The notes beneath the pieces were generated by a model. That model had not been told where the DNA came from. It saw only the letters and a list, made by a program, of their open reading frames with translations, and searched no databases. This document shows positions 1-36,504 of a stretch of DNA of 36,504 nt, piece by piece (the first letter of the stretch is position 1; the number at the start of each line of letters is the position of its first letter). A program made the translations under genes and the position numbers. Source of the stretch: Lachnospiraceae bacterium (lineage in GTDB: Bacteria > Bacillota > Clostridia > Lachnospirales > Lachnospiraceae); assembly GCA_017553035.1 (NCBI GenBank), contig JAFZNE010000129.1:1-36504 (forward strand), given 5' to 3'.

Positions 1-1343
1 CCATTTCCAGAATGATCTACGGTATGGCATCGGCTTATATGCTTACCGGTGAGGAAAGATTCCTCGAAGCTGCCGAGAAGGGCTGCAAGTATATGCAGGA
101 TCATCTCAAATTCTACGATACCGACGAGAACATCGTGTACTGGTATCATGGCATAGATGTTAAGGATGGCAGGGAACACAAGGTATTCGCGTCCGAATTC
201 GGTGACGATTATGATGCGATCCCCATGTACGAGCAGATCTATGCTCTTGCGGGAATGACCCAGACATATCGTATTACCGGTAATCCTTCGATCTACCGCG
301 ATATCAAGATGACTGTCGATCTGTTCGAGCATTTCCATGATAAGGAAAGAGGAGGCTACTATTCACATATCGATCCTATCTTCCTCGATCCGCTCGCTGA
401 AAGCCTCGGAGGCAACAAGGGCAAGAAGAACTGGAACTCGGTAGGTGATCATGCTCCCGCATATCTGATCAATCTGTGTCTTGCCACCGATGAGAAGAAG
501 TATTGGGATTTCCTGGTTGAGACCGCCGATACCATTACCGGTCATTTCCAGGATTATGATAATTCACCGTTCGTTCAGGAAAAATTCAACGAAGACTGGT
601 CTCATGATTATCATTGGGGCTGGCAGCAGAACAGAGGCGTTGTCGGACATAACCTCAAGATCGCATGGAACCTGATGCGTATCAACAGTTACGCGCCCAC
701 GGATGAATATGTCAAATTTGCCGAGACTATCGCCGAGAAGATGCCTCATGTAGGTATGGATATACAGCGTTTCGGCTGGTATGACGTTATGGAGCGTAAG
801 ACATTCGACGGTGAAGATTTCCACCGCTTCGCATGGCATGACAGAAAAGCATGGTGGCAGCAGGAACAGGGTATTCTTGCTTATCAGATCCTGTACGGTA
901 TCCTCGGTAAGGAAGATTATCTCAAATATGCAAGAGAGTCCGCTGCTTTCTACAATTCGTTCTTCCTCGATCATGATGACGGTGCCGTTTATTTCAATGT
1001 TTTGAACAACGGTCTGCCTTATCTGCTCGGAACAGAGCGTATGAAAGGTTCCCACTCGATGAGTGCTTATCATTCGGTTGAGCTTTGCTACCTTTCTGCG
1101 GTATATATCAATATGCTTGCCACAAAGAAGCCTCTTGATCTGTATTTCAAGCCCGAGCCCGGTGCATTCAGGGATGATATACTTCATGTTTCACCCGATA
1201 TACTTCCGAAGGGTTCGGTCAAGATCGACTCCGTAACCGTTAACGGAACAGCATGGGATAAGTTCGACGCAGACGCGCTGACCGTAACCATCCCCGCTAC
1301 CAATACGGCTCCGAAGATCAAAGTTACTCTGAAACCCGTATGA
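1..1343 (+). CDS. AGE-family sugar epimerase/isomerase-like protein, 5' partial
   Basis: The frame is open to the left edge (codons I-S-R precede the first ATG at 12), so the N-terminus is missing, probably some 60 or more residues. The visible part has the alternating helix pattern of the N-acylglucosamine 2-epimerase / cellobiose 2-epimerase (alpha/alpha)6 barrel. It includes the family-like segments VVGHNLKIAWNLMR, KAWWQQEQG and SAYHSVELCYL, which carry the usual histidine and aromatic pocket residues. From about residue 365, counted from the ATG at 12, a short beta-rich tail follows that the core family lacks. No signal peptide can be judged. Members interconvert or isomerise sugars in the cytoplasm; the substrate cannot be read here. 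The gene precedes glgX by 43 bases, suggesting carbohydrate metabolism. The family call is good, the specific enzyme unknown. Confidence 0.8.
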   Translation, partial: ISRMIYGMASAYMLTGEERFLEAAEKGCKYMQDHLKFYDTDENIVYWYHGIDVKDGREHKVFASEFGDDYDAIPMYEQIYALAGMTQTYRITGNPSIYRDIKMTVDLFEHFHDKERGGYYSHIDPIFLDPLAESLGGNKGKKNWNSVGDHAPAYLINLCLATDEKKYWDFLVETADTITGHFQDYDNSPFVQEKFNEDWSHDYHWGWQQNRGVVGHNLKIAWNLMRINSYAPTDEYVKFAETIAEKMPHVGMDIQRFGWYDVMERKTFDGEDFHRFAWHDRKAWWQQEQGILAYQILYGILGKEDYLKYARESAAFYNSFFLDHDDGAVYFNVLNNGLPYLLGTERMKGSHSMSAYHSVELCYLSAVYINMLATKKPLDLYFKPEPGAFRDDILHVSPDILPKGSVKIDSVTVNGTAWDKFDADALTVTIPATNTAPKIKVTLKPV

Positions 1344-1386
1344 ACTAAGAGCAGATGACAGCAACGATCCGTCTGGAGACTTTTAT

Positions 1387-3465
1387 ATGATCAGAATAGA
1401 TGAATATCCTACACATGAGCTGAACGGGATCAAGTACAGATGCGGCCGTGTCCAGCCTTTCGGGGCGAGTGTTGTTTCGAATACCGGGATCAATTTCTCG
1501 ATATTTTCAAAAGATGCAACCTACTGCGAACTGGTCCTGTTCCATCATGGGGCTCCGGAGCCTTTTGCAAGGATACCTTTTCCGGAGGAATTCCGTATCG
1601 GAAATGTATTTTCGATGATCGTTTACGGGCTGGATATCGAGGAAGTGGAATACGGTTACTGTATGGACGGGCCTTATGATCCGGAGCACGGTTACCGGTT
1701 CGACCGCAGCAAGATCCTTCTCGACCCTTATGCCAAGCTTGTAAGCGGAAGAAATGTCTGGGGCAGGGAACCTGACTGGAGCGATCAGTTCCAGCACAGA
1801 GGCTGCGTGATCCTTGAAGACTATGACTGGGAGGGCGATAAGCCGCTTGAGATTCCCATGAAAGATCTGGTGATCTACGAAGCCCATGTCAGAAGCTTTA
1901 CCAAGGATGAATCCAGCGGTGTGCGTTATAAAGGCACATTCGCCGGCATCCTGGATAAGATCCCGTACCTGAAGGAACTGGGAGTCAACTGTATAGAGCT
2001 TCTTCCGATCTTTGAATTCGATGAGTTCGAGAACAGCAGGGTGATAGACGGAGAACGGCTGTATAACTACTGGGGCTATTCGACGGTATGCTTCTATGCA
2101 CCCAAAGCAGGCTATGCGGCATCTGCGCCGCTCGGACTTGCGGCAGACGAGCTGAAGAATCTGATCAAACAGCTGCATAAGGCCGGGATCGAAGTAATGC
2201 TCGACGTTGTTTTCAACCATACGGCAGAAGGCAATGAACAGGGACCTTATATTTCATACAGGGGAATAGATAATAAAACATATTATTTGCTGACACCCGA
2301 CGGTTATTATTATAATTTCAGCGGATGCGGCAATACCATGAACTGTAACAATGCGATAGTCAGAAACTGCATTCTTGACGCTCTGCGTTACTGGGTTTCC
2401 GATTATCATATAGACGGATTCCGTTTCGATCTTGCATCCATCCTGTCAAGGGATGAGAACGGCGCACCGATGACAAGCCCGCCGCTTCTTGAGACACTTG
2501 CGCATGATGCGGTGCTTGGCAAGGCTAAGCTGATCGCGGAAGCCTGGGATGCCGGCGGTCTGTATCAGGTAGGCAGTTTCCCGGCCTGGGGAAGATGGGC
2601 GGAATGGAACGGCAAGTATCGCGACTGTATCAGGAAATTCATAAAGAGTACCGCAGAATGCGGACCGGAACTGGTATGGAGGCTGAAAGGTTCTCCCGAC
2701 CTGTACGGCAACCGGAATTCGGATGCTTCGATCAATTTCATTACCTGCCATGACGGATTTACGCTTCTCGATATGGTTTCATACAACGAGAAACATAACA
2801 TGGCCAACGGAGAGGATAACAGGGACGGCAACAATGACAATGACAGCTGGAACTGTGGGATCGAAGGCGAAACGGACAATGAAGAAGTACTGAAACTCAG
2901 GAACAGACAGGTTAAAAATGCCGCTGGACTGCTGCTTTTGAGCCGCGGGATCCCGATGATCCTGTCGGGTGACGAATTCGGCAATACACAGTCGGGCAAC
3001 AACAACGCATATTGTCAGGATAACGCTATTTCATGGCTCGACTGGAACAAACTGAAAGAACATAAGGACATTTTCGACTTCTTCAGGAAGATGATCGCTT
3101 TCCGTCTGCAGCATCCGGTAATGCGGAGAAGTGATTTTTACACCGGACAGAATATGCTCGGTTATCCGGAAATGTCATTCCATGGCACCAGACCATGGGA
3201 ACTGGATGAAAATGCTCCCTTCCTGTCATTTGGCTTTATGTATGCCGAACCGGCTGCATATTACGGAACCGGCGAGGATGCATTTATATACTGTGCGGTC
3301 AATGCGTACTGGGAAGATGTGACATTCGAACTTCCCGTGATCCCGGAAGGAATGAAGTGGGAGGTAGTCGCATATACAGGCAGTGAACAGCCGGAGAAAT
3401 GCAGCGTTGACAACGGAAATGTTCATCTTATGGGAAGGAGCCTTATGGTCCTTATAGGGCACTGA
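1387..3465 (+). CDS. glgX: Glycogen debranching enzyme, GlgX/isoamylase type (GH13)
   Basis: This 692-residue protein has the GlgX/isoamylase architecture. An N-terminal CBM48-like beta domain (about 20-130, with GINFSIFSKDA and YGYCMDGPYDPEHGYRF) precedes the GH13 barrel. The catalytic triad is visible: nucleophile Asp348 in DGFRFDLAS, acid/base Glu385 in LIAEAWDAGG, and Asp456 in ITCHDGFTLLD. Region I reads DVVFNHTAEG. A small beta domain closes the protein. The family cuts alpha-1,6 branches of glycogen or limit dextrins in the cytoplasm, and no signal peptide is present. The length is close to typical GlgX proteins. It probably works with the alpha-amylase at 17318 in internal glycogen or maltodextrin turnover; that link is inference. 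Confidence 0.9.
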   Translation: MIRIDEYPTHELNGIKYRCGRVQPFGASVVSNTGINFSIFSKDATYCELVLFHHGAPEPFARIPFPEEFRIGNVFSMIVYGLDIEEVEYGYCMDGPYDPEHGYRFDRSKILLDPYAKLVSGRNVWGREPDWSDQFQHRGCVILEDYDWEGDKPLEIPMKDLVIYEAHVRSFTKDESSGVRYKGTFAGILDKIPYLKELGVNCIELLPIFEFDEFENSRVIDGERLYNYWGYSTVCFYAPKAGYAASAPLGLAADELKNLIKQLHKAGIEVMLDVVFNHTAEGNEQGPYISYRGIDNKTYYLLTPDGYYYNFSGCGNTMNCNNAIVRNCILDALRYWVSDYHIDGFRFDLASILSRDENGAPMTSPPLLETLAHDAVLGKAKLIAEAWDAGGLYQVGSFPAWGRWAEWNGKYRDCIRKFIKSTAECGPELVWRLKGSPDLYGNRNSDASINFITCHDGFTLLDMVSYNEKHNMANGEDNRDGNNDNDSWNCGIEGETDNEEVLKLRNRQVKNAAGLLLLSRGIPMILSGDEFGNTQSGNNNAYCQDNAISWLDWNKLKEHKDIFDFFRKMIAFRLQHPVMRRSDFYTGQNMLGYPEMSFHGTRPWELDENAPFLSFGFMYAEPAAYYGTGEDAFIYCAVNAYWEDVTFELPVIPEGMKWEVVAYTGSEQPEKCSVDNGNVHLMGRSLMVLIGH

Positions 3466-3569
3466 GGATACGCAGGGGGATCATTCCGAAATACCCTGGC
3501 GGATCCTGAAAGATCAATGTAAGCGATCAGTTTATCTGTTCGTATAAAAAGGTTAAGGAGGAGTAGAAA

Positions 3570-3872
3570 ATGTTTGAGTTCAATGTAACCAACAACGAAG
3601 GAGAAGTTGATGTTGACCTTAAGGGAAGGCTTGATGCGACCGTAGCCCCTCAGCTTCATGAGGAGATGGCCAAGCTTCAGGGCTCCGATATCAAGAAGGT
3701 TACCTTCAATGTCAAGGATCTTGAGTATATCGCAAGTGCAGGCCTCAGGGTGATCATATTTGCGAAGCAGAAACTCGGTGCCGATACCGAGATTTTCATG
3801 AAGGATGTTAATGAGGATGTTAAGCAGGTTATCGAAATGACCGGCTGCGACAATTTCGTAACGATCCTCTGA
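3570..3872 (+). CDS. STAS-domain anti-sigma factor antagonist-like protein (RsbV/SpoIIAA type)
   Basis: This 100-residue single STAS domain has the signature LEYIASAGLR. By alignment with RsbV/SpoIIAA, the phosphorylatable serine is Ser56, two residues before the conserved Gly. A strong AAGGAGG site (3555-3561) lies 8 bases upstream of the ATG. In partner switching such proteins bind an RsbW-type kinase when unphosphorylated and are reset by a PP2C phosphatase. No kinase or phosphatase is adjacent; the nearest kinase-like domain is fused to the MATE protein at 15185. It is a paralogue of the STAS protein at 26969. It begins a run of small metabolic genes and ends 12 bases before a DJ-1-like gene, so it is probably co-transcribed with them. 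The upstream gap (3466-3569) shows no convincing promoter, only a TATAAA at 3543-3548. Confidence 0.9.
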   Translation: MFEFNVTNNEGEVDVDLKGRLDATVAPQLHEEMAKLQGSDIKKVTFNVKDLEYIASAGLRVIIFAKQKLGADTEIFMKDVNEDVKQVIEMTGCDNFVTIL

Positions 3873-3884
3873 TCGGAGGCTGCC

Positions 3885-4448
3885 ATGGCTCAGAAAATCG
3901 GTATTCTGATAGAAAACAGATTTATTGAAAAAGAGATCTTCTATTATCAGTCGTATTTTGCCAACGCGGGATACGATGTGGTGCTGCTCACAAGATTGTG
4001 GGGCCAGCCCGAGCTCACTTTCAAGGGCCTTGAGTTTCAGGCGGAGATAAGAGCAAATACAAGTTTTGAGGATCTAAGCGATGACGATCTTAAGGATTAC
4101 GCGGCTATAATCGCTCCGGCAGGTTATGTTTCCGATTATCTCCTCTATGAGGAGAAACCCGGAACTCCTTCTCCTGCCTGCAGGTTTATCGAGCGCATCA
4201 TGAAAGACAAGAACATCATCAAGGGATTTATCTGCCACTCGTTATGGATCGCCGGACCGATCTGCGGTATTTTCAAAGGCAGAAAGGTAACATGCCATAA
4301 CAATATTTATTCACATGTCGTAAATGCGGGAATGGATTATCAGGACGCCGACATATTTGTCGATGACGATCTTATTACCGCAAGGACCGGCGGACATCAT
4401 GCTCCGTTCGCGGAATGCATAGTCAAGAATATCAGAAAGCAGGGGTGA
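3885..4448 (+). CDS. DJ-1/PfpI family protein (187 aa)
   Basis: The protein has the DJ-1/PfpI/class I amidotransferase-like fold with a nucleophile elbow GFICHSLW placing Cys117-His118, as in PfpI-type members. An acidic residue near the N-terminus (IENRFIEKE) could complete the site. The N-terminal strand KIGILIENRF is typical. The family includes proteases, glyoxalase III-like enzymes, deglycase-like proteins and stress chaperones, so the reaction cannot be named. It is cytoplasmic with no signal peptide. The start ATG follows a GGAGG site (3876-3880) by only 4 bases. It sits between the STAS gene and a cupin, 5 bases before the latter, in what looks like one operon. A second, longer DJ-1-like protein follows at 4874. 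Confidence 0.85.
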   Translation: MAQKIGILIENRFIEKEIFYYQSYFANAGYDVVLLTRLWGQPELTFKGLEFQAEIRANTSFEDLSDDDLKDYAAIIAPAGYVSDYLLYEEKPGTPSPACRFIERIMKDKNIIKGFICHSLWIAGPICGIFKGRKVTCHNNIYSHVVNAGMDYQDADIFVDDDLITARTGGHHAPFAECIVKNIRKQG

Positions 4449-4453
4449 GTAAC

Positions 4454-4798
4454 ATGTATGAAAATGCGATAATCATACGCAGCAAGCTTCGCAAGAAGAA
4501 AACCGCAGAAGGCATATTGATGCAGGAACTCGGCAGAGGACAGAGAATGAACGGTCTTCACTGGAATATGGAAGACGGTGCGATAGTTGACTGGCATTCC
4601 CATGAAGCGGAACAGTTCGGCTATGTTATCAAAGGTGGTTTTAAGATTTGGCTTGACAGCGAGGAATTTGAGATCCATGAAGGCGACTGCTACTTTGTTC
4701 CTCCGAATGTTAAGCATAAATTCATTGCTTTGGGCGAGACCGAAGCGATCGACCTGTTCAATCCGATCAAGGAGGACATTCCGAAGGAGATCGAATAG
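4454..4798 (+). CDS. Small cupin-domain protein (114 aa)
   Basis: This single-domain cupin carries a first metal-binding motif WHSHEAEQFGYVIKGG (His48, His50, Glu53 or Gln54 as candidate ligands) and a second motif EGDCYFVPPNVKHKF (His88). The start at 4454 is preferred over an in-frame ATG at 4415: it clears the upstream gene, has a GGGGTGAG site just before it, and the extra residues would lie inside the preceding coding region. Small cupins bind a metal and act as isomerases, dioxygenases or sugar-binding sensors; the substrate is unknown. It lies between two DJ-1-like genes, which suggests handling of a reactive carbonyl or small acid, but that is inference only. Confidence 0.85.
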   Translation: MYENAIIIRSKLRKKKTAEGILMQELGRGQRMNGLHWNMEDGAIVDWHSHEAEQFGYVIKGGFKIWLDSEEFEIHEGDCYFVPPNVKHKFIALGETEAIDLFNPIKEDIPKEIE

Positions 4799-4873
4799 AA
4801 CGGTGCAGGCTAATATGTGGATGTAGAGCCGCAAACGACGGCGGCATCAAAATAAAGAAAAGGAGAAAGAAAT

Positions 4874-5686
4874 ATGGGAAAATTAAAAGTACTGGTATGC
4901 GCTACCAACTATGGTTCATGGGGTGAAGAACTTCAGGCACCCTGGGATATCCTGAAAAAAGCCGGATATGACCTTACTCTTGCTACTCCCAAGGGACTTA
5001 AGCCCCTTCCGCTGACAATCAGCGTTGACCCTGATTTTGTTGACGGAGTACAGAACATTAAGACCAATCCTCCCGAAGTATGTGACAGGATCAAGGAACT
5101 CGTTAAGGGTGATGAATGGGCTCATCCGATCAAGATCAAGGATGCCAAGATGTCCGATTATGATGCACTTGTTCTTACAGGCGGCCTCGGCGCTATGATC
5201 GATGTTGCCAATGATTACAATACCCATAAGCTTATCCGTGATGCTTTCTATGACGGCAAGATCATCGGTTCGCTCTGCTACGCTGTAGCGGCACTTGTAT
5301 TCTGCCGTGATCCCAAGATGGATTACAAGAGCGTTGTATACGGCAAGAACATTACCGCTCATCCGAGAGCATGGGATTTCTACGGACCCGATATGGCAGC
5401 TGGATATGAACTGTGGGGCGCAACCGAAGATAACAAGGGTACCGACGTTATCACTCCCGGCTTCCTGTATCCTATCGAGGATCTTATCAGGGACGCAGTA
5501 GGACCCAACGGAAACTGCATCGCAAGAAACAGCGCCAGCAGAGAGGATCCCGAGGCTAATTTCTCATATCCTTTCATCACCGCTGCATCGGTTGAGTCAT
5601 CTATAGCTTACGGCAAGCTCCTTGTTAAGGTACTTGATAAGGTTGCTGCAGGTGAGGATGTTTCAAAGCAGAATATTCATCTTTGA
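4874..5686 (+). CDS. DJ-1/PfpI superfamily protein, Hsp31-like (270 aa)
   Basis: This longer DJ-1 superfamily member resembles the Hsp31/glyoxalase III branch in length. It opens with KVLVCATNYGSWGEE, where Glu18 or Glu19 is the conserved acidic residue, and has the nucleophile elbow GSLCYAVAAL with Cys135. The usual PGGHG loop is replaced by TGGLGAM, so a catalytic His is not obvious at that point. The end, PFITAASVESS, resembles the family's closing motif. An AAAGGAGAAAG ribosome site lies just upstream. Hsp31-type proteins act on methylglyoxal-type aldehydes or as holdases; which applies here cannot be told. It is the last gene before a hairpin at 5746 and probably ends the operon that starts with the STAS gene. 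Confidence 0.82.
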   Translation: MGKLKVLVCATNYGSWGEELQAPWDILKKAGYDLTLATPKGLKPLPLTISVDPDFVDGVQNIKTNPPEVCDRIKELVKGDEWAHPIKIKDAKMSDYDALVLTGGLGAMIDVANDYNTHKLIRDAFYDGKIIGSLCYAVAALVFCRDPKMDYKSVVYGKNITAHPRAWDFYGPDMAAGYELWGATEDNKGTDVITPGFLYPIEDLIRDAVGPNGNCIARNSASREDPEANFSYPFITAASVESSIAYGKLLVKVLDKVAAGEDVSKQNIHL

Positions 5687-5745
5687 TTTCATGCGGCGGA
5701 TGAAACAGGCTGCCAATTGATACTTAAGTAACAGATCAATAGAGA

Positions 5746-5805
5746 GGGGCAAAGAAGCAAAGCGGCATATAAGGCTTACGTGCGACTTTGCCCCATTTTA
5801 ATTTT
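5746..5805 (+). terminator. Long hairpin followed by T-rich run (terminator or leader attenuator)
   Basis: A perfect 9-bp inverted repeat (GGGGCAAAG at 5746-5754, CTTTGCCCC at 5786-5794) encloses a 31-base loop with a smaller internal AAGC/GCTT pairing, and is followed by ATTTTAATTTT. This fits an intrinsic terminator after the DJ-1 gene. Because it lies 50-110 bases before the next gene, it could also be a regulatory leader. No clear promoter was seen after it (TTGAAA at 5813 lacks a good -10). Confidence 0.5.
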
Positions 5806-5844
5806 GCGGCACTTGAAATTAGTTGCTGATGTTTACTACTTTAC

Positions 5845-5850
5845 AGGAGG
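5845..5850 (+). promoter_or_regulatory. Ribosome binding site AGGAGG deciding the tautomerase start
   Basis: A full AGGAGG sits 7 bases before ATG 5858. It selects that codon over an in-frame ATG at 5780, which lies inside the hairpin and would hide the N-terminal proline needed by the tautomerase family. Confidence 0.85.
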
Positions 5851-5857
5851 ATTCGGT

Positions 5858-6088
5858 ATGCCTTGCATTACTGTTCAGAGTTTGGAATTGGCTGAAAGTC
5901 AGAAAAAACGGATCGCAGAGAAATATATTGAGATTTTTTCAGAAGAAACAGGTGTGCCCAGAGACAGGGTTTATTTATTTTTTGACGGTTATACGCTCGA
6001 TAATGCGGCGACCGACGGAAAACTGTTCTCGGATCGTAAAATAGGTCCCATACGCGGAAAGTTTAATGAAGAGGAGTGGAATAAGTAA
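5858..6088 (+). CDS. 4-oxalocrotonate tautomerase-like protein (76 aa)
   Basis: Starting at 5858, the protein begins Met-Pro-Cys-Ile-Thr, giving the N-terminal catalytic proline of the tautomerase superfamily once methionine is removed. The rest (LAESQKKRIAEKYIEIFSEETGVPRDRVYLFF) matches the helix-strand pattern and the 60-80 residue size of 4-OT-like subunits, which assemble as oligomers and tautomerise keto/enol acids. The stop codon overlaps the next ATG by one base (TAATG at 6086-6090), implying translational coupling to the ThDP enzyme. The pair may act in sequence on a 2-keto acid; the substrate is not known. Confidence 0.85.
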   Translation: MPCITVQSLELAESQKKRIAEKYIEIFSEETGVPRDRVYLFFDGYTLDNAATDGKLFSDRKIGPIRGKFNEEEWNK

Positions 6089-7755
6089 TGGATGTTAATC
6101 AGGCTATTGTAAAAATATTGGAAGAGACAGGCAGGGTGTCACATGTATTCGGAAGTACAGGACAGGTAAACGCTTCCATGCTTCTTGCACTCAGGGATTC
6201 TGATAAAATAAAGACCGTGGTCGTAAGGAACGAGCAGGCGGCTTCGTTCATGGCCTGCGGTTATACTATGTTCAACCCCGACAACCTGGGCGTATGCTTT
6301 GCCACAGGCGGCCCCGGGGCTTTTAATCTGTTTTCGGGCATGGCAGTAGCATATTCGGATTCACTGCCCATAATAGGCATTACAGGCTACGCGTCGGCAA
6401 ATGTCCGCGGTAAGGGCTGCTTGAACGAGTCATCGGGATTGTCACGTACACCCGATTCACACAAGATGTTCTCGGCAACGACCAAGAAATCTTACATAGT
6501 AGAGGACGGATCGCAGATCTGCGATATCATGGAAGATGCGATCAATACAGCATTTGACGGACGTCCCGGACCTGTACACGTTCATGTTCCCAAGAACATT
6601 ACCAGAGCAGAAGTTCCCAATTTCAGATCGATCAAACTGAATATCAAACCGGTGAAGGCTAAGGAAAAGTGCGCGGAAGAATTTGCCGCACGCATCATCA
6701 AAGGTATCGAAAAGAAAGAGAATATCCTTTTGCTGGTCGGATACGGCTGTATCAGGGCAGGCGCCAAGGAAGAACTGCTCAAACTCATCAATGATTATAA
6801 GATCCCGTTTGTGACCACGATGGACGCAAAAGGCTTCCTTCCCGAAGACCACAAGCTCTCACTCGGTATTTTCGGAACTACCGGTGATCCCGTGGCAATG
6901 GAATATTTTGATAAGGCCGATCTGGTGCTTGCAGTCGGTAATTCATTTGCCGAGAATGCGACCCTTCTGTTTAAAGAGGATCTGTATGAAAACAAGACCC
7001 TTATGCATATCAATATAGATCCGCATGAGGTAAATAAAGTATATCCTGCCGATTATTCCATGATCGCAGATGCCAGGTCGGCATTATCCGCGATCCTTGC
7101 CTCTATGGACAAGCTGAAAGGCAGTGTTACCGCATTCGATCCCGCGATCTCGACGGACAAGAAGAAATGGATCGATATGGACAATGTAGGCAATCCCGAA
7201 AAGATGCATCCCGCGGATGTTGCCAGAGCCATCTCTGCGGTAGCTCCAGAAAACGCGATCATCATGGGTGATGCCGGATCGCATATGCTGTGGCTGTCGG
7301 AGTACATGAAGCTTACAGGCAACCAGCGTTATCAGAACCCGGGTAGTTTCGGACCCATGGCGAGCCATACCAACGGCTGTATCGGCGTTAAATGCGCGAA
7401 CCCGGATAAAGTCGTGATCTCCGGTTCGGGTGACGGATGCTATCTGATGGCAGGTTTCGAATTACTGACCGCGGTACAGAATGATATTCCGGTTATCTGG
7501 GTTATCTTTAATAACGGCGAATTTAATGTTATCAAGAAATTCCTCCTGAACATGTTCAACGAGCATGCATATATGTCATTCCTCAATCCGGATTATGTAA
7601 AATTTGCCGAAAGCTGCGGTGCGACCGGAATGCGCGTGACCAACAGGCAGGAGCTTGAAGATGCGTTGAAGAAAGCGATCGCGTTAAATAAACCGGTTGT
7701 GATAGATGCGGTAATAGACGGCGATGTATACGCAAACATGAATAAATCTATGTGA
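6088..7755 (+). CDS. Thiamine diphosphate-dependent enzyme, acetolactate synthase/decarboxylase-like
   Basis: This 555-residue protein has the three-domain layout of the acetolactate synthase / benzoylformate decarboxylase superfamily: an N-terminal PYR domain with the cofactor-activating Glu49 in VVVRNEQAA, a central domain (about 190-340), and a C-terminal PP domain with the metal-diphosphate motif GDG (448-450) ending in Asn475-Asn476. The size fits catalytic subunits. Members decarboxylate or ligate 2-keto acids in the cytoplasm. Residue-level specificity could not be assigned. The absence of ilvN, ilvC or other branched-chain genes argues against a housekeeping ilvB. It is translationally coupled to the tautomerase and followed after 18 bases by the DUF1566 gene, so it may share an operon with both. 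Confidence 0.87.
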   Translation: MDVNQAIVKILEETGRVSHVFGSTGQVNASMLLALRDSDKIKTVVVRNEQAASFMACGYTMFNPDNLGVCFATGGPGAFNLFSGMAVAYSDSLPIIGITGYASANVRGKGCLNESSGLSRTPDSHKMFSATTKKSYIVEDGSQICDIMEDAINTAFDGRPGPVHVHVPKNITRAEVPNFRSIKLNIKPVKAKEKCAEEFAARIIKGIEKKENILLLVGYGCIRAGAKEELLKLINDYKIPFVTTMDAKGFLPEDHKLSLGIFGTTGDPVAMEYFDKADLVLAVGNSFAENATLLFKEDLYENKTLMHINIDPHEVNKVYPADYSMIADARSALSAILASMDKLKGSVTAFDPAISTDKKKWIDMDNVGNPEKMHPADVARAISAVAPENAIIMGDAGSHMLWLSEYMKLTGNQRYQNPGSFGPMASHTNGCIGVKCANPDKVVISGSGDGCYLMAGFELLTAVQNDIPVIWVIFNNGEFNVIKKFLLNMFNEHAYMSFLNPDYVKFAESCGATGMRVTNRQELEDALKKAIALNKPVVIDAVIDGDVYANMNKSM

Positions 7756-7773
7756 TGATGGGAGTTGAAGCGG

Positions 7774-9534
7774 ATGAAGCTTTTTGAAAAGATTTCAACA
7801 TACAGCGAATGCCCTTTCAGCAGGCAAGGGGATGTGATATTTGACAGTAACACGGGACTATATTGGGAATATAAATCACCTGACGACAATGCCGTTAACG
7901 CCGGCAACAAGAGGTTCACGTTCGACGGGGCGGCTTCGGTCCATGTAAAAGAACTGAATGATGCCGGATTCGGAGGATATAACGACTGGCGTGTTCCCAA
8001 CAAGGACGAGTTAAGATCGATCTTTGATTACGGAAGGGAAGAATCTGTTATAGATGATATTTTCGGATGCTGCCCGGTAGGTGATTATTGGACAAAGAAT
8101 ATTTACAAGCTTCAGCCGTATTTCTCATGGGTACTGTTCTCGGGATTCGGAAGCGGTATCGCAAAAAGAACGGATGCGCTGAATTTTGTCATTGCCGTCA
8201 GAGGCGGCAGTGACAGGAGGTTCGGAGAACCCGACGAGAGCAGGTTCACGGACAATGGCGACGGTACCGTTACCGATGCTGCGACGGGTCTGATGTGGCA
8301 GAAGGATACCAACAAGAGAATGGGTCCGAAGGATGCGGAAAGCTTCATTGCTTCAATGGATCTCGCAGGTTATACCGACTGGCGTCTTCCGAACATCAAG
8401 GAACTCAATACCATACTTAATCTCGATGAGACTAAAGATAATTGGTTCTTCAGCGTTTTCCCGATCCCCGAAAATGAGAAGATGCTGCATTACAGCGCCT
8501 GTGATCTGTTTGAAAGACATTATGCATGGGTAACGAATTTTACCTACGGCTATGACGGATACTACGGCGGACGGAGCGCTCCGTTGCTGTCAAGAGCAGT
8601 CAGATATGCCGATGCTCCGGCTGCCGAAAAGCAGTACGGCACATTTACGATCACCCATACCGGCCAGACCAGGGCGTTTGACTTAAAAGGCAGGGAAGTT
8701 GATAAAGACCGGATCTGGGGACTCGATGCACAGAGGATCTGGACTCAGCCTGACTTTGCTCTGATCGAAGGCGGAAAAGCAGTGAAAGACAATATTACCG
8801 GCCTTATCTGGGACAATGCACATGATGATCTGAAGCTGACATGGAAGGACGCGAAAGAGTACATTGCGGGCCTGAACGAAAGCGCATATCTCGGGAGAAA
8901 GGACTGGAGACTGCCCGGAAGAGAAGAGATCCGCAGCATAGTAAAATATGACGATTCACAGCCTGCAGTCGATAAGGCTCTGTTTTCGGGAACCTCAAAT
9001 GCGTATTATTGGACAGCTTACACGGACAAAGCGTTCATTGAGAATGCCTGGGGTATTTATTTCGGATACGGATGTACATTCACCGCTCCGAAAGAGAAAC
9101 CGGCACATATCAAGGCTGTGGCGGGAGCATCCGATGCATTTATGATGCCTTCTGAATTGCGTTTCGTAAAGAACGGCGACGGAACGATCACCGATAAGGT
9201 GACCGGACTCATGTGGATGGAGGAAGAAACTCCGCTGCTCACACAGAAGGAAGCCCTTATATATTGCCAGGAACTTGATCTTGCGGGACATAAGGATTGG
9301 GTAATGCCTACTCTCAAGGAACTTGCGACACTGATCAATCTGAACGAGGGTGAAGAGTGGTATTACAAGGAACTGTTCCCCAACACAAATACGAAACCTC
9401 AGGGCTTCTATCAGTCATCTACGGTATACGGCGGGACTTTCGGATGGGGAGTTAACTTCCAGTTCGGATTTGACGGTTATTATGCCGACCGCATGAGCGG
9501 AAAATATCCGTTCCGTCCGGTAAGAAGGGCCTGA
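7774..9534 (+). CDS. Protein of four tandem DUF1566 (Lcl C-terminal-like) modules
   Basis: The 586-residue protein is made almost wholly of four copies of the DUF1566 pattern, each with a (T/N)GL-x-W motif followed by DWR-x-P...EL. The copies are near residues 26-80 (NTGLYW, DWRVPNKDEL), 170-211 (ATGLMW, DWRLPNIKEL), 341-386 (ITGLIW, DWRLPGREEI) and 476-517 (VTGLMW, DWVMPTLKEL). Modules 2 and 4 also share NGDGT-(V/I)-TD. No signal peptide or membrane segment is seen, so it appears cytoplasmic, unlike many DUF1566 proteins. ATG 7774 is preferred to TTG 7765 because of the GGGAG site 9 bases upstream. The module's function is not established; it occurs in surface and ligand-binding proteins. 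It is followed by two FGE-sulfatase-type genes. Confidence 0.8.
   Translation: MKLFEKISTYSECPFSRQGDVIFDSNTGLYWEYKSPDDNAVNAGNKRFTFDGAASVHVKELNDAGFGGYNDWRVPNKDELRSIFDYGREESVIDDIFGCCPVGDYWTKNIYKLQPYFSWVLFSGFGSGIAKRTDALNFVIAVRGGSDRRFGEPDESRFTDNGDGTVTDAATGLMWQKDTNKRMGPKDAESFIASMDLAGYTDWRLPNIKELNTILNLDETKDNWFFSVFPIPENEKMLHYSACDLFERHYAWVTNFTYGYDGYYGGRSAPLLSRAVRYADAPAAEKQYGTFTITHTGQTRAFDLKGREVDKDRIWGLDAQRIWTQPDFALIEGGKAVKDNITGLIWDNAHDDLKLTWKDAKEYIAGLNESAYLGRKDWRLPGREEIRSIVKYDDSQPAVDKALFSGTSNAYYWTAYTDKAFIENAWGIYFGYGCTFTAPKEKPAHIKAVAGASDAFMMPSELRFVKNGDGTITDKVTGLMWMEEETPLLTQKEALIYCQELDLAGHKDWVMPTLKELATLINLNEGEEWYYKELFPNTNTKPQGFYQSSTVYGGTFGWGVNFQFGFDGYYADRMSGKYPFRPVRRA
7831..9531 (+). repeat. Four-fold internal repeat of DUF1566 modules
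   Basis: Four protein modules of roughly 120-140 residues recur (about residues 20-145, 157-280, 330-450 and 460-586), recognised by the paired GLxW and DWRxP motifs. They are diverged at DNA level. A spacer of about 50 residues between modules 2 and 3 separates two module pairs, suggesting a duplicated pair. Confidence 0.75.
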
Positions 9535-9591
9535 TTGGGCTGTAACGGGGCAAAATCCCGGCCGGTACCCGGTCAGCATACATACATTCAT

Positions 9592-9596
9592 GGAGG
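9592..9596 (+). promoter_or_regulatory. Ribosome binding site GGAGG deciding the FGE-like gene start
   Basis: GGAGG lies 10 bases before ATG 9607 and sets the start there. The frame extends further upstream to TTG 9535, but those codons give low-complexity residues unlike the family and would abut the preceding stop. Confidence 0.75.
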
Positions 9597-9606
9597 TAAG
9601 AACAGT

Positions 9607-11151
9607 ATGCTTGCAAATGCATATCTAAAAACAAATATTAAAGATATAACAGCCTCGGGCAGCATCAGCCTTGGTCTTTCGTGGAAAGGTTCATGGAAGA
9701 ATGATATCAACTGCGACGGAGTCTACATTTTTCTGAAATATAAACAAAAAGGCAGTTTCGGATATCATTCGGTAATGCTTGAAGAAGCTTCTTTCAAAGA
9801 ATTTGATTATTCCGATCTTACTCCCGGAAATGTAAAGATCGAAGGCGCTTCTTCCAAGGTCGGGGCATATGTTCCCGCAGAGAAACTCGGCTTCTTCGTT
9901 TATCCTCTTGAAAAAGCCGAAAAACACGATGTATGTGTGGACAGCATCACTCTGAAGGCAGACATTCCGGACGATACGGAAGATATACAGGTATTTGCGA
10001 TAGAAATGGTATATGTTCCCGAGGACAGGCATTATGTCGGCGATCCCGGAAACGGTATCAGTAAAGGCGGAACCCTGAAGAACTGTCTTTACACCTATCC
10101 CGACAAGGGCGCATATCTGATCGACTCCGAAGACGCAATAGAATTTGCTCCCGAGGAAGGTCATCTGTATTGCGATCTTGATACTCCCAACGGGCGTGAG
10201 GCCAATGACAGATTTACGATTCCTGCCGAATTCCCGAAAGGATATAAGGCTGTCTGGTATATGAAGTATTCACTTACCGAGGGACAGTTTGTCCAGTTCC
10301 TCAACTGTCTGACCCGAAGCCAGCAGCAGGCTCATTGTATGGCGGATCTGTCAAATGAAGATATAGATCATTATTTTGCGATCACCGATACCATCGAGCC
10401 GAGGGACCGCTGCGAGGTATATTGCAGCAGATTCGGAAATAAGCTGCCCGATCCGGTACGTTTCTATACCGCGGCACCCAACCGTGCAATGAATGCGATC
10501 TCATTTGCGGATACAAGCGGATTCGCATGCTTCGCCGGATTGAGACCGTTGACCGAGCTTGAGTATGAGAAGGCCTGCCGGGGCCCGCTCGAGGCGGTCA
10601 AGGAAGAATTTGCATGGGGCAGTACCAAGATCGGAAGGGTATTTCATTTTGACGGTCTTGACGGAAGCGGCTATGAGAAGCCCGTTCCGCAGAAGCCCGG
10701 CGCTGTGACCAACTGTAATTTCGGAACGGATATCGCTCCGTTCGAAAAAGATATCAAGACCGTTCCCGACAATCCCGGCTGGATCGGGCCCGTAACGGTA
10801 GGACTTTTCGAAAATTCGGCACCTGATCCCGAACTCACCGAGAGAGAGCGTACAGGTGCATCCTATTACGGGATCATGGAACTATGCGGCAATGTCTGGG
10901 AAAATATCGTAACACTCGGACGTGAAGACGGCCGTAAGTATGTTCCGAAGCACGGCAGCGGTGAACTGACAGAAGACGGTTATCACAATATGGACTGCTG
11001 GCCGGATCCGAAGACCGCGGCAGGCGCGGGAGTAAGAGGCGGTGTATTTGTAAGCCCGTCTCCCGCATATCTCCATATGGCGCTTCGTGTCTTCGGTTCA
11101 CATACCAAGAACGATAAGCGTTATCACGGTGGTATCAGAGTAGGATATTGA
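9607..11151 (+). CDS. FGE-sulfatase (SUMF1/C-type lectin fold) domain protein, cytoplasmic
   Basis: This 514-residue protein has an unrecognised beta-rich N-terminal region (1-125) and an FGE-sulfatase domain (about 130-514). Domain motifs are FAIEMVYVPEDRHYVGD at the start, a YSLTEGQFVQFLN segment, LRPLTELEYEKACRG, YGIMELCGNVWEN and the closing GGIRVGY. The paired cysteines that bind copper in true formylglycine-generating enzymes are absent from the matching C-terminal stretch (FVSPSPAYLHMALRVFGSH), so sulfatase activation is unlikely. The fold also serves as a ligand-binding scaffold and in EgtB-like enzymes. No signal peptide is present. It sits between the DUF1566 gene and a secreted FGE-domain protein, a set of three related-looking folds. 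Its partner or ligand is unknown. Confidence 0.85.
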   Translation: MLANAYLKTNIKDITASGSISLGLSWKGSWKNDINCDGVYIFLKYKQKGSFGYHSVMLEEASFKEFDYSDLTPGNVKIEGASSKVGAYVPAEKLGFFVYPLEKAEKHDVCVDSITLKADIPDDTEDIQVFAIEMVYVPEDRHYVGDPGNGISKGGTLKNCLYTYPDKGAYLIDSEDAIEFAPEEGHLYCDLDTPNGREANDRFTIPAEFPKGYKAVWYMKYSLTEGQFVQFLNCLTRSQQQAHCMADLSNEDIDHYFAITDTIEPRDRCEVYCSRFGNKLPDPVRFYTAAPNRAMNAISFADTSGFACFAGLRPLTELEYEKACRGPLEAVKEEFAWGSTKIGRVFHFDGLDGSGYEKPVPQKPGAVTNCNFGTDIAPFEKDIKTVPDNPGWIGPVTVGLFENSAPDPELTERERTGASYYGIMELCGNVWENIVTLGREDGRKYVPKHGSGELTEDGYHNMDCWPDPKTAAGAGVRGGVFVSPSPAYLHMALRVFGSHTKNDKRYHGGIRVGY

Positions 11152-11192
11152 TACGGAAGTCATTTTTGAAAATAGAATTCAGAGGTTAAGAC

Positions 11193-11285
11193 ATGAAAAA
11201 TAAAAGGGTATTCAGATCATTTCTTGCGATGTTACTGGTAGTCTCGTTTATTTTCGGTACGGTCCCGGCGAGAAAGGCATATGCC
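11193..11285 (+). other. Signal peptide
   Basis: Residues 1-31 show a basic start (MKNKRVFRS), a hydrophobic core (FLAMLLVVSFIFGTV) and a cleavage-like AYA before Asp-Pro, typical of Sec type I signal peptides. No lipobox cysteine is present. Confidence 0.85.
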
Positions 11286-14200
11286 GATCCCGCCCCGGCA
11301 GGTACGGGATCCGTTTTGGCTTATATTATTGATGGACGATTGTACGTTAAGCCTTCGGACGATTTTGTTGAGGATGATTTTACGCTGAAATGTATTCTGG
11401 ATTCCCGAGGTGTACAAAAGAAAAACAATAATTCGTATCCCAAAAGGGATACGATCCCTGTGGCTGACCAAAGCTCAGAAGAATATATGATACATGCAAC
11501 TGGAGTTGTTACCGAATTTGGTTTCAGTGAATTTGGATTGTATCACAAGGGAACGTACAAATTCGGTAACAGCACTCCGCTTTACGGCTATGACCAGATA
11601 TTTATCCGTGACGGAAAGTATGTTATTACAAACGGAAGCGCAGAGTTTCCCGTTGTTTCGGTATCCGGAACAAGAAAAGACAGTGGTCAGACGGTTTCTT
11701 CCACATATAACGATGTTCATGTATCTGCCTCGAACGAGAATGTTTCGGGATCGGAAAACTTCGGATCGGTCGATGAACTGATTTCGGGATATGATGCCGA
11801 AAGTCAGGAGGGAGAGGAAGGATCGAACGAAGAATCTCAGTCGATCTCTTTCTGTGACTATGTTTATCCGATTGTTTACAATAACAGCGTGTCGGGTGGG
11901 GCGATAACATTTACCGTCAATGGGACAGATGCTTCGATGGATCCGGAAAAATGGCCCAGAATACTGTATGACGGAGTTGATGAAGGGTCAAATATGGTGG
12001 ATGGAGTATCGGTAAAGAGCACTTATCCCAAACCCGGGAACACGAATGCTCCTGCATTCTATGACAGCGTAGACGCCATTCCCACGGAAACGACCGGAGC
12101 CAATTCGCTCGATCACATGGATAAACTGTCCCTGTATATTGACGGACAGCTTGCCGAGGTGCGTTACTGGGACCAGATAAGTAAGATATGGTACCATGAG
12201 AATACTGCACATGAGTATGTCAACATGATTTATGTGGAGGGCGATCATACATTTAAGCGCGGAGACTGGCGTGATGCGGCTCAGTGCCATTCCGTAAGTG
12301 ATAAATATGTTAACATGAAACAGCTGTGGAAGAGTATATATGATCCTCTATCAATGTATCAGCCCGCAGATGCTGCAGAGTACGGTAATCTTCCGGAAAA
12401 TATCAGGAATTATGCTGTCCTTTCGGGAGAATATATTTCTTCATTGCTTCAGGAAGCAGAAAATGAAGCAATAAAAAATATCATTGCAGGCGTTGAACCA
12501 CATACGCTCGATCCCAATACATATTACAGTAAATCGCTGTTTATTGCGGATTCTTATTTACGATACAAAGACGATAATTCGATCCCGCTTCCGTCTCTGG
12601 ATGATACGATGTGGACGTCAAATGATGATTCGAAAGATCGTTATAATGTCAAGGTTTCGGATTACTGGCTCGGAAAATACGAAGTTACGATGGAACAGTT
12701 CTATCGTTTTGTGGATGACTGCACGGTTGAGCAGGACATTCCCAACGGCTGGAGGACCGGGCAGAGTGTAGATCAGACCGGGGACGCACCGAAAGTGTAT
12801 TATCAGGTAAACGGTCAGAAATATTACCTGAATGAAGTGGCGGCTTATGCGATCGCCGACAAACATGACAAGGCGCGTGATAACGGCTGGGGTCTCGGTT
12901 CTCGTCCTGCGATCGATGTGAACTGGTATGAGGCGGTCGAATTCTGTAATTATCTGTCAAGGAAGGAGGGCTATACCCCCTGCTATACCTTCAGGAATAT
13001 TTATAACGGCACATACGGAGACGGCAAAACTACTGTTGATTTTCTGGCAAATGTCAGAGGCAGTGCCATGCAGAAGATCAAGCAGTCCAAAAAAGATATC
13101 CAGCTGGTCGAGGTTTCATGTGATTTCAGCCAAAACGGATACAGACTGCCTACCGAGAGCGAGTATGAATATGCGGCCAGAGGCGGAAAGCTGACATTTA
13201 CGGATGACGAGTCGCTATATGATGATGACGATAAGCTGGCACTGTATGCAGGCATGAATTCGTTTGATACCGATAATCTGCCGAGTTATGCATGGTGGCG
13301 TAAAGATACCGATAATCCCCAGTATAACGGTGACAGCAGTGCAAGTATTCCCAACAATAATATGGGAGCAAACGGCTATTCGTCGCCGGTCGGAAGCAGG
13401 CTGCCGAACCAGCTCGGATTGCACGATATGTCAGGCAGCGTATGGGAGGCTACGTGGGATTATTATAACCGCGGCTATTATGCGGCACAGCAGCAGCTGG
13501 GAACTACAATAGTTGACGAACGGGGTCCGCAGTATACGGTTGCGCAGATATCGGATATGTCTCCTTCAGTGGTCGTTGATGAAACGATGCGGGATCAGTG
13601 GCAATACACATATAATATTCCCGCGGTTGACGGTACGAACATCTGGGATTCGAGAGAGATCCTGGTCGCGGATAACAGAAGCGGCGCAGGTAAGCTGTCA
13701 CATACCTTAAGAGGCGGCTGCTTTACCAATCCGTACATCCTTGTTGCAACAGTTAACCGTTACGGGCCCGCACAGACATTTGTCCAGAACTGTATCAATT
13801 TTACGGATGCACGTGTGGGATTCAGACTTGCAAGGACCGCAACGGCACAGGACGAAGCTCTGAGGGTCAGCGATGCAGATACTGTCAAGGCTGAAAATGA
13901 GGTCCGCAGAAAAATACATGAAAATTCCACGCAGATAGACGGAAGCACTTATGAATACCAGGATATAGCGGATATCAGGCTCACAAAGGGAAATGCAGCC
14001 AATGAGATCAATGCGGTGGTAGCGGCTACATATTATGACGATAAGAATACTTCTTATCAGAAGGCGGTTACCCGGATCTATAATATGACGGTAACGATAG
14101 CCGACGATGGCAGCGTATCCTCGACCGCGCCTCAGCTTGAAAAAACAGCGCAGCCTCCGCAGACAAAAGAATTCCGTGCGTATCCGCAGATCAAAAAGGT

Positions 14201-15146
14201 CACATGGACTATCAAATATCTGGCCGACAGTGATACCGTAACGGAAGAAAGCGCCAGTGTTGACGAAGACATTGATTATTCGCAGAATTTTACACCGAAG
14301 AAGCTTTCGGAAATAGATGCTGCTTATACCGACGACGATTATAATGATGCCGTTATAGTTACGGAAGGGAATACTATCACCGTAACGTATACAAAGAAAC
14401 AGACACAGCCGGACAATCCCGATCCTGTGAATCCCGATCCGGTCAATCCGAATCCTGTGAATCCTGATCCGGACAATTCAAAACCGATCATTTATTATGT
14501 GCCCGATCCGTCTATAGATGATAATTCGTCGAACAGTCAAAACACGGATGATCCGGGCAAAAATACCGGAGACAGCGGCTCTTCGGAGAATATTCAGGAT
14601 CTGTCACGTACCGAAGTCACCACAAAAAAGACGGGAAGCAAAAAGATCACGACTACACGTGTATATGACAGGCTCGGGACCATACAGTCATATACGGTGG
14701 TCAAAGAGTATACCAAGACCGGAAAGACCGAAACCGAAACGGCAGAGTACAGTAACGGGAAGATCCGGTCATTCACGGTAATTGCCGAAGATAACGGAAA
14801 GATCACCAAGAAAAAGATATATACATCTGATAAGGGGATCAATCTGAGACTGAAGGAACTGTATGTTGACAAGAGCAAGGCGACAGTGGCCACATCTGTT
14901 TCGATCGACGGTAAGAAATATAAAGTTTCAACCATCCTGCCCGAAGCCTTTGATGAGAATATCAAGCTCAAGACGCTGGTCATCGACGGCTATATTTCCA
15001 AGATCAAACAGGATGCATTTGCCGGTCTGCCTGAAGGCACGGTGCTTAAGGCCAAGAACATGACCGACAAACAATTTAAGAAGATCAAAAAGAGTATCCG
15101 TGGATCGGGACTTGCCGATGATCACAAGATTGTAAAGTCTAAATGA
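11193..15146 (+). CDS. Large secreted protein: FGE-sulfatase domain, Pro/Asn repeats, leucine-rich C-terminus
   Basis: The 1317-residue product begins with a signal peptide and is likely exported. Residues about 32-480 match nothing I recognise. An FGE-sulfatase domain spans about 485-880 (YWLGKYEVTMEQFYRF, GYRLPTESEYEYAARGG, LGLHDMSGSVWEA, LRGGCF, VGFRLART). Its last part (VATVNRYGPAQTF) lacks the paired copper-binding cysteines of true FGE. A beta region near 1003-1070 (TWTIKYLADSDTV) resembles MucBP-type surface modules. Then come a Pro/Asn/Asp repeat (1073-1095), a Lys/Thr-rich region and a C-terminal stretch (about 1210-1317; TILPEAFDENIKLKTLVID) like a BspA-type leucine-rich unit. No LPxTG motif was seen, so anchoring is unclear. 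It may be a cell-surface ligand or polymer-binding protein. Confidence 0.82.
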   Translation: MKNKRVFRSFLAMLLVVSFIFGTVPARKAYADPAPAGTGSVLAYIIDGRLYVKPSDDFVEDDFTLKCILDSRGVQKKNNNSYPKRDTIPVADQSSEEYMIHATGVVTEFGFSEFGLYHKGTYKFGNSTPLYGYDQIFIRDGKYVITNGSAEFPVVSVSGTRKDSGQTVSSTYNDVHVSASNENVSGSENFGSVDELISGYDAESQEGEEGSNEESQSISFCDYVYPIVYNNSVSGGAITFTVNGTDASMDPEKWPRILYDGVDEGSNMVDGVSVKSTYPKPGNTNAPAFYDSVDAIPTETTGANSLDHMDKLSLYIDGQLAEVRYWDQISKIWYHENTAHEYVNMIYVEGDHTFKRGDWRDAAQCHSVSDKYVNMKQLWKSIYDPLSMYQPADAAEYGNLPENIRNYAVLSGEYISSLLQEAENEAIKNIIAGVEPHTLDPNTYYSKSLFIADSYLRYKDDNSIPLPSLDDTMWTSNDDSKDRYNVKVSDYWLGKYEVTMEQFYRFVDDCTVEQDIPNGWRTGQSVDQTGDAPKVYYQVNGQKYYLNEVAAYAIADKHDKARDNGWGLGSRPAIDVNWYEAVEFCNYLSRKEGYTPCYTFRNIYNGTYGDGKTTVDFLANVRGSAMQKIKQSKKDIQLVEVSCDFSQNGYRLPTESEYEYAARGGKLTFTDDESLYDDDDKLALYAGMNSFDTDNLPSYAWWRKDTDNPQYNGDSSASIPNNNMGANGYSSPVGSRLPNQLGLHDMSGSVWEATWDYYNRGYYAAQQQLGTTIVDERGPQYTVAQISDMSPSVVVDETMRDQWQYTYNIPAVDGTNIWDSREILVADNRSGAGKLSHTLRGGCFTNPYILVATVNRYGPAQTFVQNCINFTDARVGFRLARTATAQDEALRVSDADTVKAENEVRRKIHENSTQIDGSTYEYQDIADIRLTKGNAANEINAVVAATYYDDKNTSYQKAVTRIYNMTVTIADDGSVSSTAPQLEKTAQPPQTKEFRAYPQIKKVTWTIKYLADSDTVTEESASVDEDIDYSQNFTPKKLSEIDAAYTDDDYNDAVIVTEGNTITVTYTKKQTQPDNPDPVNPDPVNPNPVNPDPDNSKPIIYYVPDPSIDDNSSNSQNTDDPGKNTGDSGSSENIQDLSRTEVTTKKTGSKKITTTRVYDRLGTIQSYTVVKEYTKTGKTETETAEYSNGKIRSFTVIAEDNGKITKKKIYTSDKGINLRLKELYVDKSKATVATSVSIDGKKYKVSTILPEAFDENIKLKTLVIDGYISKIKQDAFAGLPEGTVLKAKNMTDKQFKKIKKSIRGSGLADDHKIVKSK
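14409..14478 (+). repeat. Short Pro-Asn/Asp codon repeat in the secreted protein
   Basis: About 70 bases encode near-repeats of the unit (D/N)PVNP, built from 12-base units such as GATCCTGTGAAT and GATCCGGTCAAT. It probably forms a stiff linker between the beta module and the C-terminal part, and could vary in copy number by slippage. Confidence 0.8.
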
Positions 15147-15184
15147 CCGTTACGGCATGATACGCGGAATAAAGGAGGTTTACT

Positions 15185-16915
15185 ATGTACGAAAGATCGG
15201 CAGTACTGCTTAAGAAAAAGTTCAGGTCTTATCTGTTGCCGACAATACTAATGACAATGGCTCTGTCGCTCGGTTCCATAGTTGACAGTCTGATCGTTGC
15301 CAATCTGCTGCCTACCGAGGCATTCTCGGCGGTAGGACTTTGCCAGCCGGTCGTACTGTGCTTCAATACCGTATTCAATTTCTTCGGCGTCGGAGGAGCG
15401 ATACTTGCAGCTATCCACAAAGGAAGAAAGGAGGATGACAAGGCGAACACCGTATTTACGAGCGTGATCGTGATCCTGTTATTCTTCTCCGTACTTTTTA
15501 TCATTCTTGGAACACTGCTGCGTGAACCTATCGCCAATCTGTTGTGCAAAGGCAATCTGGAAGTGGCACAGTACATAAAGGATTACTCCATCTGGCTGTT
15601 CATCGGATGTCCGTTTATCATCATGGTTTCCGGACTGATCCCCTTTGTCAGGACAGACGGCAATCCGAAACTCGCATCACGTATCATCATTGTTTCAAAC
15701 GTCGTAAACCTTATTTGCGATTATCTGATAGTAAAATATACCGGAAATATCAGCGGAGCTGCGATCTCCACCGTGATCGGATATGCAGTCGGCGGACTGT
15801 TTTTCATTCCGTATATGCGCTCGAAGAGCAGGGGACTCCACATTTCCAAACCTGCCCGCAATATCATATCATTCGGCGCGAAAATAGCGTCTTCGGGTGT
15901 TTCGAGCGGTCTGAATACCGGTCTGATGTTTTTGAAAAACCTCTGCATCAACCTGATCGTAATGGGAGTTCTCGGAGCAGTCGGAGCTGCCGCTTTCAGC
16001 GTATGTAATCAGACACTTACGCTTGCGGCGCTGTTCGTAGGCGGAACCGTTCAGACGATCCTCCCCATAATCGGAGTGCTGTATGGAGAAGAGGATAAGA
16101 CCGGTATCAAAATGACCATGAAAACCGCTTTTATGTTCGCATTTTCAGCAGCAGTCATCCTGTGCATCATTTTGGAATGCGGAGCCGGACTGATCGTCGG
16201 ATTATTTAATCTGAAAGGCGATGCGGCAGAACTGGGAACAAATGCGATCAGACTGTACAGCCTGATACTGCCTTTTTACGCATTTAACTTCATTATGATC
16301 AATTTCTACCAGACCACGCAGAAGAAGATGCTTGCAGCGTTCTTCTCGATAATGCAGGGACTGGTGCTGATCGTTCCCGCGGTATTCATACTTTCGAAGA
16401 TCGGAGACGGTTCAAAACTCTGGCTCGGATTCCTTATTGCGGAAGCCCTGACATTCGGTCTTATCTTGCTGGTTTCCAAGATCTACGGTGCGAAGCATGA
16501 TCTGCGCGGCCTGCTGCTTGAGAAAAAGTGCGACTGCAACAGGAGCATAGAGATGACTTTGAAGAATGATATAAACGATGCGGAACAGGTATCCGACAAG
16601 ATCGACAAGTTCTGCCGTGAGAACGGAGTTGCCGGTGAACGCGCGCTGAAACTGGCTATAGCGGCCGAGGAGCTGACAACGAATATTATCCGTTACGGAT
16701 ACAACAAGGATAAATTGAGCTATATCGATGTTAACGTGCGTATTGCCGGGGATGAGGTTGTACTGGGAGTGCGTGACGACGGCGTATTCTTCAACCCGAC
16801 GGAATATCATACCGAAGAAATGAGCTTTTCGGGTATCGAAACCGTGAAAAAGATCGCCAAGGAAGTCAAGTATTCACGTGTTCTCGGCTTTAATACTGTC
16901 ACTGTAAAAGTGTGA
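15185..16915 (+). CDS. MATE-family transporter fused to an RsbW-like ATPase (anti-sigma kinase) domain
   Basis: Residues 1-440 form a MATE/MatE-type multidrug or metabolite transporter with about 12 hydrophobic segments, starting LLPTILMTMALSLGSIVDSLIVANLL and containing VRTDGNPKLA. After a short Cys/Lys-rich linker (KKCDCNR), residues 452-576 are an HATPase_c_2 domain of the RsbW/SpoIIAB kind. The N-box is IAAEELTTNIIRYGY (Glu495, Glu496, Asn500) and the G1-like box is VRDDGVFFNP (Asp531, Asp532, Gly533). The G2 region, FSGIETVKKIA, is shorter than in canonical kinases. It follows an AAAGGAGGT site. The frame is continuous, so this is a real fusion rather than two adjacent genes. It could be a transporter gated by a STAS protein, or a membrane-tethered kinase; both are inference. 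Confidence 0.88.
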   Translation: MYERSAVLLKKKFRSYLLPTILMTMALSLGSIVDSLIVANLLPTEAFSAVGLCQPVVLCFNTVFNFFGVGGAILAAIHKGRKEDDKANTVFTSVIVILLFFSVLFIILGTLLREPIANLLCKGNLEVAQYIKDYSIWLFIGCPFIIMVSGLIPFVRTDGNPKLASRIIIVSNVVNLICDYLIVKYTGNISGAAISTVIGYAVGGLFFIPYMRSKSRGLHISKPARNIISFGAKIASSGVSSGLNTGLMFLKNLCINLIVMGVLGAVGAAAFSVCNQTLTLAALFVGGTVQTILPIIGVLYGEEDKTGIKMTMKTAFMFAFSAAVILCIILECGAGLIVGLFNLKGDAAELGTNAIRLYSLILPFYAFNFIMINFYQTTQKKMLAAFFSIMQGLVLIVPAVFILSKIGDGSKLWLGFLIAEALTFGLILLVSKIYGAKHDLRGLLLEKKCDCNRSIEMTLKNDINDAEQVSDKIDKFCRENGVAGERALKLAIAAEELTTNIIRYGYNKDKLSYIDVNVRIAGDEVVLGVRDDGVFFNPTEYHTEEMSFSGIETVKKIAKEVKYSRVLGFNTVTVKV

Positions 16916-17010
16916 TATCAGATGGAATGCACATTTTGCCGGAGGTTTTACCTTGGCCGGTGGAACGGTGCTCACTGTGAATAAATTGACCAATGGAGGC
17001 TTAATAGTTT

Positions 17011-17298
17011 ATGATAACATCTACGGCAAGGGATTATATAAGACCCGAGAAAAAGGACGAGTATTTTAAACTCATTTTTGAACTGATAGACCGCACGAGA
17101 GAGGAAAAGGGCAATATTTCCTATACCCTTTACGAAGATACCGAACATGCGGGAGAATTCGTTCTGATCGAAGAATGGGAAGACGGGGAAGTTCTCAAAG
17201 CTCATTTTGAAACGGAGCATTTTACGAGAATAGTACCTCAGATACAGAAGCTGCAGAGTGCACCTTCGATCGTAAATGTGTATACAAAAGTAAAGTAA
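17011..17298 (+). CDS. Antibiotic biosynthesis monooxygenase (ABM)-domain protein
   Basis: This 95-residue ferredoxin-like protein has the ABM pattern: an N-terminal strand (TSTARDYIRPEKKDEY), a helix (LIFELIDRTREEKGN), the motif ISYTLYEDTEHAGEFVLIEEWED and the HF...HF helix (KAHFETEHFTRIV). Small ABM proteins include quinol monooxygenases and LsrG-like isomerases and act as dimers without cofactor. The substrate cannot be told. It is preceded by a GGAGG site (16995-16999), and the amylase starts 20 bases after it. The 95-base gap before it holds only a weak bulged hairpin (16939-16960). Confidence 0.82.
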   Translation: MITSTARDYIRPEKKDEYFKLIFELIDRTREEKGNISYTLYEDTEHAGEFVLIEEWEDGEVLKAHFETEHFTRIVPQIQKLQSAPSIVNVYTKVK

Positions 17299-17317
17299 AA
17301 ATCTACGGAGGATAGTC

Positions 17318-18820
17318 ATGCCCGGGTATTCTGATAGTAAAAACATCAACAGAACGATAATACAGTATTTTGAGTGGTATGTCGAAGGCAACCATGTATT
17401 GTGGAACAAGTGCAGGGCACAGGCTCCGAGGCTTGCCGAGTTCGGCATCACGGACGTGTGGCTTCCGCCCGCATATAAGGCCGGTTTTATTGAAGATAAT
17501 GTCGGTTATGCGGTTTATGATCTTTATGATCTCGGCGAATTCGACCAGAAGGGACTGCTCAAGACTAAGTACGGCGGTAAGGATGAGTATCTTGCATGCA
17601 TCAAGGCCTTCCATGATGCCGATATCCGTGTGCTGGCCGACGTTGTGCTCAACCACAGGGTTGGAGCGGATGAGTTCGAAGATGCACGGGCTGTAAAGGT
17701 AAACCCGAACAACCGCTATGAAACATGGTCGGATGAATACACCATTTCTTCGCCTACGGTATTTAATTTCCCCGGAAGAAACGGCAAATACTCGGATTTT
17801 AAATGGAATCATAATCATTTTACCGGTGTTGACTGGGATAATAACGAAAGAGCCACGGGCAACATCTACCGGTTTACCGGGAAGAACTGGGCCGGGGATG
17901 TCAGCAATGAAAAGGGCAATTTCGACTACCTGATGGGAGCGGATGTTGATGTATACAACCCCGAGGTTAAAGAAGAACTGATCCGCTGGGGCAAATGGTA
18001 TCTGGAGACGACCGGCGTTGACGGATTCAGGATGGATGCGGTCAAACATATCGGGGCATCCTTTATGAAGGAATACATTTCTAAAATGCGTGAACACTGT
18101 CCGGATGCGGATTTCCCGGTAATTGGAGAGTACTGGCACGGAGACATCAATACTCTTCTCGGATATTTGGATCAGGTCGACAACTGCATGAGCATTTTCG
18201 ACGTTCCGCTGCATTTCAATATAAGGCAGATGTCTTATGCGGACGGAAATTACAATATGGCAGAACTGTTCAACAATACGCTGCTGCAGAGAAGACCGCA
18301 GAATGCCATAACATTTATCGACAATCATGATTCTCAGCCGGGACAGTCGCTTGAATCATTTGTCAATACCTGGATGAAACAGGTGGCATATGCTTTGATC
18401 CTGTTACACAAAGACGGAATTCCGTGCATTTTCTACGGTGACCTTTACGGTATTCCCTGCACCCGCAATATTCCGATACCGCGACTGCGTACACTGGTAC
18501 GTGTGCGTCATGATTTCGCGTACGGAGAGCAGCATGATTATATCGATGATTATGATGTGATCGGGTGGACAAGAGAAGGTGACGCGGACCATCCCGATTC
18601 GGGGATCGCGGTCCTTTTGTCTGACAAACGTGACGGTAAAAAACGCATGTACATCGGCAAACAGTTTGCCGGAAAGTGTTTCAGGGACTGCATGCGTAAG
18701 GTGCGCGGCACAGTGACCGTAGACGAGGAAGGTTACGGCGAGTTTACGGTTCAGGGATTTTCTTCGGCGGTTTGGGTAACCGAGCCTGCTTATGAGTATC
18801 TGGTAATAAATGAGGATTGA
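17318..18820 (+). CDS. Cytoplasmic alpha-amylase (GH13, AmyA/AmyS type)
   Basis: The 500-residue protein has the alpha-amylase barrel from its start (TIIQYFEWY, the opening strand of cytoplasmic AmyA-type enzymes). It carries region I DVVLNHRVGADE, nucleophile Asp240 in DGFRMDAVKH, acid/base Glu271 in VIGEYWHGD and Asp338 in FIDNHDSQPGQ. The length and lack of a signal peptide fit the bacterial GH13_5 group that cuts internal alpha-1,4 bonds of maltodextrin or glycogen. A GGAGG site lies 8 bases before the ATG. The protein probably acts with the GlgX at 1387. Its position right after a transporter-kinase fusion and an ABM gene is unusual, and shared regulation is possible but unproven. Confidence 0.9.
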   Translation: MPGYSDSKNINRTIIQYFEWYVEGNHVLWNKCRAQAPRLAEFGITDVWLPPAYKAGFIEDNVGYAVYDLYDLGEFDQKGLLKTKYGGKDEYLACIKAFHDADIRVLADVVLNHRVGADEFEDARAVKVNPNNRYETWSDEYTISSPTVFNFPGRNGKYSDFKWNHNHFTGVDWDNNERATGNIYRFTGKNWAGDVSNEKGNFDYLMGADVDVYNPEVKEELIRWGKWYLETTGVDGFRMDAVKHIGASFMKEYISKMREHCPDADFPVIGEYWHGDINTLLGYLDQVDNCMSIFDVPLHFNIRQMSYADGNYNMAELFNNTLLQRRPQNAITFIDNHDSQPGQSLESFVNTWMKQVAYALILLHKDGIPCIFYGDLYGIPCTRNIPIPRLRTLVRVRHDFAYGEQHDYIDDYDVIGWTREGDADHPDSGIAVLLSDKRDGKKRMYIGKQFAGKCFRDCMRKVRGTVTVDEEGYGEFTVQGFSSAVWVTEPAYEYLVINED

Positions 18821-18888
18821 TATCCTGTAAGGAATGCAGCTGATCTCGTTTATCATCATAAAAATCAATACTATTGAGGTTGAGAACG

Positions 18889-19752
18889 ATGAAAAAGATA
18901 AATATAGGTTTTCTGGGTTACGGAACAAGAGCACTTGATGCTCTCATGGAAGACGAACGTTTTGAAGTTAAGGCCTTTTTTGCGCCGCTGAGCCGCCTGT
19001 GCGAAGACGTGTATGATGCAAAAAAGAAGTATCCCGGTCCGGAATTCGGGATCGTAAAGGATAATGATGATGTCCGAAAAGCGTTTGAACGGTATAAGGG
19101 GAAGGTTGAATGCTTCCTTATGAATGCCTGCCCTATAATACTGAATCAGCAGGTTCTTGATGTCATGCCGGTCTATAATATCCATCCCGGAAATCTTACG
19201 GACAACAGGGGACATCAGCCTCATCTGTGGACGGTGCTGCTTGCCGAAAAGGAAAGTGAGATCGTATTGCATGAGGTGAATCCGGGGATCGATGAAGGTA
19301 AGATCATCGCGAAAAAAGTAATGAGCATCGATGATTCTATGGATTCCCTGCAGGTACTCAATCTCCTTGAGGATGAGATCCCTTATCTGCTTGACGGGCT
19401 GTATGATCATATCGTTAACGGGATACCTCCCGTGGAAGCCGTATTTGGTGGTGAATACAGAAGAGTTATGGTTTATCAGGATTATGAGTTCTCACCCGAA
19501 AACATGGATTCACCGGGATTCCTTGAGGACGTCCTGCGCAAGATCCGTGCGAGGGCGATGCATCATGGAGCGTATTTCATCTATCGGGATGAAAGGATAT
19601 ATGTTGACAGACTGCTCGATGACGAGAGACTTACTGAAACCGGCGGTTTAAACGGTGAGGTTGAAATAGAATTTCACGGGACCGTTGTAATGCTGCGTAA
19701 AAATGACAGGCTGCTTGTCTTCAGGCTGAACAAACGGGAACAGATACGATGA
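18889..19752 (+). CDS. Formyltransferase-domain protein (Fmt/PurN fold), substrate unknown
   Basis: The protein (287 aa) begins with a Rossmann-like strand KINIGFLGYGTRALDAL and carries the formyltransferase catalytic set Asn97, His99 (NIHPGNLTDNRG) and Asp135 (VNPGIDEGKII). The 36-residue His-Asp spacing equals that of Fmt (His110/Asp146) and PurN (His108/Asp144), so activity is plausible. It is neither a standard Fmt, lacking a clear C-terminal OB-type tRNA-binding domain, nor PurN. Relatives transfer formyl from 10-formyl-THF to amino sugars or other amines. ATG 18889 is chosen over the upstream in-frame TTG 18874 because of the GAGGT site. It ends 8 bases before the substrate-binding protein gene and may head the signalling operon. 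Confidence 0.8.
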   Translation: MKKINIGFLGYGTRALDALMEDERFEVKAFFAPLSRLCEDVYDAKKKYPGPEFGIVKDNDDVRKAFERYKGKVECFLMNACPIILNQQVLDVMPVYNIHPGNLTDNRGHQPHLWTVLLAEKESEIVLHEVNPGIDEGKIIAKKVMSIDDSMDSLQVLNLLEDEIPYLLDGLYDHIVNGIPPVEAVFGGEYRRVMVYQDYEFSPENMDSPGFLEDVLRKIRARAMHHGAYFIYRDERIYVDRLLDDERLTETGGLNGEVEIEFHGTVVMLRKNDRLLVFRLNKREQIR

Positions 19753-19760
19753 GGTTATAA

Positions 19761-20972
19761 GTGGTGAAAAGAGTTTTTTCGATAGTGATCATACTTCTGT
19801 TTATTCTGCCGGCGTTTGTAATATTCGCTCCGGAGAATAAAGAAGATCCGGCTCTTAAGGCCAGGATCTCGGATTTTTTCGATACCGGGACTGTCCGAAA
19901 TGAGCCACATACAAGGAGTGACGGTAAGCCGTTTCATATCTGCTATGTGGATATAGATCCGTATCCCGCTTCGGGTGAAATGCTGTATTATCTGCTTGAA
20001 GAACTGAATGACCTGGGATGGATGAATATCCCGTCATTTGCGGAACTGCCGTTTGATCCACAGGATACCGACGCGGGAAGGCTGATAGATTATCTGGCCG
20101 AGAGAGGGACCGGAGAGTATATCTCATTTTCGAAGGATCAGAATTACTATATTGCCCTTGACGACAGGGAGGATGTCAAGGCAGGGATAACGGACGGGAT
20201 CGCGGCCGGAGAGGTCGATCTGATCCTGTGTCTGGGCACTTCACCGGGAGAACTCGTGATAAATGAGATGGGAATAAAAGATGTGCCTGTCGTAGTTTAT
20301 TTTTCGGTCGATCCCGTGGGAGCCGGACTTTCCGAAACACAGGAATATTCGGGCAAAGATAATGTATGGTGCCATACAAGCTCAGATGTGTATATCAACC
20401 AGCTGAGGTTTTATTTTGACACCATGCCTTTTTCATGTCTTGGAATGGCATATTACAGCGAATCGGTCGCCGCTGCGGAGATCTACAGGAATGCTGCTTC
20501 AAGCCTCGGAGCATCGGTAGTAGAAGAAAAGATCGAAACGATCAGGCCCGGTGAGACTAAAGAGGAGTATTATTCCAGACTGAAAGCGGTATATGAGAAA
20601 CTGGTGAATGAAGACGGTATTGACGCATTTTTGCTGAATACGGACATGATAAAAGATTCATATGCCGTAGAGCCGCTGCTTTCGGTCTTCTATGATTCGC
20701 AGATACCGGTGTTTGTCCAAAACGGACAATTCTTCGTTGCGGAAGGCGCGTTTATGCTCATGTCAGCAAGCGATGCAAAAGCTCAGGCACCTTTCGCCGT
20801 AAATGCTGTTACATCGATCCTGAGCGGAAAGAAGCCGGGTGAGATCTATCAAAAATATATTCCGTCGCCTTATGTGTCGGTCAACCTTGATGCAGCCGCA
20901 AAAATCGGTTATGATATCCCTGAGGATATCTTGCGTTCGGCGGAAAGAATATACGGGGGCGGGATGAAGTAA
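19761..20972 (+). CDS. Periplasmic-binding-like ABC substrate-binding protein (ABC_sub_bind type), orphan
   Basis: The 403-residue protein starts with a single hydrophobic segment (about 2-22, FSIVIILLFILPAFVIFAP) without a lipobox cysteine, so it is either exported or held as a membrane anchor. The rest has the two-lobe type I periplasmic-binding fold; ICYVDIDPYPASGEMLYYLLEEL and LILCLGTSPGELVINEM suggest the ABC_sub_bind family. The start is GTG at 19761 (GTG 19764 is possible) after a GAGGT site. No ABC permease or ATPase gene is nearby. Its TAA overlaps the ATG of the sensor-bearing MFS gene by one base, so the two are translationally coupled and probably act together. The ligand is unknown. 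Confidence 0.75.
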   Translation: MVKRVFSIVIILLFILPAFVIFAPENKEDPALKARISDFFDTGTVRNEPHTRSDGKPFHICYVDIDPYPASGEMLYYLLEELNDLGWMNIPSFAELPFDPQDTDAGRLIDYLAERGTGEYISFSKDQNYYIALDDREDVKAGITDGIAAGEVDLILCLGTSPGELVINEMGIKDVPVVVYFSVDPVGAGLSETQEYSGKDNVWCHTSSDVYINQLRFYFDTMPFSCLGMAYYSESVAAAEIYRNAASSLGASVVEEKIETIRPGETKEEYYSRLKAVYEKLVNEDGIDAFLLNTDMIKDSYAVEPLLSVFYDSQIPVFVQNGQFFVAEGAFMLMSASDAKAQAPFAVNAVTSILSGKKPGEIYQKYIPSPYVSVNLDAAAKIGYDIPEDILRSAERIYGGGMK

Positions 20973-23275
20973 TGCAGAATTCAGTTAAAAACGCGGATCT
21001 GCGCAGCAATAACAAAAACCTGCTCAGTCTGCTGATATACGGATGCGCGATGCTCGCGGGGATGATCTTTGTTTTCTGGATATCGGAAATGGCGTTTTGG
21101 AATTCATCGATCGATCTGAACGAACAGTACCTTTCGATCAGGTCGGATGAAATTGCCGAGAATATCCGTACTTCCTTAAAATACGGCAAAGACCTCTCGA
21201 ATTTCTACGGCATCGAAAATGAGCTGTCCAAAATAACCGATATCAACAAGTCCGGTATAGGTGTATGCGTAACGGACAACAGCGGAAATGTTGTGTCGGG
21301 GATATTTCCGGATGATGAAATTACCGCACGAAAGATGCTTGGAGCGGTATATACAGGTCTGGAAAAGGATCCGGGGGAGGGCAGCATTTCGCTGGGTAAA
21401 TATGACGGTTTTCTTTATGAAATGTCCGGTCCGGCAGGAGAACATGCCGGTGCGCTGGTCGTGATCTATGCAAGGAACATGATATCCAGATATGAACTGA
21501 ATAAGGACAAGATCATTCCGTTTACGATCATTTTCCTGACAGCCATGATCGCCCTGACATTTTTTGTTTTCAGAAAAAGGGACGGAAAGGTACAACAGTC
21601 CCGGAAACTGATCAGAAGCATTCCGATCGTGATCACTATGATCGCGATGTTTGCGTTTGTACTGTATCTGTATATCGGATTCCGCTCGGATTATACGGAG
21701 CTGATCGAAGATAATGCGGTAAAGACACGTGCATTCGTTCAGGGTACGGTGGACGATCTGCTTGCGAAAGGACTTCCCAAGGAGGAACTGAGCGGATTTG
21801 AGATCTATTTTGAAACGATCGCCGACAGGACTGAGGGTATTTCTTCAATTGAGTTAACTGAAGGAACAAAGATAAATGTAGTCACTTCACGCGACTATCT
21901 GAAGGACAAGCTGGTATTCCTTGCAGCTACCTTCGGAGCAATATTTATCGTCTGCCTGATGATAATGTATGAGCTGACCGGGTTTATCGCTTCGCTGCAG
22001 GAAGGCGGGGATGAAGATACCGCAGACGCTGCTGACAATGACCACAAACCTGAAAACGGCGCATCTGAAGTCCGACAGGGTGTGAAACTCAAGAGCGTGA
22101 TCAGAGTGCTGTCGTTTATCGTATACACGGCTATATACGTAAGCATGCCGTATGCCGCTGTTATAATGCGGCAGGGAGGAATGACCGTATTCGGGCTGTC
22201 GCCGTCGCTGTCGGCATCGCTTCCGCTGACGGTCGAGCTTATCGTCATTTTGATCACCACGCTGCTCATACAACGCCTGTACGCGGATGAAAAACCGCTC
22301 GTACTGTTCTTCATGGCAGTGATGATACTTATAGTCGGGAACGCTGCGTGTCTTCGCGTGGATTCGCCATATATGCTGATCGTTCTGCGCGCGTTCTGCG
22401 GAATGGGATTCGCTTTCCTCAAATATTTCTTCAATTCGCTTGTTACGTCGGGCAGCAGGGATGTCGGCGAGATCGAGCAGAATTTCGCAAATATGAATGC
22501 GGGACTGCTCGGAGGCATTACGATAGGATCTTCCCTGGGTTCGATACTTGCAGGTACATTCGGATACCAGAGCAATTATCTGTTTACCGCAGCTGTTCTT
22601 GCGGCTGCCATATTGCCGGGATGGCTGCTGCTCCGCCGGAGATATTCAAAAGGACCGGATCGGACAGGCAGGATCGATACAGCATCAAAAAGATCGGTGT
22701 CCGTTCTGTCGGTGCTGAAAAACGGCAAACTCCGCAGAGCGATAATATTGACCGATATTCCGCTGAATGTCGGCCTGATGTATGTAGTAGCATTCCTGCC
22801 GGTATACATGGGCGTGATCGGAAAGCCCGCTATCGCGACCGGATATGCATATCTGGTGAACGGATTGTGCGGAATATATATCGGAGTCTTTATTCTCGGA
22901 TTGCTGAAGAAGATACCGAGAGAGAAGGCCGTTATCCTGTCGATAATCATCGGGGCGGCGGGAATACTGTGTCTTCTGCTTGGAACGAGTGTTGCCGTGG
23001 TGATCGCATCCGCAGCTATAATGGGTATATTTGACGGATACGGAACTCCTTCGATGACCGGATATTTTACCGGGATCGCACAGGAGGCCGCGGATGACAG
23101 CAAAGGGATAATAACTGTTTACGGAAGCATAGGAAGCGCGGTACAGATAATATGCCCTGTTCTGTACGGGATCCTGGCACAGCCTGACGGCAATCTTATC
23201 CCGATAACGATATTCGGGCTAGTATTTCTGATGTTTGGAATCATATTCGGTGCGGAGGTGCGTCGTGGAAAATAG
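20972..23275 (+). CDS. Major facilitator-like protein with N-terminal extracytoplasmic sensor regions
   Basis: The 767-residue protein has an N-terminal sensor part and a C-terminal MFS-like part. The first helix (about 17-42) is followed by an outside domain (45-180) of Cache/PAS-like character (GIGVCVTDNSGNVVSGI), then helices near 183-203 and 215-235, a shorter outside loop (236-305) and a helix near 311-332. An acidic cytoplasmic linker (337-365) leads to about 12 helices (370-767) with MFS features such as LRAFCGMGFAFLKYFF and GSSLGSILAGTFGY. Such sensory extensions are known on signalling proteins more than on MFS transporters. It overlaps the phosphatase gene by 11 bases. It may be a transporter-like receptor for the adjacent phosphatases. 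Confidence 0.75.
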   Translation: MQNSVKNADLRSNNKNLLSLLIYGCAMLAGMIFVFWISEMAFWNSSIDLNEQYLSIRSDEIAENIRTSLKYGKDLSNFYGIENELSKITDINKSGIGVCVTDNSGNVVSGIFPDDEITARKMLGAVYTGLEKDPGEGSISLGKYDGFLYEMSGPAGEHAGALVVIYARNMISRYELNKDKIIPFTIIFLTAMIALTFFVFRKRDGKVQQSRKLIRSIPIVITMIAMFAFVLYLYIGFRSDYTELIEDNAVKTRAFVQGTVDDLLAKGLPKEELSGFEIYFETIADRTEGISSIELTEGTKINVVTSRDYLKDKLVFLAATFGAIFIVCLMIMYELTGFIASLQEGGDEDTADAADNDHKPENGASEVRQGVKLKSVIRVLSFIVYTAIYVSMPYAAVIMRQGGMTVFGLSPSLSASLPLTVELIVILITTLLIQRLYADEKPLVLFFMAVMILIVGNAACLRVDSPYMLIVLRAFCGMGFAFLKYFFNSLVTSGSRDVGEIEQNFANMNAGLLGGITIGSSLGSILAGTFGYQSNYLFTAAVLAAAILPGWLLLRRRYSKGPDRTGRIDTASKRSVSVLSVLKNGKLRRAIILTDIPLNVGLMYVVAFLPVYMGVIGKPAIATGYAYLVNGLCGIYIGVFILGLLKKIPREKAVILSIIIGAAGILCLLLGTSVAVVIASAAIMGIFDGYGTPSMTGYFTGIAQEAADDSKGIITVYGSIGSAVQIICPVLYGILAQPDGNLIPITIFGLVFLMFGIIFGAEVRRGK
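23253..23258 (+). promoter_or_regulatory. Ribosome binding site CGGAGG deciding a GTG start
   Basis: CGGAGG, 6 bases before GTG 23265, lies inside the end of the MFS gene and selects that codon over the in-frame TTG 23235, which has no ribosome site. Confidence 0.75.
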
Positions 23276-24938
23276 AAGAAGTCTGACGAGAAGATTCATA
23301 ATAGTATTTCTGGCCGTGGGATTCGGCTTATGTCTGCTGAGCGGCTTCATGGGACTGAAAGGTTTTGTGGACAGCATCCGCCAGCAGTACCATGATGTCG
23401 CCGACCAGGTTGCGGAGGCGGCAGCGGCGGAGATCCTGAACGAGATATCTACCGACGAACTGCGCAGATATGCCGATACGGCCGTAAGCGGATCGGAAGA
23501 AGAAATACTCAGTATTCGCGAGGATGAGAAATACAGGAGAATTAGGGAAAACCTTGGAAGACTCAGAAGCAGCTTCAGACTGACAGACATCTATGTCGTC
23601 ACATATACCGCGGAAGAGCTCAGATCTTATAAAGAAGGAGACAGCTCCTGGAAGCCGCTGGTATATATATTCGATACATTTGTCGAAACGGACAAGATCT
23701 ATGAACTTGGCCAGAGAAGTTCGATGAACCATAAGAATATCGAACTGTTCGCCGAAGTTACCGAGACGCTGCGTTCACAGGATAAACATATCATTTCATC
23801 AGGTGATTTCGGATACAACATGTCAACGCTCAAACCGGTCCTGGCCTCCGACGGAAGGATCGCGGCGATCATAGGAGTCGAAGTACCCATGATCAGGATA
23901 CAGGCTGTTGCGAGAGATTATCTGATCAGGACTATTGCCATAACAATGCTCCTGATGCTGATAATCATCATATTGTTCATCTATTATCTGTCAAAACGTG
24001 TTATTAAGCCGGTGGATGTAATTTCCGAAGAAGTTTGCCGTTTCGGCAGGAACAATGATATAACGGAAGAATCGGCTGCGAAACTGGGTTCGATCCAGAC
24101 CGGAAACGGATTACAGTCGCTTGCCGAATATATCGGCAAGATGGAAAAGGATATTATCGACAATGTCGAAAATATCAAAAAGATCACTGCGGAAAAAGAG
24201 AGGATCAGTGCGGAACTGAATGTCGCGACGCAGATCCAGGCAGATATGCTGCCTTGTATTTTCCCGGCATTCCCGGAAAGAAAGGAATTTGATGTTTACG
24301 CATCAATGACCCCCGCCAAGGAGGTCGGAGGTGATTTCTACGATTTCTTCCTGCTCGATGACGATCATCTGGCACTTGTCATGGCGGATGTATCGGGTAA
24401 AGGAGTTCCGGCTGCGCTGTTCATGGTTATTTCGAAGACACTCATAAAAGACCAGGCACAGATGTGTAACAGCCCGAAAACGATACTTGAAGAGGTCAAC
24501 AATAAACTTTACGACAGCAACGCGGAAGGAATGTTTGTTACCGTATGGCTTGGGATCTATGAGATCAGCACAGGCAGGATAGTCGCCGCCAACGCGGGAC
24601 ACGAGTATCCTGCGATCCGCAAGGCGGACGGGCAGTTCGAGCTGCTGAAAGACAAGCATGGCATGATGGTAGGTGCTATGCAGGGCATCAAATACAAAGA
24701 ATATGAAATGGAGATAGAAAAGGGAGGATGTCTGTTCCTGTACACCGACGGTGTTCCCGAGGCCACCGATTCCGGTAACGAGCTGTTCGGTACCGACAGG
24801 ATGATCAATGCGCTGAACATCGAACCTATGGCTGACCCCGTTAAACTGCTGAAGAATGTGAAAGAGTCGGTAGACGAATTCGTCGGAGAGGCTCCGCAGT
24901 TCGATGATCTGACGATGCTCGCGATCGTAAGAAACTAG
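23265..24938 (+). CDS. Membrane sensor with HAMP and SpoIIE/RsbU-type PP2C phosphatase
   Basis: The 557-residue protein has helix 1 (about 10-30), an extracytoplasmic region (31-220), helix 2 (about 221-243), a HAMP-like segment (244-290) and a SpoIIE/PP2C phosphatase domain (317-557). Metal-binding motifs are present: EVGGDFYDFF, MADVSGKGVPAA, YTDGVPEA and QFDDLTML. The family removes phosphate from STAS antagonists, freeing them to bind the RsbW-type kinase. The likely substrate is the STAS protein at 26969, with the one at 3570 as a second candidate. Translation starts at GTG with an 11-base overlap of the MFS gene, indicating coupling. The phosphatase domain is closely related at DNA level to that of the next gene. 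Complete, with no missing metal ligand noticed. Confidence 0.9.
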   Translation: MENRRSLTRRFIIVFLAVGFGLCLLSGFMGLKGFVDSIRQQYHDVADQVAEAAAAEILNEISTDELRRYADTAVSGSEEEILSIREDEKYRRIRENLGRLRSSFRLTDIYVVTYTAEELRSYKEGDSSWKPLVYIFDTFVETDKIYELGQRSSMNHKNIELFAEVTETLRSQDKHIISSGDFGYNMSTLKPVLASDGRIAAIIGVEVPMIRIQAVARDYLIRTIAITMLLMLIIIILFIYYLSKRVIKPVDVISEEVCRFGRNNDITEESAAKLGSIQTGNGLQSLAEYIGKMEKDIIDNVENIKKITAEKERISAELNVATQIQADMLPCIFPAFPERKEFDVYASMTPAKEVGGDFYDFFLLDDDHLALVMADVSGKGVPAALFMVISKTLIKDQAQMCNSPKTILEEVNNKLYDSNAEGMFVTVWLGIYEISTGRIVAANAGHEYPAIRKADGQFELLKDKHGMMVGAMQGIKYKEYEMEIEKGGCLFLYTDGVPEATDSGNELFGTDRMINALNIEPMADPVKLLKNVKESVDEFVGEAPQFDDLTMLAIVRN

Positions 24939-24959
24939 AGTGATGATTAAGAGGTTTTT

Positions 24960-26498
24960 ATGGAATTTATCACCAGAAGTCAGAAAAGAAAGATAATAAT
25001 CACGACATTTATCTACCTTTTCCTTATCCTTATCGCGGCACAGCTGCTGTATATCAGAAAAGTCGCAAATATGACCCCGATATATGTTGTTAATGTTTCG
25101 GTCGACATTTTCGGGATGATAATGGGATATGTGCTTTTTATCTGTTGTCTGATCGATGTCCAGAAAACCGGTGCGAATTATTTTTATTTCTTCCTGCTGC
25201 TGAACGCTACATATTTCGGACTCTTTACGGATGCATGTGCATGGCTTATGGATGGCATTCCGAAATACAGATGGCTGAATGTAGCCGATAATACGCTTTA
25301 TTACATGTGCGCCCCGATCGCGGCCTACTTCTTCTGGCGGTTTGTGAAGTCGCGCATTAAGTCGGCAAGACCGCTGATGAGGATATTTGAGATCATCATA
25401 CGTGTGGGACTGGCTGTTTCGCTTGCTCTCATTGTCGCAAATCTGTTTCTGCATTTTTATTTCAATGTCGATGAGGCGGGAATTTATCACAGGACCGCAT
25501 TTTACAGTATTACGCTGATCTGTCCGATGTTTACCATGCTTGCGACGCTCGGGCTTGTCGTACTCGAGAGAAAACAGCTCAGCAGATATCAGCAGGTTGC
25601 GGTACTTGTCTATGTTGCGGCGCCGCTTGTGAGTTCGATAATGACGATGAATGTCTATGGGCTTTCGATCTCATTTGCCATGAATATGATGGTCATGCTG
25701 CTGATGTACTGTGTCCTGAATGTAACACAGGGCAGGGAAAAGGCGATCGCGGACAGGGATCTTACGGTTGCGGCGGCAATTCAGGAAAACATGCTCCCGA
25801 ACAGATTTCCCGCATTTCCGGACAGAAAAGAGTTTGATCTGTATGCAACGATGACGCCGGCTAAAGAGGTCGGAGGGGATTTCTACGATTTCTTTATGGT
25901 GGATGATGATCATCTGGCACTCGTTATGGCGGATGTATCGGGAAAAGGCGTTCCGGCTGCGCTGTTTATGATGGTATCGAAAATGCTCATCAAAAACCGT
26001 GTGCAGACCGGGGAGAGTCCCGGTAAGGCCCTGGTCAACGTGAATAACCAGCTTATTGAAGGAAACAGGGCAGAGATGTTTGTCACAGTATGGCTCGCGG
26101 TACTTGAAATTTCGACAGGCAAGGGAGTTGCGGCCAATGCCGGTCACGAACATCCGGTACTGAAGCGGGCGGACGGACAGTATGAACTCATAAAATACCG
26201 TCATTCTCCTGCGGTCGCAACGATAGAAGAAATACCGTTCAGGGAGCATGAATTTGAACTCCATGCGGGGGATACGCTGTTTGTCTATACGGACGGCGTT
26301 CCCGAGGCGTCTGATGCGCAGGAGGAGCTGTTCGGTACCGACAGGATGCTTGAAGCACTTAACAGTGAACCTGACGCGGGCCCGGAGAAAGTCCTGGAAA
26401 ATGTCATGAACGGTATTACGGAATTTGTTGCCGGTGCAAAACAGTTCGATGATATAACAATGCTGTGTTTCAGATATAACGGAATACCTGTTGCCTGA
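24960..26498 (+). CDS. Seven-helix membrane protein with SpoIIE/RsbU-type PP2C phosphatase
   Basis: The N-terminal half (about 1-250) is a bundle of roughly 7 helices (FIYLFLILIAAQLL, VVNVSVDIFGMIMGYVLF and later ones) resembling 7TM sensor modules, with no large extracytoplasmic domain. The C-terminal half (about 265-512) is a PP2C phosphatase with EVGGDFYDFF, MADVSGKGVPAA, YTDGVPEA and QFDDITML. It is a second phosphatase for the same kind of STAS target but with a different input. An AAGAGGT site precedes the ATG. Its TGA overlaps an ATG (26498) in the frame of the kinase gene. Having two sensors on the same output domain suggests integration of two signals. Confidence 0.9.
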   Translation: MEFITRSQKRKIIITTFIYLFLILIAAQLLYIRKVANMTPIYVVNVSVDIFGMIMGYVLFICCLIDVQKTGANYFYFFLLLNATYFGLFTDACAWLMDGIPKYRWLNVADNTLYYMCAPIAAYFFWRFVKSRIKSARPLMRIFEIIIRVGLAVSLALIVANLFLHFYFNVDEAGIYHRTAFYSITLICPMFTMLATLGLVVLERKQLSRYQQVAVLVYVAAPLVSSIMTMNVYGLSISFAMNMMVMLLMYCVLNVTQGREKAIADRDLTVAAAIQENMLPNRFPAFPDRKEFDLYATMTPAKEVGGDFYDFFMVDDDHLALVMADVSGKGVPAALFMMVSKMLIKNRVQTGESPGKALVNVNNQLIEGNRAEMFVTVWLAVLEISTGKGVAANAGHEHPVLKRADGQYELIKYRHSPAVATIEEIPFREHEFELHAGDTLFVYTDGVPEASDAQEELFGTDRMLEALNSEPDAGPEKVLENVMNGITEFVAGAKQFDDITMLCFRYNGIPVA

Positions 26499-26530
26499 TG
26501 CTCATTTTCATTCGCGTTACGGAGATTATG

Positions 26531-26950
26531 ATGAAAGAATTGACAATAGAAGCAAAAACGGATAATCTTGATAGTGTGATCGATTTCATAAATGCACAGC
26601 TCGAGGAGCTGGAATGCAGCATGAAGATCCGGATGCAGATAGATATCGCGGTTGAAGAACTGTTCGTAAATATCGCCAGCTATGCTTATCAGGATGATGA
26701 CCGGCCGGGAACGGCGACTGTAATTTTTGATACGGAAAAGGATGAGAATGTTACGGCAATGATCACTTTTATTGACTGCGGCATTCCTTTTAACCCGCTG
26801 GAGCGGGAAGATCCGGATACTTCGCTTTCGGCGGATAAAAGACCGATCGGAGGACTCGGGATATTTATTTCAAAGAAGAACATGGATAGTATGCGGTATG
26901 AGTACAAAGAAGGCAAAAACATACTTACAATCTATAAGCAACTTTTTTAA
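26531..26950 (+). CDS. RsbW/SpoIIAB-like serine kinase (HATPase_c_2), free-standing
   Basis: This 139-residue single-domain GHKL ATPase carries an N-box (IAVEELFVNIASYAYQ: Glu42, Glu43, Asn47), G1 (FIDCGIPFNP: Asp82, Gly84) and G2 (IGGLGIFISKKNMD). The size fits RsbW-like kinases, which phosphorylate a STAS antagonist and hold a target when the antagonist is unavailable. The ATG at 26531 has a GGAG site 6 bases upstream. ATG 26498, overlapping the previous stop, and ATG 26528 are alternatives. The STAS gene follows 18 bases later, the usual kinase-antagonist pairing in the opposite order to rsbVW. No sigma factor gene is present, so the kinase's final target is unknown. Confidence 0.9.
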   Translation: MKELTIEAKTDNLDSVIDFINAQLEELECSMKIRMQIDIAVEELFVNIASYAYQDDDRPGTATVIFDTEKDENVTAMITFIDCGIPFNPLEREDPDTSLSADKRPIGGLGIFISKKNMDSMRYEYKEGKNILTIYKQLF

Positions 26951-26968
26951 GCAAAAGGAGGGTAAAAA

Positions 26969-27268
26969 ATGTTAAACATTACTAAGGATCTTAACGGCAC
27001 CGAATTGTCTTTCGCTCTGGAAGGCAGGCTTGATACTGTTACGGCACCTCAGCTTGAGAGCGAGGTAAAATCGTCGGTTGACGGAGTGGATAAAATGGTA
27101 GTTGACTGCGCAAAACTCGAGTATATTTCCAGCGCGGGCCTGCGTGTACTGCTTCTCGCACAGAAGATCATGAATGAAAAGGGTTCTCTGGTTGTCCGCA
27201 ATGTTTCGGAAGAAGTTATGGAAATATTCGAAGTTACCGGCTTTGTGGATATTTTGACTATCGAATGA
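26969..27268 (+). CDS. STAS-domain anti-sigma factor antagonist-like protein
   Basis: The 99-residue STAS domain has the signature LEYISSAGLRVLLLAQK. The predicted phosphorylated residue is Ser55 by comparison with RsbV, with Ser54 adjacent. A strong AAAAGGAGGG ribosome site suggests high synthesis, as expected for a stoichiometric switch partner. It is a clear paralogue of the protein at 3570 (both share GRLD-x-TVAPQL-like and YI-x-SAGLRV segments). Its neighbours are the RsbW-like kinase upstream and a divergent protein 16 bases downstream. It is the obvious substrate for the kinase and for the two phosphatases. Confidence 0.92.
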   Translation: MLNITKDLNGTELSFALEGRLDTVTAPQLESEVKSSVDGVDKMVVDCAKLEYISSAGLRVLLLAQKIMNEKGSLVVRNVSEEVMEIFEVTGFVDILTIE

Positions 27269-27283
27269 TTTCGGAGGTTATTT

Positions 27284-27916
27284 ATGCAGACAGATAAGAT
27301 CAAAGTTACTTCCAGCGGCTCGGGCTCAACACAGGCGATCGAAGAGGCAGCGAAATTTGCGGATTATGTCGGACTTGACCGCAAATCATCACTTCGTCTG
27401 AGACTTCTGGCAGAAGAAATGCTGGGCATGGTTACCGCCATTACCGAGGATTTCTCGGCGCAGTTCTGGATCGAAAGCGTTGAAGACGGAAACTGCAAGC
27501 TCCACCTGACAGCCCGGACGATCATGGATTATGCGAAGAAAAGAGAACTCATAGATGCTTCAAGCGATAAAAAGAATGCCGCTGCAAAGGGTATCATGGG
27601 CAAGATCAGGCAGATCATAGAGAACAGCCTTTACAGTATCGATGAGGCGGGAAGCCTTTCGGCAGAATACGGCGGAACACCGCTTATGTACGGGGAGATG
27701 GGAATGGGCGATCCCGGTGCATCTCTCGAGGCATCAACATATTACTGGTCTCTTCAGAAATACAGAAGCCGTGTAGCCGAGTACGGCACGGAAAATGATG
27801 CCGGAAAAGAGGCCTGGGATGAGCTTGAAAAATCAATCGTTGCCAATATTGCCGATGACGTCAGCGTTGCGGTAAAAGGTGACATAGTTGAATTAGTCAT
27901 AACCAAGAAATTTTAA
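27284..27916 (+). CDS. Unrecognised protein, possibly a degenerate RsbW-like ATPase (210 aa)
   Basis: I do not recognise this protein by motif. The segment LRLRLLAEEMLGMV (about 37-50) resembles the N-box helix of GHKL ATPases but lacks the Mg-binding Asn. No G1 Asp-x-Gly box is visible. GIMGKIRQII near 103-112 might be a remnant of the lid/G2 region. A Gly/Met-rich stretch (about 128-145, YGGTPLMYGEMGMG) and a helical part precede a closing strand (DIVELVITKKF). It is cytoplasmic. Its place directly after the STAS gene, with a good GGAGG site and before a terminator-like hairpin, marks it as the last member of the partner-switch operon. It could be a STAS-binding decoy or output protein. Confidence 0.6.
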   Translation: MQTDKIKVTSSGSGSTQAIEEAAKFADYVGLDRKSSLRLRLLAEEMLGMVTAITEDFSAQFWIESVEDGNCKLHLTARTIMDYAKKRELIDASSDKKNAAAKGIMGKIRQIIENSLYSIDEAGSLSAEYGGTPLMYGEMGMGDPGASLEASTYYWSLQKYRSRVAEYGTENDAGKEAWDELEKSIVANIADDVSVAVKGDIVELVITKKF

Positions 27917-27925
27917 GGAAGCCTG

Positions 27926-27948
27926 GTAGGAGGGAAATCCCCTCCTAC
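27926..27948 (+). terminator. Terminator-like hairpin after the partner-switch operon
   Basis: A perfect 9-bp stem (GTAGGAGGG at 27926-27934, CCCTCCTAC at 27940-27948) with a 5-base loop follows 10 bases after the stop. The following run (TCGGTTTATC) is only weakly T-rich, so termination may be partial. The stem also contains AGGAGGG, which could mimic a ribosome site. Confidence 0.6.
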
Positions 27949-28009
27949 TCGGTTTATCAGCAGTTGAATCCCATTTCGGAATAATACTTACAGACATGGA
28001 GATTAAAGC

Positions 28010-29404
28010 ATGGATTTTACGGAAACGATCAAGTCATTTCATCAGAGAGCGTGCATTCTCGCAGTCGAGAGCACGGGAGAAGGCGAACGTGATAAGATCA
28101 CGGTTGTTGCGGCGAATGAGGAATATCTGATCTCTGTCAACAAACAAAATGAGCCCTTTGTTCCGGGACGTCCGTACACATACTATATCGAGCCAGACAG
28201 GAATTTCGAAATAATGTGCGGCAGATGCTCAAGCAAGCAGAAAGCCCAGCATCAGTACGTCAATGCGGAACTGTATAAAGCCTGGCTGGACTTGTATATG
28301 ATACCGCTTGAATCAGACGATGATAATGTGAAGTATTGTCTGTTCTCATACGATATGACTCCGCAGCCCGAATCGGCAAAGCTGCTTGATATTTCGGAGA
28401 GTACTGCGATGCAGGTGCTTAAAACCTGTATCAGGCTTCGTAAAACGGATGATTTTCAGGCTGCGATGGATTCGATCATCAAGGATATCAGGAAGATGTG
28501 CGATTCAAGTGCCTGCAGCATCCTTCTGACCGATTTTGATGAGCGCAAATGCAAGATACTCTGCGTTGACCATGATGATTCATTTTCTATGGATCGCGAT
28601 GACATCGTATTCATGGATGAATTTATCTATGTGGCGGAGACCTGGCGTGATCTGATGGCTGGAAGCAACTGCTACATAATTGCCGATGAAAATGATATGA
28701 AGATCGTCGAGGAGAAGGATCCCGAATGGGCCAAAACCCTGAGGATTTCCGGAATTTACAATGTTGTTCTGTATCCCTTAAGGATCAAAAATAAGATCCT
28801 CGGCTACATCTGGGCTACCAATTTCAACGCCGACAAGATACAGAATATCAAGGAAGTCATGGAACTTAACGCATTCCTGCTGGCGGCCGAGATCGCGAAC
28901 CATCAGATGTTTGAAAAGATGAATTTCATGAGCCGGTACGATATTTTGACCGGAGTAATGAACCGTAACGCGATGAATACTCGTGTTGAGGAGAGCAAGT
29001 CGGGCAAGAATCCGCTCACAGAAGACTTCGGTGTAGTATTCGTCGATCTGAACGGGCTGAAACGTATCAATGACTGTAAAGGCCATACCGCAGGCGATGA
29101 AATGATCAAATCGGTTGCATCAAAGCTCAGGGATATATTTGACGGATACGAGATCTATCGTGCGGGCGGTGATGAATTCATGATCCTTGCGGAAGGCTGC
29201 CCGAAGAACAAGTTTGATTACATGGTAGGAAAACTGAAAGAGCAGGATCTTGATACCGAAGCGGCGAGATTTGCGGTAGGAAGCTATTATGACGACGGGG
29301 ATCATGATATCAAGGCCGCATTAAGAGCTGCTGATACCGATATGTACAATGATAAATCCAGCTTCTATCATAAGCATCCCGAGATGAGCAGAAGAAGCGG
29401 GTAA
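28010..29404 (+). CDS. Cytoplasmic GGDEF protein (probable diguanylate cyclase) with GAF-like sensor
   Basis: The C-terminal domain (about 305-464) has a full GGDEF signature, YRAGGDEFMIL, with the metal-binding FVDLNGLKRIND motif, so cyclic-di-GMP synthesis is likely. A GAF-like domain (about 150-300; SSACSILLTDFDERKCKILCVDHDDS, VVLYPLRIKNKILGYIW) and an N-terminal PAS-like region (1-130; VVAANEEYLI) may sense a small molecule. No membrane segments are seen. No RxxD inhibitory site was noticed five residues before the GGDEF. The start follows a GGAG site (27998-28001). It lies just after the partner-switch operon, separated by a hairpin, and ends 13 bases before the AmmeMemoRadiSam gene. Linkage to the STAS switch is possible but unproven. 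Confidence 0.87.
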   Translation: MDFTETIKSFHQRACILAVESTGEGERDKITVVAANEEYLISVNKQNEPFVPGRPYTYYIEPDRNFEIMCGRCSSKQKAQHQYVNAELYKAWLDLYMIPLESDDDNVKYCLFSYDMTPQPESAKLLDISESTAMQVLKTCIRLRKTDDFQAAMDSIIKDIRKMCDSSACSILLTDFDERKCKILCVDHDDSFSMDRDDIVFMDEFIYVAETWRDLMAGSNCYIIADENDMKIVEEKDPEWAKTLRISGIYNVVLYPLRIKNKILGYIWATNFNADKIQNIKEVMELNAFLLAAEIANHQMFEKMNFMSRYDILTGVMNRNAMNTRVEESKSGKNPLTEDFGVVFVDLNGLKRINDCKGHTAGDEMIKSVASKLRDIFDGYEIYRAGGDEFMILAEGCPKNKFDYMVGKLKEQDLDTEAARFAVGSYYDDGDHDIKAALRAADTDMYNDKSSFYHKHPEMSRRSG

Positions 29405-29417
29405 ACCGGAGAGAGAT

Positions 29418-30812
29418 ATGTCAATTGTTGGAGCTTTTATGGTACCACATCCGCCGATGATCGTACCGGAGATAGGCGGAGGCAGGGAAAAAGACATTCA
29501 GAAAACGATAGATGCCTACATGCAGGTTGCGGAGCGGATCGCGGAATTGAAGCCTGAAACGATCATTATTTCGAGTCCGCATTCGATCCTTTATGCCGAC
29601 TATTTTCATATTTCGCCCGGAAAGAGTGCGCACGGGTCTTTTTCGGAATTCGGAGCACCTTCGGTGAAATTTGATGTGGAATACGATACCGAATTTGTTA
29701 ACTGCATCGTTGAAAAAGCCGCCGAACTCAGGTTTCCGGCAGGAACCCTCGGCGAGAAGAAGCCTGCGCTCGATCACGGCACCATGGTACCGCTGTGGTT
29801 TATCACCCGGAAATATAAGGATTTTAAGCTGGTCAGGACGGGAATGTCCGGACTTGACCTTACAAAGCACTATGAATACGGGATGATGATAAAGGAAGCC
29901 GCAGAGAAACTAGGCAGGCGCACCGTATTCGTTGCAAGCGGGGACCTGTCGCACAAGCTTCAGGAGTATGGGCCGTACGGATATGCTCCCGAAGGACCCA
30001 GGTACGATAAGCGGATCATGGATGTGTGCGGTAATGCGCGGTTTGGGGAATTGTTCGATTTCGAGGAGAGTTTCTGCGAAAAGGCCGCGGAATGCGGACA
30101 CCGTTCATTTGTGATCATGGCCGGAGCACTCGACGGTGTTGATGTTGAGGCCAGACAGCTGGTACATGAGGATATTACCGGCGTAGGATACGGGATATGC
30201 ACGTTTTTGCCGAAGAATAACGGCCGGCCGGTCGAAGAACGCAGATTTCTTGAAGCAAGGCTTGCCGCGGAAGAGCAAAAACTCCTCGAGAAGAGGGAAA
30301 GATCAGATGCATATGTGAAACTTGCCCGTGATACTATTGAATATTATGTCCGAAATCACAAAGTGATCAAGATACCCGAGGATCTGCCCGAAGAGATGCT
30401 GCATGAGAAATCCGGGACATTTGTATCCGTACATGAACATGACAGGCTCAGGGGCTGTATCGGGACTTTCCTTCCTACCTGGGATTGCATAGCAAAAGAG
30501 ATCATTCAGAATGCGATCAGTGCGGTATCGACGGATCCGAGATTCGATCCGGTGGAAGAGGATGAACTGAAGTGGCTCGATATCAATGTTGATGTTTTGA
30601 GCACACCCGAGCAGATCGAATCGAAAGATGATCTTGATGTTAAGAAATACGGAGTGATCGTCCAATGCGGCAATAAGCGCGGCCTGCTGCTTCCCGATCT
30701 TGACGGAGTCGATACGGTCGAGCAGCAGCTTTCAATAGCTATGCGCAAGGGAAACATTGCTCCCGGAAGCAAGGTGGATCTGTACAGATTTGAAGTGGTA
30801 AGGCATGTCTGA
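29418..30812 (+). CDS. AmmeMemoRadiSam system fusion: MEMO/LigB-like domain plus AMMECR1 domain
   Basis: The 464-residue protein joins two domains usually called AmmeMemoRadiSam systems B and A. Residues 1-270 are a class III extradiol dioxygenase-like (MEMO) domain: HPPMIVPEIGGG, IIISSPHS, LDHGTMVPLWF and VFVASGDLSHKL carry the conserved histidines. After a charged helix, residues about 290-464 are an AMMECR1 domain with the hallmark LRGCIGTF (about 343-350) and SVSVHEHDRLRG-like context. The radical SAM partner follows after a 67-base gap. The three components co-occur widely in bacteria and archaea, and their shared reaction is still poorly defined. It is cytoplasmic. The fused order matches that seen in many anaerobes. 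Confidence 0.9.
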   Translation: MSIVGAFMVPHPPMIVPEIGGGREKDIQKTIDAYMQVAERIAELKPETIIISSPHSILYADYFHISPGKSAHGSFSEFGAPSVKFDVEYDTEFVNCIVEKAAELRFPAGTLGEKKPALDHGTMVPLWFITRKYKDFKLVRTGMSGLDLTKHYEYGMMIKEAAEKLGRRTVFVASGDLSHKLQEYGPYGYAPEGPRYDKRIMDVCGNARFGELFDFEESFCEKAAECGHRSFVIMAGALDGVDVEARQLVHEDITGVGYGICTFLPKNNGRPVEERRFLEARLAAEEQKLLEKRERSDAYVKLARDTIEYYVRNHKVIKIPEDLPEEMLHEKSGTFVSVHEHDRLRGCIGTFLPTWDCIAKEIIQNAISAVSTDPRFDPVEEDELKWLDINVDVLSTPEQIESKDDLDVKKYGVIVQCGNKRGLLLPDLDGVDTVEQQLSIAMRKGNIAPGSKVDLYRFEVVRHV

Positions 30813-30879
30813 GGAAGCGCCGGCAAGATCAACGTTTCCACGGGGATTTTTATAATCGGATAAGGTTTTGGAGATCGAT

Positions 30880-31731
30880 ATGACCGAATGTGATGTTTGT
30901 TTCAGAAAATGCAGGCTGGACGAAGGCAGGACCGGACTCTGCAACGGCAGGGTGTGTAAGAACGGGAAGGTAGTCGCTTCGAATTACGGAAAGGTAACGT
31001 CGGTGGGGCTCGATCCGATCGAGAAAAAGCCTCTGATGCGATACAAACCGGGAAGCTGGATACTGTCTGTTGGTTCGTACGGCTGCAACCTGATGTGTCC
31101 CTTCTGCCAGAACAGCGATATTTCATGGTCAGAAGAAGCAAGAGATGCGGCAGAGGATGCCGATATGATCGATCCCCGGGACATTGCGAGAAAAGCATCG
31201 GAACTTGTTTCACACGGCAATATCGGTGTTGCGTATACTTACAACGAGCCTCTGATAGGCTACGAATTTGTACGCGATACCGCTAAACTCGTGAAAGAAG
31301 CGGGACTTGACAATGTGATCGTCACCAACGGTACCGCGAACACTTGGGTGTTGGACGAGCTCAGTCCTTATATCGATGCCATGAATATAGACCTGAAAGC
31401 ATTTTCGGACAGATTCTACCGTAAGCTTGTCAAAGGCGATCTCGATATGGTAAAGAACTTCATTTCCGAGGCGGTAAAGGTCTGCCATGTAGAGCTTACC
31501 ACACTGATAATCCCCGGAGAGAATGACAGCGAGGATGAGATCAGGAACTTAAGCGGGTGGGTTGCCGGCCTTGAGGGCAAGGTTCCCGGCAATGAGATAC
31601 CCCTGCATATTACACGTTTCTTCCCGCGCTATAAGATGACCGACAGAGAGGCTACATCGGTGGAGACCGTATACAGGCTGGCTGAGGTGGCGAGGGAAAA
31701 CCTGAAATATGTTTATGAGGGGAATGTGTGA
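30880..31731 (+). CDS. amrS: AmmeMemoRadiSam system radical SAM enzyme
   Basis: The 283-residue protein has the radical SAM Cys-x3-Cys-x2-Cys motif in YGCNLMCPFCQN (Cys69, Cys73, Cys76), a Cys-rich N-terminus (ECDVCFRKCRLDEGRTGLC) typical of the AmrS / PflA-like group, and the TNGT and NIDLKAF motifs of the barrel. It binds a [4Fe-4S] cluster and splits S-adenosylmethionine to start radical chemistry. ATG 30880 is preferred over the in-frame TTG 30868 owing to the GGAG site 6 bases upstream. Its place directly after the fused MEMO-AMMECR1 gene supports the system assignment. The substrate is not established. Not a glycyl-radical activase: no such enzyme is in view. Confidence 0.9.
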   Translation: MTECDVCFRKCRLDEGRTGLCNGRVCKNGKVVASNYGKVTSVGLDPIEKKPLMRYKPGSWILSVGSYGCNLMCPFCQNSDISWSEEARDAAEDADMIDPRDIARKASELVSHGNIGVAYTYNEPLIGYEFVRDTAKLVKEAGLDNVIVTNGTANTWVLDELSPYIDAMNIDLKAFSDRFYRKLVKGDLDMVKNFISEAVKVCHVELTTLIIPGENDSEDEIRNLSGWVAGLEGKVPGNEIPLHITRFFPRYKMTDREATSVETVYRLAEVARENLKYVYEGNV

Positions 31732-31739
31732 AATAATAA

Positions 31740-31768
31740 TTGACAAATCGACCGTCAAAACATAAGAT
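31740..31768 (+). promoter_or_regulatory. Sigma-A-type promoter for valS
   Basis: TTGACA (31740-31745) is followed by a 17-base spacer and TAAGAT (31763-31768). With a start near 31775 this leaves a leader of about 30 bases before valS, too short for a T-box. It is the best-formed promoter in the window. Confidence 0.7.
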
Positions 31769-31804
31769 ATAAAGAAATATTTTCAAAATAAGGAGTGCGG
31801 AACA

Positions 31805-34567
31805 ATGAGTGACATGATTGAAAGCTATTCAAAGGCTTCGGGAAAGGAGCTTGCGAAGACCTATGATCCCAAGCAGATAGAGGATCGTCTTTATAAAAAA
31901 TGGCAGGATAAGAAGTATTTTCATGCCGAGGTCGACAGGACAAGAAAGCCTTTCACCATCGTGATCCCGCCTCCCAATATTACCGGACAGCTTCATATGG
32001 GCCATGCGCTTGACAATACGATGCAGGATATCCTGATCCGTTTCAAGAGGATGCAGGGATACAATGCGCTCTGGCAGCCCGGTACAGATCATGCTTCGAT
32101 CGCCACCGAGGCAAAGATCGTTGAGACATTGAAAAAGGAAGGCACTTCCAAGGAAGAGCTCGGACGTGAGAAATTCCTTGAAAGAGCATGGCAGTGGAGA
32201 AAAGAATACGGCGGAAGGATCGTAGAACAGCTCAAGAAACTCGGATCATCCTGTGACTGGGACAGAGAACGCTTTACGATGGACGAAGGCTGCAACAAGG
32301 CCGTAACGGAAGTATTTACGAAGCTCTATGATAAGGGCTGGATATACAAAGGCTCGAGGATCGTTAACTGGTGTCCGAAATGCAACACCTCTATTTCCGA
32401 TGCCGAGGTTGAATACGAGGAGCAGGCCGGACATTTCTGGCATATCAAGTATCCCTTTATCGAGGCTGACGGAAGCATTTCGCAGACCAGATTCCTTGAA
32501 TTTGCGACCACCCGTCCCGAGACAATGCTCGGAGATACCGCTATCGCGGTCAATCCCGAGGATGAGCGTTACAAAGACATGGTTGGCGGACAGGTTTGGC
32601 TGCCTTTCGTTGACAGAAAGATCCCGATAATTGCCGACTCCTACGTAGAAAAAGACTTCGGAACAGGTGTTGTTAAGATCACGCCCGCACATGACCCTAA
32701 CGATTTTGAAGTAGGCAAGCGCCACAATCTGCCCGAGATCAACATTATGAACGATAATGCAACGATCAATGAGAACGGCGCAAAGTTCAACGGAATGGAT
32801 CGTTATGAGGCAAGAAAACAGATAGTTGAAGAACTCGACAAAATGGGCCTTCTGGTTCGCATCGAGGATTACAGCCACAATGTAGGAACATGTTACCGCT
32901 GCCATTCAACAGTTGAGCCGCTGATCAAGAAGCAGTGGTTCGTAAAGATGGATGAGATGATCAAACCTGCCGTAGAAGCGGTTAAGACAGGTGATATCAA
33001 ACTCATTCCCGAAAGAATGGAGAAAACCTATTTCAACTGGACCGACAATATCCGCGACTGGTGTATCTCACGTCAGCTGTGGTGGGGTCACAGGATCCCG
33101 GCATGGTACTGCGATGACTGCGGCGAGATCGTAGTTGCAAAGGAAGCTCCCGGCAAGTGCCCGAAATGCGGCGGTGTTCATCTTACTCAGGATCCCGATA
33201 CCCTTGACACATGGTTTTCATCGGCACTTTGGCCTTTCTCGACACTCGGATGGCCCGAGAAGACCGAAGAACTTGATTATTTCTATCCGACCGATGTACT
33301 TGTGACCGGATATGATATCATCTTCTTCTGGGTTATCAGAATGATATTCTCGGGATACGAGCAGATGGGCAAGCGTCCGTTCCATACCGTTCTTTTCCAC
33401 GGACTGGTTCGCGACTCGCTGGGACGCAAGATGAGCAAATCGCTCGGCAACGGTATCGACCCGCTCGAGATCATTGAGAATTACGGTGCCGACGCCCTCA
33501 GGTTTACGCTGATCACCGGCAACGCGCCCGGCAATGATATGCGTTTCTACAACGAGAGAGTAGAAGCATCACGTAACTTCGCAAATAAAGTATGGAACGC
33601 ATCACGTTTCATAATGATGAACATGCAGCAGATGAAGGATGCCGGGATCGACGTTGATTTCAATGCCGATATTGAAAGCATCCGCGGCAGCCTGACCGAT
33701 GCGGATAAATGGATCCTTTCCAAGATCAACGATACGATCCGCGATGTTACCGATTCGATGGAGAAATTCGAACTCGGTATCGCAGCGCAGAAGATCTATG
33801 ATTTCATTTACGACGATCTGTGCGACTGGTACATTGAGATGGTTAAGCCCCGTTTGTACGGCGAGGATGCCGAAACGAAGAAGACAGCCATCTGGACGCT
33901 GAATACGGTACTTATCGATGCTTTGAAGCTTCTGCATCCTTATATGCCGTTTGTTACCGAAGAGATATACTGCACGCTGATTGCCGAGCAGGGTGTAAAC
34001 GAGGCCGGTTCTGCGGCGCTCAAGACCAAGGCTGAATCGATCATGATCTCATCATGGCCGGTCTACAGTGAGGCAAAGGCCTATGCAAATGAAGAAAAGG
34101 CTGTTGAGCTGATCAAGGAAGCAGTTAAGGGTATCAGAACGCTGCGTCTCGATATGAACGTTCCGGCAAGCAGAAAAGCAGCTGTATTTGTTGTTTCTGA
34201 TTCTGAAGAAGTCTGCGGTATCTTCGAAAACAGCCGAGTATTCTTCGCAAGCCTCGGCGGAGCTTCATCTGTAACTATCCAGCCCGACAAGACCGGTATC
34301 GCAGATGACGCGGTATCAACCGTTATTCATGGTGCAACGATCTATATCCCGCTTGCGGAACTCGTTGACATCGCCAAGGAAAAAGAACGTCTCGAAAAAG
34401 AAAAAGCCCGTCTTGAAGGCGAACTTAAACGCGTTAACGGCATGCTGAGCAACCCAAACTTCGTAAATAAAGCTCCGGCCGCCAAGATCGAGGAAGAAAA
34501 GGCAAAACTTACCAAGTATACCGATATGTACGAGCAGGTATGCGAGCGCCTGAAAAGCATGAGCTGA
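31805..34567 (+). CDS. valS: Valyl-tRNA synthetase
   Basis: The 920-residue class I aminoacyl-tRNA synthetase charges tRNA-Val in the cytoplasm. It shows the HIGH-type motif PPPNITGQLHMGHALD (His64 to His67), an editing domain with TTRPETMLGDTAIAVNPEDERY, Cys pairs CYRCH and CDDC...CPKC that probably bind zinc, and KMSKS at 542-546. The tail (about 845-920) is a Val-RS coiled coil (EKERLEKEKARLEGELKRVNG). The length is slightly above the typical 880-900. GGAGTG precedes the ATG. It has its own promoter and ends at the bidirectional terminator. It is essential housekeeping and not linked by function to the neighbouring signalling genes. Confidence 0.97.
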   Translation: MSDMIESYSKASGKELAKTYDPKQIEDRLYKKWQDKKYFHAEVDRTRKPFTIVIPPPNITGQLHMGHALDNTMQDILIRFKRMQGYNALWQPGTDHASIATEAKIVETLKKEGTSKEELGREKFLERAWQWRKEYGGRIVEQLKKLGSSCDWDRERFTMDEGCNKAVTEVFTKLYDKGWIYKGSRIVNWCPKCNTSISDAEVEYEEQAGHFWHIKYPFIEADGSISQTRFLEFATTRPETMLGDTAIAVNPEDERYKDMVGGQVWLPFVDRKIPIIADSYVEKDFGTGVVKITPAHDPNDFEVGKRHNLPEINIMNDNATINENGAKFNGMDRYEARKQIVEELDKMGLLVRIEDYSHNVGTCYRCHSTVEPLIKKQWFVKMDEMIKPAVEAVKTGDIKLIPERMEKTYFNWTDNIRDWCISRQLWWGHRIPAWYCDDCGEIVVAKEAPGKCPKCGGVHLTQDPDTLDTWFSSALWPFSTLGWPEKTEELDYFYPTDVLVTGYDIIFFWVIRMIFSGYEQMGKRPFHTVLFHGLVRDSLGRKMSKSLGNGIDPLEIIENYGADALRFTLITGNAPGNDMRFYNERVEASRNFANKVWNASRFIMMNMQQMKDAGIDVDFNADIESIRGSLTDADKWILSKINDTIRDVTDSMEKFELGIAAQKIYDFIYDDLCDWYIEMVKPRLYGEDAETKKTAIWTLNTVLIDALKLLHPYMPFVTEEIYCTLIAEQGVNEAGSAALKTKAESIMISSWPVYSEAKAYANEEKAVELIKEAVKGIRTLRLDMNVPASRKAAVFVVSDSEEVCGIFENSRVFFASLGGASSVTIQPDKTGIADDAVSTVIHGATIYIPLAELVDIAKEKERLEKEKARLEGELKRVNGMLSNPNFVNKAPAAKIEEEKAKLTKYTDMYEQVCERLKSMS

Positions 34568-34621
34568 TCTTTTTTCTCTGACTATGATCATAACGATAAA
34601 TTGATGCAAACTAACTGAAAC

Positions 34622-34665
34622 AGGGACCGACGTACAGAAAAATCATGTACGCCGGTCTCTTTCTT
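34622..34665. terminator. Bidirectional terminator between valS and the histidine kinase gene
   Basis: An inverted repeat of about 15 bp, with one A-C mismatch and one G-T pair (34622-34636 against 34646-34660), and a 9-base A-rich loop is followed on the + strand by TTTCTT. It lies between two convergent genes and probably ends both transcripts; the - strand side has a weaker T run (CTGTTTCAG). Confidence 0.8.
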
Positions 34666-34698
34666 AATATCATTCTTATACAAAACAGGCAATTACTG

Positions 34699-36504
34699 TC
34701 ATTTCAGGTTTGCATCGATCTTCGTGATCATGTCCTTCTCTTCGAAAGGCTTCGGGATGTGGGCGTTCATGCCTGCATCGAGCGCATTCTGGATATCGGA
34801 CGCGAATGCGTTGGCGGTCATTGCGATGATCGGGATGCCTGCAAGATCGGGATCGTTCAGAGCCCTGATACGCCTTGTGGCTTCGAGACCGTCCATAACC
34901 GGCATCTGGACATCCATGAGGATCAGATCGATGTCGCCGGGCTTGGAATTCTTGACCGTTTCGATGGCATCGATTCCGCTCTTGGATTCCATAATGGTGA
35001 ATCCGAATTTCTTCAGTACATATTCGGCCAGTCTCAGGTTGAGCTCCGTATCGTCAACAACGAGGAGCGTCCTGCCGTCATAACGCTTGCTGAGCGCTTT
35101 GCCGGCATCCTCATCGGCGGTCCGGGAGGAAGCATTATCTGCAACAGGCTCCAGGGGCAGGACGATAATGAATTCACTTCCCTTGCCAAGCTCTGTTTTC
35201 AGATCGACCGTGCCCTGCATCATGTTAACGATATTGCGGACTATTGCCATGCCGAGGCCGGTGCCCTGTGTTTCGTTTACGGTATTGTTTTTCTCACGCG
35301 AATAAGCTTCCCAGATATGATCGCTGAATTCTTTGGACATACCGATGCCGGAATCCTTTACACGGATCTCGTAATTCAGCTTGTCACCGCGTTCGAGAAG
35401 TTTGGCCGAAAGTGATATATTACCGCCTTCCGGAGTGAATTTTTGGGCATTGGACAGCAGATTGAGCAGTATCTGACGGAATCTGAGCTTGTCGCAGCTG
35501 ACGGTATCGTCGCCGAGGCCGGAAATATTGACGGTAAACTGCTGGTTCTTTTCTTCGGTCTTGCCACGGATCATATCCGCACATTCCGTAACCAGATCCT
35601 TAAGACGTACGGGTACGGGTGAAAGCTCCATCTTGCCGCTTTCTATTCGGCTCATATCGAGAATATCGTTGATCAGGTTCAAAAGATGATTACCTGCGGC
35701 AATGATCTTATCAAGATAATCCTGAAGATGCTCCTTATTGTCGATATCGTCCTTGGCAAGCTTTGAAAATCCCGTTATGGCGCTCATGGGAGTACGGATA
35801 TCATGTGACATATTTGAGAAGAAGACGGTTTTGGCATCGTTGGCCTTGTTAGCTTCATCGATGGCGCTTAACAGCATCTTCTGACGGTCTTCGAGTTCGG
35901 CTTTCTGTGCGGCGATGAGCCTGTCATCGTCCATTTTCTGAGCGCTGAGATCGTCGAGAACAGAGGCGGTGATCAGCATACGGTCTACCTGACCGGGGCT
36001 TCGGTCGATCACGTGATAATCGATACGTATCCAGTGACCTGTTTTCTCATCCTTGAAGGAGAGTTCGCGTTTATCACAGTCGGTGAACAGCTCGGTGCGG
36101 AGTTTGTCTATATCTCCGAAAAGACCGGCCTGTTCGATCTTTGTATCGGTAAGTTTGGAAACGATCTGCAGTGCGAGTTCACGGCATCCCGCATTATTTT
36201 CTATGGGGAAAATGCTGCTTTCCTTGACGGTTTTTACCGTATTGCCGATGAAATCGACAAGATAGATGCTCTGGTATTCCTCGGCAAGGCTCGCGATGAT
36301 CTGATTGTCAAGCCGGATATGACCGAGCTCGGTTTCCGAGATCAGTGTTGCAGAACCGAACGCTTTGACGGGGTTCCCGTCTGCGTCGAATTCGGTTGTA
36401 TATTTTACACGGAAAGGGATGCGTCCCACCGTGAGCGGAATGTCTGCTTCGAGTTCTTTGGCTCCGTTATCGATCTTGCGCATCATCTCACGGTACATGT
36501 CCGC
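34699..36504 (-). CDS. Hybrid sensor histidine kinase with receiver domain, N-terminus cut by window edge
   Basis: The frame stays open to the right edge (codons Ala-Asp precede the first ATG at 36498), so the N-terminus is missing. The visible protein has a PAS-like region (about 1-180, counted from ATG 36498), a coiled coil, a HisKA domain with [16 protein letters not shown] (phosphorylated His codon at 35803-35805), an HATPase domain with [20 protein letters not shown] and GTGLGMAIV, and a C-terminal receiver with LILMDVQMP (phospho-Asp codon at 34912-34914) and KPF near the end. No HPt or DNA-binding output is present. No membrane segment is visible in this part. It is convergent to valS. 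The signal and partner are unknown. Confidence 0.9.

Follow-up and report, generated by a model that had tools for sequence, protein, structure and literature searches.

An operon on the forward strand of a Lachnospiraceae draft genome, at positions 18889-27916 of the 36,504-nt stretch of DNA analysed (the window), encodes in order a formyltransferase-like enzyme, an orphan substrate-binding protein (SBP), a sensor-bearing MFS protein, two SpoIIE/PP2C phosphatases (SpoIIE1 and SpoIIE2), an RsbW-type serine kinase, a STAS protein and a conserved unnamed protein of 210 amino acids (X210). The arrangement is tentatively read, at somewhat short of an even chance, as a small-molecule-responsive partner switch in which X210 is most likely the local partner of the STAS protein and the output is either non-sigma or distant. 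Partner switches have been studied mostly as sigma-factor controls. Here, the same switch chemistry goes together with transporters, binding proteins, varied small-molecule enzymes and an unnamed protein family. If X210 is the STAS-controlled partner, it would allow outputs that need no sigma factor to be approached directly; should the ligand be a product of the enzymes, the operon would reveal that major gut bacteria possess a system of chemical signalling.

Gene content and the switch core

All genes assigned to the operon by the earlier note are present, and every one except the last has Pfam support. The formyltransferase-like enzyme (18889-19752, 287 aa) matches Formyl_trans_N (PF00551, E = 2.5e-7) and gives a weak, partial match, far under the cut-off, to a model of dTDP-4-amino-4,6-dideoxyglucose formyltransferase. 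The SBP (19761-20972; ABC_sub_bind, PF04392, 4.9e-12) has a single hydrophobic segment at residues 1-27, predicted to be an N-terminal membrane anchor, while the MFS protein (20972-23275) carries an N-terminal membrane sensor region together with an MFS_1 domain at residues 380-724 (PF07690, 9.7e-25).

Both phosphatases are predicted to sit in the membrane. SpoIIE1 (23265-24938; PF07228, 2.6e-46 to 2.7e-46) has hydrophobic stretches at residues 6-35 and 217-248, predicted as two transmembrane segments with an outside domain between them, and hydropathy places about six N-terminal transmembrane segments in SpoIIE2 (24960-26498; PF07228, 2.5e-47). In the kinase (26531-26950; HATPase_c_2, PF13581, 1.3e-18), residues E54, N58, D93, G95, G118, G119 and G121 are invariant across a 21-sequence alignment, and these are taken to be the N, G1 and G2 boxes of a GHKL kinase. 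The STAS protein (26969-27268; PF01740, 9.5e-15) is of the anti-anti-sigma type, scoring 68.6 bits against TIGR00377 (cut-off 53.45), and contains the ISSAGLR serine motif as YISSAGLRV, with similar sequences in relatives; its conserved serine is presumably the substrate serine of an Rsb-type switch. The features of an Rsb-type module, namely a PP2C/SpoIIE phosphatase, a GHKL serine kinase and a STAS protein with a conserved serine, are found together, and the earlier proposal of a sensor-fed partner switch with no sigma-factor gene beside it is supported.

Several starts had been described as overlapping the preceding stop. Overlaps occur at two of the seven junctions, SBP/MFS (1 nt) and MFS/SpoIIE1, and not at the remaining ones, a count that follows from revised starts for SpoIIE1 and the kinase. 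The SpoIIE1 start is probably GTG 23265, which is preceded by a Shine-Dalgarno-type GGAGG and produces an 11-nt overlap with the MFS gene; the MFS/SpoIIE junction of a related locus, L155, also overlaps by 11 nt. The first ATG of the RsbW reading frame is at 26498, and ATG 26531, preceded by GGAG and used as the start by several homologues, is probably the true start, leaving a gap of 32 nt after SpoIIE2.

Three further genes of the window are absent from the earlier note: a GAF-GGDEF gene (discussed below), a second STAS gene (3570-3872, forward strand, 100 aa; PF01740, 3.3e-12) and a gene for a MATE transporter that carries a fused RsbW-type domain (15185-16915, forward strand; PF01554, 1.8e-29; PF13581, HATPase_c_2, 7e-11). 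The two SpoIIE and two STAS matches (PF01740, E<=0.01) of the host assembly, which is 84% complete, all lie within the window, a clustering greater than chance.

X210, a conserved unnamed protein beside the STAS gene

The last gene of the operon (27284-27916), flagged previously as an unrecognised fifth member of the switch, is indeed a 210-aa reading frame without a Pfam match, and NCBIfam and PDB searches were likewise of no use. A search for its family gave 463 matching stretches, corresponding to hundreds of candidate loci. Most come from bacteria of the rumen and gut, cultured Butyrivibrio and Selenomonas among them; in the one same-genus genome sampled (G134), neither X210 nor this MFS protein was found. 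The family is linked to STAS genes. Across 80 X210 loci (all counted, near-duplicates included; 76 full-length proteins, 68 of them below 90% identity), a short STAS gene adjoins X210 in 56 and lies within the same gene run in 64, with RsbW or SpoIIE in the run in 41.

X210 is predicted to be a degenerate RsbW-like partner of STAS. In hhalign comparisons, it aligned with seven MATE-fused RsbW domains at a probability of 86.4% and a score of 43.0 (P 4.7e-6), with 60 shuffles reaching at most 17.9. The probability was 64% against a pooled profile of 28 HATPase domains, for which the long alignment was obtained under the permissive setting -mact 0.1, and 5.6% against 21 RsbW proteins alone (35 columns, score 23.7, shuffles up to 18.9). 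Similarity to HATPase_c_2/RsbW kinases is therefore seen with some of the profiles and not with RsbW alone; it falls on the N-box helix for the MATE-fused domains and on a C-terminal helix-strand for RsbW, and X210 also adjoins STAS. X210 differs from these kinases in being about 60 residues longer and in having Met or Leu opposite the N-box asparagine in all 69 members examined. These 69 members also lack a Pfam HATPase match: no recurring Pfam match was found among them, their scattered weak matches (best E 0.0016) fall in unrelated families, and HATPase_c_2 is absent from the list of the 25 most-matched families at E<=0.1 and is not matched by the X210 of the window either. The possibility that X210 is a plain HATPase was rejected, as Pfam, NCBIfam and PDB sequence searches gave nothing useful and the comparison with the RsbW-only profile was weak; the MATE-fused domains and the pooled profile gave a clearer result. 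No description of X210 or of this operon type was found within the literature searched.

Conserved linkage and varying neighbour enzymes

Conserved linkage of the upstream genes, proposed earlier as a check, is observed in L155, which keeps the order STAS-formyltransferase-SBP-MFS-SpoIIE-RsbW. Identities there are 57-61% for STAS, formyltransferase (57%) and SBP, and 48-54% for SpoIIE, RsbW and, over a portion of the protein, MFS. Only the host and L155 were seen to have the full set including the formyltransferase; the linkage of SBP, MFS and SpoIIE recurs more broadly. A SpoIIE gene lies near the MFS gene in 6/6 genomes with an MFS match, host included. In 20 newly fetched Lachnospiraceae loci, SpoIIE is located within two genes of this MFS type in 14 (none in the other six), RsbW within three genes in seven, and Pfam-supported enzymes within three genes in 12; in the remaining eight, no such enzyme was found among the genes scanned (two of the eight had no scan). 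These 20 loci derive from 28 genomes, minus five used for profile building, G328, and G135 and G158 (equivalent to L036/L075 and L045). Both G135 and G158 have SpoIIE near MFS, so their omission gives the count no boost. Related SBP and MFS proteins occur as one fused protein in L124 and L191. X210, on the other hand, is found within five genes of MFS in only 1/20 MFS loci, indicating that the MFS part and the X210 part are separable.

The enzymes that often lie near the module are amine- or amino-acid-acting and vary in type, including formyltransferase, LPG_synthase_C, D-Ala-D-Ala-ligase-like, aminomutase-like, GH3, NRPS, racemase and GNAT proteins. A neighbour resembling an acetyltransferase in L107 and L114 gave no family match, and its counterpart in L106 matched only under the cut-off. 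In L040, the order is STAS, X210, formyltransferase, LPG_synthase_C, MATE/RsbW, SpoIIE, RsbW; in L196, it is SpoIIE, MFS, formyltransferase, a binding protein of Bmp type, RsbW. In all four genomes chosen for a module formyltransferase, PF00551 matches only that enzyme and two proteins of housekeeping size. Nine genomes were selected for having PF09924 in the module; eight of them gave PF09924 matches, one or two in each, always including the module's own.

Proposed mechanism and alternative outputs

From gene content and order, the kept kinase and STAS motifs, and the recurring linkage of SBP-MFS-SpoIIE, of neighbour enzymes and of STAS-X210, we infer ligand binding, transport direction, binding partners and output as follows. 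The binding protein and the sensor regions of the MFS protein and phosphatases would bind a ligand outside the cell, and this binding would set the activity of SpoIIE1 (and SpoIIE2). The phosphatases would dephosphorylate the STAS protein and the RsbW-type kinase would rephosphorylate it. Free STAS would then change partners, the likeliest local partner being X210, a putatively kinase-like protein without the ATP-site asparagine that, in place of a sigma factor of the locus, would carry the output or present STAS to it. A probable role of the formyltransferase is to produce or modify either this ligand or a metabolite related to it that the MFS protein moves.

The operon shares a PP2C phosphatase, a GHKL serine kinase and a STAS substrate with the Bacillus Rsb and SpoIIA systems. 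It differs from them in that the locus lacks a sigma factor, both phosphatases are membrane proteins, an SBP, an MFS protein and an enzyme belong to the operon, and X210 is an additional member. With the bipartite sensing module RsbQ-RsbP (PMC3183031), whose sensor part couples to various outputs in different bacteria, the operon shares an enzyme-type protein that gene order pairs with a sensor of the PP2C phosphatase kind; the present operon adds a transporter and a binding protein, and its enzyme type varies. Pfam scans detected neither an alpha/beta hydrolase among the operon genes nor a PAS domain in the window phosphatases.

Other functions could be served by the same genes. The operon may regulate or carry out modification of the envelope or of drugs, the neighbour enzymes modifying a lipid, a cell-wall amine or a toxic compound moved by MFS or MATE proteins, with the switch sensing damage. 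Efflux pumps are common among MFS and MATE proteins, the neighbours include formyl-, aminoacyl- and acetyltransferases and ligases, PF09924 is named for phosphatidylglycerol lysyltransferase, and an ABC exporter with a C39 peptidase adjoins the MFS gene in L204 (also, by eye, in L207 and L208). Such a role is considered unlikely overall. The reaction types differ between loci (NRPS, racemase, aminomutase-like, GH3) to a greater extent than expected for one envelope target, and the presence of a dedicated binding protein suggests that the ligand is soluble. A nutrient sensed by the SBP-MFS pair and merely used by the neighbour enzymes is a less probable explanation still: the SBP gives a weak match (24.6 of 390 bits) to TrpX, a tryptophan-binding model, but Pfam scans revealed no ABC permease in the operon, and the recurring enzymes do not form one catabolic pathway. 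Judged to be about as doubtful as nutrient sensing is a more ambitious extension, in which the operon would be one form of an undescribed family of self-contained systems for chemical communication in Lachnospiraceae. In such a family, an interchangeable amine- or amino-acid-modifying enzyme would make a secreted signal, the sensor-bearing MFS or MATE protein would move it, the binding protein and membrane PP2C would read it, and STAS/X210, rather than a sigma factor, would carry the output. Candidates for the parts of a quorum-sensing circuit (enzyme, transporter, binding protein) co-occur, and enzyme exchange would then amount to a private signal for each lineage.

With regard to output, the GAF-GGDEF gene (28010-29404, forward strand; PF00990, 9.7e-21) has an intact GGDEF motif and starts 93 nt downstream of X210, raising the prospect that STAS or X210 controls it, as in HsbA-HsbD or SiaC-SiaD. 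In HsbA-HsbD (PMC5085249) and SiaABCD (PMC8457831), partner-switch-type proteins act on a diguanylate cyclase, with STAS binding to the cyclase as the precedent in the former; the GGDEF neighbour is not conserved here, and the SiaA and SiaD models score far under their cut-offs (54.4 of 700 bits for SiaA, 65.1 of 290 for SiaD). A hairpin (27919-27955, forward strand) with a poor U tract, absent from the terminator-scan list, lies between the X210 and GGDEF genes, and the 27912-28009 region has a folding energy of -31.6 kcal/mol (z -3.6). Across the 80 loci, GGDEF genes show no enrichment around X210 (5/440 genes within three positions vs 7/648 further out), and with 33 GGDEF matches in the host, chance adjacency is plausible. 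A c-di-GMP output is regarded as very improbable, and on the gene counts GGDEF was rejected as a conserved output in general, while the adjacency in the window stands. Of the earlier interpretation, a sensor-fed switch without an adjacent sigma factor and with conserved upstream linkage is supported, and the c-di-GMP-type output is not.

The reported absence of a local sigma factor was corroborated: no sigma-70 region 2 match occurs on the window contig (C106), and the host matches lie on C94, C62, C113 and C116, comprising RpoD, a FliA/WhiG type (C113) and two ECF-like genes. In an ordinary anti-sigma switch, RsbW would bind a sigma factor encoded elsewhere (FliA/WhiG type or ECF), to be freed by STAS. 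The canonical motifs kept in the kinase and STAS protein and the availability of these sigma genes are consistent with such an arrangement, as is a related ECF gene directly beside X210 in L072/L035 and L119 and three genes upstream in L094 (three genomes). Among 200 genomes (G000-G199), X210 occurs in 13, the X210-adjacent ECF family in six and both in three (G012, G041, G079), so that co-occurrence by genome exceeds adjacency. Against this, no SigB/F/G-type sigma was found among the four sigma genes of the 84%-complete host assembly, nor was the X210-adjacent ECF family; the host ECF on C62 is only 26-28% identical to that family and adjoins a reading frame that by eye resembles its own anti-sigma factor. 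An ordinary anti-sigma function is considered unlikely, and a non-sigma or distant output of the switch is preferred. An ECF sigma as the general X210 partner was rejected: 12 profile matches were obtained in 397 genomes, and X210/STAS was found in the 1.5-kb flanks of one of these 12 loci only (L212, the same locus as L072), the flank search at L216 returning a 13-bit match only. Several ECF-family loci carry, by eye, short peptide genes or C39-type exporters.

Conserved setting of the operon

The operon lies on the plus strand and encodes a formyltransferase-like protein (start 18889), an ABC_sub_bind binding protein (19761), an MFS protein with an N-terminal membrane sensor region (20972), SpoIIE1 (23265), SpoIIE2 (24960), an RsbW-type kinase (26498, probably 26531), a STAS protein (26969) and X210, an unnamed protein of 210 aa (27284-27916). 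The earlier note described a sensor-fed partner switch lacking a sigma factor and called for conserved linkage of the upstream genes in relatives, and such linkage was found both in the gene order of locus L155 and in MFS-SpoIIE neighbourhoods. L155, from genome G103, carries STAS, formyltransferase, binding protein, MFS, SpoIIE and RsbW genes in that order, whose products are 59%, 57%, 61%, 48% (residues 235-759 covered), 54% and 51% identical to the window proteins, respectively. Searching with the window MFS protein at 1e-20 yielded matches in 6 of 397 family genomes, including the host. In the other five, a related binding protein adjoins the MFS gene and a SpoIIE gene is nearby, but divergent in G076 (L156); a second MFS copy in G076 (L146) occupies a 4.3-kb contig without SpoIIE.

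A profile (A4) built from eight MFS proteins of this type matched at least 28 of the 397 genomes, with at most two candidates scored per genome. Among 20 newly fetched loci (L191-L210), none of which was used for building A4, SpoIIE lies within two genes of the MFS gene in 14 and RsbW within three genes in 7, while STAS and X210 are each found within five genes in a single locus. The binding protein and MFS are fused into one protein in L124 and L191. In L204, L207 and L208, genes for a C39-peptidase ABC exporter (Pfam-checked in L204 only) adjoin a long sensor-MFS gene, near which no SpoIIE was found. A protein with a Pfam Ntox11 label is encoded 3' of the RsbW gene in the MFS-SpoIIE locus L157 (8534-10111).

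The host draft genome, of which the window is contig C106, comprises 2.52 Mb. A domain search of this assembly (84% complete) found no SpoIIE domain outside the operon, and the sole further STAS gene found is at window 3570-3872; it is intact, with DJ-1/PfpI genes downstream. Besides the operon kinase, four HATPase_c_2 matches exceed the cut-off: a MATE fusion (window 15185-16915), a second MATE fusion on contig C78, an RsbW-like gene on C87 and one match on C62. The C78 protein (L050 4708-6492) joins a MATE transporter to an RsbW-type HATPase domain, and similar fusions adjoin STAS-X210, near SpoIIE, in L040, L106 and L107. Since the end of reversed C87 (L049) overlaps window 1-382 (382 bp, 99.2%), its kinase gene, which adjoins a GlcNAc 2-epimerase gene, probably sits just 5' of the window. 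In the region 7765-15146, a gene whose product contains four Lcl_C stretches precedes genes for two proteins with an FGE-sulfatase domain; the latter of these two is 1317 aa long and, by eye, begins with a signal-like sequence.

Changing enzyme neighbours

The chemistries encoded beside the module vary from locus to locus while the MFS/SpoIIE setting persists. Enzymes were called by Pfam scans of hand-chosen neighbour genes, which makes the sample biased with respect to enrichment. These scans identified formyltransferases (window, L155, L196 and L040), LPG_synthase_C (PF09924; L194, L195, L198, L199, L200, L201, L204, L210 and L040), a lysine-aminomutase-like radical SAM protein with a D-Ala-D-Ala-ligase-like ATP-grasp protein (L159, L124 and L191), a D-Ala-D-Ala-ligase-like protein (L193), alanine racemase (L157 and L158, in the latter four genes away from the MFS gene), GH3 (L156), an NRPS interrupted by the contig end (L074) and GNAT (L045, L075 and L197). 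In L040, a MATE/RsbW fusion stands where the MFS would. An enzyme of these kinds lies within three genes of the MFS gene in 12 of the 20 new loci; among these 20, the scans covered L191-L206, L209 and L210.

Among the scanned MFS neighbours, Pfam gave no relevant family in L202, L203, L205, L206 and L209 and a weak unrelated match only in L192. Immediately 5' of the sensor-MFS gene, the former five loci all encode a common unnamed protein (373-469 aa; mutual identity 33-46%) that has no relevant Pfam match. Neighbours that by eye resembled acetyltransferases had no Pfam match in L107 and L114, and the one in L106 had only a match below the cut-off.

In the four genomes picked for having a module formyltransferase (G000, the host; G103; G245; G012), PF00551 has exactly three matches each, of which one is the module copy and the other two are of housekeeping size (open frames of 215-223 and 312-331 aa). 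For PF09924, sampled in nine genomes picked for a module gene plus the host, 12 matches occur in 8 of 10 genomes, 8 of the 12 being module copies; this search gave no match in the host and missed the G180 module copy that the neighbour scan shows.

The X210 family

The window X210 has no Pfam match, the 69 aligned members show only scattered weak matches to unrelated families, and PDB sequence searches returned nothing useful. Relatives were found in 463 stretches of an 84,980-genome collection, in 13 of 200 sampled family genomes (weakest at 6.8e-4) and in 4 of 398 sampled phylum genomes, the host included in both samples. The best 80 of the 463 loci, which include some near-duplicates and many ended by contig edges, derive chiefly from Lachnospiraceae and Selenomonas; in a tree of the 69 members, the nine from Selenomonadaceae cluster together. 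Within these best 80, a STAS protein shorter than 130 aa directly adjoins X210 in 56, and the X210 gene run (same strand, gaps <200 nt) contains STAS in 64, RsbW in 34, SpoIIE in 29, and RsbW or SpoIIE in 41. The X210 domain is also fused to MscS-type channels (L044 2527-3939; L047 9860-11257) and to an alpha/beta hydrolase (L046 4064-5614). A tandem duplication occurs in L041 (11214-12461), and in Selenomonas ruminantium the protein preceding STAS-X210 (L088 7701-9605) matches condensation domains and, weakly, a cNMP-binding domain.

X210 is interpreted as a putative degenerate kinase relative that is probably non-catalytic, as judged from profile scores and N-box residues. A profile of 21 RsbW proteins alone matched weakly (5.6%, 35 columns; score 23.7 versus at most 18.9 in 60 shuffles), whereas seven MATE-fused RsbW domains gave 86.4% at the default setting (score 43.0, P 4.7e-6, 39 columns; maximum 17.9 in 60 column shuffles). 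Scores with the STAS, SpoIIE and SBP profiles lay between 14.7 and 15.6, and the pooled profile of 28 reached 64%, with a near full-length alignment drawn at a permissive setting. With positions mapped by profile alignment, the N-box helix keeps its Glu-Glu in 69/69 members, and the N-box asparagine position holds Met in 67 and Leu in 2.

Proposed mechanism and candidate outputs

In the best-supported mechanism, a ligand would be read by the binding protein and membrane regions and signalled through the SpoIIE phosphatases to STAS, with RsbW opposing their action and STAS swapping between RsbW and X210. The operon core is of a known kind, a partner switch; new, as far as the literature searched shows, are the X210 family and the placement of this core among enzyme, transporter and binding protein genes. 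As outlined in one report (PMC3183031), RsbQ-RsbP pairs an enzyme-type protein with a PP2C sensor, and the sensor module is joined to differing outputs across bacteria; here too, an enzyme-type protein accompanies a PP2C sensor. In the LPG_synthase_C-MFS locus L199, the gene 3' of the MFS (9701-11401) encodes, in place of SpoIIE, a protein that carries HAMP and matches a class III cyclase below threshold; by analogy, this may represent a similar output swap. Because their chemistries vary, a role of the neighbour enzymes in making the ligand is weakly favoured over envelope modification or nutrient use.

Two outputs other than exchange with X210 were considered. A hairpin directly after X210 separates it from a GAF-GGDEF gene (28010-29404); GGDEF as a general X210-linked output was rejected, since its frequency among X210 neighbours (immediate, 1/157; positions 2-3, 4/283; 4-6, 6/363; further, 1/285), given 33 GGDEF matches in the host, corresponds to background. 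A distant sigma target is possible, with little positive support. Members of a single ECF sigma family, closely related to each other, directly adjoin X210 in L072/L035 (L072 10695-11171) and L119 (9227-9730) and lie three genes upstream in L094 (3704-4243). Such linkage is not general: X210/STAS occurs in the short flanks of only 1 of the 12 loci of this family in 397 genomes, and a profile search found no member in the host assembly. The sigma genes found in that assembly are two ECF-like genes, one of FliA/WhiG type and RpoD. Short peptide genes lie near members of this ECF family in L094 and L212, and other members are located, by eye, near short peptides or C39-type exporters.
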